Positions 1-64,000 of a DNA stretch of 64,000 nucleotides are shown piece by piece. The position numbers and the translations under genes are program-made. Numbering within the stretch: position 1 is the stretch's first letter; each line of letters starts with the position of its first letter. Source of the DNA: Nostoc linckia FACHB-104. GTDB taxonomy: Bacteria > Cyanobacteriota > Cyanobacteriia > Cyanobacteriales > Nostocaceae. The notes below the pieces were generated by a model. It was not told the DNA's origin. It ran no database searches and worked only from the letters and a program-made list of their open reading frames with translations. The stretch is taken from contig NZ_JACJQJ010000046.1 in the NCBI RefSeq assembly GCF_014696615.1, positions 1 to 64,000 of the forward strand, given 5' to 3'.

Positions 1-191
1 AAATTAATTGAGCACAAAACCAAAAAACCAGTTACTCAACAAAAAAACAGAACAATAATTTTGGAGGGGGTTTGGGGGACGCAACCGTCACCCAATCGGG
101 GGTTTGGGGGAGAATCCCCCAATTGATCTGGCTTTTTAATAAGTGAGAAATCAATCCCTAATGAGCTTCACTGAACCGTATTGGGTGATAA
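1..191 (-). repeat. MITE-like repeat, copy A (cut by window start)
   Basis: Positions 1-168 match the reverse complement of 4388-4556 with only a few mismatches over the first 124 bases, and the match weakens but continues to about 191. The copy carries two GGGGGTTTGGGGG blocks (66-78 and 98-110) followed by CCCCC at 116-120, so it can fold. The right end (about 166-191) resembles the imperfect terminal inverted repeat of copy B. The left end lies outside the window. No transposase is encoded, so it is called MITE-like. Confidence 0.75.
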
Positions 192-404
192 CCTTAATCA
201 ACAAATCTTAAAGTTCTCGGGGTGCAACTACAGCCCAACCAATAAACTGTAAAAGTTATGCTGATTACAGTGGTACTCGATACCTCTAACTTAGAGGTTG
301 CAGTGCCACTTGCTATTGTAAGTTAGGAAAAACTATCTTACTTACAAGGCGCGAAGCTAAAACTGCCCTAAGATTTGCACTCACGAAAACGAGGTAAGGA
401 AAAA

Positions 405-734
405 GTGTTAAAAACTCTTTTGGTAATCGCCATTGGTTTCTTACCCTCCCTGTTCTCTTTATGGATCATCCGTAAAACTCATCTCAGGACAAGGTTAAGG
501 ATGAGACAAGCAGCCATGAACGGCTCAAGGATGAGAACAAGGCAAATTAGGCAGCTTGAAGGTGATCGCTATTATCTAGAAGGCGTAGGTTATCTTGTAG
601 GCGATATCAGCTGCAAATTTAATGCTAGATCCGGCCATATCCGCTGTGCTGTTAATCCGAATGGCCCCTGTCAAGGATGTCGTCATTACGAACCCAGGGA
701 ATTAGCTGAAAGTGAATCTAAAGAATATGCTTGA
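405..734 (+). CDS. DUF6464 family membrane-anchored protein
   Basis: This is a 109-residue protein of unknown function from a family found in cyanobacteria. The N-terminus has one hydrophobic segment (about residues 3-21) followed by an Arg-rich stretch, which suggests a membrane anchor with the rest in the cytoplasm. The C-terminal half carries the conserved block CKFNARS...IRCAVNPNGPC.GCRHYE with four Cys, a possible metal site. I chose GTG at 405 because GAGGTAAGGA lies just upstream; a TTG at 375 in the same frame would add ten residues but has no ribosome site. The family call is from memory of its Cys-rich motif. Confidence 0.75.
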   Translation: MLKTLLVIAIGFLPSLFSLWIIRKTHLRTRLRMRQAAMNGSRMRTRQIRQLEGDRYYLEGVGYLVGDISCKFNARSGHIRCAVNPNGPCQGCRHYEPRELAESESKEYA

Positions 735-984
735 TTGTCCCAGATGCGATCGCGTTACCAAATTGATAATGTCAGTGTACAACCTTGGCGTGGCTTCGGT
801 CTTACCTTGAGTCAGGAAAAATCAATAAATCAAATCAGAAATGCAAATTGTTCCTTTGCTTCTAAAGCCGGGCTGTAAGCAAGAATAATTAAGATGCTGC
901 TTTTGTGAGCAGTCTAAATTTTTTAATTACGAATTACGAATTACCAATTAGTAATTATTCCTGGATGATATACTTTGTTTTAAT
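735..984. other. Intergenic, nothing recognised before the riboswitch
   Basis: An AT-rich spacer with one HIP1 octamer. Positions 920-957 hold the heptamer-like repeat TTACGAATTA. The promoter for the cobalt operon should lie at its right end, but no convincing -35/-10 pair stands out. Confidence 0.4.
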
Positions 985-1100
985 TTAATGGGTTCTGATG
1001 GCAAACACCCATCAGACGTAAGGGGGAAAGTTCGGTGCAAATCCGACGCTGTCCCGCAGCTGTGAACTCTTATGGAGTAAGTCAGAATGCCCGCCTATTA
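985..1100 (+). promoter_or_regulatory. Cobalamin (B12) riboswitch
   Basis: The conserved core is visible: a hairpin CTGATGG/CCATCAG, then GGGGGAAAG, GGTGCAAATCCG, GCTGTCCCGCAGCTGTGA and the 3' box AAGTCAGAATGCCCGCC. It lies on the same strand as cbiMNQO, about 390 bases upstream. A downstream hairpin CATCTG...CAGATG (1119-1137), followed after a gap by a short T-run, could be part of the expression platform. Known riboswitches of this class lower expression when cobalamin is abundant, which fits control of cobalt uptake. Confidence 0.9.
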
Positions 1101-1489
1101 GTTATTTTTGTGGAAACACATCTGCGAGGTACAGATGCGGTCTTATTTAGTATTTTTTCAAATAATTTATCCAGATCTGCCAACAAAGCGGCGGATATTG
1201 TTTGTTAAATACAAGAGTAGCGATCGCTCAACGAATCTTGATTGCCTACACTGTATTGCATAACAACCATGAGTTTAATTCAACGATTGATCGATGTTTC
1301 ATCAGTAGCTGATTACAACAGATTTAAAGATGCCTATAAGTGCATAGCAAATATAAATATGTAGCAATATTGACTAATGTAAATTTGCACTGCTACCAAC
1401 CTGATTTATGCATCATATTTTGGAGCATAGCTTGTGCTAGCTAATTAGTCAGAATTTGTATACTATCTTAAATCTGCTAAAACATAAAA

Positions 1490-2269
1490 ATGAAAAAAAA
1501 TCGCGTCAAACTACATTTAGTTTTATTAGCATTAGTCAGCTTGTACTTTGTAGTCGGCTTACCCAAACCCGCCTATGCGATGCACATTATGGAAGGTTTT
1601 TTACCAGTGCAGTGGGCAATTTTGTGGTGGGTAGTCTCCTTACCGTTTTTTATTTTAGGACTGCGATCGCTGACTAGAATTACGCAAGCTAACCCGCAGC
1701 TGAAATTACTCTTGGGGTTAGCGGGGGCTTTTACATTTGTGTTATCGGCTTTAAAAATGCCTTCCGTCACAGGTAGCTGTTCCCATCCTACAGGAACAGG
1801 GTTAGGCGCTGTCTTATTTGGGCCTTTGGCAATGTCAGTTTTAGGTAGTTTAGTGTTGTTATTTCAAGCTTTGTTACTTGCACATGGCGGTTTGACAACA
1901 TTGGGCGCAAATGCTTTTTCAATGGCGATCGCGGGGCCATTTGCAGCTTACTGGATATATCAACTGACAATGCGGCTAACTGGTAAACAAAGAATCTCCA
2001 TATTTTTAGCAGCAGCTTTAGCAGACTTACTAACTTACATAATTACTTCTTTTCAGCTGGCTCTAGCTTTTCCTGCACCTGTGGGTGGCTTTATTGCTTC
2101 ATTTACCAAATTTGCAGGAATTTTTGCCATTACTCAAGTACCCTTAGCCATTAGTGAAGGGTTGCTAACGGTGCTGGTGTGGAACTGGCTACAATCATAC
2201 AATCCTCAAGAATTAGAATTATTAAAATTAATTAAACAGGAACCTCAAAGTAATGAAACAGTCTCATAA
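1490..2269 (+). CDS. cbiM: Cobalt ECF transporter S component CbiM
   Basis: CbiM is the substrate-binding membrane component of the ECF-type cobalt importer that feeds cobalamin synthesis. The 259-residue protein starts with a signal peptide (about residues 1-30, ending AYA) followed directly by MHIMEGFLP. In this family the Met-His at the mature N-terminus coordinates the metal, so cleavage after AYA would create the metal site. Several hydrophobic segments follow, with the conserved HPTGTGLG and [11 protein letters not shown] blocks. It is first in the operon behind a cobalamin riboswitch and overlaps cbiN by 17 bases. Confidence 0.95.
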
Positions 2270-2555
2270 GGGATGGCATAACTGGTTGTTGGTGCTTGCA
2301 GTTATTGGTTTAGCAATTGCGCCGTTAATATTAGTACGCGATGCCGAATTTGGTGGTGCAGATGGCGAAGCCCAAGAGGCTATTACTAAAGTAAAACCAG
2401 GATATGAGCCTTGGTTTCAACCCTTATTTCAACCACCTAGTAAGGAAATAGAAAGTTTATTATTTGCATCGCAAGCAGCTTTAGGTGCTGGAGTCATTGG
2501 TTACGCTATTGGCTTGTACAGAGGACGTTCGCAACAGCAAAGAGATCACGAATGA
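2253..2555 (+). CDS. cbiN: Cobalt ECF transporter component CbiN
   Basis: CbiN is the small two-helix accessory membrane protein that works with CbiM to load cobalt. The 100-residue protein has a hydrophobic segment near residues 10-26, an extracytoplasmic loop with the family pattern FGGADGEA...YEPWFQPLF, and a second helix near residues 68-86. The length is normal for CbiN. It overlaps both neighbours, which suggests translational coupling. Confidence 0.95.
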
Positions 2556-3364
2556 CGCTGCAACTAGATAGTTTAGCCTACACCAACCAACTTAGACGCA
2601 TACCTCCAGAACATAAAATAATTTTTGCGATCGCTACTCTTGTAATTTCCCTTAGCACCCATCCATTAGGACAAATTCTCATCGCTTTGTGGATGGGTAT
2701 TTGGATTGTTATCTACGCAAAAATTCCTGCTGGTATTTACTTGAAATTATTAATAGTCGCCAGCTTTTTTTGGTTAACCAGCTTACCAGCACTGATGCTC
2801 AATAGCGTTTCTATTAATGATTTAGCTAGCATTTTACCAGACTCATGGTCAGGATTAATGCTGGGACAATACTATGTTTACATTAGTCGTAGTGGTAGTG
2901 AGCAAGCGTTAACAATTTTCACCAGAGCATTAGCTTCTATTTCTTGTCTATACTTTTTAATGTTAACTGTTCCCTTTACAGAAATATTACAAACTTTGCG
3001 CCGCATCGGATGTCCTATACTTTTGACTGAACTTTTGCTGCTCATGTATCGGTTTATTTTCATTTTGTTAAGAACAGCTAATGAGTTGTGGACTGCTCAA
3101 CAATCTCGTAATGGCTACCGTACTTGGCGCATTAGTATGAAAAGTTTAGCATTACTCATTGGGCAATTATTACAACGAACCCTACAGCAATATAATCAGT
3201 TTTATTTGGGATTAGAAGCACGTGGTTTTAAGGATGAATTTCGAGTGTGGCATCCTCATCGCTATCATTCACAACCACGATATATCATAGAAGCAATTTT
3301 TGGCTGTGCATTATTAATCGTATTACAATTATCCCAAGATGCAGGAATATTTACTCGAATTTGA
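2552..3364 (+). CDS. cbiQ: Cobalt ECF transporter T component CbiQ
   Basis: CbiQ is the transmembrane coupling protein that links the CbiM substrate unit to the CbiO ATPase. The 270-residue protein has about five hydrophobic segments and, near residue 222, the EARGF motif typical of the cytoplasmic coupling helix. Its start overlaps the cbiN stop as ATGA and its end overlaps cbiO by 26 bases. Order and overlaps leave little doubt about the assignment. Confidence 0.93.
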   Translation: MTLQLDSLAYTNQLRRIPPEHKIIFAIATLVISLSTHPLGQILIALWMGIWIVIYAKIPAGIYLKLLIVASFFWLTSLPALMLNSVSINDLASILPDSWSGLMLGQYYVYISRSGSEQALTIFTRALASISCLYFLMLTVPFTEILQTLRRIGCPILLTELLLLMYRFIFILLRTANELWTAQQSRNGYRTWRISMKSLALLIGQLLQRTLQQYNQFYLGLEARGFKDEFRVWHPHRYHSQPRYIIEAIFGCALLIVLQLSQDAGIFTRI

Positions 3365-4175
3365 GCAAGTATATTATAAGTATTCTGGTTCGCAGCAATC
3401 TGCTCTCAATGGTTTAACACTGAGAGTCCCTAAGCACAAAAAATGTGCATTAATTGGTCAAAATGGTTGTGGTAAAACCACACTATTTTTATTAGCTAAT
3501 GGTCTTTATAAACCTAATTCTGGAAATGTACGTTGGCTTGGTGAAGCTATACATTATAATCGCCAATATCTCAGTAATTTAAGGCAAAAAGTTGGCTTAA
3601 TATTTCAAGACCCAGAGCAACAACTGGTAGCGGCTACGGTTGAAGAAGATATTTCCTATGGTTTATGTAATTTAGGGTTGCCTACAGCAGAAATTCAATT
3701 AAGAGTCGAGCAATCCTTAGTTGAATTTGGATTAAAATCTTTAGCAGAGAAACCAGTACATCATCTCAGTTTAGGGCAAAAAAGACGAGTTTCTATTGCA
3801 GATGTTATGGTACTACAACCAGAACTATTGGTGTTAGATGAACCAACTGCATATTTAGATGTCAAACATACTCGCAATCTGATGACAACCTTGCAAAAAA
3901 TTCATCGTTCTGGAACCACTTTATTAATGGCTTCCCACGATTTAGATTTAGTTTATCGCTGGGCAGATTGGGTTTTTGTTATGGATAAAGGGCGTTTAGT
4001 GCTAGAAGGTAAGCCCCAAGATGTATTTATGCAACGTGAAATTTTAGAAGAGTTAGAATTGGGGATGCCATTAATATATGAGATGTTATTTGATGGTTTA
4101 TCCCCTGAAGAATCAGCAGTTATTCAACGCATACAAAAGAGGATATTGGAAAGGAATGAATTAGGTAATGGGTAA
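3339..4175 (+). CDS. cbiO: Cobalt ECF transporter ATPase CbiO
   Basis: CbiO is the ATP-hydrolysing subunit of the cobalt importer. The 278-residue protein shows Walker A GQNGCGKTT (about residue 40), Q-loop FQDPEQQL, ABC signature LSLGQKRR, Walker B LLVLDEPTA and the switch histidine in ASHDLD. The LSLGQ form of the signature is usual for this family. It is the last gene of the operon; the sequence just after it is the heptamer repeat GGTAATG, then a MITE-like repeat. Confidence 0.95.
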   Translation: MQEYLLEFEQVYYKYSGSQQSALNGLTLRVPKHKKCALIGQNGCGKTTLFLLANGLYKPNSGNVRWLGEAIHYNRQYLSNLRQKVGLIFQDPEQQLVAATVEEDISYGLCNLGLPTAEIQLRVEQSLVEFGLKSLAEKPVHHLSLGQKRRVSIADVMVLQPELLVLDEPTAYLDVKHTRNLMTTLQKIHRSGTTLLMASHDLDLVYRWADWVFVMDKGRLVLEGKPQDVFMQREILEELELGMPLIYEMLFDGLSPEESAVIQRIQKRILERNELGNG

Positions 4176-4211
4176 TGGGTAATTGGTAATATTCATTTGA
4201 GCTTGTCTAAC
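4173..4211. repeat. Direct repeat, left arm, flanking MITE copy B
   Basis: The 39 bases match 4592-4630 in the same orientation with only a few differences. The pair brackets a 380-base segment that contains MITE copy B. The pair could come from duplication of the cbiO downstream region or from an insertion event. Confidence 0.6.
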
Positions 4212-4363
4212 TAGTAAATCTTAAGTAGTGGCGTGGTAAGGCTAAAATAGTGCGTTAGATTAGAAAAAATTAACCGCCCATAAACACAGAGAAATGCGGA
4301 TAAAATTAATCTCTAATGCAACATTTAAGGCTTGCCAAGCTACTACAATAATTTTATTTATAC

Positions 4364-4584
4364 TTTATAAATCAATACGCTTGGGTTAAGCTCATTAGCG
4401 ATTGATTTGTCGCTTATTAAAAAAGCTAGAAGCATTGGGGGATTCTCCCCCAAACCCCCGATTGGGTGACGGTTGCGTCCCCCAAACCCCCTCCAAAATG
4501 ATTGTTCTGTTTTTTTGTTGAGTAACTAGTTTTTTGGTTTTGTGATCAATTAATTTTCTTAACTGAACTGTATTCCTTTATAAA
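4364..4584 (+). repeat. MITE-like repeat, copy B
   Basis: A roughly 220-base element in inverted orientation to copy A at 1-191. Its ends are imperfect inverted repeats: 4364-4390 against the reverse complement of 4558-4584 agree at about 21 of 27 bases. The centre (4436-4556) is nearly identical to copy A and holds the paired CCCCCAAACCCCC tracts. No reading frame inside encodes a transposase. Confidence 0.75.
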
Positions 4585-4591
4585 TAATCTC

Positions 4592-4630
4592 TAATGGGTA
4601 ATTGTTGATATTCATTTGAGCTTGTATAAC
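4592..4630. repeat. Direct repeat, right arm, flanking MITE copy B
   Basis: Partner of 4173-4211, same orientation. It begins in a 12-base sequence (4585-4596) that is also present at 4307-4318. Confidence 0.6.
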
Positions 4631-4682
4631 CAGGACAAAATAGTAAACAAGTACTATATTTTAGCTAAGATTATAAAATAAT

Positions 4683-4723
4683 AAATCCCTGAAACATCTA
4701 TTTTTAAAGAGTTTCAGGGATTT
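4683..4723 (-). terminator. Rho-independent-type hairpin after tRNA-Arg
   Basis: A perfect 13-base-pair stem (4683-4695 with 4711-4723) around a 15-base loop. It lies 11 bases beyond the 3' end of the tRNA on the minus strand and is followed in that direction by an AT-rich run. It may work in both directions. Confidence 0.75.
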
Positions 4724-4733
4724 TAGCTGCTTA

Positions 4734-4807
4734 CGGGACTGGTGCGTCTCGAACGCACGGCCTAGCGCTTAGGAGGCGCTCGCTCTATCCAACTGAGCTA
4801 CAGCCCC
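4734..4807 (-). tRNA. tRNA-Arg (anticodon CCT)
   Basis: On the minus strand a full cloverleaf folds: acceptor GGGGCTG/CAGTCCC, D-stem GCTC/GAGC, anticodon stem AGCGC/GCGCT with loop CTCCTAA, and T-stem GTGCG/CGCAC around TTCGAGA, with a discriminator G at 4734. The anticodon CCT reads AGG (Arg). CCA is not encoded. There is no intron. Confidence 0.95.
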
Positions 4808-4840
4808 AATCACGAAGCATATATTATGATAGCAGTAGTT

Positions 4841-5959
<1,119 letters not shown>

Positions 5960-5966
5960 TCACAGT

Positions 5967-7388
5967 ATGCGTCTTGAGATTAATCATGCCTATGAAATCC
6001 TGGAGTTGAAACCCAATGCATCACCACAGGAAATAAAGCAAGCTTATCGTCGTCTAGCTAAGATTTGGCATCCGGATGGTTTTCTTGAGCCTCAGCAAAA
6101 GCTGGAAGCAGAAGAAAAAATTAAAGAAATTAATCAAGCTTATGATAGGTTAAAGTCCGATCAAGAACAGGGGACAAATCAATCTTCTCAATCTCGCCAA
6201 ACAAAGATTGATACTAACACATCTAATGCCGAAACTTTCTACAAGCGAGGTATAGATAAAGCCCAACAAGGAAAATATAGTGAAGCCATTGAGGAATTTA
6301 CTCAAGCAATTCGCCTTAATCCTAACTATTACCAAGCTTATAAATATCGTGGGCTAGCTTGCTCAAAATTAGGCTATGAACATCGAGCAAAATCAGATTT
6401 TAGAAATGCAGCACAACTGGAACTTAAACAAAAACTAACGCAGAATCATCATGCGTACTCAACCTCAAAACCACCTGAAAATGACTCACAAAGTCCATCT
6501 TCGCCTTGGAAATGTATACATACATTGACCCATTTAAATTGGGTTTTTATCACTGAAATCAGTCCAGATGGACAAACTATTGCTAGCGGTGGTAGTGATA
6601 ATACTATTAGGATTTGGCACCTTAAGACTGGAAAGTTAGTACATACGCTCACTGGTCATAGCAAGTGGGTCAGATGCCTTGCTTATAGCCCAGATAGTCA
6701 AACTCTAGTGAGTGGTAGTGATGACGGTACGATGATGATTTGGCAAGTATTTACTGGTAAATTAGTCAGCACTCTCAAAGTACATTCAACTCCTATTTTT
6801 TCTGTTGCCATAAGTTCTGATGGGCAAACTCTATTCAGTGGTGGTCAAGATACTGCTATCAAAATTTCACATATAGCTATGGGGCAATTATTGCATGTTA
6901 TTAAAGGACATTCTGATGTGATTCATGCCCTTACTATATTTCCAAAGCAGCAAATTTTAGCCAGTGGGAGTGCCGATCGTACTATCAAACTATGGAGTTT
7001 GAAAAGTAAGAAGCTATTACATACTTTCATTGGGCATTTAAGTTGGGTAACTTGCGTTGCTATCAACCCGGATGAGCAAATTCTTGCAAGTGGCAGCTAC
7101 GATCAAACTATCAAGTTATGGAATATAAGTACAGGTAAGCTAATTCACACCTTAACAGGTCATCACAGCTATGTTTGGTCTGTTGCTTTCAGCCCTGATG
7201 GTGAGTATTTAGCTAGCGGTAGCGCAGACTATACGATAAAGATGTGGCAGGTTAAAACTGGAGAACAAATTTATACTCTGGGTACTCACTCAGACTGGGT
7301 TAATTCTGTATCTTTCAGTCTTGATGGCAAAACTCTTGCTAGTGGCAGCCGAGACATGACAATTAAAATTTGGCAGTATGGTGTCTAG
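5967..7388 (+). CDS. J-domain / TPR / WD40 repeat protein
   Basis: The 473-residue protein combines three modules. Residues about 4-65 form a J domain ([13 protein letters not shown]...WHPDGF, including the HPD motif that stimulates Hsp70). About 85-150 is a TPR pair ([20 protein letters not shown]). About 180-473 holds seven WD40 repeats with SPDGQ...ASGSxDxTIKxW signatures, likely a full propeller. The ATG at 5967 is chosen because upstream in-frame starts would overlap the divergent tocopherol cyclase and precede the J domain without homology. It may recruit Hsp70 to bound partners; the substrate is unknown. Confidence 0.88.
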
Positions 7389-7490
7389 TAATAAGTGATC
7401 ACCAATTGTTCGCTGATGAAAGTAAAAGCGAGTGTTTTTAGAAATCGTTAGCATAGACTTACATGGTTAACTATTTCTGCGGTTTTTTCG

Positions 7491-8123
7491 ATGTCTAACG
7501 ACAAGCAGCGAGATAATCTACACCTCGATATCAATTATCCTTTTGAAGTTTTGGGGCTAAAACCTGGTGCATCACAAGCGCAGGTGAAGCAAGCTTACCG
7601 TCAACTGGTAAAAACTTGGCATCCCGATCGCTTTGGGGATGAAAAGCAGAAACGGGAAGCAGAGGCAAAAATTAAACAAATTAATGCAGCTTATAACCTG
7701 ATCAAGTCTCAAGGGTTAGCTAGGACTGTTGAACAGCCATCTTCGCCAAAAAAATCTACCCAAGTATCTACTAATAGCTGGAATGCTGAAACCTTCTACA
7801 ATTTGGGAGTGGAGAATGCCAGTCAAGGGCGATATGAAGAAGCGATCGCAGATTTTACAAGAGCAATTCGCCTTAATCCTCGTTATATTCAAGCATACAA
7901 GTACCGTGGACTAGTTTGCTCTCAACTAGGATTTGAATATAGAGCTACCTCAGATCTAAATAAAGCCGCGCAGCTGGAGTTAGATTTGAGAATACCCAAA
8001 ACCTCTTACAAATCAGAATACGCAAGATGGTCAACCCCATCAACCCAGACATCAAATTCTAGACCGCTAGTAAAAAGATGGTGCCAAAAAATTAAAAGCT
8101 TATTCAAGCTCAACTGGTTTTAG
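7491..8123 (+). CDS. J-domain / TPR protein
   Basis: A 210-residue relative of the preceding gene, lacking WD40 repeats. The J domain (about residues 15-75) keeps HPD in WHPDRF, and the TPR pair (about 100-160) is close to the neighbour, sharing [21 protein letters not shown]. The C-terminus is basic (RWCQKIKSLFKLNWF) and might contact membrane or nucleic acid. The pair looks like a tandem duplication followed by gain or loss of the propeller. Confidence 0.88.
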   Translation: MSNDKQRDNLHLDINYPFEVLGLKPGASQAQVKQAYRQLVKTWHPDRFGDEKQKREAEAKIKQINAAYNLIKSQGLARTVEQPSSPKKSTQVSTNSWNAETFYNLGVENASQGRYEEAIADFTRAIRLNPRYIQAYKYRGLVCSQLGFEYRATSDLNKAAQLELDLRIPKTSYKSEYARWSTPSTQTSNSRPLVKRWCQKIKSLFKLNWF

Positions 8124-8589
8124 AAATAAAATACATATCATTTCAAAAGTTTTACTGCCATATTTACTATATTTCAGCCTCATTCACCTAATATCTGTTA
8201 TTAAAGCGAGACATTATTTTTATAGAAGGCCAATGCGAATATTTTGTCCTGCATATTTTCGATTTTGGAGTTATCAATATTCTTGCTTTATAAAAAGAGA
8301 TTAACTTTAAATATTTCATGAATTAGGAAACATATTAGATTAATAACCTGTTAATAAGCTAATAGTTTTCTCAATAGTAACAATATTCCCCCTTTGGATG
8401 GAGGAAAAACTCCCTACTAGCGGTAGAGCCAACCCAATGATTACAGAGGTTATTCTGAATCATATCGAAGGTTAAGTAATAAATAAAACACAGTTTCATA
8501 AATCAAATTTTTCAAATAAATGAAAAGTTTTGGTGAATGAACAATTTTGTTGGTCAATATTTTCTAGTCGAGGAGTGGAATAAAAGATT
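8124..8589. other. Intergenic, no feature recognised
   Basis: An AT-rich 466-base spacer. I see no RNA gene, strong hairpin or conserved short reading frame. The promoter of the following gene should be in its right part, and GAGG lies just before that start. Confidence 0.4.
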
Positions 8590-9303
8590 ATGAATAATCG
8601 AAGCGATCGCGAAAGTTATCATAGTGAAAATAGGCAAGAATCCTATACAGATGCTAACGGTGAGACTCGTACTCACGTGCAAAGAACTACGGAAACAGTA
8701 AACAATCCAGGTAATCATAATTCCTATGGAACTGGTTATGTTACCGGGCGCAACGCTGAACGCAGATATCAAGAAGCTAATTTAGTAGAGCGTGATAATA
8801 GCAATACTGCTAATGGTTTATTGTTGGGTGTCATCTTGGCTTCATTAGTTACCTTAGGTGCTGCTGCACTCTGGTACTTTAACCAGCGTAACAATGAACC
8901 AGTGAACAATACTACGCCAGTATTAGTACCTGTACCATCTAGTGCTAGCCCTTCTCCTGCTGCTAGCCAATCTCCTCAACAACGAACCACAATCATTGAA
9001 AGAACCAGAGAAGTACCGGTGATTATTCCTCAACAGCCGTCTGCTTCTCCATCTGCGCCTTCACAACCAAATATTAATATTACTGTTCCCTCTCAACGAC
9101 CTGCTGCGGAAAGAGTCCCTTCTGCATCACCATCTGCATCGCCATCGCCATCGACTCCCAGCGGTCAAAGCCCATCTGGTAACTCTTCTACTCAAGATAA
9201 CAGCAGCGATACTCTAAACAATTCTCCACTTAACGGAGCAGGTCAGTCAAACACTAACTCTAACGGTTCCTCGTCTTCGGGAGACAGCCAAACTGGTCAG
9301 TAG
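8590..9303 (+). CDS. Single-pass membrane protein with Pro/Ser-rich tail
   Basis: I do not recognise a family. The 237-residue protein has a charged, polar N-terminal region (about 1-75) with RxxR and many Asn/Glu, one hydrophobic helix (about 77-97, LLLGVILASLVTLGAAALW), and a long extracytoplasmic tail rich in Ser, Pro, Ala and Gln. The tail has repeats such as SASPSASPSPS and looks disordered, like a linker through peptidoglycan. GAGG upstream of the ATG supports the start. Confidence 0.7.
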   Translation: MNNRSDRESYHSENRQESYTDANGETRTHVQRTTETVNNPGNHNSYGTGYVTGRNAERRYQEANLVERDNSNTANGLLLGVILASLVTLGAAALWYFNQRNNEPVNNTTPVLVPVPSSASPSPAASQSPQQRTTIIERTREVPVIIPQQPSASPSAPSQPNINITVPSQRPAAERVPSASPSASPSPSTPSGQSPSGNSSTQDNSSDTLNNSPLNGAGQSNTNSNGSSSSGDSQTGQ

Positions 9304-9849
9304 TTATTGGGTGTTGGGTGTCTGGTATTTGGCGCTTGTCCCATTACCGATTACCCATTACCTACCCTCGCTTATTAAGAAAAATTGCCAAAATGTTGCA
9401 GTAAATTAACAGCGATCAAGTTTAGTAAATATGTGGTTCAGTAGGGAAAGTAGGTGCTACATTAAGAGCAAGGTACAAAAAGGTTAAAAGTTCACCAAAA
9501 ACCTTTCAATTAGAGCCTGTGCCTCCTGCTCTAATGTTCTCGCAATCACTGCTCAATTGTCGCATCCGTTGAAAGTGTTTTCGCCTTAATCTCATCGATA
9601 AATTGTTTTGGAGGTGATTGAACGCACAGCCAGAAATACCTGCCTAGTTGGATCAAGGATGGACAACTGGTTTCTGGAGAGAGCGATTGCGAAGAGTGTT
9701 TACAGTCCACATTAGTTATAGCTATTTCCCTCTGAATTTTAGAATCTTCTCGAAACAATTGCATTTTTCATCAACCGCCCTAAGCTGCTGATATTCTCCC
9801 ATCGTAGCTTGAGGCGGTTAAATGTATGAGTAAATGAAATGTTTCTGTA
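9304..9849. other. Intergenic with short tandem repeats
   Basis: Positions 9307-9322 and 9341-9365 contain heptamer-type repeats (GGGTGTT; TTACCCA). A minus-strand frame at 9546-9764 has no recognisable homology and is not annotated. No RNA gene is evident. Confidence 0.4.
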
Positions 9850-10683
9850 CTATTCACGGATTAACGTAATTACAGTCACTTCAGGTGGACAAAATAAGCG
9901 TCCTGGTCGATAAGTTCCTAAGCCACGATTGATATACAACTGATTATTGCCTACTTTATGGAACCCTTGGGCCCATTCCCAATATCGCACTACTTTTGAG
10001 AAGTCTCCGAGGAAAAAAGATACCCAACACCGCAATTTTTTGGGTAGTTTTTTCAACAGCTTTTTATAATGAAATACTAAAGGGCCAATACCTGGTATAG
10101 CTATATGTCCTCCGTGGGTGTGACCAGATAGCTGTAAATCTACGCGCCATTGTTGCAATATCTTAGCGGTATCCGGGTTATGGGATAAAACAATGCGGGG
10201 TGTGGCGGAGTCTAGTTGATTCATTAATGGTGCTGGTTTAAATTCTCGTGACCAATAATCAGCTAATCCTATCAATGGTAAATCTGTTCCTACAGGATAA
10301 GCGATTTCGTTCCACAATACATGAATTCCAATGTTAGTAAATGCATCTGTAACTTCTGCTTTGGAGTGGCTGTAATGGATGTCATGGTTACCAAGTATGG
10401 CATAGACACCATAACGACTTTCTAGATATTTAAGTCGTTGTGCCAATTTATGAATTGGGGTAGGATCATCTGTTACATAGTCGCCAGTTAAAACTACTAA
10501 ATCGGGTTCGGCTTCATTACTCAGTGTGATCGCTTCTTCTAACATTTCATCCGATAATCGCAAACCATCGTAATGAAAATCTGACAATTGTACTAACTTT
10601 ATGCCTTCTAAAGATACAGGTAAGTCTGTAATCTTAACCGTTAGTTTATCTACTCTTAAATGTCCTGTAAATAACCAGTGCAT
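9850..10683 (-). CDS. Metallophosphoesterase, copy 1
   Basis: A calcineurin-like phosphoesterase of 277 residues, of the YkuE-like branch. The metal-site motifs appear in order: SDFHYDG, TGDYV, GNHD, LSHNPD and SGHTHGG. There is no signal peptide, although the extreme N-terminus is weakly hydrophobic. Substrates in this group include phosphodiesters and UDP-linked lipids; none can be assigned here. It is about 260 bases downstream of a close paralogue on the same strand, with heptamer repeats (GTTGACT, 10784-10820) between them. Confidence 0.85.
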   Translation of the reverse strand: MHWLFTGHLRVDKLTVKITDLPVSLEGIKLVQLSDFHYDGLRLSDEMLEEAITLSNEAEPDLVVLTGDYVTDDPTPIHKLAQRLKYLESRYGVYAILGNHDIHYSHSKAEVTDAFTNIGIHVLWNEIAYPVGTDLPLIGLADYWSREFKPAPLMNQLDSATPRIVLSHNPDTAKILQQWRVDLQLSGHTHGGHIAIPGIGPLVFHYKKLLKKLPKKLRCWVSFFLGDFSKVVRYWEWAQGFHKVGNNQLYINRGLGTYRPGRLFCPPEVTVITLIRE

Positions 10684-10945
10684 AACTCAATAGACACTCC
10701 TCATAGCAGCGCTTACAGCTTACCAAAAAATAAAATATATCTTAAATTAAGAATTCTTTAGAATGGGTAACTATACTTGATAGTTAAACTGTTGACGGTT
10801 AACTGTTGACTGTTGACTATCAATGAATATATAAAGTGATTAGGTAATGAGTATCTGTTTTAGCTTCAATAAACATTGATGTTTGCTTGAGCAAGACTCA
10901 ATCTATCTAATTAAATTAATAATTTGGTTGGAATTTATTTTCAAA

Positions 10946-11776
10946 TTACTGACTTTTTAACGTGATTATAGTAACTTCTGGAGGACAAAATAAACGTCCA
11001 GGGAGATAAGTTCCTAAACCACGATTGACATATAATTGATTTTTCCCTAATTGATGTAAACCCTGTGCCCATTCCCAATGGCGTACTGTATAGTTACTTA
11101 TTTGTAAATATGGAATCCATTGGCGAAATTTTTTAGGAATTTTTTGCACAAATTTTTTGTAATAAACCAATGCTGGGCCAAATTTAGGAATCACGATTTG
11201 ACCGCCATGAGTATGACCAGATAATTGCAAATCTACACGCCATGCTTGCAATATTTCTGCTGTATCAGGGTTGTGGGATAAAACAATCCGAGGAATATTG
11301 GGATCTAGCTGATTCATTACTGGTATAGGGTTAAATTCTCTTGAGTAACGATCTGCTAACCCTACTAATGGCAATTCTTTTCCTAATGGATAGGCAATTT
11401 CATTCCAAAGAACAGGAACGTTAATTTTATTGAAGGCATTTGTAATTTCTGCTCTTGAGTGTTTATGACAGATATCGTGGTTGCCCAGTATGGCATAAAT
11501 ACCAGCGCGACTTTGGAGATTTTTTAGCTGTAGCACTAGTCTATGAATTGGTTCTGAGCTGTTGTTGACGTAGTCTCCAGTCAATAAAACTAAGTCTGGT
11601 TGGGCTTGATTGCTAACTGCGATCGCTTGTTCTAGCATTGCTTCCGATAGCCCAAAACCATCGTAATGAAAATCTGACATCTGCACCAGCTTTTTACCTT
11701 CTAATGATGCAGGTAAGTCTGCAATCTTAACCGTCAATTTTTCTGTACTTAACGGCCCAGATAGTATCCAGTGCAT
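10946..11776 (-). CDS. Metallophosphoesterase, copy 2
   Basis: A 276-residue protein clearly paralogous to copy 1 over its full length, with the same motifs SDFHYDG, TGDYV, GNHD, LSHNPD and SGHTHGG. Differences are spread throughout, so the duplication is not recent. All expected metal ligands are kept, so both copies are probably active. The promoter probably lies in 11777-12028, which also holds repeats of the type TACCCAA (11970-12016). Confidence 0.85.
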   Translation of the reverse strand: MHWILSGPLSTEKLTVKIADLPASLEGKKLVQMSDFHYDGFGLSEAMLEQAIAVSNQAQPDLVLLTGDYVNNSSEPIHRLVLQLKNLQSRAGIYAILGNHDICHKHSRAEITNAFNKINVPVLWNEIAYPLGKELPLVGLADRYSREFNPIPVMNQLDPNIPRIVLSHNPDTAEILQAWRVDLQLSGHTHGGQIVIPKFGPALVYYKKFVQKIPKKFRQWIPYLQISNYTVRHWEWAQGLHQLGKNQLYVNRGLGTYLPGRLFCPPEVTIITLKSQ

Positions 11777-12028
11777 AGCGCGCTTAATAATTCTAGATAT
11801 TGGCGCTTATAGCTTAACTAAAAATCCCGCGATCGCCTGTTCAACTAAAACAACTTCTTGAAAAATTCATGAATACTACTATTTTTTTACGTATTTATAA
11901 GTAAATAGGTGTTAAAAATTATCATTATGGCAAAGCAGAAGGGAGATGACGAAGCAGGGGAGAAATTTCCATTACCCAATACCCAATACCCTATGCCCCA
12001 TGCCCCATGCCCTATCCCGCTTTAGCTC

Positions 12029-14941
12029 TTAAATCGATGACAGATGACTACTCCGTAGCCGTCTTTTACGCAGCCAAGTTTTACGTAATTCTTCTGCACC
12101 TAATAAAAGTGGGGGACAGATGAACAGAAATAACCATTGCCACAGTGTCAATGGTGAAGTAGAGAAGATATGCCGCAGAGGGGGGATTTCAATGATGGCG
12201 ATAATCAACGTCCATTCTGTGGCAATTCCTAGCCAGATGAAAGGATTAGAAAAGAATCCTAATCGCAAAATTGAAGTCCGTTCTGAACGACAAGCAAAAA
12301 CGTTACCGTCTTGGCAAGCAACAATAATTGCCAAAGTCATAGTAGTAGCTTGAGCGTAAATCAAGGCGATCGCAGGATCGGCGGTGCGTGAGAGAATTGC
12401 TGGTGCGATCGCTTGCAATGATGCCAAGTTGTAACCGTAGCTTTGCCAAACCATGAAGAAGCCAGCCATCCCCAAAGCTGCTTCGATTAATCCTAAGAAA
12501 CAGTAGGCGCGTAAAAGTAAAGAACGATCCAGCAGTGGTTTAGATTTGGCACGAGGCGGCATCTGCATTGTACCTGCTTCAGCACGTTCAGCACCCAGTG
12601 CCAGGGCTGGGATGATATCGGTTCCCAAATCCACGATCAGAATTTGCATAATGATCAACGCTGGCGGGATTTTGAGGGTAACCATCAACAGAAATGGCAC
12701 CAGTTCAGCAACATTCGATGCCAAAATGTAGGTCATAAACTTGCGAATGTTCTGATAGACTGAGCGTCCTTGCTCAACTGCGGCGACAATGGTGGCAAAG
12801 TTGTCGTCTGTTAGTACAATGTCAGCGGCTTCTCTGGCGACATCTGTGCCGTTCAATCCCATTGCAATGCCAATATTCGCGGCACGCAGCGCAGGTGCAT
12901 CGTTTACTCCATCGCCTGTGACTGCTACTACTTCCCCGATATCTTTATAAGCTTGGACTAGGCGTAGTTTGTGTTCTGGCGACATCCGCGCAAACACTAA
13001 GCCTTCGCGATATTTAACAATTTGCCGTAGTTGGGCATCGGAGATATGTCCCATGCCTTCGCCAGTAACGACGCGTACCTTATCAGTTACCAAACCAATA
13101 TTGCGGGCGATCGCTTCCGCAGTCAATCCATAATCGCCGGTTACCATCGTGACTTTGATGCCAGCTTGATGACATTTAGCGATCGCATCGGCTACCTCTT
13201 CTCGAGGCGGATCGAACATAGCCACCAAACCAATAAAAATCAGGTTTTGCTCTAAATCCTGGGATTTGAGATCCAGCAATTCTTGGCTACCCCTCCGCGC
13301 CGCCAATCCCAAAACGCGAAATCCTTGCCTTGCTAAATCATCATTAGCTTGGACAACATCATCCCAAGCCTCGTGGGTTAATTCCTGTACGGTGCCATTG
13401 TGGAGAATGGTATGGCAATGCTTCAAAACTTCTAGAGGGGCACCTTTAGTAAATGCTAAATAGGGCAATTCATCTTGCCATAACTCCGCAGCTTGCCAAT
13501 TGAGCACCACAGTCATCATCAGACGGCGAGAATCAAAGGGAATCTCGCGTAAGCGTGGTACCTGTTGTTGTAAATTTTCTAAATTCAGTCCCCCTTTGGC
13601 GGCGGCTACTAACAAGGCGGCTTCTGTGGGATCGCCAATTTCTTGCCAACGGCTAGGGGCTGTTAGATGAATTAGGCGGGCGTTAGAACAAAGGGCAGAA
13701 CCGATGAGTAAAAGATTTGCTTTCCAGGCGACGACGGTATCTGATGCTACTCTCACCTTACCAACTGTGGGATCGTAACCTGCACCTGTGACCTCAATCA
13801 AAGCCTGGGAACTAGAAGGATGAGACTCCTCGGGTAACCAGAGATAGCGCACCGTCATTTCATTTTTGGTCAGCGTCCCTGTCTTATCGGTGCAAATCAC
13901 AGTGGTAGCGCTGAGGGTTTCCACAGATGACAGCCGCCGTACTAGGGCATTGCGCCTAGCCATGCGCCGGACACCAATCGCCAAAGATAACGTGACAGTC
14001 GGTAATAATCCTTCTGGCACGAGTGCCACAATGATGCCGATCGCAAAAATAAAGCTTTCTTTAACCTCTATCCCCACCAAAAAATACGCCAGCAAGAAAA
14101 TAATAATTCCCATGCTGACAGCGATCGCAGTGATAATCCGCACAATATAAGCCACCTGGACTTCTAAGGTGCTGGGTTCCCGCTTGACTACTGTTGTTAA
14201 ATGGGCAACCTGTCCAAATTCCGTTTGGGCACCCGTAGCATAAACCACCGCTACAGCGCGTCCGGCGGCGACAGTGGAACCTGCTAAAACTAAATTGGCG
14301 ATTTCCGAAGGATTCACCTTTTCTTGCATCGGTTGCTCACCTGGACGTAGCAAAGTTTTACCGCCACGAATCGGTACTGCTTCCCGCAACCTGACTGGGT
14401 AAGCATTCCGTGCTACAGGTAGAGATTCCCCTGTCATCACCGACACATCTAAATACAAGTTATCAGCAGATATCAGACGTGCATCAGCAGAAATGCGATC
14501 GCCTTCTTCTAGTTGCATCACATCGCCACGCACTAACTCTCGCGCGGGGATTTGCTTCAGTTCGCCATCTCGATACACTTTCACCTGCATCGGCAATACT
14601 TTTTTTAAAGCCGATAGCGCTTGTTCTGCTTGAAACTCTTGCCAAAAGCTAAAGATAGCGTTAATCAAGATTACTGCCCAAATTGCCCAGCCGAGTTCCG
14701 GTGTCCGCGAAATAAACGCTAAGATACCTGCCACCCAGAGCAGCAAAGCCATGAAATGAGTGAGTTGGTCAGTAAAACGCAGCCATAGAGGACGATGAGC
14801 TGGTTCAGGTAACTCATTTGCGCCGAATTGTGCAAATCTTCGTTGAGCTTCATCTGCCGATAAGCCATTGTTAGCGCTCCCTAGCGACTCATAGACCTCT
14901 TCAACAGGTAATGCCCAGATAGGTTGATGAGACGATGCCAT
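12029..14941 (-). CDS. Cation-transporting P-type ATPase (P2 type, Na,K-ATPase-like)
   Basis: A 970-residue P-type cation pump with cation ATPase N-terminal domain, actuator motif TGES, phosphorylation site DKTGTLT, hinge TGDGVNDAP and about ten membrane segments. M4 reads ALVPEGLLPTVT, and M5-M6 read SNVAELVPF and VDLGTDIIPALAL. These resemble the Na,K-ATPase sequences (NVPEGLLATVT, SNIPEITPF, DLGTDMVPAISLA), including the Asn, Glu and two Asp that bind cations there. A role in Na+ or K+ transport is therefore more likely than Ca2+, but this is inference from motifs. It stands alone with no subunit gene nearby. Confidence 0.88.
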   Translation of the reverse strand: MASSHQPIWALPVEEVYESLGSANNGLSADEAQRRFAQFGANELPEPAHRPLWLRFTDQLTHFMALLLWVAGILAFISRTPELGWAIWAVILINAIFSFWQEFQAEQALSALKKVLPMQVKVYRDGELKQIPARELVRGDVMQLEEGDRISADARLISADNLYLDVSVMTGESLPVARNAYPVRLREAVPIRGGKTLLRPGEQPMQEKVNPSEIANLVLAGSTVAAGRAVAVVYATGAQTEFGQVAHLTTVVKREPSTLEVQVAYIVRIITAIAVSMGIIIFLLAYFLVGIEVKESFIFAIGIIVALVPEGLLPTVTLSLAIGVRRMARRNALVRRLSSVETLSATTVICTDKTGTLTKNEMTVRYLWLPEESHPSSSQALIEVTGAGYDPTVGKVRVASDTVVAWKANLLLIGSALCSNARLIHLTAPSRWQEIGDPTEAALLVAAAKGGLNLENLQQQVPRLREIPFDSRRLMMTVVLNWQAAELWQDELPYLAFTKGAPLEVLKHCHTILHNGTVQELTHEAWDDVVQANDDLARQGFRVLGLAARRGSQELLDLKSQDLEQNLIFIGLVAMFDPPREEVADAIAKCHQAGIKVTMVTGDYGLTAEAIARNIGLVTDKVRVVTGEGMGHISDAQLRQIVKYREGLVFARMSPEHKLRLVQAYKDIGEVVAVTGDGVNDAPALRAANIGIAMGLNGTDVAREAADIVLTDDNFATIVAAVEQGRSVYQNIRKFMTYILASNVAELVPFLLMVTLKIPPALIIMQILIVDLGTDIIPALALGAERAEAGTMQMPPRAKSKPLLDRSLLLRAYCFLGLIEAALGMAGFFMVWQSYGYNLASLQAIAPAILSRTADPAIALIYAQATTMTLAIIVACQDGNVFACRSERTSILRLGFFSNPFIWLGIATEWTLIIAIIEIPPLRHIFSTSPLTLWQWLFLFICPPLLLGAEELRKTWLRKRRLRSSHLSSI

Positions 14942-15166
14942 GATCTTGTTTGGTGTTGGGTTATCAAGAAAGGCAAAACTTAAGTGCCAACTGTCAATTT
15001 AATTCGTAATTCGTAATTAATAATTCGTAATTCGTAATTCGTAATTTGTAATTAATTATTTCACGAATAAACTTATGGAATAATTAATTATTGAACAAGG
15101 TTGTACAGATAAACGCGAATTTCACGCCCATGCATTAAAAATAAAACTTTACCTGTAGATTTTTGC
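14942..15166. repeat. Short tandem repeats between genes
   Basis: Positions 14998-15055 consist of tandem units of the type AATTCGT/AATTAAT, a typical intergenic repeat of heterocystous cyanobacteria. No gene is visible. Confidence 0.7.
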
Positions 15167-15574
15167 TCACAATTTTACCTTGATTGCATCATCTAATAAA
15201 CCCAAGTTCTCTGCTTGCTTAAAAGCTTGTTCTAAAGACATACCTTGTCTGGTAGCTAGATACATTAATACCATTGCAATGGCGCGCACGGAGCTATCAC
15301 AATGAATTAAAGTAGGTTTAGGTAGCTCGGAAATAGTTTTAAATACTTGGGTTGTAATTGAAGGATTAATTTCTGTAATTTTTATTGGCAGATTAGCGTA
15401 ATGTAATCCTAGCAACTGCGTATAAAACTGCTCGCTGCTTTGGAAACCTATTTCGTCAGGCGATCGCAAATTTAGTACAGACTTATAGCCCTCATCAGCA
15501 AGTTTTTTCAATTCTTCTGAGTTAATTTGTCCGGCAATAGTTAATTCGTTGTTAATTTTTCTGATTGTATCCAT
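15167..15574 (-). CDS. Beta-lactamase hydrolase-like (DUF442) phosphatase-like protein
   Basis: A 135-residue protein of the BLH/DUF442 group, which has a fold related to dual-specificity phosphatases. The active-site loop is LIHCDSSVRA, with Cys and Arg spaced as in this family (HCxxxxR). Preceding blocks AGQINSEELKKLADEGYKSVLNLR and FYTQLLGLHY match the usual N-terminus. Members have been linked to sulfide metabolism and to tyrosine-phosphatase activity; the role here is unknown. A strong ribosome site GGAGGGAGG precedes the ATG. Confidence 0.82.
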   Translation of the reverse strand: MDTIRKINNELTIAGQINSEELKKLADEGYKSVLNLRSPDEIGFQSSEQFYTQLLGLHYANLPIKITEINPSITTQVFKTISELPKPTLIHCDSSVRAIAMVLMYLATRQGMSLEQAFKQAENLGLLDDAIKVKL

Positions 15575-15783
15575 CCCTCCCTCCTCCCAAGCAGTGAATA
15601 ATGAATTAAAGAAATGAGATATTAAGTCTGGTAAATTGCCCTAAATTATTGAATGAAATCACCACACAAAAACGTTACTTACTTTGCCCTGTGCTTTAGC
15701 TTTCTAGGGTAGAATACAGGTCGTTTTCGTGTAGTAAATTTCACAGACATAAATTTTATCCTTTAATCCATTTCACCAAGGAA

Positions 15784-15960
15784 TTAAAAATGTTTTTGTT
15801 CAGGAGGATCGCCTTCGTATGGTTGTACTCCTGTGGCTGGGTAATTATCTTTATTTGGTGTAAAAGCGCTAGCGGCTCCAGTATAGATATAGCGAATCAC
15901 TTTTTGTGGAACTTCGACAATTGCCTGTAAGATTTGCCCAATTTTATTTGTAGTAGACAT
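15784..15960 (-). CDS. Small hypothetical protein, 58 residues
   Basis: This short gene is easily missed. The minus strand reads ATG at 15960, preceded by GGAG eight bases upstream, and runs 58 codons to TAA. The product starts MSTTNKIGQILQAIVEVPQK, has an amphipathic region IRYIYTGAASAF, and ends NYPATGVQPYEGDPPEQ. The Pro/Gly-rich ending NYPxxGVQPxEGDP looks like that of short hypothetical proteins I associate with cyanobacteria, but I cannot name the family. No Cys or signal peptide is present. Confidence 0.65.
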   Translation of the reverse strand: MSTTNKIGQILQAIVEVPQKVIRYIYTGAASAFTPNKDNYPATGVQPYEGDPPEQKHF

Positions 15961-16089
15961 AATTTTTTCTCCAGAGTATACAAAAGTTATTTAACTAAAA
16001 GAATGAAATTGAAAGTATTGATCATCAAAAACAGAAATTATTGGTTAATCTAAACTTGATATGTTTAAAATACTTTCATTTTTCATGCT

Positions 16090-16794
16090 TTATTCTTCAA
16101 TAGAAAAATCTTCAGTGAATTCTTTTCGAGTTAGAGGTGATTTTAAAGTTATACCTTCACCACCAAGGGGATAATTTTCATTCAGTAATTTTCCATCTAC
16201 TGAGATAAAAACCTTAGCATTTGGCTCGAGACTGCTAGCTGTGTATAACACTTGAGCAACTCGATAAACCATTGAACTTGTCCCACCTCCAGAGGCAAAT
16301 TCACCTGACAGGTTGACATAAATTCCTGTAGGGGTAATTTGCAATCCTAATAACTTAGTACCTGCGGGAATTGTAGTACTCAAATTATTAGTTTGAGTAC
16401 TGTTAAGCATATTATCCAGTGCTGCTTTTAATGCCACTTCTTTAGAAGCTTTATCTTGAACAGTAACCAACTGCGGTACTAAAATCATTTTTGTTCCCTC
16501 AACTTTTAACCAATAAGTTTGAGGTTGTAATTGTATGGCAGATGGTTGAGATTTTGGCGCTAATTTTACCGCTGGTTTATGAACAGTTACTTGTTCCTGT
16601 GGTGGAGAAACTACACTTTTTGGAACTTGTGAAACCGAGGAATTATCTAATTGGGAAGAATGATTGGGTAAATTGGCATTAGGTTTTGTAGTTTGCCAAG
16701 CCCACAAAGCACTTCCTCCCACTACCATCAGCAGGAGTAGCATAAAACCAATTAGGTATTCATGATGAATAGAATGATCATGTTGGTTTTTCAT
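16090..16794 (-). CDS. GerMN domain protein, membrane anchored
   Basis: A 234-residue protein with one N-terminal transmembrane helix (about 14-36), a Pro/Ser/Gln-rich linker, and a C-terminal GerMN (sporulation/germination GerM) domain from about residue 90 with PAGTKLLGLQI...GIYVNLSGEF and VAQVLYTASSLEPNAKVFISVDG. In cyanobacteria such proteins are thought to act at the cell envelope. The start at 16794 is chosen because GGAG lies seven bases upstream; a longer frame from 16809 has no such site. Confidence 0.8.
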   Translation of the reverse strand: MKNQHDHSIHHEYLIGFMLLLLMVVGGSALWAWQTTKPNANLPNHSSQLDNSSVSQVPKSVVSPPQEQVTVHKPAVKLAPKSQPSAIQLQPQTYWLKVEGTKMILVPQLVTVQDKASKEVALKAALDNMLNSTQTNNLSTTIPAGTKLLGLQITPTGIYVNLSGEFASGGGTSSMVYRVAQVLYTASSLEPNAKVFISVDGKLLNENYPLGGEGITLKSPLTRKEFTEDFSIEE

Positions 16795-17365
16795 AGCCAT
16801 CTCCTGCAAACTGTATTGATTTAAAGAATTTTTGCAATAGTAATCCTCCAGTTACGCTTTTATTCAAAATATATGTGTTTCACATTTTTAATTTTGAATT
16901 TCCGCCTCTGGCGTAGCTCAAGGATTTATATAATCTCGGCTTTACTATCAAGTTAAAGCAAGAATTTGAGGAACTTGTGAGGATTGGGGATCGGGGGTTG
17001 GGGATTAGGGACTGGCTCGAATAGCACTAAGAAAAGCTATAAGCTTTAGTGCATGAGCATTACAGACATTTATGTTATTAAAGCAGTGAACGGTCAGGCG
17101 ATCGCTGTATGACAGTAGGTGTTGTAGAACGGATGCGGGAATTGTGCAAAAATTTCTTGTAAGTAGAAAAGCTTACTTGTTCCAATACTTGTCGGTTAAG
17201 GGCAAAAGGGGAAGGGGAAAAGGGCAATAAAAAAGCTTTAACCCTTACCCTTTCTCCTTTTCCCCAAACCAAATTAAGAGTTGAAAATCCTTAACCGAGC
17301 AGTATTGTTACTTGTTCATGAAATACTTTCTTTGATACAAGTAAGCCAATAGCATAACTACTACT
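16795..17365. other. Intergenic, low-complexity repeats
   Basis: Positions 16979-17012 hold GGGGATT-type repeats, and 17202-17263 an imperfect inverted pair of GGGGAAAAGGG-type and CCTTTTCCCC-type tracts that could form a hairpin. Minus-strand frames here are low complexity and not genes. The interval ends at the transposase remnant. Confidence 0.4.
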
Positions 17366-18223
17366 GTGACAAATCGTGTGACAATCCTCAAGGATAAATT
17401 TAATTCATCTCTGGGACTAACTTTTAAAGAATTGTTACCATCTTCGGCAATTGAGCAAGCCATCTGCGAGCTAAAAATTAAATATAAGAAGCGGTTATTT
17501 GACCCATACATCGTTATTCCTGGCTTTCGTACTCAAAGAGTTAGTTTAATTAATACTCTCTTAGATAAATAGATTTATTCTACTCTCGAAATTGTTGGAA
17601 TTTATGGTAAACGTTGGGATGTTTAACTAGATTTAAGACATCTAAAAACTACCTTGGGTATGGATGTTCTACGATGTAAAACACCTTCAATGGAACGCAT
17701 TGAAATTGATGTTTAAGCTGTTACGCATTTAAATTGTGTATTTCGCACTCAGGTTGTCAAAAGTCAAGAGTCCAAAGTCCAAGCTAGCCTTTGACCCTGG
17801 ACTATTGACCCTTGACATTCCTAACACCAGAATATTTGATTTAGGTGCGTATCAGCTTATTTACTTGCTTACAATTTACTTCGTAGTTTGATGTGGGATG
17901 CCGGGACTACTTATACTACCCCTCCAAATCGCCTATCAGTACAAGGCACTCTTCACCATTTAATTAATTTTATTCCCAAATTATTAGCAGCAACTTCAAC
18001 AAAATGCCTTCGCATTTATCGCACTTTACTGAAAGTTATTGCTCACAAGGCCGTTCCAGAACGCCCAGGTCGTAGTGAACCACGAGTCCGTAAACGTCGC
18101 CCCAAAATTTACGCCTTGATGACCAAACCCCGCCAAGAATTACGACAACAGTTGCAAAGTGCTTCAACCACAAGCTTTTCGGCTTTTCTTAGTGCCATTC
18201 GACCAATGACCAATGACCAATGA
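17366..18223 (+). pseudogene. IS4-family transposase remnant
   Basis: Three pieces of one transposase remain. 17366-17572 gives the N-terminus (TFKELLPSSAIEQAICE...YKKRLFDPYIVI). 17585-17716 reads IYGKRWDV, a stop, then LDLRHLKTTLGMDVLRCKTP. 17888-18223 gives the C-terminus (LLKVIAHKAVPERPGRSEPRVRKRRPK). The IS4-type Y-x2-R-x3-E-x6-K signature is intact except that the catalytic Glu codon is TAA (17624-17626). The middle of the gene is deleted, and unrelated heptamer-type sequence occupies about 17757-17820. It cannot be active; terminal repeats were not found. Confidence 0.85.
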
Positions 18224-18272
18224 CAAAAGACAGCCTTTGCAAGTTATCTTTAAATGCACCGCCCTACTGACT

Positions 18273-20324
18273 TTAATTCAGTGCTTCTTGATAAATGATT
18301 TCTTGGAACTGAATCATATCTTTTTGCGGATCGGCAAGGCTAACTTTCACTAATAACTGTTCGCCTAAATTTACTGAACGGCGGAAAGACATTGGCAATT
18401 GTAAACCCAAATCCTCTAACAGAATTAGTGCTAAATTGCTGTCTTCTCGCAGCCACATCAAGACAGTTACCTGCCAAACTTGATCTGGATAACGGCGTAA
18501 ATACTCTAAAGCGTAATATCTATTAGTTTGCCGTTCTACCATTGTCACTTCTTGAGTGATACTGGTGACGGTCATCATCACTTCTTTAAGCTGTTCGGCG
18601 GAGAAGGGTAAAACTTCACCACGCAAATGGGCTTTAAGTTGAAAGTGAGTCAGCAAATCGCTGTAGCGACGAATTGGAGAAGTCGCTTGAGTATAGGTAT
18701 CCAAACCCAAACCAGCATGGCGCACTGGGGTAATGCTCATTTCGCTTTTGGGCATACAGCGACGCATGGCACAGGCGCGGACAAATCCGGCTGGTAACTG
18801 GAGTAATTCCTGTTCTGGGGGCAATTCTGGCTGTGGCTGACCGCGAAAAGGTAAGGGTATCTGATGAGTTTTACCGTAGCGTGCTGCGACTTCACCAGCT
18901 AAAATCATCATTTCAGCTACGAGTTGCCGTGATGAGGAATCATCTAAAATATCAATGCTGATCTCGTCGCCTTTAACTTTGATCATCGCCTCTGGCATGT
19001 TGATGCTAATTGCACCTTGGGCATAACGCCAATTTTTGCGTCGCTTCGCCCACATAGCGATCGCGGCAATTTCTGGTTCTGCTTGTACGCCTAATTCCAG
19101 CATCTCATCTACATCTTCGTAGGTGAGGCGGTAAGTTGGCTTAATTAAGCTGGGATGAATGCTAAAATCTTCTACTTGCCCAGTTGCATCTAAAATAATT
19201 CCAAAACTCAGGGCACAACACACCTTACCCTGTACCAGACTCATAGGCCCGGTTGCCAAAACTTCAGGGAACATGGGAATCATCCCTGTAGGCAAATAAA
19301 CTGTGCTTCCCCGCTTCCTCGCTTCTAGGTCTAATTCATCTTCTGGCACCAATAAACGGGTGGGATCAGCAATATGTACCCATAGACGTTCTCGTCCGTC
19401 AGCTAGTGATTCCCAACTTAGACCATCGTCAATTTCTGTAGTACTTTCATCATCAATTGTGTAGACCTTTAGGTGAGTCAAATCTAGGCGATTTGTATCT
19501 AGATCGGACGGTGGAGAATCCATACGCTGCTGCGCCACTTCTAATACCTTGCTTGGAAACTGAACTGGAATGGATGAACGACGCAAGAACAAGTTTTCGT
19601 TGGGACTCCACCAACCCAAATCTACCAAAAGTTGTAATGCACCTTGGGGAGTTGCGGCTCGTCCCAGCATAGTCATGGTTTCTAATACTGGTGCTGGTGG
19701 CGGATAAGCCCGAGACAGGGAATCATAATTTACTCCCATCCGCACTACATCAGCTAGTAGGGCCGCGTATTTTTCGATTGCTTCTAAGCGCTGGCGATCG
19801 TGACGTTGCCATTCTACAGTTTCACCTGCCAGGGCTTGTTCAACGCGCACCAAAAATTCCTGCTGTCCTTTAGCTTTGAGGGCTTCTACTTCTAGCTGGT
19901 GTTTGCGTTCTGCTACCTGAGTGGTTGTCCGCGGTTCATAAGCATCGCCTTTTTGCTTGAAATAAAGTTTGTCTTCTGACAACAAGCAATGGGCGGCGTA
20001 ACAAAGCGGTGCGTCTGTTTGAGAAAACAGCAGATTCGCCATTTGCACTGGAGTAACTGTTTCTCCATCCTCAACCAATAATTCCCAGGCAACTTCCAAG
20101 CTAGATGGGTCGAGATACGGCTTGACCTGCTCTAAAAAGCTGCTAATCTCAGACGACTTGAAGGTTTGTCCGATAACAGTATAAGTAATTTGTCTAGGCG
20201 CGAGGCTGTGGGATTGACCGCGTTCATCTACCACAAACCAGCGGGTCTTTCCATCTGGGCGGTCTACAACTCCCAGACGGCGATCGCCTTGAACCCTAAA
20301 TTCAACTAGCGTCCCCTTCTCCAC
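18273..20324 (-). CDS. RNase II/R family 3'-5' exoribonuclease
   Basis: A 683-residue member of the RNB exoribonuclease family, which degrades RNA from the 3' end in the cytoplasm. The RNB domain starts near residue 285 with TIDDESTTEIDDGLSW, where the Asp/Glu cluster binds the catalytic metals, and continues with HIADPTRLL and YTQATSPIRRYSDLL. The N-terminal cold-shock-like part is short and divergent, and a C-terminal S1-like region is short. RNase II versus R cannot be decided. It lies 222 bases downstream of rpsR on the same strand. Confidence 0.9.
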   Translation of the reverse strand: MEKGTLVEFRVQGDRRLGVVDRPDGKTRWFVVDERGQSHSLAPRQITYTVIGQTFKSSEISSFLEQVKPYLDPSSLEVAWELLVEDGETVTPVQMANLLFSQTDAPLCYAAHCLLSEDKLYFKQKGDAYEPRTTTQVAERKHQLEVEALKAKGQQEFLVRVEQALAGETVEWQRHDRQRLEAIEKYAALLADVVRMGVNYDSLSRAYPPPAPVLETMTMLGRAATPQGALQLLVDLGWWSPNENLFLRRSSIPVQFPSKVLEVAQQRMDSPPSDLDTNRLDLTHLKVYTIDDESTTEIDDGLSWESLADGRERLWVHIADPTRLLVPEDELDLEARKRGSTVYLPTGMIPMFPEVLATGPMSLVQGKVCCALSFGIILDATGQVEDFSIHPSLIKPTYRLTYEDVDEMLELGVQAEPEIAAIAMWAKRRKNWRYAQGAISINMPEAMIKVKGDEISIDILDDSSSRQLVAEMMILAGEVAARYGKTHQIPLPFRGQPQPELPPEQELLQLPAGFVRACAMRRCMPKSEMSITPVRHAGLGLDTYTQATSPIRRYSDLLTHFQLKAHLRGEVLPFSAEQLKEVMMTVTSITQEVTMVERQTNRYYALEYLRRYPDQVWQVTVLMWLREDSNLALILLEDLGLQLPMSFRRSVNLGEQLLVKVSLADPQKDMIQFQEIIYQEALN

Positions 20325-20546
20325 AACTCTCGCAATTAATTTGGTGTACGAATAAATTTTAGATTTTGGATTAAATATTAACTACTAAATCCAAAATCTG
20401 CTAATTTTTTTATGATTGTAGAACACGATTCTACACTGACTTACTGAAATTTTAGATTTTGGACTAAAAAAATTTGCAGCTACATATACTATCAACGCAG
20501 CTGCTTGAGATCATCCAGAACCTAAAATTCTCGTTTCCAATGGGAA

Positions 20547-20762
20547 TTAGCCTTCCGCATTGATAAACGGCAACAATGCCACAATGCGGGCACGTTTAAT
20601 TGCCAATGTTAAGTCCCGCTGTTGCTGAGATGTCAGCCCAGTAATCCGCCGTGGCAGGATTTTACCGCGCTCTGTGACAAACTTCCGCAACAAATCAACA
20701 TCTTTATAATCTATTGGTTCTCCCGGCTTGATCGGAGACAGACGACGACGGTAGTAACTCAT
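20547..20762 (-). CDS. rpsR: 30S ribosomal protein S18
   Basis: A 71-residue protein with the S18 pattern [26 protein letters not shown] and [32 protein letters not shown], of normal cyanobacterial length. It begins two bases after the rpmG stop, so the two form an operon, a gene pair conserved in cyanobacteria and plastids. Confidence 0.97.
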
Positions 20763-20764
20763 TT

Positions 20765-20959
20765 TTACTTAATTTCCTTGTGGACTGTGTGTGTGTTGCA
20801 ATGAGAACAGAACTTTTTCAGTTCTAATCGGTTGGTGGTGTTACGCCGATTTTTCGTGGTGGTATACCGGGAAACACCAGGAGTACGCTTGTTAGCGTTA
20901 GTGCGACATTCGGTACATTCTAGTGTCACTATTATGCGGACACCTTTACTCTTAGCCAT
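20765..20959 (-). CDS. rpmG: 50S ribosomal protein L33
   Basis: A 64-residue L33 with two CxxC pairs (CTEC, CSHC), so it is the zinc-binding form. The pattern VTLECTEC...[19 protein letters not shown] is diagnostic. It precedes rpsR by two bases. Confidence 0.97.
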
Positions 20960-21002
20960 AATCTTTCAAACCGTAAAGCCTGGAGAGAATTAACACAAAT
21001 GA

Positions 21003-21560
21003 CTATCTTCTCACATTCCGCCGTAAATTTTCAACTAATCGCTTGACTTTTATATCTAGCGAATAGCCACGACGCGACGAAACTATGATAGTTCCTGAAT
21101 AGCGGTCATGCAACGCTTGACGCAACTGGGTATCATTAAAGGCTACACCACAGTCAATCGCCAGAGGAATTACTAGCAGTATAGCAGTGGGGTTAGCGCT
21201 AATATTGCCTAAGGCAATTGACACACAAATAGCACCCACACCAGTTATCGCCTCTCGCTTTAGCAATGCTAGCAGAGTCGGAATTCTGCCTACAACCTCT
21301 CCCTCTTCGACTTCCAGAATTTTGAGGTCAAAAGCCCAACGCCCTAAACTTTGTCCCTGATTGTTATATACAACTAGTACCCGCAAAATTAGCCAAGCGA
21401 TCGCAAACACAAAAATTTGCACCACCTGAATTCCTAAATTGCTGTTTCCCAAAAAGGAACTGATTAACCAGATAACAAGGAAATCTAATCCCAATGCCAT
21501 ACCGCGCCGCCCAAGTTCAGCCTTGGGATAATGTTTTTGGGTTACTCGTTCGATAGTCAT
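21003..21560 (-). CDS. RDD family membrane protein
   Basis: A 185-residue protein with the RDD signature RRGMALGLDFLVIWLISS near residue 18 and about three to four hydrophobic segments. GQSLGRWAFDLKIL is the second conserved block. Function of the family is mostly unknown. It is 43 bases upstream of rpmG on the same strand, so it may be co-transcribed with the ribosomal genes. The start ATG is followed upstream by GGGGAATGG repeats (21572-21600). Confidence 0.85.
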   Translation of the reverse strand: MTIERVTQKHYPKAELGRRGMALGLDFLVIWLISSFLGNSNLGIQVVQIFVFAIAWLILRVLVVYNNQGQSLGRWAFDLKILEVEEGEVVGRIPTLLALLKREAITGVGAICVSIALGNISANPTAILLVIPLAIDCGVAFNDTQLRQALHDRYSGTIIVSSRRGYSLDIKVKRLVENLRRNVRR

Positions 21561-21790
21561 AAATAGTTTGGGGAAGGGGGAATGGGGAATGGGGAATGGC
21601 TGTTTATACGAACAGGATTTTTATTTAGGGGTTAAGGAATTAATTATTGCCACTATGTTTAATAGTAGATTGAAGGTTTAGGAAAAATGTTGGACAAAAA
21701 GTCACACCTTTAACCTTTGAGTACAGATGCGATTAACCGTGTCACTCCAACTTTTGATGTTTAACAATTTCTCACACTAGGCGATCGCTT

Positions 21791-23023
21791 ATGCTCTCAG
21801 TCAGCGATACAGAAGCAGTTATTTTAAATTTAGTCCAACCTCTGGATGCTCAGGGTAATACAGAAAATGTTGATTTATTAGCAGCAGCAGGACGCATTCT
21901 CTCTATACCTGTCACTAGTCAGCTGGATTTTCCCCATTGGGATAATTCGGCTATGGATGGTTATGCGGTGCGCTATGAAGATGTACAGCACTCTAGCGCC
22001 GAACAGCCAGTAGTTTTGCAGATTGTTGAGGAAATCCCGGCAGGTTATCAGCCCCAGTCTACAATTTTACAGGGTCAGGCAGCCCGGATTTTTACAGGTG
22101 CAGTTATGCCCCAAGGTGCGAATACTGTCGTTATGCAGGAGATGACAAGCCGCCAAGACAACCGAGTTCAGATCCTCACTGCACCAAAACCCCAAGAATT
22201 TGTTAGACACAAAGGTGAGTTTTACCAAGCTGGGACTCAGTTACTACCAGCTGGAATTCTCTTAAATCCAGCAGAAATTGCTGTGTTAGCAGCAGCCCAG
22301 TGCGATCAAGTCAGTGTTTACCGCCGTCCGCGTGTGGCAATTTTTTCCACAGGTGATGAACTAGTCACCATCGAACAACCCCTAGGCGCAGGACAAATAG
22401 TTGATTCTAACGCCTATGCACTCGCAGCTTTAGTTAAGCAAGCTGGGGCAGAAGCGTTAATGTTAGGTATTGTTAAGGACGATCCTATAGCGCTTGAGGA
22501 AACCATAGCCTACGCCATCGCTAATGCTGATATGGTCATCTCTTCCGGTGGGGTTTCGGTAGGAGATTATGACTATGTTGACAAAATTCTAGAGTCACTA
22601 GGAGCAGAAATTCACATTCGTGCTGTAGCCATGAGGCCGGGTAAACCACTAACTGTAGCTAGCTTCTCAACAAATTCCGCGCTGTACTTTGGGTTACCAG
22701 GAAACCCAGCGGCGGTGTTGGTAACTTTTTTGCGGTTTGTCCAGCCAGCTATTAAAAAACTTTCAGGGCTAAGTGAAGGTTGGCAAGTAAAATTTGTGAA
22801 AGTGCGATCGCATCAAGAACTGCGATCGGATGGTAAGCGTGAAACTTATATCTGGGGAAAATTACAGTTAATTGATGGAGTTTACGAATTTCACAAAGCT
22901 GGTGGTAGCCACAGTTCCGGAAATTTAATTAATTTAGCTCAAACCAATGCTCTAGCCCTTCTCCCTGTAGGTACAACCTTAATTCCTCCAGGCGAAGAAG
23001 TATTGGTTTTGCCTACTTTATAG
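21791..23023 (+). CDS. moeA: Molybdopterin molybdenumtransferase MoeA
   Basis: MoeA inserts molybdate into adenylated molybdopterin to make molybdenum cofactor, used by enzymes such as nitrate reductase (nitrogenase uses a different cofactor). The 410-residue protein has the family length and motifs DNSAMDGYA, IFTGAVMPQGANTVVMQE, FSTGDEL, SSGGVSVGDYDYV and GLPGNPAAV. An HIP1 octamer sits directly before the ATG. No other Moco gene is next to it. Confidence 0.95.
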   Translation: MLSVSDTEAVILNLVQPLDAQGNTENVDLLAAAGRILSIPVTSQLDFPHWDNSAMDGYAVRYEDVQHSSAEQPVVLQIVEEIPAGYQPQSTILQGQAARIFTGAVMPQGANTVVMQEMTSRQDNRVQILTAPKPQEFVRHKGEFYQAGTQLLPAGILLNPAEIAVLAAAQCDQVSVYRRPRVAIFSTGDELVTIEQPLGAGQIVDSNAYALAALVKQAGAEALMLGIVKDDPIALEETIAYAIANADMVISSGGVSVGDYDYVDKILESLGAEIHIRAVAMRPGKPLTVASFSTNSALYFGLPGNPAAVLVTFLRFVQPAIKKLSGLSEGWQVKFVKVRSHQELRSDGKRETYIWGKLQLIDGVYEFHKAGGSHSSGNLINLAQTNALALLPVGTTLIPPGEEVLVLPTL

Positions 23024-23038
23024 GGGCTGGGGACTGGG

Positions 23039-23173
23039 GATGAGGGAGATGAGGGGGATGAGGGGGATGAGGGAGATGAGGGAGATGAGGGGACAAATGA
23101 CAAATAACAAATAACAAATAACAAATAACAAATGACAAATAACAAATGACAAATAACAAATGACAAACAACAA
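23039..23173. repeat. Two adjoining short tandem repeat arrays
   Basis: Six 9-base units GATGAGGG(A/G) fill 23039-23092. They are followed at once by about eleven 7-base units ACAAAT(A/G) from 23093 to 23173. They fill the whole gap between the convergent moeA and histidine kinase genes. Frames read through them give low-complexity peptides and are not genes. Confidence 0.9.
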
Positions 23174-23174
23174 A

Positions 23175-25028
23175 TCACTTTTGACTAATAGGAATTTCAA
23201 TTTGAAACTCAGATCCTTCTCCCAGTTCTGATATGCATCTGAGATATCCTTTATGTTTTTCAACGACAATTTGATAACTCACTGCTAATCCTAAACCAGT
23301 ACCTTCCCCTACCTGTTTAGTAGTAAAAAAGGGGTCAAAGATTTTAGATTTTATATCTTCAGGAATTCCTATACCATTATCTTTGATACTGATTCTTACC
23401 CAATCTTTCTCGACAATTTGAGTACGAATATTAATAATATTACTAGCAATTTTATCTCTATCAATCGAACATCTTTGACTTTGGCTTTCTAACGCATCGA
23501 TAGAATTCATTAAAATATTCATAAATACCTGGTTCAGTTGCCCAACATAGCATTCTATTACTGGCAAGTTACCATATTCTTTGATGATTTCAATTTCTGT
23601 AAATTCAGGCTTGCTTTTCAGGCGATGTTGCAAAATCAACAAAGTACTCTCAATTCCTTCATGAATATTTACTGATTTCATTTCAGCCTCATCCAGCCTA
23701 GAGAAGTTTCTTAAACTTAATACAATCTCTCGGATACGCTGGGCACCTACTTTCATGGAATCCGCAATTTTTGGTAAATCATCAGAGATATAATCTAAAT
23801 CAATATCTTCGGTTAATTTAATTATTGCTGGCTCTATTTGCGGATAGCGTTGCTGGTAAAGCTTAATTAATGACAATAAATCATTTGTGTAGTTATTAAT
23901 ATAAGAGATGTTGGCATAAATAAAGTTTACAGGGTTATTAATTTCATGAGCAACACCCGCTACCATTTGACCAAGCGCAGACATCTTTTCTGTTTGAATG
24001 AGGTGAGATTGGGTCTGCTTTAATGAATTTAAAGCTTGCGTCAATTCTTGAGTTCGTTCATCTACCCTAGTTTCTAAAGTCTCACGTGATAACTCTAGTT
24101 CATGGGTGTATTGAGCTAGGCGTTGAATTAAACTATTGAGCGAGCTAGCTAAGACTCCTATCTCATCTTTTGTAGTTACAGGAGCTAATAGATTAAAGTT
24201 TAATTCTTCAGTTGTTTGCCGTGCAACATTAGTGACAGCTAGGATAGGAGCAGTTAATAGATAACTTGTATAGTGGGCAACAATACCAGCTAGTATTATT
24301 GATAGTAAAATGCTGGTTGCAACAATTTTAAATCGAATCGTTTCCGCATCAATTAGCGCTGTTTCAGCTTGTTTCTCATCTTGATACGAGGCATTAATAA
24401 CGTGATTTAAATCATCATCAATTAAATCAAAATCTAAAGCTATGCGACTACTAGAAAACTCAACTAAAACTTCTTGTAACGGTTCAATCTCTTCTGGTTT
24501 AAAACTAGAGTTAGCCGGAATTTCTTGCATCAGCTTTTGTACTTGGCGGATATATTCTTGTTTTATCCTTGAGTGAGTTTTAAGAAAATTAGGTATACCT
24601 TCACGATGCTTCTCATGCTGATAACTTTCGCTACTTACATGATTCTCTACTTCAGACCATAGCTGTTTCAGTTCAATTGTATACTGAGAAAAATCAGCGT
24701 ATTGATGCTGCAAAAATTCTCGTTTATGGGTAATTAAAGCAATAACTTGTTGTTGACTAGTCCTTGTTTGTAAGACAGCAGTTTGCAAGCGATGGAGTAA
24801 CCGAAGTTCATACTGAGCATCATCTTTCTGCTGCCTAGCTGGTTTTTGGTAAAAATCTCCAACTATCAACCCACAAACTGTACCTAAAACAGCAATACTA
24901 AGGCTAAGAATATAGCCATAACGAATTTTTTGCCCAATCGTAAAATTATGAATTATTTTTAATAGCAAACTTTCATCTATTTGAATAAAAGCATCAAATA
25001 ACTTTTTGCAGGTTTGAGTTTTTTGCAT
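23175..25028 (-). CDS. Membrane sensor histidine kinase (HAMP)
   Basis: A 617-residue sensor kinase. It has a transmembrane helix near residues 35-53, a periplasmic helical sensor region, a second helix near 232-256, a HAMP domain, and a coiled coil ([18 protein letters not shown]). The kinase core has the phospho-acceptor His in [16 protein letters not shown] box [15 protein letters not shown], and G boxes DNGIGIP and [11 protein letters not shown]. It belongs to the cyanobacterial ATP-binding HK group related to signalling kinases with HEINNPV. No response regulator gene is adjacent, so the partner is unknown. Confidence 0.9.
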
Positions 25029-25605
25029 ATTAAAAATTTAAAGCAAATTATCAGCCAATCATTAATATATAACCAAAATATTGTTAGCAATATCCTAGAA
25101 AATTGTGCAGATGATTTTACTTGATAAAGGCTAAATTTATTAGCTAATATATTCAATCTACAATTGACAATATTAGCTAATAATCCAAACTTTGTTGTAT
25201 ATTAATATTTTTTATTATTAAAAATAAACTAACTAGGGTCAAGCAATCTCTAGAAAACTTCACTATGCTAAGAGCAAGTCTTCATTCAAATAGATACAAT
25301 TCAAATATTAAATTTTAATCTTTGCAGGTATGCCTATAATTGACTTCCGAAATATTACTGATTTTTTGACTTTTCTTGATATATGCTTGTAGGTAGAAAA
25401 GAATGAAGAAAAAAGAAAAGTGGAGAAAAATTGTTCAAACATCAAATTAGGATTTTTAAATTTCTCACCCTCTACTGCAGCACTTAAAAATTAATAATGT
25501 GTAGTTCGTAATTGATAATTCGTATGCAAAATAATAGAGTGAGGGCATGAATATAGGAAAAAATAATTATAATTTATATTTAAAATTGACAAATTTAGGT
25601 TAGCT
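25029..25605. other. Intergenic, AT-rich, nothing recognised
   Basis: A 577-base spacer with strong AT bias between divergent genes. It should carry both promoters. I see no tRNA, riboswitch or clear terminator. A minus-strand frame running from here into the permease gene is a shadow. Confidence 0.4.
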
Positions 25606-26445
25606 ATGAAAATTTTGCGGGATAATTCCCAATTTAAGGTTTTAGGAACATACAGTATTTTAGGTGCGATCGCACTCCTAACTCTGTTCCCATTGCTGTG
25701 GCTCATTAGTACAGCTTTAAAATCTCCTACAGAAAACATTTTGCAGTCGCCGCCACAGTTATTACCCAGCCAACCTACGCTGGATAATTTTGCTAGCGTC
25801 TGGAATTCTCTGCCTTTTGCCCAGTATCTCTACAACAGCACGCTGGTGGCATTGTTGACTGTGGGTTTAAATCTGCTCTTTTGCGCCTTAGCAGCCTATC
25901 CCTTAGCAAGGCTATCATTTCCAGGGCGAGATTGGATTTTTATCGCCATTGTTTCCACGATTATGATTCCCTTCCAAATCGTGATGATTCCCTTATATAT
26001 TTTGACTGTCCAAATAGGTTTGAGAAATACTTATTTAGGTATGATTTTTCCCAGTTTAGCTTCTGCCTTCGGCATTTTTCTGTTGCGACAAGCTTTTATG
26101 AGCGTTCCTAAAGAAATAGAAGAAGCTGCCCGTATGGATGGCAGCTCCGAGTTAGGTTTATGGTGGTATGTAATGTTGCCGGCAATTCGCCCAGCACTTG
26201 CAACCCTGGCTATTTTTGTCTTTATCGGTTCTTGGAGTGATTTTTTGTGGCCGTTAATTGTCATCCAAGACGAAAACTTATACACTCTTCCCCTGGGCGT
26301 TGCAAAGCTTGCAGGTACATTTTCTCTTGACTGGCGGTTGGTAGCTGCTGGTTCGGTAATTTCCATTGCCCCTGTTTTGGTACTATTTATCTTCTTGCAA
26401 CGCTATATCGTACCTACAGAAACTGGTAGTGGTGTGAAAGGTTAA
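25606..26445 (+). CDS. Carbohydrate ABC transporter permease (MalG-like)
   Basis: A 279-residue inner-membrane permease with six hydrophobic segments, of the MalG/UgpE type for sugar or sugar-phosphate import. The EAA loop that touches the ATPase is EEAARMDGSSELGLWWYVMLP-like near residues 170-190. Sister permease, binding protein and ATPase genes are not adjacent, so it must work with products encoded elsewhere; this dispersed arrangement occurs in cyanobacteria. Substrate cannot be inferred. Confidence 0.88.
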   Translation: MKILRDNSQFKVLGTYSILGAIALLTLFPLLWLISTALKSPTENILQSPPQLLPSQPTLDNFASVWNSLPFAQYLYNSTLVALLTVGLNLLFCALAAYPLARLSFPGRDWIFIAIVSTIMIPFQIVMIPLYILTVQIGLRNTYLGMIFPSLASAFGIFLLRQAFMSVPKEIEEAARMDGSSELGLWWYVMLPAIRPALATLAIFVFIGSWSDFLWPLIVIQDENLYTLPLGVAKLAGTFSLDWRLVAAGSVISIAPVLVLFIFLQRYIVPTETGSGVKG

Positions 26446-26560
26446 ACAATTCAAAATTCAATATTATAAATTACCAAAAATTTTGGAGTATACATTCATA
26501 ATGTTGAATTCTGTCTCATGGCGAGATAGGCACACCCTGACTAGCAAGAGTGGCTATAAG

Positions 26561-27268
26561 TTAATATGCACCTGTCTTTAACAAGACTACCCTGATAGTT
26601 TTCAAAATAAGGCTGAGGTCGTAAGTAACAGACCACTTACGTTGATAGTCGATATCCATGCTGACTACTTTTTCAAAATCGGTAATGCTAGAACGACCGT
26701 TAGCTTGCCATTCTCCGGTAATACCTGGTTTAACTTGCAGTCTTTCCCAGTGATGAGGTTCGTAGTTGATTACTTCATCAGGAGTAGGTGGACGAGTACC
26801 AACTAGGCTCATGTCTCCCAGCAGGACGTTCCAAAACTGAGGTAATTCATCTAAGCTGGTGCGACGTAAAAATTTACCCACACGAGTAATGCGTGGATCG
26901 TCTACAGCTTTAAAAATGTGACCTTGAGCTTGGTTTTTTACCAAATGCTTGAGTTTGTCAGCGTTGACAACCATCGAGCGAAACTTCCATATACGGAAGG
27001 GTTTACCTTGAAGGCCACAACGAATTTGTGAATAAAATATCGGGCCTGGATCATCAACAATAGTAACAATCGCTACTGGAATTGCCACTATTGCTGTGAT
27101 AATAAGTCCGATGATCGCACCGAAAATATCAATCAATCTTTTTGCTGTGCTGCTGATAGAGGGGTGTAAAGACTGTGGTGATAGATTTACGGAATCAATC
27201 TGATTCCATAATGCTAAATTCTCCACAGTACAACCTTTTGCATCAGTAGTAAAAGTAGACATGGACAT
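26561..27268 (-). CDS. Undecaprenyl-phosphate sugar phosphotransferase family protein
   Basis: A 235-residue bacterial sugar transferase (PF02397 type) that would start assembly of an exopolysaccharide or glycolipid repeat unit by transferring a sugar phosphate to undecaprenyl phosphate. It has a membrane segment near residues 48-70 and catalytic-domain motifs FRIWKFRSM, RRTSLDELPQFWNVL, DMSLVGTRPP and KPGITGEWQ. It lacks the long N-terminal multi-helix domain of larger homologues. The sugar is unknown. In heterocystous strains such enzymes can serve envelope polysaccharide, which is only a suggestion here. Confidence 0.88.
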   Translation of the reverse strand: MSMSTFTTDAKGCTVENLALWNQIDSVNLSPQSLHPSISSTAKRLIDIFGAIIGLIITAIVAIPVAIVTIVDDPGPIFYSQIRCGLQGKPFRIWKFRSMVVNADKLKHLVKNQAQGHIFKAVDDPRITRVGKFLRRTSLDELPQFWNVLLGDMSLVGTRPPTPDEVINYEPHHWERLQVKPGITGEWQANGRSSITDFEKVVSMDIDYQRKWSVTYDLSLILKTIRVVLLKTGAY

Positions 27269-27614
27269 AGTTTGCCTGCGGTTGTTACTGGACTGTACCG
27301 TTTCACTTATGTTCAGTTGCTACTGAGTTTGTACTGAGTGCTAATATAGACAATTTTTTCATCTATCATAGAAATATCAAGCTGAGCTTTACACAATCTT
27401 TCAATTGCACAGCATAATTATAAATTTTCAGTATATTCTCGTAAAAGAAAAAAAAACGTGGTATGGCATAGTAGATTTTCGTAGGTAGGGGGATGGGTAA
27501 TAGGTCATTGGTAATTGGTAATGGGTAATAGGTGTTTGTTATTTCTCCTTTTCTCCTTTTCCCCTTGTCCCCTTTTCCCCAGTCCCCAGTCCCCAGTCCC
27601 CAGTCCCCTTCTCC
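27269..27614. other. Intergenic with tandem repeats
   Basis: Positions 27500-27532 contain GGTAATTG-type units and 27576-27606 contain CCCCAGT repeated about five times just before the end of the large Hsp70-like gene. A HIP1 site is absent. Nothing else is recognised. Confidence 0.5.
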
Positions 27615-30600
27615 CTAAACCTCTAAGGCAAAATTAACGGTATATGGTTCCTCTAGGGATTGCTGAGTACTGGCTTTGATTGCATCAAGATAGCGACGCA
27701 AATACGAAAGTTGTTGTGAATTGGGTCGATAGGTGAGATTACCTTGTTTTTCAAACAGCGGCGCAGATGCGATCGCATGATAGTCTGGGTTATCCTGAGA
27801 ACTTTGGGTAAGCCATGCGGAATCTGGAGCGGTGGGTATTAATCCTGCGGGTAATTCCCCTTCTAAGAAGGCTAACAGGCGTTGCTGACAAGTTCTGGTA
27901 TTAATGCCACGACCCTCAAATAACTGGATGATTTCGCTAAAAGACAAGGATCTATCTGGTAACAGTCGCAGCAATTCAGTAAACAGGAAATAATCGGTAT
28001 ATTGTTGTCTGGGGATGTCTAAAACCTGGGGATGAAGGGGTAACATCGCTAAACCATAGGCAACTCGACTACAATTAGGCGCACCATTATCACCGAGATA
28101 AGAATCTTGAATAATCTTGGCGTTGGGGAGTTTTTGCTTTAGCCAACGGTTTACAGTCGCGATGGAAGTGACACCACCTGTTAAGATAGCTTGGTTAATG
28201 GCTTCTGTGGGTATACCACGTGCTACCAGCAACTTATTAAGTTCGCGATTCAATCGACGCACAAAGGGAACTAATACTTGGCTTTCCAAATCTCGCCTTT
28301 GTAAAATCCATCGCTGATCGGCTAAGTCTAGAGTGAAAGATTCTTGGTGTTGTAATATTAACTTCAGGGCTAATGCAGCATCCAGTACAGCCTGTCCTAA
28401 CAGCGAACTTTCTAGACGCTGCTGGAGGCGAATCCGCGCGATAATATCTGGTTCGCCAACTCTTGGTAGTTCTAAATCTTCTAAACCCAAACTTTGCCAA
28501 TGCATCTGGTCTAATCCAGGAATATTTGATTGCCAGAGTCCAGGCTGGCTGCTAATTTGACTATCACCTGTAATTTCATCTCTTGATTGCCGAGATTTTG
28601 GTGGTACAAGCAGCTGACAAATAATATCTTGCTCGATACCCTTGCCTGCATAAGCAAAGCTATGGAGCATAAAATCATTATGGGCAAACTGGGATAAATT
28701 TTCTGGCAAATCAACTAATGCCATTTCTGTGGCGGTAGCACCAATATTAATGGCTAGGGTATCGCCTATGAGTGGTTGATCGCTAATTTGTACAGGACGT
28801 AAACCTTGGCTTTGGCTTAACTGTACAGCTTCACCGTTACCAGCATCAAGTAAGCTCAAAAGACTAGCGATCGCTTCCTCAATGAAAAATACTTGCTGTG
28901 GATGTTTGACTAATTTGCTATTGAGTAATGCTTCGCGCAAATTAAAGCGATATTGTTCTGACCAACTAGACGGGCAGGTACAGACTACACCTGCAATATT
29001 ATTGATAATGTTGCGGAAATTTGGCTCTTTTAAACCTACAGCTGCCGCAGTTAAACCTTGAGTAGTACTTTGGCGATCGGACTTGAGAGTTAACAGTAAT
29101 TTAGCAAGCGATCGCACAACCCAAACTAAAGGACCTGCAGAAAATTCATTAAATTGCAGCACAGGTTCCCATTTTTGCCTAGCACTTTTGTAGGGAATAG
29201 CTACTTGTAAATAGGGTTTTAACTGTGCGGAATAAAGAGTATTTTTTAATTTTGAATCTGGCTTTGGTGGTGCGGGAGTACTAGCTAAGTTGTCAGATAA
29301 TTTTTCTGGGGCGACAGATGCAGGTGCAGTTTGCTCGTTCGCTTCTTTGCTTTGTGTCTCACCCTGTGGTGCAGAAGCCGTAGGTAGATAAACTTCTGCT
29401 GGTAAACGAAACGACTGTTGGAAAGAACTACCGCCCGCTGGATTTTCTGCTGACCAGTAAATAGGATATACAACGCAAGTAGAGCGATTCAAAAGTGCGG
29501 CGGAAATACCCGTTGTGCCAAAATCAATTCCTAGATACCAGTTCGACTCTGGAGTATTTTGAGGTGCTGGTTTTGGCTGATTTAGGCTGGGCGCACCAGA
29601 CAGCGAAGGATCGGCAGTGGCTGTTGTCTCTTCCTTTTTTTTTTCAATTATGGGGCTAAAGTCTAACTCAGCTTCTGGCTGTGGGAAAGAAGTCGGTGTC
29701 AGTTGGGGCGCTTCTGTATTATTAAAAGTATTTGGAGAGAGATTCTCTGCTGGTTCCTCAGTAACAGTTTCTTTGGCTGTCTTTTGTTGATGTCCTTGAT
29801 TGGTTCGATTCACCCAGCTGGTAATTAGCGGTGACTGAGAATTCAGCAGCCCATCAAAGTTAGCCAAATCTTGATCCAAGAGCTGTAACTGCTCATCATC
29901 CAAGGAAATATCTGGCATGGTAGCCGCTGTTTCTAGGGAGAGCAAATTTTCTCGTGGTGAAGCTGGAATATAGTTATCTAACGAGTTCTCTTGTTGTTCA
30001 TCTTGCGCCTCTACTTCCTTCCCTTGGCTAGGAGTAATGACTGTTGAAGTTGAGACATCTTCTAGGGTAGATGAAACTGCAAGTACTTCTGGTTCATCAC
30101 CTAAATCAACTAATAAATCTGTCAGGGCTGTAATGGTATCCGTATTAGCTTGATTAGCTTTAACCTCGCTGGTGGTTGTTACTGCAGGGGCTGGTGGTGT
30201 TGTGGCTGGAATTTCGTCAAAAAATAATGTTTCCCATTCTTGTGAAAATAAATCTGTGGGTGGTGGAGGTAAATTTTCTATTGGGGGTAAAGTATCCTGA
30301 ATTGGTTCTGCAACAGTAATGTCTATTTGCTCTAACTCCACATTATTTGCTGTAGAGATAACATCTACCGATTCGACAGGTTCTGTAGGTAATACTGATG
30401 GTAAAACAGTTTCTGGTGGAGATAGCTCATTAGCAACAACTTGGTTTGGGACTATTTCCTCAACAGGCTGAGTCTCATTTTTCTTGCCGAACAAACTGGC
30501 ATAAAGTTTATCTACTTCATCTGCTGGAGAACTATCTGACTGTAATGTAGTTGGCGTTGCAGCATCAGGAGTCTCGAAAGATGAGGATGCATCTGCAATC

Positions 30601-31592
30601 AGTTGCAACAGCATTGCATCCAAGTCTTCTGGAGGTGCAGGATTTTCTGGTTGTGCTGGTAAATTGACTAATGGTTGATTGACTAATTCAACTTGAGTAT
30701 CATCCGGCTCTATGGGTGATGGTGGAATTACTTCTTCCCTAGGTACTGATAAGGATGCTTGCTGTTGAGGAAATTCTTGTAAATACTGTGTCAAATTATT
30801 AACAAAGCTGACTATCACTTGTTCCCCTTGCAACCCTTGAGCGTGCATCCTGGTAAGGGCTTGCGATAGGGACTCATGGTAAGTCCGAATATTGCGCTGT
30901 AATGCCTCAAAGACAATATTTAATGTGCCATCTAACGACAGTAAGCGTTGATCGAATTCCTTGCCTAGCCTAGTTAACTGCTCTACTGGCTCGGAAGATT
31001 GTAACAAAGGTTGAGGTGTCGTTCCTACAGCGTCAGGAGTGGTGTTACTAGAAGAATTTGCCAAACTCTGCGCCAAATTTGAGGTTAAAGCTGGCATGAG
31101 GCGGCTGCCAAGCACCTCTACAAATTCCTTAATGATTTGTTCTTGGTTTGCTAACTGCTGGGTTAGAGAATAGTTATGTAGTCGCCTTTGCTCTAGTTGC
31201 CTAATTTCCTGCACCAGCGTTGCTCTTTCTTGTAACAACGTTGCCAATTCTGCTTGCAACGGCTGAAGCAAAGCTTTAATTTCACTATTTAAGTTTTGGC
31301 TCTGTTCCTCATGGGACTGCTGGGTTTGGCTTAAAGATTGCTGACTATTTTGATCGACAAATTTTGCTAACAAAGGCGATCGCGGTTTCTGTTGGGAGGG
31401 TTGGTTTTGAGTATCATTCGCCAAAACCTCACTTTCTCCCAGTTTCACAAGAAAATCGCGAACTCGGTCTAAAACCTCTTTTGGCTCCTGCGCCTGACTA
31501 GACAGGAGTTTAGACAGGCGCTTACCATTACTGGCAAGTAAATTGTCAATATCTGCAATTAGTCTTTGAATTTCATCTGCGCGAGAAGTCAC
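27615..31592 (-). CDS. Large protein with C-terminal Hsp70/actin-like ATPase domain
   Basis: This 1325-residue protein begins with a helical, coiled-coil-rich region (about 1-280, with AELATLLQERATLVQEIRQLEQ), continues with a long acidic Pro/Glu/Thr-rich linker, and from about residue 690 has an actin-fold ATPase. Visible nucleotide motifs are WYLGIDFGTTGISAALLNR (phosphate 1), LAINIGATATEMALVDLP (phosphate 2) and ILTGGVTSIATVNRWL (adenosine). A typical Hsp70 substrate domain with lid is not apparent after it. Function is unknown; it could be a specialised chaperone or scaffold. No DnaJ or GrpE gene is adjacent, though two J-domain proteins are encoded at 5967-8123. Confidence 0.8.
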   Translation of the reverse strand: MTSRADEIQRLIADIDNLLASNGKRLSKLLSSQAQEPKEVLDRVRDFLVKLGESEVLANDTQNQPSQQKPRSPLLAKFVDQNSQQSLSQTQQSHEEQSQNLNSEIKALLQPLQAELATLLQERATLVQEIRQLEQRRLHNYSLTQQLANQEQIIKEFVEVLGSRLMPALTSNLAQSLANSSSNTTPDAVGTTPQPLLQSSEPVEQLTRLGKEFDQRLLSLDGTLNIVFEALQRNIRTYHESLSQALTRMHAQGLQGEQVIVSFVNNLTQYLQEFPQQQASLSVPREEVIPPSPIEPDDTQVELVNQPLVNLPAQPENPAPPEDLDAMLLQLIADASSSFETPDAATPTTLQSDSSPADEVDKLYASLFGKKNETQPVEEIVPNQVVANELSPPETVLPSVLPTEPVESVDVISTANNVELEQIDITVAEPIQDTLPPIENLPPPPTDLFSQEWETLFFDEIPATTPPAPAVTTTSEVKANQANTDTITALTDLLVDLGDEPEVLAVSSTLEDVSTSTVITPSQGKEVEAQDEQQENSLDNYIPASPRENLLSLETAATMPDISLDDEQLQLLDQDLANFDGLLNSQSPLITSWVNRTNQGHQQKTAKETVTEEPAENLSPNTFNNTEAPQLTPTSFPQPEAELDFSPIIEKKKEETTATADPSLSGAPSLNQPKPAPQNTPESNWYLGIDFGTTGISAALLNRSTCVVYPIYWSAENPAGGSSFQQSFRLPAEVYLPTASAPQGETQSKEANEQTAPASVAPEKLSDNLASTPAPPKPDSKLKNTLYSAQLKPYLQVAIPYKSARQKWEPVLQFNEFSAGPLVWVVRSLAKLLLTLKSDRQSTTQGLTAAAVGLKEPNFRNIINNIAGVVCTCPSSWSEQYRFNLREALLNSKLVKHPQQVFFIEEAIASLLSLLDAGNGEAVQLSQSQGLRPVQISDQPLIGDTLAINIGATATEMALVDLPENLSQFAHNDFMLHSFAYAGKGIEQDIICQLLVPPKSRQSRDEITGDSQISSQPGLWQSNIPGLDQMHWQSLGLEDLELPRVGEPDIIARIRLQQRLESSLLGQAVLDAALALKLILQHQESFTLDLADQRWILQRRDLESQVLVPFVRRLNRELNKLLVARGIPTEAINQAILTGGVTSIATVNRWLKQKLPNAKIIQDSYLGDNGAPNCSRVAYGLAMLPLHPQVLDIPRQQYTDYFLFTELLRLLPDRSLSFSEIIQLFEGRGINTRTCQQRLLAFLEGELPAGLIPTAPDSAWLTQSSQDNPDYHAIASAPLFEKQGNLTYRPNSQQLSYLRRYLDAIKASTQQSLEEPYTVNFALEV

Positions 31593-32288
31593 TGTATATA
31601 CCTTAGGTAGAACTTTCTGTCAATTGTTAAGCAAATTAATTTACAATTATTGAAGCTACGTGGGTTAGCTTTACGCCACTCTCCCGATCGCACTTCTAAG
31701 TGCAATTATGTTTATGTTATAGATTATGGGAATTTAGGCTATCGTCAATAGACCTTGGGCATAAATTGGGATTGGCAATGGGGAATTGGGCATTGGGCAT
31801 TGGGCATTGGGCATGGTAAGAGGTAATTGGTAATTTCTCCTTGTCTCCTTGTCTCCTTGTCCCCCCACTCTACGGGTTCGCCGTTAGGCGTTCTCGCAGA
31901 GTAGCCTCTACGCGTCTACATATCCTCAATCCCTAGTCCCCAGTCCCTAGTCCCCAATCCCTAGTCCCCAATCCCCAATCCGTTAAGTTAAGAGTCTAAG
32001 GTTAGCAAAAATTAACTACCTTGAGTATCATTAATGTGTCTACTGAGGTTGGGAAGTTAAGAGTTGGCGATCGCATTGACCCCTAAAGAATAACTTTAGG
32101 AGCCGTTTCTACACTCCCTGAGGTTTTTAGATACTAAAAAAACAACTCTTGGGACGCTTTCTTGTGTAACATAGTTTAGTTTTATTTTTGTAAAGTGCTG
32201 TGTTCTGATCGCTTAGGCTTAAGATAGCACTGTCGTTTGTTGTGTATCCAACAGCTTTATTTAATAAATATGTAATTCAGATGTTGTA
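31593..32288. other. Intergenic, dense repeats
   Basis: The 696-base gap carries GGGCATT units (31788-31815), TCTCCTTG units (31836-31860), a palindromic element with CGGGTTCGCCGTTAGGCG (31870-31915), and CCCCAGT/CCCTAGT/CCCCAAT units (31930-31980). The right part (about 32140-32288) should hold the promoter of the Crp-type gene. Confidence 0.6.
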
Positions 32289-32987
32289 ATGGAAGACCGA
32301 TTTAGCCTGCAAACACCTGCCAATCCCTGGATGCTCTCGACTCCCTTTTTTCAAGGGCTACCAGAATTGGTTGTGGAAACAGCCCTCACTCATTTTGTGA
32401 CCCGTACTCATCCACCCAATCAAGTGATTCTACTGGAAAATGATTGGGGTGGTTCAGTATACTTTATTGTCGATGGTTGGGTCAAAATTCGTACCTATAA
32501 TTTAGAAGGCAAAGAGGTAACATTAAACATTATCGGGAAAGGGGAACTGTTTGGGGAAATGGCGGCGCTAGATGAAGTACCTCGCTCTACCGATGTCATT
32601 ACCCTCACACCTACTGTCATTGGTAGTATGCCATCACAGGACTTTGTCAAGTTACTGCAAACAGAGCCTATGGCTGGAATGCGATTAGCTCAACTAATGG
32701 CGCGGCGTTTGCGACAAGTCAATCGCAGACTGCGCTTGCGGGAATCTGATAGCCAATCACGGGTAGCGGATACCTTGCTATTTTTGGCTGAAGGACAGGG
32801 AAAAAAGGCACAAACAGGTACAGAAATTCCCAATTTACCGCACCGCGAACTAAGCAGTTTAAGTGGGTTGGCACGAGAAACAGTGACACGAGTCTTGACA
32901 AGGCTAGAAAAGAAAGGCTTGATTAGACGGGATCAGGATATTATTTGTATTCCTGATTTGACTGCCTTGGAAAGAATGATCGTTTAA
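32289..32987 (+). CDS. Crp/Fnr family transcription regulator
   Basis: A 232-residue regulator. The N-terminal cyclic-nucleotide-binding domain (about 15-135) has the phosphate-binding cassette GELFGEMAALDEVPRSTDV, including the Glu and Arg-Ser that contact cAMP in CRP, so it may bind a cyclic nucleotide. The C-terminal winged helix has HRELSSLSGLARETVTRVLTRLEKKGLI. It is not NtcA, whose sequence differs clearly. It is about 13 bases upstream of the DUF2232 gene and may be co-transcribed with it. Target genes are unknown. Confidence 0.88.
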   Translation: MEDRFSLQTPANPWMLSTPFFQGLPELVVETALTHFVTRTHPPNQVILLENDWGGSVYFIVDGWVKIRTYNLEGKEVTLNIIGKGELFGEMAALDEVPRSTDVITLTPTVIGSMPSQDFVKLLQTEPMAGMRLAQLMARRLRQVNRRLRLRESDSQSRVADTLLFLAEGQGKKAQTGTEIPNLPHRELSSLSGLARETVTRVLTRLEKKGLIRRDQDIICIPDLTALERMIV

Positions 32988-33000
32988 ATACTTGTCAAAT

Positions 33001-33759
33001 ATGAGCATTTTAGATTCTCTGCCAGATGAGCCAAAGCCAGGTTCATCGCCTGAATCTCAAACCCCGCAAAATCGGTCAGACAAACAAGGCAATTCGCTCA
33101 AGTTTGACAATCAAAGCACGCTGCAACCGCCCCAATTAAAGGTAGATGCACCTCTAAGAATGGTGGAAACAGCGTTTTTGGCTAGTACTGCGAGTTTGAT
33201 TTGGTTTATTAATTTTTATTTTCCTTTGGGCCCGTTATTAAAAATATTTTTTCCTGTACCGATCGCTCTAGTCTACCTGCGTTGGGGGCGACGCGCTGCT
33301 TGGATGGCAGCGGTAACATCTGGCTTGCTGTTAGGGGTGTTAATGGGCCCTGTTCGTAGTTTACTGTTTGTGATGCCCTATGCTTTTATGGGCGTGCTGT
33401 TAGGAAGCGCCTGGAATCGCCGTGTCCCCTGGTTGGTTTCTATTACCTTGGGTATGTTACTCGGGACTTTAGGGGCTTTTTTTAGGGTATGGTTTCTGTC
33501 GGTGCTATCCGGTGAAGACCTTTGGATTTATGCGATCAACCAAGTAACAGAACTACTAGAGTGGATATTCCTAAAGCTGGGATTATTAATCAATCCCAGT
33601 ACATTTTGGATTCAAATCGGGGCGATCGCTTTGATTATGTTCAATAATTTTATCTACTTGTTTGTAGTCCACATAGGAGCATGGCTGTTGTTGGATCGTC
33701 TGGGAAATCCTATCCCCCGTCCGCCTCGCTGGGTACAAGTTTTGATGGATTATGAATAA
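33001..33759 (+). CDS. DUF2232 family membrane protein
   Basis: A 252-residue integral membrane protein with a polar N-terminal 55 residues and about six hydrophobic helices, e.g. PLLKIFFPVPIALVYLRWG and GLLLGVLMGPVRSLLF. The pattern matches cyanobacterial DUF2232 proteins, which resemble S components of ECF transporters. ATG at 33001 is preferred over TTG at 32992. Confidence 0.8.
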   Translation: MSILDSLPDEPKPGSSPESQTPQNRSDKQGNSLKFDNQSTLQPPQLKVDAPLRMVETAFLASTASLIWFINFYFPLGPLLKIFFPVPIALVYLRWGRRAAWMAAVTSGLLLGVLMGPVRSLLFVMPYAFMGVLLGSAWNRRVPWLVSITLGMLLGTLGAFFRVWFLSVLSGEDLWIYAINQVTELLEWIFLKLGLLINPSTFWIQIGAIALIMFNNFIYLFVVHIGAWLLLDRLGNPIPRPPRWVQVLMDYE

Positions 33760-33777
33760 TAATCAAAAGTTGCAGAA

Positions 33778-33802
33778 ACGCGATTAATCGCGTCTGTACA
33801 AG
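33778..33802. repeat. Dispersed palindromic repeat, copy 1
   Basis: A perfect palindrome ACGCGATTAATCGCGT followed by CTGTACAAG. The same unit recurs inverted at 40677-40703. It sits just after the DUF2232 stop codon and could act as a terminator stem or repetitive extragenic palindrome. Confidence 0.75.
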
Positions 33803-33964
33803 AATCCAAAGTCCAAAGTCCAGAGATAGTAATTGAACTTTATACCGGATCACACAAATATTAGAGAGCAGAGTGATATGGGAAAGGTAGGGAAACAAAT
33901 ATGAGGAACCTAAACTTAGTAGCACTCACCCTTGACCTTTGACCCTTGACCCTTGACCCCTCCA

Positions 33965-35128
33965 ATGATTAGTATTTATACTCAAATAGCACAGGGAGAA
34001 GCTTGGATTGCTAAGTATCGCGATCGCCTACCTGTGTTTGTTTATGTTTTAGGATTTACGGAAACTGCTTTGATTCCAGGAATTTCTGCGGCGGGAAAGA
34101 CTCCGGAAGATAGGAAGTATACTGCTTGTGCTGATGCAGAATTTCTCTACTACGGTGCTGAACACCAAGCCACATATCCCTTACCACCACTAGCGGCTGG
34201 CGCGTCGCCTGTGCTGATTTCTCGCGCTGTAGTGGAAGCGCTGAAAACTCCTGTTTATTTGTTTAATGCAGGATTACCCTACACCCCAGCAGTTCCCAGC
34301 ATCGATTTGGGTGGCTTTCCCGCCAGGTGTTTAAGTCACGGTAACGCGATGGAATTAGCAACAGTACAGCACTTGCTAGAACAAGGGTTGCTTTGGGGTA
34401 CTAAACTGGCTGCTAATCAAAATGGATATTTAGTTTTAGGGGAATGTGTGGTTGGTGGCACTACTACCGCCTTAGCAATTTTAACTGGCTTAGGCATACC
34501 AGCCGAGGGCAAAGTCAACAGTAGCCATCCTATTTGTAACCATGACCAAAAATCGGCCTTGGTACAAGCAGGTTTGGAGAAAATGAGACAAAGAGTAAGC
34601 AATCTCCAATCCCCAATTACCAATTACCAACCCAAAATAGATCCTCTACAACTAGTCGCAGCTGTTGGCGATCCGATGCAGGTAGTTGTGGCGGGAATGG
34701 CGATCGCAGCTAGTCGCAGTTGTGGTGTGTTACTGGCGGGTGGAACGCAAATGCTAGCCGTTTACGCCCTAATTAATGCGATCGCTCAAACTTACAATTT
34801 ACCTTGGCAACCAGAAGAAGTAGTAGTAGGTACGACGCGCTGGGTAGCAGAAGATCCCACTGGGGGGACGGTGGAACTAGCCTTAAGTTTAGGTAGACAA
34901 GACATAATGAAGGGTGGAGAAACCCCACCCTTACTAGCTACACAACTGAATTTTACTGATTCTTGTTATCCCCAACTCCAGGCTTACGAGCAGGGCTTTG
35001 TTAAAGAAGGTATGGGCGCTGGAGGATCTGCGATCGCTGCTCATCTTAGTTTAGATTGGCAGCAAAACCAACTTTTGGAAGCCATCGAAAAACAACTTGA
35101 GAGATTGAGCAGATTCAATCAACAATAG
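33965..35128 (+). CDS. cobT: Nicotinate-nucleotide--dimethylbenzimidazole phosphoribosyltransferase-type protein (CobT)
   Basis: CobT activates the lower-ligand base for cobalamin assembly. The 387-residue protein is of the TIGR00303 group used by cyanobacteria rather than the E. coli type. Conserved blocks include DLGGFPARCLSHGNAM, VLGECVVGGTTTALA and SSHPICNHDQKS. ATG at 33965 is chosen over TTG at 33953. Residues about 214-224 (NLQSPITNYQP) are encoded by an intergenic-type repeat (34605-34635) lying in frame inside the gene. With cbiMNQO in the same window it serves cobalamin metabolism. Confidence 0.88.
   Translation: MISIYTQIAQGEAWIAKYRDRLPVFVYVLGFTETALIPGISAAGKTPEDRKYTACADAEFLYYGAEHQATYPLPPLAAGASPVLISRAVVEALKTPVYLFNAGLPYTPAVPSIDLGGFPARCLSHGNAMELATVQHLLEQGLLWGTKLAANQNGYLVLGECVVGGTTTALAILTGLGIPAEGKVNSSHPICNHDQKSALVQAGLEKMRQRVSNLQSPITNYQPKIDPLQLVAAVGDPMQVVVAGMAIAASRSCGVLLAGGTQMLAVYALINAIAQTYNLPWQPEEVVVGTTRWVAEDPTGGTVELALSLGRQDIMKGGETPPLLATQLNFTDSCYPQLQAYEQGFVKEGMGAGGSAIAAHLSLDWQQNQLLEAIEKQLERLSRFNQQ
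34605..34635. repeat. Intergenic-type heptamer repeat inside cobT
   Basis: CAATCCCCAATTACCAATTA-type units identical in kind to those at 46021-46045 between nifU and nifH. The reading frame stays open across it. Confidence 0.8.
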
Positions 35129-35329
35129 CGGATGTCAAGACTCAGCAACTTTGGATCTATATGTTACAAAAGTGACCGATTTTTAGATTGTAAATTGAGA
35201 ATTTTGGATTGAAATGTCAATATTTACGGCAAAAGCTACTGATTAATTTGGGAAAAAATTAAACATCCAAAATTTAAAACCCCGTAGAAGGCTTGGGGTC
35301 AATCTAAAAATCTAAAATTGTTCGACTAA

Positions 35330-35704
35330 TTAGTGAATTCTTTCTCGGAGTAATTGTTCTTCTAAGGCTGCAATGCGATTGTACGCTGCAGTTAATTGTG
35401 CTGTTAGTCGTTGTATTTGAATTTCGGGGGAGATAGTTTTTTCTCCTCCTTGACGATTCATATCGCTGTAAATGCCATCAGCCAATACATCCTTATGTTC
35501 CATTTCAGGATTGTAATTGAGATTTCCCCGAAACTGGTAATGTACAGCTTCGGTATTGTCTGAATAGCTATCTCTTGCCTGGGTTTTAGCTAAAGAGCAT
35601 TCTGATAGAGTTTGAGTCACTTTACCATCAAGCTCCTCAATCACTTGGCAGAGGTTATCCAGCTTATGGCTCAAAGTCGTGATCTGCTTTTGTAATGGCT
35701 CCAT
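35330..35704 (-). CDS. Hypothetical coiled-coil protein
   Basis: A 124-residue protein with heptad-like helices at both ends (LQKQITTLSHKLDNLCQVIEEL at 4-25; IQRLTAQLTAAYNRIAALEEQLLRE at 97-121) and a polar middle with MNRQGG. I do not recognise a family. It has no signal peptide or membrane segment and probably forms oligomers. The gap after it (35129-35329) holds CCAAAATT-type repeats. Confidence 0.65.
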   Translation of the reverse strand: MEPLQKQITTLSHKLDNLCQVIEELDGKVTQTLSECSLAKTQARDSYSDNTEAVHYQFRGNLNYNPEMEHKDVLADGIYSDMNRQGGEKTISPEIQIQRLTAQLTAAYNRIAALEEQLLRERIH

Positions 35705-36645
35705 TTAATACCCTAATCCGCATATTTTCTCTATGTTATTCAATTTACTGCCGACCTTAAATATACTTATGAATTATTTAATTTTTGCCAACTTCTGTTG
35801 GATTGTGAAACTAAAGTCATTACTTATCTATATATCTCAATATTTTCCTTGGTAGCTCTCAGAATTTTGTTGAGTTAATTTAAGTTTTCGGGATTAATTT
35901 TGCGATAAATTCTATAAAATAGAGATAATTGAAGATTTTGCTGCTTAATAACCAACAAATATGACCATTCTCATGGGTTTAGCAGCAGAATTTAGTTGAA
36001 CTTAGACGCAAAAATTTTATTTAGACAGGTGTGTAATTACCAGAAGAGTTACAGTTAAAAGTTGGTGTAGTGCTATTGCTAGGGTGAGCTAATAAAATCC
36101 GACTCAGCTATTCCCTAGGCGATCGCGTTTCTCTCTGGTCAGGAGTTTTTAGGATAGTAATCAAATATGCGGCGGCTACATTCTCTACGAATCATGGCTA
36201 TTCGACCATAAAGCAGAGAAATCGAGCATAATTAGGTAATTGAGCTAATTAGGGAAAAGTATCAAGTAGTAGCCTACTGTTAATTAGAGCAAGCACAACC
36301 AAATTTCTACATCTATCGAAAGTAGGATAAAAACTCAGGAAGCTATGGTTGAGTGTGAACAGTAGACTGTTCACAGTTAATAGTCAACGGTCTACTATTA
36401 ACGACTCTCAGATAAATAATTGATTTTTTGGAGTTCCCTCAAGAGCGTAGGTTGTTAAAATTCTGGTGTTTCAATGCTTAACATAGGTATATAGCAATCC
36501 GCTCTTGGGTTTGTGAAATATTACATACAGGTTTGTTGGCTGTTGACGGTTGACTGTCAACTGTCAACCGTCAACAGCCAAAACCGATATTCTTCACAAC
36601 TCAAATAGGATTGCTATAATGCAACATCTTAATATCCCATAATCG
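35705..36645. other. Long intergenic region with hairpins
   Basis: Over 940 bases without a gene. It holds a hairpin GTGAACAG/CTGTTCAC (36354-36374), a second stem GTTAATAGT/ACTATTAAC (36377-36404), and a perfect 19-base-pair stem at 36536-36581. All are built from GTTGACTG-like heptamers. An unannotated small RNA is possible but not supported by more than the folds. Confidence 0.5.
36536..36581. repeat. Perfect 19-bp inverted repeat
   Basis: Left arm 36536-36554 and right arm 36563-36581 are exact reverse complements around an 8-base loop. It lies 65 bases upstream of the lipoprotein gene and has no T-run after it, so it is not a standard terminator. Confidence 0.85.
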
Positions 36646-37797
36646 ATGGATCGACGGTCGTTTTTATTAGCCACAGGTACACTGGCAATTTCACAACTAC
36701 TTATTGGCTGTGGTGGAAGCAACCGGACGCAGCTGAAAGTACAGCTATTAAAAGGTTCCATACCTGGCCAGGTAGTTAATCAATTTCAGAAAAACTTGCA
36801 GCGACAGATAGAGTCTAAGTTTACTCCTGTCGATCAGATACAAGATTTATTTAAACAATTGCAAAATTGGCAAGAAAAGCCAAAAACTAGCGATGAGCAA
36901 GGATGGAGCAGATTTATCCCATTTCAGCAAAACCAAAAAACACCCGTAGCTGACTTAGTCACATTGGGAGATTATTGGCTGAAAGCGGCGATTCAACAAA
37001 ATCTAGTTGAGCCAATAAATCAAGGACAAATAAAACAGTGGTCGGCTGTAGAGGAAAAGTGGAAGCAACTAGTCACGCGCAACGACCAAGGTAATCCCGA
37101 TCCGCAAGGGAAAGTTTGGGCGGCTCCTTATCGCTGGGGTAATACAGTATTAATTTATGATCGCCAGAAGTTCCAAAAATTGGGATGGAAACCCCAAGAT
37201 TGGAGTGATTTGTGGCGAGAGGAATTGCGATCGCACATTTCTCTACTCAATCACCCACGAGAAGTAATTGGTCTAGTTTTAAAGAAATTAGGAAAATCTT
37301 ACAATACCGAGAATCTTGACCAAGTACCAAACTTGGAAACAGAACTACGAACATTAAATCAACAAGTTAAATTTTATGATTCTCGAACCTACCTAGAACC
37401 CTTAATTGTTGGTGACACCTGGCTAGCGCTTGCTTGGTCTGAGGATGCAACACCAGTATTATTACGTTATCCCCAACTAGCAGCAGTTATCCCCCAATCG
37501 GGAACATCATTATGGGCAGATCTATGGGTACGTCCCAAAGGTGCTGTTAAAGATGATTTATTAAATAGCTGGATCGATTTTTGTTTACAACCCGCGATCG
37601 CTAAACAAATTGCGATTCTCACCAAAACTAACTCGCCAACTGCTACAAATATTGCAGCTTCAGATATTCAGGAACCATTGCTCAATCTTTTAGTGAATAA
37701 TCCTGCAGTTTTCGATAAAAGTGAATTTTTGCTCCCCTTATCTGACTCAGCAACAAAGCAATACGAAACTTTGTTTACCAAAATCAAGCAAGGATGA
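36646..37797 (+). CDS. Extracellular solute-binding lipoprotein (PotD-like)
   Basis: A 383-residue periplasmic binding protein of an ABC importer, similar in layout to spermidine/putrescine binding proteins. The N-terminus MDRRSFLLATG...LLIGCGG has a twin-arginine-like start and a lipobox with Cys at residue 22, so it is likely a lipoprotein exported by Tat. The body has VADLVTLGDYWLKAAIQQNL and KVWAAPYRWGNTVLIYDRQKF, typical of this fold. No permease or ATPase is adjacent, so the substrate is open. Confidence 0.82.
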   Translation: MDRRSFLLATGTLAISQLLIGCGGSNRTQLKVQLLKGSIPGQVVNQFQKNLQRQIESKFTPVDQIQDLFKQLQNWQEKPKTSDEQGWSRFIPFQQNQKTPVADLVTLGDYWLKAAIQQNLVEPINQGQIKQWSAVEEKWKQLVTRNDQGNPDPQGKVWAAPYRWGNTVLIYDRQKFQKLGWKPQDWSDLWREELRSHISLLNHPREVIGLVLKKLGKSYNTENLDQVPNLETELRTLNQQVKFYDSRTYLEPLIVGDTWLALAWSEDATPVLLRYPQLAAVIPQSGTSLWADLWVRPKGAVKDDLLNSWIDFCLQPAIAKQIAILTKTNSPTATNIAASDIQEPLLNLLVNNPAVFDKSEFLLPLSDSATKQYETLFTKIKQG

Positions 37798-37983
37798 AAT
37801 CAATCGCCCTTATAATGTTCGCTAAAAGACTAGCTTGACAGCGGTAAATAACTAATTAGGCGAAAATGATATCAAAGGATGTCTGACGGGCACAACATTG
37901 TTGTGTCCTGTCTAACTAGTAATTACTGACAAATGCCGATGCTGTAAATTCTTGAGATGGGATATAATGCTGCTTCAAAGTCT

Positions 37984-37997
37984 GTAACTATTATTAC
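37984..37997 (+). promoter_or_regulatory. Candidate NtcA binding site
   Basis: GTA-N8-TAC matches the NtcA consensus exactly. A TAN3T box (TACGTT, 38022-38027) follows after 24 bases, close to the 22-24 spacing of NtcA-activated promoters, and the next start codon is at 38048. Such 6-base matches occur by chance about once in 4 kb. Confidence 0.45.
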
Positions 37998-38047
37998 TAA
38001 GTAATCACAGCTATTATTGACTACGTTAACCTAAGGTGTGACTAACT

Positions 38048-38317
38048 ATGCAATTAAACGATTATCAAAAAAAAGTAGAGGCAACTAATAATGATAGTGA
38101 TTATAACTATGAAGTAAAAATATCCTCCACAGCAGGAATGGTATTAACACAAGCTGAGGAGATTAACGAAATGATAGACAAATTATTGGTAGATTTCAAG
38201 CCAATAGACCGCGAAAAACTCACTAAAAAATTAAGCGGGCTTTTATATTGGACTGTAGTATTAATGACTCACTTTGATGTAAATATTGAGGATATTGCTA
38301 AAAGGTCTCTTGATTGA
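38048..38317 (+). CDS. MazG-like (NTP pyrophosphohydrolase fold) protein, degenerate
   Basis: An 89-residue protein that resembles the MazG-like all-alpha fold: MQLNDYQKKV start, EEINEMIDKLL helix, EKLTKKLSGLLYWTVVLMTHF and VNIEDIAKRSLD end. In active relatives the second motif is ELGDVLWY with Glu and Asp metal ligands; here it is KLSGLLYW, so both ligands are lost and activity is doubtful. It lies just outside the nif genes behind an NtcA-like box. The family call is from pattern only. Confidence 0.6.
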   Translation: MQLNDYQKKVEATNNDSDYNYEVKISSTAGMVLTQAEEINEMIDKLLVDFKPIDREKLTKKLSGLLYWTVVLMTHFDVNIEDIAKRSLD

Positions 38318-38541
38318 AAAGGGAGGCTACAATAAATCTGAAATAATCTAATATTCAGGCTGACTTAGAAAAACTTTCATACAATATTTTTTGAGATTTT
38401 TTTGCTGAGCAAATCAGGTGAAACAAATCTAATTTGCATATTAATTTTTATCAATCTTTTGTAGGTAGCGAACCCTGATGATGAATTGGTGTGTTGCACT
38501 GTGCGACAACACACCCTACCGATTTATTCCAGAAATTTTGT

Positions 38542-38745
38542 TTAGGAAAGCCTTTTCGCTTCTACAGTCTGCGGTAATTGTAAAGGTTCTGATAAATTTG
38601 GAATTGCTAATTCCCAACCGTTTGCTAAGGTAAAAATTTTGCCTTCTGAACCCTCTGTTTGGCTGACCACTTCTTCTTCAAGGTCTTTTTTAGCAACATA
38701 AACTAATAACTGTCCAGCAGAATTCTGACGCAGCATTACTTTCAT
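38542..38745 (-). CDS. nifT: Nitrogen fixation protein NifT/FixU
   Basis: A 67-residue NifT with MKVMLRQ...LLVYVAKKDLEEEVV and the FTLANGWELAIP end that marks the family. Its role in nitrogen fixation is minor or unclear. The ATG overlaps the nifZ stop (ATGA), giving the order nifV-nifZ-nifT on the minus strand. Confidence 0.93.
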   Translation of the reverse strand: MKVMLRQNSAGQLLVYVAKKDLEEEVVSQTEGSEGKIFTLANGWELAIPNLSEPLQLPQTVEAKRLS

Positions 38746-39008
38746 TTAGCTTCCTCAACACTTTCTAATTCTTTTTTACGACAACCGACTATTACACCCT
38801 TTTCTATAAAATGCACCGCATAAATATAGGAAGTTTGCAAAAATGTACCAATACTAACGATGTAACCAATTTCTCCTTTTTTTGCTAATGTTTCCCCAAT
38901 ATCTTTTCCTGGGTAAGTGCCATCGTTACGAATTAATTTGCGAGTTCTGACTTTTGAGCCAATTTCAAATACTGGGGGTAAATCAAGTTCTAATTCGTCC
39001 AATTGCAT
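38742..39008 (-). CDS. nifZ: Nitrogen fixation protein NifZ
   Basis: An 88-residue NifZ, with the core FEIGSKVRTRKLIRNDGTYPG and KKGEIGYIVSIGTFLQTSYIYAVHF. In diazotrophs NifZ helps mature the P-clusters of the MoFe protein. It overlaps nifT and lies 66 bases after nifV; the gap (39034-39071) is filled by AAAATCC/AAAATCT heptamers. Confidence 0.93.
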   Translation of the reverse strand: MQLDELELDLPPVFEIGSKVRTRKLIRNDGTYPGKDIGETLAKKGEIGYIVSIGTFLQTSYIYAVHFIEKGVIVGCRKKELESVEEAK

Positions 39009-39074
39009 AGGATTTATATCAATTTAAAAACTCATCCAAAATCTAAAATCCAAAATCCAAAATCTAAAATTGAA

Positions 39075-40190
39075 TCACCTCTCAGATGGAACTAAACTCA
39101 AAAGTTCTTCTAGATTTAGGCTGCGTTTATGTTCTACAGATTGTTGTCGTACTGCATCTAAGATTGATTGGGTTTCATCGGGGTTTAAATTGATCCCTTG
39201 TTGCTGGAGTAAGTTAGCTACTAAATGCCGACCTGAATGTTTACCCACAACTAAGCGTCTTTCCCAACCTACTTCTTCTGGTGCAAAGGGTTCGTAAGTC
39301 ACAGGGTTTTGCAAAACGCCATGAGTATGAATTCCAGATTCATGAGCAAAGGTATTTTCACCCACGATCGCTTTCCAAGGAGGTACTGGACAACCTGATG
39401 CAGTTGCTACCATTCGCGAAAGTTCTAATAACCGAGTGGTATCAATTCCTAAATCGATTCCTTGGAGGCGTTTGAGCGCCATTACCACTTCTTCTAATGC
39501 GGCGTTACCAGCTCTTTCCCCCAAGCCGTTAACGGTTGTATTCACCGATAAAGCGCCAGCTTGCAACCCAGCTAAAGCATTTGCGGTTGCTAAACCGAAA
39601 TCATTATGGGTGTGCATTTCCACTGGGATTGATAAATACATCACCAATTGATGAACCCAAGTGTATGTAGTAAAGGGGTCGAGAATGCCGATAGTGTCGC
39701 AAAAGCGAAACCTGGACGCACCCCATTCTTGAGCATAAAGCGCTACATCTAAGAGGAATTTTTCATCGGCTCTAGAAGAATCTTCCCCGCCAACTGCTAC
39801 CCAAAGACCGCGATCGCGTGCGAAGCTAATTGCATCTTTGAGTTTTTTTAACATTAAGCGCCACTGTCCGTGAAACTTGGCAGCAATTTGAATTTCGGAA
39901 ACGGGAACAGATATATGTACGCGCTGCAACCCACAGGCGATGGAAGCCTGAATATCTGAGATATTCACACGGTTCCAACCTAAAAGTTGAGCTTGTAAAC
40001 CCAAGCGAGAAATTGCGGCGATCGCTTGGGTTTCCACTTCACCCATTGCAGGAATACCAACTTCTAATTCACCTACACCAATAGCGTCCAATAATTTAGC
40101 GATCGCGACTTTTTCCTCAACATTAAAGGCAACACCCGCAGCTTGTTCTCCATCTCGGAGTGTAGTGTCGTTAATCATGATCGCATTCAT
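39075..40190 (-). CDS. nifV: Homocitrate synthase NifV
   Basis: NifV condenses acetyl-CoA and 2-oxoglutarate to homocitrate, the organic ligand of FeMo-cofactor. The 371-residue protein has INDTTLRDGEQAAGVAF at the start (metal and substrate site of the DRE-TIM family), EMHTHNDFGLATANALAG, and NTTVNGLGERAGNA. The start at ATG 40190 is preferred to TTG 40199; a further Met four residues on is possible. It heads the minus-strand nifVZT group, opposite in direction to the main nif cluster. Confidence 0.94.
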   Translation of the reverse strand: MNAIMINDTTLRDGEQAAGVAFNVEEKVAIAKLLDAIGVGELEVGIPAMGEVETQAIAAISRLGLQAQLLGWNRVNISDIQASIACGLQRVHISVPVSEIQIAAKFHGQWRLMLKKLKDAISFARDRGLWVAVGGEDSSRADEKFLLDVALYAQEWGASRFRFCDTIGILDPFTTYTWVHQLVMYLSIPVEMHTHNDFGLATANALAGLQAGALSVNTTVNGLGERAGNAALEEVVMALKRLQGIDLGIDTTRLLELSRMVATASGCPVPPWKAIVGENTFAHESGIHTHGVLQNPVTYEPFAPEEVGWERRLVVGKHSGRHLVANLLQQQGINLNPDETQSILDAVRQQSVEHKRSLNLEELLSLVPSER

Positions 40191-40265
40191 AATGCCCAAT
40201 GCCTCTTGTATGTAGGATTTTAGATTTTAGCTGTGGAAGTAAATGCTGATGGCAATTTTAGATAT

Positions 40266-40526
40266 TTAATAATTGATTTCTGCCGTACAAGATTGTTCTA
40301 ACCAATCAAGTAATTCTTGCCGAGTCGCCAAAGAATGCTTGGCACTATTGCGAACCATAAGAGCTGCGATCGCATGATTAAACCCCACCATTACAGAATG
40401 ATCTGCTGGCGACCGACAGGGAATCATTAAATCTTGTAGGTGTTGATAAATCCGCCAGCGATCGCTAACAGGTATCTCGGAAATGTGTGTATTGAGTTTA
40501 CAAGTAGGAGGCTTAAACATAAGCAA
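40266..40526 (-). CDS. Asr1405/Asl0597 family protein
   Basis: An 86-residue protein of unknown function. It has VSDRWRIYQHLQDLMIPCRS and LATRQELLDWLEQSC, which match what I recall of the Asr1405/Asl0597 family. In Anabaena PCC 7120 the asr1405 gene lies near nifV1 (alr1407), so the synteny supports the call. It is 75 bases upstream of nifV on the same strand and may be co-transcribed. Confidence 0.8.
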   Translation of the reverse strand: MLMFKPPTCKLNTHISEIPVSDRWRIYQHLQDLMIPCRSPADHSVMVGFNHAIAALMVRNSAKHSLATRQELLDWLEQSCTAEINY

Positions 40527-41910
40527 AATGCCTGTAGAAAATTTCGATTCTTAATTATTTATGAGTCATGCTCAAAAATTTTAATTTATACCTATTCAAC
40601 AATCACTAATTAACTACTACACTTAAAAATCTATGTAGTATTGGCGAAAATTCTCGTTATTAAAGAAAACTGTACTCTTGTACAGACGCGATTAATCGCG
40701 TCTCTTTTGACTTCTAAGGCAGCGGTACTAGTCTATTTCTATCCTGCCCAGTTTATAAGAACTAGTTATACCAGGTGACTCTAACCATACCAGTGCATTC
40801 ATTAGCCTGTACTCAATTACTATCAATCCTGATTTCATCAGAATTTACAAGCAGAAAAAAAATTTTTTCCCCTAGGGTACTAGTATTTATCAAAGTCAAT
40901 AATCAGTACTTATTTATTTCAAAATGAAACCCCCATAAGGATTTGTCCGGATTTTGATTTTATTTGCTGAGATATAAATTTGTACTCATCTTAATGTTAG
41001 ATGAAAAGTATTGAACAATAATTGTCTGTATCTGAAGTTACGATTTCCTATGAATTGTTTTCCTGAAGCAGTTTGATGGGGCAAAAGCCTCAACGGGAGT
41101 AACCCCGTACATAATTAGCTCAACTTTGTGCTGATGTGCGCGAACACAAAATTTCCGCAAGTATGAAAACAGTGGTTCTGTATCTCATGACACGATTTTT
41201 GGTTAAGTTATTTTAAAATTAAATTTTTCCATGAGAAAAGTGTTATTTTGGATACGGAATTGAATTTCGCTTAACAACTGGGGCAGTGTTTGGTTAACTA
41301 CTCCAGTTATTTATCTCTCAAATACCCAAATAAATAGTGCTTTGGGTAGCGATAGAGCAATATTTGAGTACAGATAAAACACAACCAAAAAACACCTCAA
41401 ATTACACTCAAACTCTTGTTAGTGCTAGGTTCAAGGCGAGTACAGAAATACTTGAACCCCTTCATCATAAATACTCGTACCTAGTGCAGAAAATACTAGT
41501 ACCCATACCTAAAAACTTTTTTTAAAATTTTCGCAAAGCTTGGCAAGTATTAGTTTCACTTTTTGAGTACAAGCTTAATAAGTTTAATAAATTATAAAAA
41601 ACACTCACAACTTTCGCTTGTGAAGCTGCTGCTATAAATAAAACATGTAGCGCACAACACCCAAGGCACTAACAAAAATGTATCACTAAATACTGAATGC
41701 ACTAACCAAAACTCGACAGTTATAACTATCAAAAGTTGTAGCGAGAAGTGATTGAAGATGCGATATTAGCTGTTCCACATTAAATTTGCATATTTAATGA
41801 TGTGGATTTTTGACCGTTGACAGTTAACCGTTAACAGTCAACAAACTTGGCTGAGATTGAAAGCATCTTCCATAATGCCAGCCCCCAACTCTAATACGTA
41901 GCGAAATTCA
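40527..41910. other. 1.4-kb intergenic region upstream of nifB
   Basis: This divergent gap should hold the promoters of the asr1405-like/nifVZT side and of nifB. It contains a palindromic repeat (40677-40703), an exact GTA-N8-TAC at 41028-41041 without a well-placed -10 box, a GTTGACAGTTAACCG-type inverted pair (41813-41841), and several GTACC/GTACT clusters (41400-41515). A plus-strand frame at 41337-41525 shows no homology. nifB starts without a clear Shine-Dalgarno. Confidence 0.5.
40677..40703. repeat. Dispersed palindromic repeat, copy 2
   Basis: CTTGTACAGACGCGATTAAT... continuing to TCGCGTCT: a 20-base perfect palindrome with the same flank as copy 1 at 33778-33802, in inverted orientation. 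Confidence 0.75.
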
Positions 41911-43362
41911 ATGACACCACCTACAGGGCTTTTAACTTCTGCCACTACGGAGATAACAACTCAAGCCAAATCCGGCGGTTGTGGTTGCAGTAGCAAAACC
42001 GATACCACAACAAGTTTAGATGAAAAAATCCAGGCAAGGATTGCAAAACATCCTTGCTATAGCGAAGAAGCGCATCATCACTATGCGAGGATGCACGTTG
42101 CAGTAGCACCAGCTTGTAATATTCAATGCAACTATTGCAACCGCAAATATGACTGTGCAAACGAAAGTCGTCCTGGTGTTGTCAGCGAACTGCTCACACC
42201 AGAAGAAGCAGCGCATAAAGTTTTAGTGATTGCAGGCAAAATTCCCCAAATGACCGTTTTGGGAATTGCAGGCCCTGGAGATCCCCTCGCGAATCCAGAA
42301 AAAACTTTCCGCACCTTCGAGTTAATTGCCGAGAAAGCACCAGATATCAAGCTTTGCCTGTCAACTAACGGATTGATGCTTCCCGATTACGTGGATCGAA
42401 TAAAACAACTCAACATCGACCACGTCACCATAACTATTAATATGGTAGACCCCGAAATCGGAGCAAAGATTTATCCTTGGGTTCACTACAAACGCAAGCG
42501 CTATAGAGGGATTGAAGGTGTCCGCATTCTGCACGAAAAGCAGATGGAAGGATTACAAGCTCTGCAAGAAGCAGACATCCTTTGCAAAGTTAACTCGGTA
42601 ATGATTCCGGGAATTAACGACGAACATTTGGTAGAAGTCAACAAAGTCATTCGTTCCAAGGGCGCATTCCTCCACAATATTATGCCCCTGATTTCTGCCC
42701 CAGAACACGGCACTCACTTCGGTTTAACAGGTCAGCGTGGCCCCACATCTAAAGAATTGAAGGCAGTACAAGATAGCTGCTCTGGCAATATGAAGATGAT
42801 GCGCCACTGTCGCCAGTGTCGCGCCGATGCAGTGGGATTATTAGGTGAAGACCGCAGTCAAGAATTCACCAAAGAGAAATTCATGGAAATGGCTCCAGAA
42901 TATAATCTAGAGCAACGCCAAGAAGTCCATGCAGGTATCGAGAAATCGCAAAAAGAAATTCAAGCCGTCAAAGAAAAGGTAGTAGAGACATTACATACAA
43001 CATCTCTACAAGACAGACCAAAAATCTTAGTTGCAGTCGCTACCAAAGGCGGTGGTTTAGTTAACCAGCACTTCGGTCATGCTAAAGAGTTTATGATTTA
43101 CGAAGTCGATGGTAGCAGTGCTAAGTTTGTCGGTCATCGCAAGATTGACCATTATTGCCAAAGTGGATATGGCGAAGAAGCCACTTTAGACAACATTATT
43201 AATGCTATTTCCGATTGCAAAGCGGTTCTGGTGTCCAAAATAGGTCACTGTCCTCAAGAACAATTGCAGAAAGCTGGCTTACAGACCGTTGAAGCTTACG
43301 ACGTAATTGAAAAGGTTGCTTTGGAATTTTACGAGCAATGGATTTTAGGGAGTGGGGACTAG
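41911..43362 (+). CDS. nifB: Nitrogenase cofactor biosynthesis protein NifB
   Basis: NifB is the radical-SAM enzyme that makes the iron-sulfur core (NifB-co) of FeMo-cofactor. The 483-residue protein has a Cys-rich N-terminus (SGGCGCSS), the SAM cluster motif CNIQCNYC near residue 70, and from about residue 370 a NifX/NafY-like domain ([24 protein letters not shown]) that binds the product. The last residues LGSGD and the stop codon are encoded by the GGGAGTGGGGACTAG repeat, so the C-terminus was altered by repeat DNA. First gene of the main cluster. Confidence 0.96.
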
Positions 43363-43413
43363 GGAGTGGGGACTAGGGACTAGGGATTTGAGATGAGCAT
43401 TAAAAGAATTCTT

Positions 43414-43468
43414 ACCCAGTACCCAATACCCAATACCCAGTACCCAGTACCCAATCCCCAATACCCAA
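43414..43468. repeat. Tandem heptamer repeat between nifB and fdxN
   Basis: About seven units of ACCCA(G/A)T ending just before the AAGGAGG ribosome site of fdxN. The preceding GGGGACTAGGGAGT units at 43347-43386 are of related type. Confidence 0.9.
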
Positions 43469-43481
43469 AAGGAGGATAGTT

Positions 43482-43841
43482 ATGGGTTACAAGATTACCA
43501 GCCAATGTATTTCCTGTGGACGCTGTCAATCTTCATGTCCCACTGGTGCAATCAAAATTTCCACAGATGGTCACTACTGGATTGACTCTAGCCTTTGTAC
43601 AAACTGTTCTGGTGTTTATGCTGTAGCACAATGCGCTGCTGATTGTCCTAAACAAGATGTTTGCGTTCCCGCACCAACTGATTATTGGGAATGGTGGTTT
43701 GCTACTCACGATCGCCTAATAGGCAAGTTAACAGGAACATACCAAACAGATTACTGGGAACGCTGGTTTAATCTGTATTCTCAAAAACTTTCCGAGCAAT
43801 TATCTAAGCGCAAGCAAAAAGTGGTGAGTGTAGAAGCATGA
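43482..43841 (+). CDS. fdxN: Nif-linked 2[4Fe-4S] ferredoxin FdxN
   Basis: A 119-residue bacterial-type ferredoxin with cluster motifs CISCGRCQSSCPTGAI and CTNCSGVYAVAQCAADCPKQDVC, plus a Trp-rich C-terminal extension (DYWEWWFATHDRL...DYWERWF). It may carry electrons to NifB or nitrogenase. The gene is continuous, so the fdxN excision element known in Anabaena PCC 7120 is absent. A strong AAGGAGG lies seven bases before the ATG. Its stop overlaps the nifS start. Confidence 0.95.
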   Translation: MGYKITSQCISCGRCQSSCPTGAIKISTDGHYWIDSSLCTNCSGVYAVAQCAADCPKQDVCVPAPTDYWEWWFATHDRLIGKLTGTYQTDYWERWFNLYSQKLSEQLSKRKQKVVSVEA

Positions 43842-45034
43842 GTGTGATTTATTTAGATAACAATGCCACGACTAAGGTAGATGAGCAAGTTATACAGGCG
43901 ATGCTGCCCTACCTCACCGAGTTTTACGGTAATCCTTCTTCGATGCACAGCTTTGGCGGACAGGTAGGGAAAGCAGTTAGGGAAGCTAGGGCGCAAGTTG
44001 CATCCCTTTTAGGAGCCGAAGATTCCGAAATTATCTTCACCAGTTGCGGTACTGAAGGCAATAACGCAGCCATCAAAGCAGCTTTAGCAGCACAACCTGA
44101 AAAACGCCATATTATTACCACTCAGGTAGAACACGCAGCAATACTCAATGTCTGCAAACAACTAGAAAAACAAGGCTATACAGTTACCTACTTATCTGTA
44201 GATGATCAGGGACAAATCGACTTGATGGAACTAGAAGCCGCCCTCACTGGCAATACTGCTTTAGTTTCCACCATGTATGCCAACAATGAAACCGGCGTGA
44301 TTTTCCCCATCGAGCAGATTGGTTTACGGGCGAAAGATGCAGGTGCTATCTTCCATGTAGATGCAGTCCAGGCGGTAGGTAAAGTTCCCCTCAACCTCAA
44401 GACTAGCAGCATTGATATGCTCACCCTCTCCGGTCACAAACTCCATGCTCCCAAAGGGATGGGTGCATTGTATGTTAGACGCGGTGTGAGGTTCCGTCCC
44501 CTGTTAATTGGTGGACACCAAGAACGAGGACGCAGAGCAGGTACAGAGAACGTTCCCGGTATTATTGCTTTAGGCAAAGCTGCGGAATTAGCGCAAGTAC
44601 ATTTAAAAGATATACAACGGGAAAAAGCATTACGCGATCGCTTAGAAAAAGGTTTACTGGCTGCGATCGCTGACACTCAAGTTAATGGTCATCCCACTTC
44701 CAGATTACCCAACACCACCAATATCGGTTTCAAGTACATCGAAGGCGAAGCAATTTTATTATCCCTCAACCAATACGGCATCTGTGCATCTTCTGGTTCC
44801 GCTTGTACTTCTGGTTCTTTAGAACCCTCCCATGTTTTACGGGCAATGGGCTTACCATACACCATTCTGCACGGTTCGATTCGCTTCAGTCTTTCACGCT
44901 ACACCACTGAAGCCGAGATAGATAAAGTCCTTGAAGTCATGCCTCCAATTGTCGAACGCCTACGGGCTATCTCTCCATTCAACAACGACCAAGCTGATTG
45001 GCTGCAAGAAAGGTCAATGGTCATTAGTCATTAG
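43838..45034 (+). CDS. nifS: Cysteine desulfurase NifS
   Basis: NifS releases sulfur from cysteine for nitrogenase Fe-S clusters. The 398-residue PLP enzyme has the cofactor Lys in LSGHKLHAPKGMGAL (about 200-215), HVDAVQAVGK, and the catalytic Cys in SSGSACTSGSLEPSHVL. It starts inside the fdxN stop (ATGA), so the two are translationally coupled. Repeats of AAAGGAC follow its stop (45050-45078). Confidence 0.96.
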   Translation: MSVIYLDNNATTKVDEQVIQAMLPYLTEFYGNPSSMHSFGGQVGKAVREARAQVASLLGAEDSEIIFTSCGTEGNNAAIKAALAAQPEKRHIITTQVEHAAILNVCKQLEKQGYTVTYLSVDDQGQIDLMELEAALTGNTALVSTMYANNETGVIFPIEQIGLRAKDAGAIFHVDAVQAVGKVPLNLKTSSIDMLTLSGHKLHAPKGMGALYVRRGVRFRPLLIGGHQERGRRAGTENVPGIIALGKAAELAQVHLKDIQREKALRDRLEKGLLAAIADTQVNGHPTSRLPNTTNIGFKYIEGEAILLSLNQYGICASSGSACTSGSLEPSHVLRAMGLPYTILHGSIRFSLSRYTTEAEIDKVLEVMPPIVERLRAISPFNNDQADWLQERSMVISH

Positions 45035-45084
45035 TCATTGGTAAATGACAAATAACAAAGGACAAAGGACAAAGGACTAAATAA

Positions 45085-46011
45085 ATGTGGGAATATACGG
45101 ATAAGGTATTAGAACTTTTTTACAATCCCAAAAACCAAGGTGCAATAGAAAATAGTAACGAAGCAGGTGTAGCGGTGGTTTTTGGAGAGGTGGGCAGTAT
45201 TGCTTGCGGAGACGCTCTGAGACTGCATCTCAAGGTTGAAGTAGACAGCGATAAAATTCTTGATGCTCGGTTTCAGACTTTTGGTTGCACCAGTGCGATC
45301 GCATCTTCTTCGGCTTTGACTGAGTTAATTAAAGGTCTAACCTTAGATGAAGCTTTGAAAGTCACCAATAAAGAGATTGCCGAATATCTAGGCGGATTAC
45401 CAGAAGCCAAGATGCACTGTTCGGTGATGGGGCAAGAAGCTTTAGAAGCAGCGATTTTCAAATACCGAGGAATTCCGGTAGTTGCTCATGACGATGATGA
45501 AGGCGCATTGATTTGTAGTTGCTTTGGGATCAGCGAATCCAAGGTTCGCCGGGTGATTCAAGAAAACAGCCTCACTACTGCCGAACAAGTAACAAGCTAT
45601 ATCAAAGCGGGTGGCGGCTGCGGTTCTTGTCTAGCAAATATCGATGACCTAATCTCTGCGGTGCAAAAAGAATCAGCTATTGGTACTAGCTATAAATTAA
45701 GTACAAAAATTGCTGCAACTACCCAAGAACAATCCGCACGACCACTAACAACTGTCCAAAAAATCGCCTTGATTCAAAAGGTTCTAGACGAAGAAGTTAG
45801 ACCACTACTGATTGCCGATGGCGGAGATATTGAACTGTACGATGTGGATGGAGACCGGGTGCAAGTGATGCTACAGGGTGCTTGTGGTTCCTGCCCCAGT
45901 AGCACTGCAACCCTCAAAGTAGCAGTTGAAGCCAAATTACAAGAGCGTGTGAGCCAAAACCTACGAGTAGAAGCCGTTGACCCCATATTCAGCATCAGTA
46001 AGGGTCGTTAA
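45085..46011 (+). CDS. nifU: Fe-S cluster scaffold NifU
   Basis: NifU receives sulfur from NifS and assembles clusters for nitrogenase. The 308-residue protein has all three modules: an IscU-like N-terminus with its three Cys (GSIACGDAL, FGCTSAI, MHCSVM), a central BFD-type [2Fe-2S] domain (LICSCFGISE...GGGCGSC), and a C-terminal Nfu domain with CGSC (GACGSCPSSTATLK). It follows nifS by 50 bases. The gap to nifH has three ACCAATT units (46021-46045). Confidence 0.96.
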   Translation: MWEYTDKVLELFYNPKNQGAIENSNEAGVAVVFGEVGSIACGDALRLHLKVEVDSDKILDARFQTFGCTSAIASSSALTELIKGLTLDEALKVTNKEIAEYLGGLPEAKMHCSVMGQEALEAAIFKYRGIPVVAHDDDEGALICSCFGISESKVRRVIQENSLTTAEQVTSYIKAGGGCGSCLANIDDLISAVQKESAIGTSYKLSTKIAATTQEQSARPLTTVQKIALIQKVLDEEVRPLLIADGGDIELYDVDGDRVQVMLQGACGSCPSSTATLKVAVEAKLQERVSQNLRVEAVDPIFSISKGR

Positions 46012-47099
<1,088 letters not shown>

Positions 47100-47247
47100 G
47101 CTTACTCGTCAGCTAATTGTGGGCTGGGGTTAGCGAAAGAAGTAAATGGGTTGATGATTTAGACCCGTAAAGAACCCACTTTCTTACTTTTACTCCCTAC
47201 TCCCTATTCCCAAACTCTGCGATCGCAAGTAGTCAAGAGGATAAACT

Positions 47248-48744
47248 ATGACACCCTCCGAAGCCGCAATTTTAGAGCAAACCACTGCTACTGAAGCAGC
47301 ATCAGAAATTGATAAAAAAGCCTTGCTTCAGGAAGTTCTGGAAGCATATCCTGACAAAGCCAAGAAAAAACGGGAAAAGCACCTGAACGTTTACGAAGCA
47401 GGCAAGTCCGATTGTGGTGTTAAGTCCAACATCAAATCTGTTCCTGGTACAATGACCACCCGTGGTTGCGCCTATGCAGGCTCCAAAGGTGTGGTCTGGG
47501 GGCCAATCAAAGATATGATCCACATCAGTCACGGCCCTGTTGGTTGCGGTTATTACTCCTGGTCTGGTCGTCGTAACTACTACATTGGTACCACTGGCAT
47601 TGACAGCTTTGGCACGATGCAGTTTACCTCCGATTTCCAAGAACGGGACATCGTATTTGGTGGCGACAAAAAACTTGCCAAGCTCATCGATGAAATTGAA
47701 GAATTATTCCCCCTGAATCGTGGGATTTCCATTCAATCAGAATGCCCCATCGGTCTAATTGGGGATGACATCGAAGCTGTTGCTAAGAAGAAAGCAAAAG
47801 ATACTGGCAAGACTGTTGTTCCCGTGCGTTGCGAAGGCTTCCGGGGTGTGTCTCAGTCCCTCGGACACCACATTGCGAACGATACCATTCGTGACTGGGT
47901 ATTCCCTAAAGCTGACAAAGCCAAGAAAGAAGGCACTCTCGGATTTGAGCCTAGCCCCTATGATGTGGCAATCATTGGTGACTACAACATCGGTGGTGAT
48001 GCTTGGTCTAGCCGTATCCTGTTAGAAGAAATCGGCTTGCGCGTTGTGGCTCAGTGGTCTGGAGACGGTACTCTACATGAAATGATGCTCACCCCCAGCG
48101 TAAAACTGAACCTAGTTCACTGCTACCGCTCCATGAACTACATCTCCCGTCACATGGAAGAAGCTTATGGTATTCCCTGGTTAGAATATAACTTCTTCGG
48201 CCCCACCAAAATTGCTGAGTCCCTGCGGGAAATTGCCTCCAAGTTTGATGAAACCATTCAGGCAAAAGCAGAAGAAGTCATCGCTAAATACGAAGCGCAA
48301 ACCAAAGCAGTACTCGATAAATATCGCTCTCGCTTAGAAGGAAAAACAGTTGCTCTCATGGTGGGTGGTTTACGTCCCCGTCACGTTGTTCCAGCCTTTG
48401 AAGACCTCGGCATGAAGCTAGTCGGTACAGGCTACGAATTCGGTCACAACGATGACTATAAACGTACTACTCACTATGTTGAGAATGGCACATTAATTTA
48501 CGATGACGTGTCTGCATACGAGTTTGAGCAATTCGTTAAAGCACTCCAGCCTGACTTAATCGCCTCTGGTATTAAAGAGAAGTACGTATTCCAGAAAATG
48601 GCACTTCCTTTCCGCCAAATGCACTCGTGGGATTATTCCGGGCCATACCACGGCTACGACGGATTTGCAATTTTTGCCCGTGACATGGATCTTGCCCTCA
48701 ACAGCCCCACTTGGAGCTTAATCGGCGCTCCTTGGAAAAAGTAA
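47248..48744 (+). CDS. nifD: Nitrogenase MoFe protein alpha chain NifD
   Basis: NifD carries FeMo-cofactor. The 498-residue chain has P-cluster Cys residues ([28 protein letters not shown]), the cofactor Cys in [10 protein letters not shown], the nearby [11 protein letters not shown] histidine, and the cofactor His in [12 protein letters not shown]. The gene is uninterrupted: the sequence GGATTATTCCG at 48630-48640 corresponds to the 11-base core used by the nifD element of Anabaena, with one difference. The gap before nifK holds CTCTGC-type repeats (48746-48797). Confidence 0.98.
48630..48640 (+). other. Core-like site of the nifD excision element (unoccupied)
   Basis: GGATTATTCCG inside nifD differs by one base from GGATTACTCCG, the direct-repeat core of the 11-kb nifD element in Anabaena PCC 7120 (from memory). 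It lies at the codons for WDYSG. Here the gene is continuous, so the site is empty. Confidence 0.5.
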
Positions 48745-48825
48745 TACAGCCTCTTCCTCTGCCTCCTCTGCACCCTCTGCTCCTCTGCTTCCCCACTCCC
48801 TACCTCCCAAACTTGGAGAATACTG

Positions 48826-50364
48826 ATGGCTCAACACGATGTAAACAAGATTAAGGATCACGCCGAACTTTTCCAACAGCAGGAATACCAAGAGCTATTT
48901 CAAGCCAAAAAAGAGTTTGAATGTGGACATGAATCTGAAGAAGTTACCCGGATTGCTGAGTGGACAAAGACCTGGGAATATCGCGAAAAGAACTTTGCCC
49001 GTCAAGCTTTAACTGTTAACCCTGCGAAAGCTTGCCAACCTCTGGGATCAATTTTGGCAGCCGTTGGTTTTGAAGGCACACTACCTTTTGTACATGGTTC
49101 TCAAGGCTGCGTTGCATATTTCCGCAGTCACTTGACCCGCCACTTCAAAGAACCGTTTTCTGCCGTATCCTCCTCCATGACGGAAGATGCAGCCGTATTC
49201 GGTGGTCTGAAGAACCTGATTGAAGGTTTAGCAGTTTCCTACAACTTATATAAGCCCAAAATGATTGCTGTCTGCACTACCTGTATGGCAGAAGTAATTG
49301 GGGATGACTTGCAAGCCTTTATTAGAACTGCTAAGGAAGAAGGTGCTGTTCCTGAAGACTTCCCTGTTCCCTATGCTCACACTCCCAGCTTTGTTGGTTC
49401 CCACATTTTGGGTTACGACAACATGATGAAGGGGATTCTGTCAAATTTGACAGCCGGTAAGAAGAAAGAAACCACCAACGGCAAAATCAACTTTATTCCT
49501 GGGTTTGAAACCTACATTGGCAACCTCCGCGAAATTAAGCGGATTGCTAATGTGATGGGAATTGACTATACCTTGTTAGCAGATAACTCAGAATACTTGG
49601 ATTCTCCGAATAATGGTACATATAATATGTATCCTGGTGGAACCAAGCTAGAAGATGCAGCTGATTCTATCAATGCTGAAGCGACGATCGCACTCCAAGC
49701 TTACGCCACCACTAAAACTCGTGAGTACATCGAACACGAATGGCATCAAAAGACCTACGTTAACCGTCCCGTCGGCATTCGTGGTACTGATGAATTCTTG
49801 ATGAAACTGTCGGCGTTAACCGGTAAGCCCATTCCCCAAGAATTAGAAGATGAACGGGGACGCGCAGTGGATGCGTTGACCGATTCTCAAGCATGGTTGC
49901 ACGGTAAGCGGGTGGCAATGTATGGCGATCCCGATTTAGTGATTGGTTTGACTCAATTCCTATTAGAAGTAGGTGCAGAACCAGTCCACATCCTGGTCAG
50001 CAACAGCAACGAACATTTTGAGGCAGAACTACGCGCCTTACTCGACTCTAGCCCCTTTGGTCAAGGTGCGACAATTCACGGTGGACGCGACCTCTGGCAT
50101 ATGCGTTCCTTACTATTTACAGAACCCGTAGACCTGCTCATCGGTAACTCCTACGGTAAGTACCTCTGGCGCGACACCAAAACCCCATTTGTGCGGATTG
50201 GCTACCCCATTTTTGACCGCCATCACCTGCACCGCTACGCCACCTACGGCTACCAAGGCACAATCAACCTACTCAACTGGATTGTCAACACACTTCTGGA
50301 TGAGTTGGATCGCAACACCATCATTCCATCTAAGACCGATATTTCCTATGACTTGATTCGGTAA
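48826..50364 (+). CDS. nifK: Nitrogenase MoFe protein beta chain NifK
   Basis: NifK pairs with NifD and shares the P-cluster. The 512-residue chain has the ligands in NPAKACQPLGS, VHGSQGCVAYF and CTTCMAEVIGDD, and FVGSHILGYDNMMKG. It has normal length. It follows nifD by 81 bases, largely repeat sequence. Confidence 0.98.
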   Translation: MAQHDVNKIKDHAELFQQQEYQELFQAKKEFECGHESEEVTRIAEWTKTWEYREKNFARQALTVNPAKACQPLGSILAAVGFEGTLPFVHGSQGCVAYFRSHLTRHFKEPFSAVSSSMTEDAAVFGGLKNLIEGLAVSYNLYKPKMIAVCTTCMAEVIGDDLQAFIRTAKEEGAVPEDFPVPYAHTPSFVGSHILGYDNMMKGILSNLTAGKKKETTNGKINFIPGFETYIGNLREIKRIANVMGIDYTLLADNSEYLDSPNNGTYNMYPGGTKLEDAADSINAEATIALQAYATTKTREYIEHEWHQKTYVNRPVGIRGTDEFLMKLSALTGKPIPQELEDERGRAVDALTDSQAWLHGKRVAMYGDPDLVIGLTQFLLEVGAEPVHILVSNSNEHFEAELRALLDSSPFGQGATIHGGRDLWHMRSLLFTEPVDLLIGNSYGKYLWRDTKTPFVRIGYPIFDRHHLHRYATYGYQGTINLLNWIVNTLLDELDRNTIIPSKTDISYDLIR

Positions 50365-50462
50365 TTAATGGGCATAGGGCATAGGGCATGGGGCATTGGG
50401 CATTTCTCCCCTGCATCCTCTGCCCCCTCTGCTTCCTCTGCTGTCCTTATAAATTGCCCGCT

Positions 50463-50750
50463 ATGAGTACTATCATCCACAGCCGCGATCGCTTCGATAT
50501 TCTCTTTCCCTTACGCCAATGGGTGAATCAAATTCAAGTATGCGATCGCAATACCGCCCATCTCATTTGCCAAGTTATTCCCTGTTGTTGTCCTTTTGAA
50601 CGCAACGTTAAATTTTTCGGACACACTTTTCATATTCCCCCACTCTGCAAATTAAATCCCCTCTACGACGAATTTGTAGCTTTACGCTTCCGCAGCCTCT
50701 CCTACCTCGCAGATGAGTGTGCTGAAGATATAACCAAATACATTTGCTAG
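50463..50750 (+). CDS. Mo-dependent nitrogenase C-terminal family protein
   Basis: A 95-residue protein of the Mo-nitro_C family (PF06967 type), with SRDRFDILFPLRQWVNQIQV, IPCCCPFERNVKFFGHTFHIPPLCKLNPLYDEFVALRFRSLSYLADECAEDI. Its function is unknown; it commonly lies between nifK and nifE in heterocystous strains. The start is ATG at 50463; an upstream frame would translate repeat DNA (50405-50440, CCTCTGC type). Confidence 0.88.
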   Translation: MSTIIHSRDRFDILFPLRQWVNQIQVCDRNTAHLICQVIPCCCPFERNVKFFGHTFHIPPLCKLNPLYDEFVALRFRSLSYLADECAEDITKYIC

Positions 50751-50854
50751 TTATTTATTCTCCACACCCCTTTGCATTAAAAAATTTCAATTCCTCCTCT
50801 CTGCGCCTCTGCGTCTCTGCGTGAACCAAATTCTTATCACCAACTGCTAAACTC

Positions 50855-53554
50855 ATGAAAATCACCCAAGGCAAAATTAACGAGCTGCTGAGTGAGCCAG
50901 GATGCGAACACAATCACCACAAGCATGGGCAGAAGAAAAATAAATCTTGTCACCAACAAGCCCAACCCGGTGCGGCTCAAGGAGGTTGTGCCTTTGACGG
51001 AGCATCAATCGCCCTAGTCCCCATTACCGATGTTGCTCATTTAGTCCACGGGCCTATCGCTTGTTCTGGTAACTCTTGGGGTGGTCGTAGTAGTCTTTCC
51101 TCTGGTTCTCATCTCTACAAAATGGGTTTTACAACCGACCTCAATGAGAACGATATTATTTTCGGTGGGGAAAAAAAGCTGTATAAGGCAATTTTGGAAG
51201 TACAGCAACGCTATCAACCCGCAGCAGTTTTTGTTTACTCCACTTGTGTGACGGCGCTGATTGGCGATGATTTAGACGCAGTTTGTGAAGCCGCAGCCAA
51301 GAAAACAGGTACACCTGTAATCCCGGTAAATTCACCTGGTTTTATTGGTAGTAAAAACCTTGGTAATCGTGTCGGTGGGGAAGCCTTACTAGAATACGTT
51401 ATCGGTAGTGCTGAACCAGAATATACAACCCCTTATGATATTAATCTCATTGGTGAGTACAACATTGCAGGCGAATTGTGGGGAGTTCTGCCTTTATTTG
51501 AAAAATTAGGGATTCGAGTTTTAGCAAAAATCACGGGTGATGCTAAGTACAAAGAAGTTCAGTATGCTCACCGTGCCAAACTAAACGTCATGATCTGCTC
51601 CAAAGCCTTGATCAACGTGGCGAGAAAGATGGAAGAACGCTATGGCATTCCCTACATTGAAGAATCTTTCTATGGCGTGGATGACATGAATCGCTGTTTG
51701 CGGAATATTGCTGCTAAAATCGGCGATCAAGCTTTGCAAGAGAGAGTAGAGAAATTAATCGCACAAGAAACTGCTGCGCTAGATATTGCCTTAGCGCCCT
51801 ATCGCGATCGCCTCAAAGGTAAGCGGGTTGTTCTTTATACCGGGGGTGTGAAAAGTTGGTCAATCATCTCGGCGGCGAAAGACTTGGGAATGGAAGTTGT
51901 CGCCACTAGTACCAAGAAAAGTACTGAGGAAGATAAAGCGAGGATCAAAGAATTACTAGGAAAAGATGGCATTGCTATGGAAAAAGGCAACGCCCAAGAA
52001 CTGCTACGGGTGATTGCCCAGACAAAAGCCGATATGCTGATTGCTGGTGGTCGCAATCAATACACTGCCCTCAAAGCCCGCATTCCATTTTTAGATATTA
52101 ATCAAGAACGGCATCATCCCTACGCCGGATATGTAGGCATGGTGGAGATGGCGCGAGAACTGGATGAAGCGCTTTACAGTCCAGTCTGGGCGCAGGTGCG
52201 GAAGCCGGCATTGTGGGAGGAGACAGCAGAGGGAGCAGAGGAAGCAGGGGAGCAGAGGGGGAAAACTGTAATCCAAAATTCTGCAAAGTCGGTTGCAGTC
52301 AATCCTTTAAAGCAAAGTCAACCTTTAGGTGCAGCCTTAGCATTTTTAGGATTGAAGGGCGTAATGCCTTTGTTTCACGGTTCTCAGGGTTGTACTGCCT
52401 TCGCCAAAGTCATGTTAGTGCGGCATTTTCGGGAAGCCATTCCCCTATCCACCACTGCCATGACTGAAGTTACCACTATCTTGGGTGGCGAAGACAATAT
52501 TGAGCAAGCAATCCTGACGCTGGTAGAAAAATCAAAGCCAGAAATCATTGGTCTGTTAACTACTGGACTTACGGAAACCAGAGGGGATGATATGGAAGGC
52601 ATCCTCAGAAGTATCCGCAAACGCCACCCAGAATTATATGATTTGCCGATTGTATTTGCTTCTACACCTGATTTTAAAGGTGCATTGCAGGATGGTTTTG
52701 CTACAGCAGTCGAAAGCATAGTTAAAGAAATTCCCCAACCAGGAGAAACCAGGCTAGACCAAATCAATATTTTGGCAAGTTCTGCATTTACAGCTGGGGA
52801 TGTACAGGAAATTAAAGAGATTGTTGCAGCCTTTGGGCTAAAAGCCATTGTTGTACCTGACCTTTCCGCTTCACTTGACGGTCACTTGGATGATTCTTAC
52901 AGTGCAGTGACAGGTGGCGGGACAACTTTGGCAGAACTCCGACAAATGGGTAGTTCGGTGTTTACCTTAGCACTAGGCGAGAGTGTGCGCGGTGCAGCCG
53001 AGAGTTTGCAACAACGATTTAGCATACCTTACGAGGTATTTCCCCAACTGACTGGGCTAGATGCAGTAGATAACTTCTTGCAAGGACTGGTTGATATCAG
53101 CGGGAATACAGTCCCAGCCAAATACCGCCACCAACGCCGCCAGTTGCAAGATGCGATGCTGGATACTCACTTTTACTTCGGGCGTAAGCGGGTGTCGTTA
53201 GCCCTAGAACCGGATTTACTGTGGTCAACAGTTTGGTTTTTGCAATCAATGGGTGCAGAAATTCAAACCGCAGTCACAACCACAAAGTCGCCGCTGTTAG
53301 AGCAACTCCCTGTAGAGAGTGTCACTATTGGTGATTTGGAGGATTTTGAGCGATTAGCAGTAGGTTCTGACCTGCTGATTACTAATTCTCATGGTAAAGC
53401 GATCGCTCGTCGTCTACACACTTCTTTCTATCGTCTTGGGTTCCCGATTTTTGACCGCTTGGGTAACGGACAGCGTTGTACTGTCGGCTACCGAGGAACC
53501 ATGCAATTGTTGTTTGATATCGGCAACTTATTTTTAGAAGCAGAAGAACATTAG
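50855..53554 (+). CDS. nifEN: Fused FeMo-cofactor scaffold NifE-NifN
   Basis: NifE and NifN form the scaffold where NifB-co matures before transfer to NifDK. Here both are one 899-residue protein. Residues 1-454 are NifE (HHKHG-rich start, [29 protein letters not shown], end VRKPALW). Residues 455-470 ([16 protein letters not shown]) are a linker encoded by 52217-52261, which is the AGAGGAAGCAGGGGAGC-type intergenic repeat. Residues 471-899 are NifN ([31 protein letters not shown]). No start codon with a ribosome site lies near the junction, so a separate NifN is unlikely. Confidence 0.93.
52217..52261 (+). repeat. Intergenic-type repeat forming the nifE-nifN linker
   Basis: The AG-rich sequence is the reverse complement in kind of the CCTCTGCTTCCTCTGC repeats between nifD and nifK (48746-48797) and before the Mo-nitro_C gene (50405-50440). 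It stays in frame and has no stop. Confidence 0.8.
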
Positions 53555-53607
53555 TTGACTGTTGACCGTTGACTGTTGACTGTGGATTTATAGTTGGAGG
53601 ACAAATT

Positions 53608-54012
53608 ATGAAAATTGCTTTTACAACTAGCGACCAAATTCATATTAATGCTCATTTTGGTTGGGCGAAAAAAATTGATGTCTATGAAGTTTCACCAGAG
53701 GGGTATCAGTTTCTCAATACTCTGAAATTTGATGGCGACCTCAAAGAAGATGGTAATGAGGATAAATTAGTTCCCAAAATTGAAGCTTTAGCTGATTGCA
53801 CAATTGTTTATGTATCAGCAATTGGCGGCAGTGCGGCGGCTCGGTTAATTAAGAACCGCATTACACCAATTAAAGCTAGGTCTGAAGATGACAAAATTAC
53901 TGACCTTCTGGATCAGTTAGTCCAGACTTTGAAAAGCAGTCCTCCACCTTGGTTGCGGAAAGCTTTACAACAAAAATCATCAAATTTTGCAGAAGAGGAA
54001 GTAGGTGTATGA
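53608..54012 (+). CDS. nifX: Cofactor carrier NifX
   Basis: NifX binds NifB-co or precursor clusters and passes them to NifEN. The 134-residue protein has KIAFTTSDQIHINAHFGWAKKIDVYEV and TIVYVSAIGGSAAARLI, the same fold as the NifB C-terminal domain. GGAGG eight bases before ATG 53608 fixes the start; an upstream frame is repeat sequence GTTGACT. Its stop overlaps the next start. Confidence 0.92.
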   Translation: MKIAFTTSDQIHINAHFGWAKKIDVYEVSPEGYQFLNTLKFDGDLKEDGNEDKLVPKIEALADCTIVYVSAIGGSAAARLIKNRITPIKARSEDDKITDLLDQLVQTLKSSPPPWLRKALQQKSSNFAEEEVGV

Positions 54013-54485
54013 GTTCAACTGAAATTGTTAATCAAACCGTTAGTAACGAAGCTTTAAATTCTCTCTTTGTCCAAGAGTTAGTTAGACAAATTCGCGCTCA
54101 AGATTCTTATGGATTTTATCGCAATTGGTCAGATGAATTAATTCTTAAACCTTATATTGTTAGCAAGCAAGCTAAACGCCAAATTTCTGTAGAGGGTGAT
54201 GTTGAACCCGCTACCAAAGCCAGAATTATGTCATTCTATCGCGCGATCACCGCCCAAATTGAGCAGAAAACTGGTTCGTTATCCCAAGTGGTTCTCGATT
54301 TGAGTCATGAAGGTTTTGGCTGGGTGTTGGTTTTTTCTGGTCGTTTGTTGCTAGTATCTAGAACCTTACGCGATGCTCAACGTTTCGGCTTTGATTCTCT
54401 AGAAAAGTTAGCATCCGAGGGCGAGAAACTCACACAAAAAGGCATTGAATTAGCAGAAAAATACACTGAAGTCACCAAAATATAG
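54009..54485 (+). CDS. NifX-associated nitrogen fixation protein (DUF269)
   Basis: A 158-residue member of the NifX-associated family (PF03270 type). The core is LVRQIRAQDSYGFYRNWSDELILKPYI, followed by LSHEGFGWVLVFSGRLLLVSRTLRDAQRFGF. Its exact role is unknown, but it is nearly always beside nifX. The start ATG at 54009 overlaps the nifX stop. Confidence 0.9.
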   Translation: MSSTEIVNQTVSNEALNSLFVQELVRQIRAQDSYGFYRNWSDELILKPYIVSKQAKRQISVEGDVEPATKARIMSFYRAITAQIEQKTGSLSQVVLDLSHEGFGWVLVFSGRLLLVSRTLRDAQRFGFDSLEKLASEGEKLTQKGIELAEKYTEVTKI

Positions 54486-54515
54486 GTAATAAGCAGGCAA
54501 GAAACGGAGAAACTT

Positions 54516-54752
54516 ATGGTGCCATCAGCAGAAACAGATTGTGTAAATCAACAAGCTATTGAAGACTTAAAACTACAAATTAAAAAGCTGAATAGTAAAG
54601 CTGGTCAATTGAAGATGGATCTTCATGATTTAGCTGAAGGCTTGCCAACTGATTACCAAAATTTAACAGCTTTAGCAGCCGAAACTTACGAAATTTACCG
54701 TCATTTAGATGAACTGAAATCTCAGCTTAAAAATTTGGAGAAAAAATCATGA
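54516..54752 (+). CDS. CCE_0567 family metalloprotein
   Basis: A 78-residue, mainly helical protein (LKLQIKKLNSKAGQLKMDLHDLAEGLPTD and YEIYRHLDELKSQLKNLEKK) of the Rop-like CCE_0567 family. It is found in nif clusters; a structure of the Cyanothece homologue suggests a metal-binding helical hairpin. The stop overlaps the nifW start (ATGA). Confidence 0.85.
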   Translation: MVPSAETDCVNQQAIEDLKLQIKKLNSKAGQLKMDLHDLAEGLPTDYQNLTALAAETYEIYRHLDELKSQLKNLEKKS

Positions 54753-55066
54753 CATGGGACGTTGAACAATTCAATCAACTTGTAAATGCAGAAGAATACT
54801 TCGAGTTTTTTCAACTTCCTTATGAGCCTAAAGTTGTCCAAGTTAACCGTCTACATATTTTGAAGCGTTTTTCTCAATCTATTCAAGAGATTGATGCTCA
54901 TAATTCAGAACTAAGCCAAGCTGAGAAACTCGATTTATACTGTACAGCACTTAAACAAGCTTACGAAGTTTTCCTCAGTTCTACACCTCTAGAACAAAAA
55001 CTGTTCAAGGTGTTTAAGCACAAGCCTAACAATATCGTCATGCTGACAGAAATTGCAACCAGCTAG
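54749..55066 (+). CDS. nifW: Nitrogenase stabilising protein NifW
   Basis: NifW helps stabilise or protect the MoFe protein. The 105-residue protein begins MTWDVEQFNQLVNAEEYFEFFQLPYEPKVV and ends FKVFKHKPNNIVMLTEI, with normal length. It overlaps the gene before and is followed 12 bases later by hesA. Confidence 0.93.
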   Translation: MTWDVEQFNQLVNAEEYFEFFQLPYEPKVVQVNRLHILKRFSQSIQEIDAHNSELSQAEKLDLYCTALKQAYEVFLSSTPLEQKLFKVFKHKPNNIVMLTEIATS

Positions 55067-55078
55067 GAGAAATCAACA

Positions 55079-55882
55079 GTGGTAAACCTCTCGCCTAATG
55101 AATTAGAACGTTACCGTCGCCAAATCATGCTCCCAGGTTTTGGCAAAGAAGCACAGCAGCGACTTAAATCTGCAACAGTAGTGGTTACAGGTGTGGGAGG
55201 ATTAGGCGGTACAGCAGCACTTTACCTGGCGGTAGCGGGTGTAGGAAAGCTGATTCTAGTTCGAGGCGGTGAGTTGCGGCTAGATGACATGAATCGCCAA
55301 ATTCTCATGAGTGACGATTGGGTAGGTAAGCCGCGCGTGTTTAAAGCCAAAGAACGGCTAGAGGATATCAACCCAGATGTGGAAGTCGAAGCCATATTTG
55401 ATTACGTTACGCCGGATAATGTCGATTCCTTAGTTCAATCTGCCGATGTTACGCTTGACTGCGCCCACAATTTTGTGGAACGCGATTTATTGAATGCAGC
55501 TTGCGTGCGTTGGCGTAAGCCGATGGTAGAAGCGGCGATGGATGGAATGGAGGCTTACCTGACGACAATTGTTCCTGGCGTGACACCTTGTTTATCTTGC
55601 CTATTTCCCGAAAAACCAGAATGGGATCGGCGCGGCTTTGGCGTGCTGGGTGCAGTTTCTGGAACCCTTGCCTGTTTAACAGCACTAGAAGCAATTAAGT
55701 TGATTACTGGATTTAGCCAGCCACTGTTATCGCAACTATTAACAATGGATTTACACCAGATGGCATTTGCCAAGCGTCGTTCCTACCGCGATCGCAATTG
55801 TCCAGTTTGCGGTACTCATTCTCTCCATTATCCTCACCCCCTACAGCTGAGTCACTTTGCCTTAGCCAGTGCTGAGTTCTGA
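55079..55882 (+). CDS. hesA: HesA, ThiF/MoeB-like protein
   Basis: HesA belongs to the E1-like adenylating family and is linked to nitrogen fixation in heterocystous strains; it is thought to help molybdenum or sulfur supply. The 267-residue protein has the nucleotide loop VVVTGVGGLGGTAALYLA, DDMNRQILM, and two CxxC pairs (CLSC, CPVC) for zinc. The start is GTG at 55079. It is followed by GAGTTCT and CCCCAGTCCCCAATC repeats (55877-55965). Confidence 0.93.
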   Translation: MVNLSPNELERYRRQIMLPGFGKEAQQRLKSATVVVTGVGGLGGTAALYLAVAGVGKLILVRGGELRLDDMNRQILMSDDWVGKPRVFKAKERLEDINPDVEVEAIFDYVTPDNVDSLVQSADVTLDCAHNFVERDLLNAACVRWRKPMVEAAMDGMEAYLTTIVPGVTPCLSCLFPEKPEWDRRGFGVLGAVSGTLACLTALEAIKLITGFSQPLLSQLLTMDLHQMAFAKRRSYRDRNCPVCGTHSLHYPHPLQLSHFALASAEF

Positions 55883-55968
55883 GTTCTGAGTTCTGAGTAA
55901 TAATTTCTTCCTCTGCTCCCCAATCCCCAGTCCCCAATCCCCAGTCCCCAATCCCCAGTCCCCAAATT

Positions 55969-56340
55969 ATGACTCTCACATTAACAGAAGCAGCAGAATT
56001 CCGTCTGCGTACCTTTCTTTTAGCCTCAAATAAAGATGAAAATGCTACTCAACGCGGTATCCGTGTTGCTGTTGAGGATGGCGGTTGTAGTGGTTATCAA
56101 TATGCCATCAAAGTTATCAACGCTCCCCAAGCCGATGACATAGTGATGCAGCAAGGTAAGTTACGCATCTACGTTGATTCAAAAAGTGCGCCATTACTAG
56201 AAGGCGTTGTGGTTGATTTTGTCGATGGCTTACTAGAAAGCGGATTTAAGTTTAGCAATCCCAACGCTACTGATACCTGTGGTTGTGGGAAATCATTCCA
56301 AGCAGGTAATTGTTCTCCTGCTGGCGTACCTTGTAGCTGA
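55969..56340 (+). CDS. hesB: HesB, IscA-like Fe-S carrier
   Basis: HesB (nif IscA) is an A-type carrier that delivers Fe-S clusters to nitrogenase proteins. The 123-residue protein has the Cys pair motif GGCSGYQY and the C-terminal CGCGKSF, the expected cluster ligands. It lies between hesA and fdxH as in other heterocystous strains. Confidence 0.95.
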   Translation: MTLTLTEAAEFRLRTFLLASNKDENATQRGIRVAVEDGGCSGYQYAIKVINAPQADDIVMQQGKLRIYVDSKSAPLLEGVVVDFVDGLLESGFKFSNPNATDTCGCGKSFQAGNCSPAGVPCS

Positions 56341-56376
56341 TTACTGAAACCTTTATTTATTTTGGAGGATATGACA

Positions 56377-56676
56377 ATGACAACTTTTCAAGTGAGATTG
56401 ATCAATAAAAAGCGATCGCTCGACATTAGCATTCCTGTTGATGAAAATACCACAATTCTAGATGCTGCTGAAGCACAAGACTTAGAGTTACCCTTTTCCT
56501 GTCGCTCTGGTTCTTGCTCTAGTTGCGTCGCCAAAGTAGTTGAAGGTGAAGTCGATCAATCGGAACAGGTATTTCTCGATGATGAGCAGATGGCGAAAGG
56601 ATTTATTGTCCTCTGTGTTACCTACCCCCGTTCTGACTGCACGATTCGCACTCACCAAGAACCTTATTTAGTCTGA
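56377..56676 (+). CDS. fdxH: Heterocyst [2Fe-2S] ferredoxin FdxH
   Basis: FdxH is the plant-type ferredoxin that donates electrons to nitrogenase in heterocysts. The 99-residue protein has CRSGSCSSC and a later CVTYPRSDC, so all four cluster Cys are present. ATG 56377 is used because GGAGG lies eight bases upstream, giving the normal length; ATG 56371 is too close to it. Confidence 0.95.
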
Positions 56677-56786
56677 GTTATGAGTGCTGAGTTCTGAGTT
56701 ATTAGTTGTTCCCTTTTTACCCTTTCCCTTTCACCTTTTCCCCAATCCTCAATCCCCAATCCCTAATAATTCGGGAAAATTACACT

Positions 56787-57083
56787 ATGGCAATACTTAC
56801 TGGTTTAACCTTTGGGGGACAAGCCTGGACACCCCAATTTGTTCAAGATATTAACCAAGACAAATGCATTGGCTGTGGTAGATGTTTTAAAGCTTGTGGT
56901 CGGAATGTGCTAATCCTGCAAGCATTAAATGAAGATGGTGAGTTAGTAGAAGATGAGGAGAATGAAGAAATCGAGCGTAAAGTTATGTCGATCATTCATC
57001 CTGAATATTGTATTGGCTGTCAAGCTTGTGCTAGGACTTGTCCAAAAAATTGTTACACCCACAGTCCACTTGAACAAAATTAA
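56787..57083 (+). CDS. fdxB: Nif-specific ferredoxin III FdxB
   Basis: A 98-residue ferredoxin with two four-Cys motifs, [15 protein letters not shown] and [15 protein letters not shown], separated by an acidic insert ([15 protein letters not shown]). It matches nif-specific ferredoxin III. ATG 56787 is chosen because the frame upstream is repeat DNA. It is the last gene of the rightward nif cluster. Confidence 0.9.
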
Positions 57084-57306
57084 TATAGTTTTATTTGGCA
57101 GCTTGACAAGCACAAAATTACCAAGAGGATGTGTAAATTAAGTTTTCTGCAAAGTGTTTTAGCCAATTCAGTGAGGTGCTTTTCTGACTGAATAAATTGC
57201 AGAAATTAGCTCATCCAATTTCTAGAACCTAGAGAAGGTCAGATTCTTCCTCCTCTATTTCTTCTTCCCACTCTGCTTATGCAGCAATAGGATGATTTAT
57301 TTCTTG

Positions 57307-58632
57307 CTAGCTCCTTTGCAAGTTAACAGGTTTTACTTCTGTAAAAGCTTCTCTCCCTGTAATTAATCGAGAACGACGATTTCGAGTAATATAATTCCAC
57401 GCCCATTGGAATACTACTAGTAATTTAGTATCAAACTCGATTAAGAAGTAGATATGAACTAATAGCCAAAATACCCAAGCTAGGAAACCTTGGAGTTTGA
57501 TCAAGCCTAAATCTACAACAGCTAAATTTTGCCCAATCATCGCCAAACTACCTACATCGTTGTAATGGAATTGTGGCAAAGTCTGACCTTTCAGCCGTCT
57601 TTTAATGAGTTTCGCTACATATTCTCCTTGTTGTTTAGCTACAGGTGCAACACCAGGTAAGGGTTTACCATCTTGATGGGAAAAGTTGGCTAAATCTCCA
57701 ACTACAAAAATGTTTTTATAATCTCTGACAGTCAAGTCGGGTTCTACAATCACACGTCCGGCGTGATCGCACTCTACATCTGTACGTTCTGCTAGGATTT
57801 GACCCATTGGGGAACCTTTGACACCCGCTGCCCATAAGACAGTTTGTGAGGGAATTTCTTTTACTTCACCTGCTTGCTTGAAAGTAACGATGTTATTTTC
57901 AATATTTATCACCCTGGTTTTAGTGTGAATAACTACACCTAATTTTGCCAAAGATTGCTCTGCTACTTGGGATAACGTTGGCGCAATGTGTGGCAGGATG
58001 CGATCGCCTCCTTGCAATAGTAAAATTTTGGTTTCTGAGGTGTCGATGCTGCGGAAATCTTCTTTGAGGGTTTTGTATGCTAACTCCGCGATCGCACCTG
58101 CTAATTCTACTCCTGTAGGGCCACCACCCACAATCACAAAAGTCAACCAAGCACGGCGTTTTTCGGGATTGGTTTCTCTTTCGGCTGCTTCAAATGCACC
58201 AAATATGCGGCGACGCATTTCTATTGCATCTTCCACAGTTTTTAAACCAGGAGCAAAGTCTTTCCAGTTATCTTTACCAAAATAGGAATGATTAGCACCT
58301 GTGGCGACAATTAATGTGTCATATTTTACTGCTTTATCGCCCATCATTACTTTTTGTGCTTTGGGATCAATATCGCTGACTTCTCCCAACAAAACTTGTG
58401 TATTCTTGCTTTTGCTAAATACGGCTCGCAATGGCGAGGAAATGTCACCAGGTGATAGCGTACCTGTAGCAACTTGATATAAAAGTGGCTGAAATAGGTG
58501 AAAGTTACGTTTATCAATGAGAGTAACATTTACATTAGCTTTAGCTAGATGTTTTGCTGTATAAAGTCCACCAAAGCCACCACCAACAATTACTACTTGA
58601 TGTTGTGCTTTTTTATCAACTGAAATTACCAT
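57307..58632 (-). CDS. Type II NADH dehydrogenase (FAD-dependent oxidoreductase)
   Basis: A 441-residue NDH-2-like flavoprotein that transfers electrons from NADH to the quinone pool without pumping protons. It has the FAD motif VVIVGGGFGGLYTAK, the NADH motif FVIVGGGPTGVELAG, FVVGDLANF, and a C-terminal hydrophobic segment (WVFWLLVHIYFLIEF) for membrane binding. The ATG at 58632 is preferred to that at 58683, whose extra 17 residues show no homology. It is convergent with fdxB. Confidence 0.88.
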   Translation of the reverse strand: MVISVDKKAQHQVVIVGGGFGGLYTAKHLAKANVNVTLIDKRNFHLFQPLLYQVATGTLSPGDISSPLRAVFSKSKNTQVLLGEVSDIDPKAQKVMMGDKAVKYDTLIVATGANHSYFGKDNWKDFAPGLKTVEDAIEMRRRIFGAFEAAERETNPEKRRAWLTFVIVGGGPTGVELAGAIAELAYKTLKEDFRSIDTSETKILLLQGGDRILPHIAPTLSQVAEQSLAKLGVVIHTKTRVINIENNIVTFKQAGEVKEIPSQTVLWAAGVKGSPMGQILAERTDVECDHAGRVIVEPDLTVRDYKNIFVVGDLANFSHQDGKPLPGVAPVAKQQGEYVAKLIKRRLKGQTLPQFHYNDVGSLAMIGQNLAVVDLGLIKLQGFLAWVFWLLVHIYFLIEFDTKLLVVFQWAWNYITRNRRSRLITGREAFTEVKPVNLQRS

Positions 58633-58683
58633 GAAAAAATATCGCCTTGTGTTAAGAGAGTTGTAACTTTTCTTAACATTCAT

Positions 58684-59393
58684 GTAACAGCATTATGATT
58701 CCAGTTGCCGTTTATTTAGAACAATTTAAAAAATCATAAAAGTAGCGAAAGTTATTAATAACTTCTTATTAAGAGCTAAAATTTTCTGCCAAATTCTCTT
58801 TTGATATTGCAATAACTTTAATAAAAAAACTGTATTTAATTTTCAATATTGTGCTTTCTCAGGATTAAATAGGACTTACGCAAAAGTCACGGAATTACGT
58901 CATTACGAGCGTAGCGACGTAATCGCCTAAAATTATGGGATTGCTTCCCTACACTACGTTCCGGTCGCAATGACAAATTTTGCTTGCCTGAGTCTTGTTA
59001 AAAACTAATAGATAGGACTCATATTTGATTTTTGACGTTCATGTAGGAGAGCCAGTGCGTTGCGGAGGACAGTTGCGTGGGCGGGTTCCCCGACTTGAGC
59101 AAACTGTCCGTTGAGGTTTCCTCCGTTGTAGCAACTGGCGTTGCGTTAGCGATAGCGTAACGCATCAGTGCCAAAGCTTTTCGTGCGTTACTGATATTTT
59201 TTCAGAAATCAAATCGGATTTCTTTAGGACTTTCCCCGCGCCCTTGCAAACTTTCCAAGACGAAGAAATTAGTAATTTTATTGACAAAACCTTTAATTAC
59301 GAGTGATTACTGATGATTGCGGTATTTAAGCATAGCTAGGATGTAGCAAATAATATAGCATCTGCTACTTGAAATAGTGAATCTAAGAGGTAA
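58684..59393. other. Intergenic, dispersed repeats
   Basis: The gap has a direct GGACTTACGCAAAAG element with ACGTCATTACGAGCGTAGCG (58871-58990), and a palindrome-rich block (59037-59168) with GCCAGTGCGTTGC and GTAGCAACTGGC-like arms. Both resemble multicopy repeats of Nostocales and may be remnants of insertion sequences. No gene is evident. Confidence 0.55.
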
Positions 59394-59615
59394 ATGACTA
59401 TTAAAAAACCCTTGGCAAGAAATCAGCCAGAGGTAGGACAGCTCATCCGTAAGCTGCGGCTTTTGGCTGGGCTAACGCAAGAACAGTTTGCAGCCTCTCT
59501 AGGCGTTACATATTCAACAATTAACCGTTGGGAAAATAAACGCTCTCAACCATCACCTTTGGCAATGGAGAAGATTGAGGGAATGTTGCAGGAAATGGGC
59601 GAACAATTTTATTAG
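59394..59615 (+). CDS. XRE-family DNA-binding regulator (antitoxin-like)
   Basis: A 73-residue protein that is almost only a helix-turn-helix: IRKLRLLAGLTQEQFAASLGVTYSTINRWENKRSQPSPLAMEKIEGML. It starts at ATG 59394 with GAGG upstream. It lies 147 bases before a gene with a RelE-like N-terminus, so it could be an antitoxin or operon repressor for it. Confidence 0.85.
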   Translation: MTIKKPLARNQPEVGQLIRKLRLLAGLTQEQFAASLGVTYSTINRWENKRSQPSPLAMEKIEGMLQEMGEQFY

Positions 59616-59762
59616 TTCTAGAAAGTCAGCATATTTGCTCTGCTTGGGTATGGGCGATCGCAAATTTAACTTGGCAATTTAGGATTAATAACAGTTAGAC
59701 AAATATTAATTATTTATCTATGTATTTTTTGACTAATTTATTTAAGCTGACAAAACAAAATT

Positions 59763-62690
59763 ATGCTCTCAATCGTCTTACATCCAGATGTTGTAAAATT
59801 TTTGCGTAAAGATATTAGTAGTACTGTTCGACAAAAAACTTGGGATTGCATTAATCAGCTAAGACAGCGGCAGTTTAATGGTGGATTGAGAGTTAAACGT
59901 CTTAAAGGAATTACTAAAAGAGTTTGGGAAGCAAGAATTGACCGTGCCAGTCGTCTAATTTTTACTTACAACAAATCAAGACAGCCTGAAACAGGAGAGG
60001 CGGAAGTTTACATCGCTATTCAGGATATTTGTTTGGATCATGATGATGTTCCTAGAAAAGCAGCTAGAGAAAGAACACCAGATGCAACTTGGTTATATGA
60101 AGAGATAATTAATACTCTAGGTAACATAGAATCAAGTTTGCATGAACTGCCACAAACTGAACGTGACACACTAGAATTAGCTCTATTAGAAGATGAAGAT
60201 TTAGATTCAGTAATTTCATCAGAACATAGAGATGAACTATTAGGTAATATCCAGTGGTTAATTATAGACTCACCTGAAGATTGGCAACGAGCTATTATCA
60301 ATCAGGATGTAGATTTACAATTAAAACTCACTCCAGAAGAATACGCACTAGCTACAAAAAATGTCGATATTCTCCTCAAAGGTAGTGCTGGAACTGGCAA
60401 AACTACAGTAGCCATACATCGCATTTTATATGATTACTTGCAGTATCCACAATCTGGTAAAAGACTTTACGTAGCTTATAACCCTTTATTAGTAAACAAT
60501 GCCAAAGAACAGTTTTATCAATTATTAGGTAGTAATGATCCTGCCGTTACATCCCTCTTTCAGTTTAAAACCTTAAGAGACTTATGTTTAGAAATTCTGG
60601 AGCAAACTGGAGAGAGCTATTTACCAGAAGATGAAGTAAATTTTCATATTTTTGAAAAAATTTACCTGCATAAAGAACGTCAAAGATATCCCACTGCTTT
60701 AGTTTGGAATGAAATTCGTAGCATTATTAAAGGCAGCCAACTTGCTTTAGATTCAGATTATTTAAGCCAATCTGAATATGAACATTTAGGTGCTAAACGT
60801 TCAAGTATTATTCAACTTAGTAGACGTGCTAATTTTTACTCTGCATTTACCTATTGGTATCAAAGAAAAATCAAAGAGAATGGGCGGTTTGATGAGATAG
60901 ATTTGACGCGGAGAGCCTTAGAAATTATCACTGAAAAAAATCTTAAAGATTATCGGTTAATTGTCTGTGATGAAGTGCAAGATTTTACGGAATTACAGTT
61001 GGAATTTATCATGCGTCTAATTGCACCCACAGGTAATTTGTTTTTTGCTGGTGATTTACACCAAATGATTAGTCCTAGTGGTTTTCGCTGGGAAGACTTG
61101 AAAACAAGATTTTTTCACCACGGACGACAACAACCTCTGCAAGAAACATTTACATTTAACTTCCGCAGTGTTGGTTCATTAGTTAATTTGGCTAACCAAA
61201 TATTACAAGTACGTTATCGATTATTAAATACATCTTATCCCTATAAAAATACTCAGGCTATTAGCAATTATGGTGAACCAACTCGTATAGTTGCTGCTTC
61301 TAACAAACAGCTTGAATCTATACTGCAAACGCTGCATCCAGGTGATGCTATTTTAGTGAGAACAAATCCAGAAAGAGAACATCTGCGCGAGGTTTTTAAG
61401 TCTTCTTTAGTGTTTACAATTGAGGAAGCTAAAGGGTTAGAGTTTGATACTGTATTTTTAGTAAATTTTTTTCAGTGCCGCCGGGATTTATGGCAGAGAG
61501 CTTTACAAAAACCGTCGCGATTGCAAGAGCATGAAACACCAGGGTTATTATTAGAAGTGAATTTACTTTATGTCGCAATAACTCGTGCTCGTCGGATTTT
61601 AAATGTGTGGGAAGAAAAAATTTCTGAATTTTGGCAGCAACCAGAGCTAATAAATCACTACACAATTCAGGATATGCAAACGGTTGCAGAAAATCGTTCA
61701 GGTACACAAGTTCAAGATTGGCAGCAACGTGGAGAATATTACTTAAAAGCTGAGTTTTATCTACAAGCTGCTGAATGTTTTGAGAAATCAGGTGATAGAT
61801 TAAAATATTCCCAGGCAAGGGCTAAACAACTGCACAAAGAAGGCAAATATCAAGAAGCTGCGGAAATTTTTTCTGAATTAGAAAATTGGGAAACTGCTGC
61901 TAAACTTTTCCAGCGTGTTCAGCAATGGCAATCAGCAGCAAACTGTTGGGGAAAAGCAGGTAATTTTGAACAAAAGCAAATCTGTGACATTCATTTATTA
62001 GAAGCACAAGGCCAATTTGCACAAGCAGCTAGAGAATGGGAAGTTATTGGACGATATAAGCAGGCTGCTGAATTATTTGAGAAATATGAACAGTGGCAAC
62101 CAGCAGCAAACTGTTGGCAACAAGCAGGAAATTTAGAAAAAAAGCAAATCTGTGAAATTCGACTACTGGAAGTAAAACAACAGTGGGAGGATGCAGCCCA
62201 ACAATGGCATCAACTGAGGCGATTTGATGATGAAAAACGTTGCTGGCTGAATAGTAATAATACAGCTAAAAAAGCTGAATATCAAGCGAAGGATTTTGAA
62301 AAACAAAAACAATGGTTACAAGCATATGAACAATATCAATTAGCAGGAATATTTGATAAAGCTGCAGAAACTCGTCAAAAGGCTATTGAAAGTTTAATGG
62401 ACTCTGGAAAGCAAAACTTTGAACAACAAAATTTTCAAGGAGCATTAGCTGATTACACACAAGTATTGCAATTAAATCCTAAACAGACTGAAGCTTATGT
62501 GCGCCGAGGTATGGCTAAGACTAAACTTAAAAAATATCTTTCTGCTATAGAGGATTACAATCAAGCTTTGATGATTAATCCTCAATATGCAGATGTATAC
62601 CACTATCGAGGTAGAGTTTACCAAATATTAAGTCAGCTAGATCTCCAAAAGGCACAGATGCTGAAAGATCAGAAAAAGCCTGAAAGTTAG
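59763..62690 (+). CDS. RelE-like / UvrD-type helicase / TPR fusion protein
   Basis: The 975-residue protein has three parts. Residues 1-100 look like a RelE/ParE-type toxin fold (FLRKDISSTVRQKTWDCIN, RVKRLKG...VWEARIDRASRLIFTY). About 190-640 is an SF1A UvrD-like helicase: Walker A GSAGTGKTT (207-215), CDEVQD (402-407), GDLHQM, FNFRSVGSLV, EEAKGLEFDTVFLVNF, VNLLYVAITRARR. From about 655 there are TPR-like repeats, some degenerate (WQSAANCWGKAGN, WQPAANCWQQAGN, two canonical TPRs at the end). It may be a defence or regulatory helicase; this is inference. It is convergent with nothing and has an XRE gene upstream. Confidence 0.82.
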   Translation: MLSIVLHPDVVKFLRKDISSTVRQKTWDCINQLRQRQFNGGLRVKRLKGITKRVWEARIDRASRLIFTYNKSRQPETGEAEVYIAIQDICLDHDDVPRKAARERTPDATWLYEEIINTLGNIESSLHELPQTERDTLELALLEDEDLDSVISSEHRDELLGNIQWLIIDSPEDWQRAIINQDVDLQLKLTPEEYALATKNVDILLKGSAGTGKTTVAIHRILYDYLQYPQSGKRLYVAYNPLLVNNAKEQFYQLLGSNDPAVTSLFQFKTLRDLCLEILEQTGESYLPEDEVNFHIFEKIYLHKERQRYPTALVWNEIRSIIKGSQLALDSDYLSQSEYEHLGAKRSSIIQLSRRANFYSAFTYWYQRKIKENGRFDEIDLTRRALEIITEKNLKDYRLIVCDEVQDFTELQLEFIMRLIAPTGNLFFAGDLHQMISPSGFRWEDLKTRFFHHGRQQPLQETFTFNFRSVGSLVNLANQILQVRYRLLNTSYPYKNTQAISNYGEPTRIVAASNKQLESILQTLHPGDAILVRTNPEREHLREVFKSSLVFTIEEAKGLEFDTVFLVNFFQCRRDLWQRALQKPSRLQEHETPGLLLEVNLLYVAITRARRILNVWEEKISEFWQQPELINHYTIQDMQTVAENRSGTQVQDWQQRGEYYLKAEFYLQAAECFEKSGDRLKYSQARAKQLHKEGKYQEAAEIFSELENWETAAKLFQRVQQWQSAANCWGKAGNFEQKQICDIHLLEAQGQFAQAAREWEVIGRYKQAAELFEKYEQWQPAANCWQQAGNLEKKQICEIRLLEVKQQWEDAAQQWHQLRRFDDEKRCWLNSNNTAKKAEYQAKDFEKQKQWLQAYEQYQLAGIFDKAAETRQKAIESLMDSGKQNFEQQNFQGALADYTQVLQLNPKQTEAYVRRGMAKTKLKKYLSAIEDYNQALMINPQYADVYHYRGRVYQILSQLDLQKAQMLKDQKKPES

Positions 62691-62709
62691 TACTGCTGCA
62701 TTGCTACCC

Positions 62710-62790
62710 AGATTCCCGACTTTTTCAACAAATCGGGAATCTAAATCTCGCTAAAGTTAAATAACCCACCATCTATATGGTGGTGGGTTA
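62710..62790 (+). terminator. Two hairpins after the helicase gene
   Basis: Stem AGATTCCCGA/TCGGGAATCT (62710-62742) and stem TAACCCACCA/TGGTGGGTTA (62762-62790). Neither is followed by a strong T-run, so termination is only probable. Confidence 0.55.
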
Positions 62791-62911
62791 GGCACTAAGA
62801 TAGTTATTTTGTGATAAATCATATTAAAAATCAACTCTTATTGCTGTTGGTTATAACTAAGGCTATCTTAAGAACGAAAACCCTTTCTTGTAGGTTGGGT
62901 GAGGTGTATAA

Positions 62912-63379
62912 ATGTTAATGTTACTCTTCTACTTAAATAATGAGCGTTACGCTATAGCGAGTCAACAGGTTGTAGAAGTTTTACCACTTGTCACCCTCAA
63001 AACCCTTCCTCACACACCTGAGCATTTAGCTGGTGTGTTTAATTATCGAGGGCAAATTGTTTCTGTGCTAGATTTATGCCTGTTGATACAAGGTAAACCC
63101 TGCTGTGAACACTTAAGTTCTCGTATTATTCTGGTGAATTATTGGCGAGGAAATGTTGCAAAGTCTTCTTCAAAGTCTGCTTTTGTAGGTTTGATGGCAG
63201 AACGAGTTGTAGAAACGTTGCAGCAATCAGAAATAAAGTTAGTTGATACCAATATTCAGATAAATTCAACCCCTTATCTGGGTAAGATGATTTTAGATGA
63301 GCAAGGTATGATTCAATGTTTGCAGATTGAACATTTGTTATCAGAAGCAGAACAAGTTTATCTTTTGCCAGCTAACTAA
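62912..63379 (+). CDS. CheW-like chemotaxis coupling protein
   Basis: A 155-residue CheW-domain protein that would couple a methyl-accepting receptor to a CheA kinase. It has LFYLNNERYAIASQQVVEVLPLV, HLAGVFNYRGQIVSVLDLCLLI and MAERVVETLQ, which match CheW. It is the first gene of a locus that continues with cheR; in filamentous cyanobacteria such loci can serve phototaxis or gliding, including hormogonia. Confidence 0.85.
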   Translation: MLMLLFYLNNERYAIASQQVVEVLPLVTLKTLPHTPEHLAGVFNYRGQIVSVLDLCLLIQGKPCCEHLSSRIILVNYWRGNVAKSSSKSAFVGLMAERVVETLQQSEIKLVDTNIQINSTPYLGKMILDEQGMIQCLQIEHLLSEAEQVYLLPAN

Positions 63380-63650
63380 ATATTTAGGCAGGGGGAGGTA
63401 AACTGAATTTTGGAAAAAATAAGTTGAATAATTTATTGTTTGGAATTTCCTAAATACTGCATTCTTTACTAGAAGTAATCACCCACTGCTAAACATATAC
63501 ACTAGATTGCAAGTTCGTGAGGTACAGATAATTATAAGGGCAAGGCAGTGCCTTGCCCCTACCCGTGTACTTCATGATCACAAATATGCTGGCCGTAGTT
63601 AAACAGAATGAATTAAGCACAATATATTTAATTTTGTACCACTATTTATA

Positions 63651-64000
63651 ATGACCTATTCTGATGGCGAAGCTTTACTGAGAAGAAGAATTGGTTTAGA
63701 TGCAAACTCAATAGGTTCAGCTAGTATTGCTAGAGCTATTGAGCAGAGAATGGCGGATGGCAAAATTACAGAAATAGCCTCATACTTGGAAAGATTGCAG
63801 GAATCTACAGCGGAATGGGAAGCATTAATTGATAGTGTAATTGTTCCAGAAACTTGGTTTTTTCGGGAGCGGGAATCTTTTAATTTTTTACAAAAATATA
63901 TTCAAACAGAGTGGTTAATAAATCAGCCCAAAAGAGTATTACGGGTTTTAAGCGTGCCATGTTCTACTGGTGAAGAGCCTTATTCAATTGCGATCGCACT
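63651..64000 (+). CDS. CheR-type protein-glutamate methyltransferase (partial, runs off window)
   Basis: The first 116 codons are present and still open at the window end. The translation has VIVPETWFFRERESF and VLRVLSVPCSTGEEPYSIAIA, the N-terminal helix region and SAM-binding start of CheR, which methylates receptor glutamates. ATG at 63651. It follows cheW by 271 bases. C-terminal TPRs, common in cyanobacterial forms, cannot be checked. Confidence 0.85.
   Translation, partial: MTYSDGEALLRRRIGLDANSIGSASIARAIEQRMADGKITEIASYLERLQESTAEWEALIDSVIVPETWFFRERESFNFLQKYIQTEWLINQPKRVLRVLSVPCSTGEEPYSIAIA

Follow-up and report, generated by a model that had tools for sequence, protein, structure and literature searches.

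The nifEN gene of Nostoc linckia FACHB-104 raises the question of how two genes came to be read as a single open frame, and what kind of DNA joins them. NifE and NifN hold a NifB-derived precursor while it matures to FeMo-cofactor. Relatives are already known to carry this fusion; in the window, the two halves are linked by repeat DNA of the kind dispersed through the same genome. Most gene fusions come to light long after they arose, whereas here fused and unfused versions stand side by side in one clade. The passage from overlapping stop and start codons to a fusion can thus be followed base by base, and the repeat DNA at the joint still has recognisable copies elsewhere. The following features were identified in the window (the whole 64,000-nucleotide stretch analysed, positions 1 to 64,000 of contig NZ_JACJQJ010000046.1).

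46206..47099, plus strand: nifH (TIGR01287 above cut-off)
47248..48744, plus strand: nifD without interrupting element (TIGR01282 above cut-off; single frame of 498 residues)
48755..48792, minus strand: copy of the AG-rich repeat in the nifD-nifK gap (pattern matches, TRF)
48826..50364, plus strand: nifK (TIGR01286 above cut-off)
50407..50447, minus strand: copy of the AG-rich repeat between nifK and the Mo-nitro_C gene (pattern matches, TRF)
50463..50750, plus strand: Mo-dependent nitrogenase C-terminus (Mo-nitro_C) gene (PF06967, 134.2 bits)
50855..53554, plus strand: nifEN, fused NifE-NifN scaffold protein of 899 residues (open frame; NCBIfam NF011047)
50855..52222, plus strand: NifE half, through residue E456 (TIGR01283; alignment with 3pdi chain A reaching residue 458)
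52225..52265, plus strand: AG-rich 9-bp tandem repeat, the repeat part of the linker, coding for approximately T457-T471 (genome copies, pattern counts, TRF, pLDDT)
52266..52283, plus strand: second linker part (AACTGTAATCCAAAATTC), equivalent of a longer AAAATCC-type repeat in relatives (junction comparison, pattern count)
52284..53554, plus strand: NifN half, without a start codon of its own before the conserved core (TIGR01285, start-codon scan)
53608..54012, plus strand: nifX (TIGR02663 above cut-off)

The fused gene and its cluster

As the initial annotation had proposed, nifE and nifN form one frame: translation of 50855-53554 gives 899 codons without a stop. The product scores 1496 bits with the NCBIfam model of bifunctional NifEN (NF011047, cut-off 1229; residues 7-898 on profile positions 2-909 of 917), 740.7 bits with the NifE model TIGR01283 (cut-off 505.1; best stretch residues 5-454) and 674.8 bits with the NifN model TIGR01285 (cut-off 326.8; best stretch residues 472-894). 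In a comparison of 25 fused proteins (one a fragment), cysteines C45, C70 and C131 are nearly invariant and C513 is invariant; by alignment, the first three pair with cysteines of 3pdi chain A and the last with a cysteine of 9i0g. These four residues are presumably the ligands of the permanent [4Fe-4S] clusters.

The gene order with a fused nifEN and the nifD gene without an excision element are those of a nif2-type molybdenum cluster. A vanadium-type VnfEN was not found here, the VNFD and vnfK models staying below their cut-offs and the neighbours scoring as nifH, nifD and nifK. A fused NifEN in a molybdenum context had been regarded as unusual at the outset, a view that is not supported: the fusion has been published for the nif2 cluster of Anabaena variabilis and for Chroococcidiopsis thermalis (PMC8510180, PMC4284476), it is present in 33 of the 108 non-redundant rows compared below (the other 75 having separate genes, in a set drawn by similarity to the window that does not give a frequency), and a structure has been solved. 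A. variabilis has nif1 and nif2 clusters, of which nif2 contains the fused nifEN2 and only nifD1 contains an excision element (PMC8510180, PMC4284476); its nif2 cluster is expressed in anaerobic vegetative cells under CnfR2 (PMC8510180). Nine genomes with fused nifEN are named in PMC8071049, and PMC8399215 gives 29 assemblies of Cyanobacteria and Nitrospira in which nifE is fused to nifN. Anabaena (Trichormus) variabilis ATCC 29413 and Chroococcidiopsis thermalis PCC 7203 resemble the window in having the fused gene, a nif2-type cluster and an uninterrupted nifD. Their fusion was termed unusual and ascribed to a common ancestor; the excerpts of these accounts that deal with it (PMC8510180, PMC4284476) mention neither the make-up of the linker nor unfused relatives with a TAATG junction.

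A fused NifEN protein of known structure, GmNifEN (cryo-EM 9i0g, 9i0h), is likewise one chain, of 919 residues, with both NifE and NifN. It is the best structural and sequence match to the AlphaFold model of the window's NifEN, a single run that was used only for this PDB comparison and for linker disorder; however, 9i0g is 48% identical in the Foldseek alignment and has another linker.

The linker as dispersed host repeat DNA

Tandem Repeats Finder (TRF) reports a period of 9 for all three AG-rich arrays of the cluster, placing the linker array at 52225-52259. A search of the window's own genome with 52217-52284 found at least 42 other places, at least 41 of those at E < 1e-4, counts that are lower bounds since 40 of 181 first-look candidates were scored. 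All of these places lie within query bases 1-52 (52217-52268), most of them within bases 9-49 (52225-52265). With up to one mismatch allowed, the AG-rich 15-mer GCAGAGGRAGCAGRG occurs 227 times in the genome (99 forward, 128 reverse), compared to four times for its reversed control. With up to two mismatches it matches eight times in the window, where 0.21 matches are expected and none of 100 shuffles reaches eight; seven of the matches fall at 48757-48780 and 50409-50441 on the minus strand and at 52226-52249 on the plus strand, and the eighth, with two mismatches, is within nifK. Because the repeat has at least 42 other places in the genome and 227 pattern matches versus four for the control, the NifEN linker is genome-wide dispersed host repeat DNA. 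The pattern of the second linker part, CCAAAATCCAAAATC, has 43 matches in the same genome versus none for its control.

The repeat units contain no stop codons on the strand used. The repeat origin of a linker first described as 16 residues long is upheld, and its length is corrected to approximately 15 repeat residues (T457-T471), with 24 residues between the conserved W454 and S479. The complement of the repeat does fill other gaps of the cluster, in minus-strand copies between nifD and nifK and behind nifK; these copies, previously placed at 48746-48797 and 50405-50440, have TRF limits of 48755-48792 and 50407-50447. Short tandem repeats of one family or another, with periods of 7-9 by TRF, are found in many gaps of the nif2 cluster (window positions 40000-58000). 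Among the 20 best other copies of the AG-rich repeat, 15 are outside open reading frames and five inside, according to a crude caller. Two of these five are within proteins that have a Pfam match: one (L169, 2187-2718) codes for part of a GNAT acetyltransferase, and the other (L165, 678-2673) is coding close to the N-terminus of a protein of 664 residues that matches the beta-barrel domain DUF5777 marginally, just above cut-off.

By resemblance, the AG-rich repeat is taken here to be of the STRR type. Short tandem repeats of heterocystous cyanobacteria are also dispersed, 7-9 bp in length and mostly intergenic (GGGNATC heptamers, PMC4692102), whereas the copy in nifEN is coding and joins two proteins. 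The palindromic elements of Rickettsia are likewise dispersed repeats that lie in frame within genes (PMC10969869, PMC3733652), but they are approximately 150 bp long, palindromic and located inside single genes, unlike the short tandem repeats that join two genes in nifEN. Literature searches of titles and abstract openings, mainly of open-access papers, found no description of a repeat-derived NifEN linker.

Expression as a single chain

The AlphaFold model has a mean pLDDT of 72, falling below 50 at residues 457-467, and the hydrophilic linker is predicted to be disordered. An in-frame scan of codons 454-499 found no ATG, GTG or TTG; therefore, a single NifEN chain is expected from the sequence. 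It is quite improbable that NifN is also made separately from the continuous frame, whether from an internal start codon or through cleavage of the linker by a protease: GTG 448 and TTG 453 are in frame just upstream of the linker, and the linker is predicted to be disordered, but no start codon follows between codons 454 and 499, and the AG-rich stretch is downstream of codons 448 and 453, where it cannot serve them as a Shine-Dalgarno sequence. The possibility that a stop codon between two separate genes is hidden by faulty assembly or sequencing of the linker (the refuting case foreseen for 52217-52261) is scarcely credible. Tandem repeats are error-prone in draft assemblies, and the host assembly consists of 181 contigs, but assemblies of relatives also have the fusion, at an equivalent position and with different linkers, and nifEN2 of A. 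variabilis has been described as a fused gene. Sequencing error as the source of the fusion was rejected on the evidence of these relatives.

Fused and unfused relatives

Comparison with strains that have separate genes had been suggested as a check. A starting set of 157 NifE/NifN loci, after removal of 41 duplicates and of eight loci without one of the halves, left the 108 rows. In a quick LG+G4 tree without bootstrap, in which some forks are open, a clade of 11 rows with support of 100 contains nine fused genes with repeat-rich linkers and two unfused pairs. Five of the fused genes are of nif2 type (the window, G015, G211, NIES-22 (G012) and Tolypothrix FACHB-123) and the other four belong to family f18, which has a match in five of 19 genomes searched (four fused, one unfused). 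The unfused members are NIES-2107 (G013, locus L034) and Gloeocapsopsis crepidinum (L084). Because the fusion is common to other nif2 carriers and to Chroococcidiopsidaceae, it is, by this comparison, older than the strain of the window.

The tree nests both unfused rows within the fused clade. L084 stands beside L120 with support of 94 within a starred trio, the L084-L120 fork itself being unstarred, and L034 forms a trio with the window and L009 (support 98), in which the fork uniting the window and L009 to the exclusion of NIES-2107 has support of 90 and is not starred. The junction stretch of G233, of family f18, is identical to that of Gloeocapsopsis crepidinum.

Both unfused members read GAAGAGGAGGTCAACTAATGGCAACTGT at the junction (GAGGAGG-TCAAC-TAATGG, with 44 nucleotides between the conserved edges in both rows), in which TAATG is the nifE stop codon overlapping the nifN start codon, behind a Shine-Dalgarno-like GAGGAGG. 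The TAATG junction is probably ancestral, because several rows that fall outside the clade, including L092, L086 and L097, likewise have TAATGGC. The junctions of the 75 unfused rows comprise 25 overlaps, 20 stops directly before ATG and 30 gaps, counts that include L098, L116 and L124, in which the alignment fits a start other than the TAATG. None of the nine fused rows has TAATG, and in most of them the repeat starts at the Shine-Dalgarno region; judged from these alignments, the repeats occupy the place of the former TAATG junction. The window and G211 retain AACTGTA after the AG-rich repeat, perhaps left over from the start region of nifN, a suggestive likeness only.

The nine fused linkers span 72, 90, 78, 192, 90, 105, 87, 123 and 132 nucleotides from one conserved edge to the other. 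All nine lengths are multiples of three, and for the eight distinct lengths (range 72-192 nucleotides) the chance of keeping the frame under random length change is (1/3)^7 = 0.0005. The linkers are varying mixtures of AG-rich 8/9-mers, AAAATCC and TTACCAA 7-mers, and GGGACAAGG 9-mers; no repeat-free linker was found among the nine fused rows of this clade, which span two families. The window and G211 share the stretch GGGGGAAAACTGTA(A/G)TCCAAAATTC, and L009, L035 and L081 share TCCAAAATCTAAAATCCAAAATTC. The AG pattern has 6-65 matches in the genomes of eight of the nine fused hosts (control 0 or 1) and one match in G298; the AAAATCC pattern occurs 9-49 times in six of the nine, twice in G298, once in G211 and not at all in G281. 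Because pattern matches are few or absent there, parts of the linkers in G298, G281 and G211 are weakly supported as living repeats. The unfused NIES-2107 genome carries both repeats (AG, eight matches; AAAATCC, 24). The linker site of this nitrogenase-assembly protein tolerates very different linkers, which bears on the engineering of single-chain NifEN.

Fused NifEN of Trichodesmium and Okeania (NifE half 80-81% and NifN half 64-66% identical to the window) and the named Pseudanabaena rows (83-86% and 70-71%, respectively) differ in being on other branches of the tree and having linkers that are non-repetitive by eye. The linker of fused L053 (Leptolyngbyaceae MO_188.B28) looks like the AG-rich repeat, but its host has two exact matches, which may include the linker itself, and recurrence is not claimed. 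Open frames longer than 900 residues were considered as further fusions, a reading rejected because the six fetched (L141-L146) were all separate genes. Among 251 plasmid records searched for further nif2 fusions, the best match was a Pseudanabaena plasmid gene (77%).

Probable recombination at the junction of NIES-2107

Both gene halves place NIES-2107 with the window and G015, yet the sequence next to its junction is mosaic. It differs from the window at two of 75 positions just upstream and at 10 of 33 positions next to the junction (Fisher p = 0.0001, for a 75/33 split picked after looking at the data), and from the other four fused nif2 rows at 4-10 of 75 and then 11-12 of 33. Compared to the f18 rows, the trend is reversed: 14 of 75 and then 3 of 33 with L120 (p = 0.26 alone, which is not significant), 14 of 75 and 6 of 33 with L118, and 15 of 75 and 6 of 33 with unfused L084. 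Because the junction looks like a short mosaic tract, the unfused state of NIES-2107 was probably regained by recombination. The strain's own nif1 set was considered as the donor of its nif2 junction and rejected, since the nif1 junction differs.

Origin of the fusion

Comparison of fused with unfused rows shows a junction replaced by repeat, and from it a course of events can be reconstructed that is considered probable: the one-chain NifEN of this nif2-type molybdenum cluster would have arisen in the ancestor of the clade through replacement of the TAATG junction by repeats. In that ancestor, nifE and nifN would have overlapped at TAATG behind GAGGAGG, with translation of nifN probably coupled to that of nifE. 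Host-type repeat DNA (AG-rich 8/9-mer plus AAAATCC 7-mer) would then have replaced the Shine-Dalgarno sequence, the stop and the start. Read in the direction in which they lie here, the units are free of stop codons, so the outcome would have been one open frame and a hydrophilic linker predicted to be disordered. Since then, the linker appears to have gained, lost and swapped repeats, with only frame-keeping changes of length being seen, and the fused chain presumably does the job of separate NifE and NifN as the scaffold for FeMo-cofactor. In NIES-2107, the unfused junction would have come back, probably through recombination with an unfused allele. The initial annotation had the repeat enter at or replace the nifE stop and nifN start with the frame kept; the position agrees with the TAATG of the two unfused clade members, and a simple origin, as it envisaged, is possible.

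A different order of events, in which a small deletion first removed the TAATG overlap to leave a short fused gene and repeats later colonised a tolerant linker, is possible though doubtful. It would account for the other cyanobacterial fused clades with linkers that look non-repetitive, for the arrival of repeats after fusion (for example, in NIES-22, described below) and for the repeats that lengthen nifE at its 3' end where nif1 genes are unfused. Against it, all nine fused rows, from two families, have AG-type repeats, AAAATCC-type repeats or both at the lost junction, and the clade offers no fused member free of repeats. It is unlikely that the same repeat families brought about separate fusions at one site on several occasions, with NIES-2107 and Gloeocapsopsis crepidinum unfused from the beginning. 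If fusion were irreversible, the tree would require several within the clade, and the TAATG junctions of the two unfused rows are almost identical; however, the linkers share more than repeat units, such as the stretches common to the window and G211 and to L009, L035 and L081, and the junction of NIES-2107 is a short mosaic tract. Replacement of the junction by repeat in the clade ancestor is preferred to either.

The junction as a possible landing site for repeats

NIES-22 has a 102-bp insert within the AAAATCC part of the linker, in frame, with 34 codons and no stop. The insert has 18 other matching places in its genome, mostly over bases 42-88, one of them near full length at 78% identity, and the insert-free site is seen in L081 and L009 (Tolypothrix FACHB-123 and G015 have the repeat without the insert). 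Thus, dispersed repeats enter the NifEN linker in frame.

In the Fischerella group, Hassallia and Chlorogloeopsis, where the nif1 genes are unfused, the 3' end of nifE contains GGGACA-type repeats ahead of the nifN start. The pattern has 489 matches in the Hassallia genome versus 13 for the control and 198 versus three in Chlorogloeopsis; within the Fischerella group, G070 has five versus one, G172 has 24 versus two and G173 has 26 versus none, and a search of G536 found none. These repeats in unfused nifE genes lend support, with less certainty, to the nifE-nifN junction being a tolerant landing site. In L115, L094 and L037, repeats lengthen the 3' end of an unfused nifE while the Shine-Dalgarno-like stretch of nifN and TAATG are intact. 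In the gap between nifE and nifN of L098 and L116 there appears to be an insert, and after it a second AGGAGGTAGTTTAATGG, a layout suggestive of a duplicated junction.

At somewhat less than even confidence, it is tentatively proposed that the cyanobacterial nifE-nifN junction is a recurrent landing site at which repeats may lengthen the NifE tail, separate the genes or, by replacing TAATG, fuse them. Fusion would then be reversible by recombination with unfused alleles, and therefore repeat turnover, rather than selection for a bifunctional enzyme, would drive fusion and fission.

The second nif set of the same genome, on contig C111, has separate nifE and nifN genes, of which nifE is in two pieces (L180, 60132-80131): residues 1-191 are encoded on the plus strand and residues 186-458 on the minus strand, approximately 11 kb apart. 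The pieces have a common 9-nucleotide core, GAACCTGAA, and a gene for a large serine recombinase adjoins the N-terminal piece. Because the pieces are on opposite strands, they point to an inversion or to an element more complex than one of simple excision. NIES-2107 also has a nifE split in this way.
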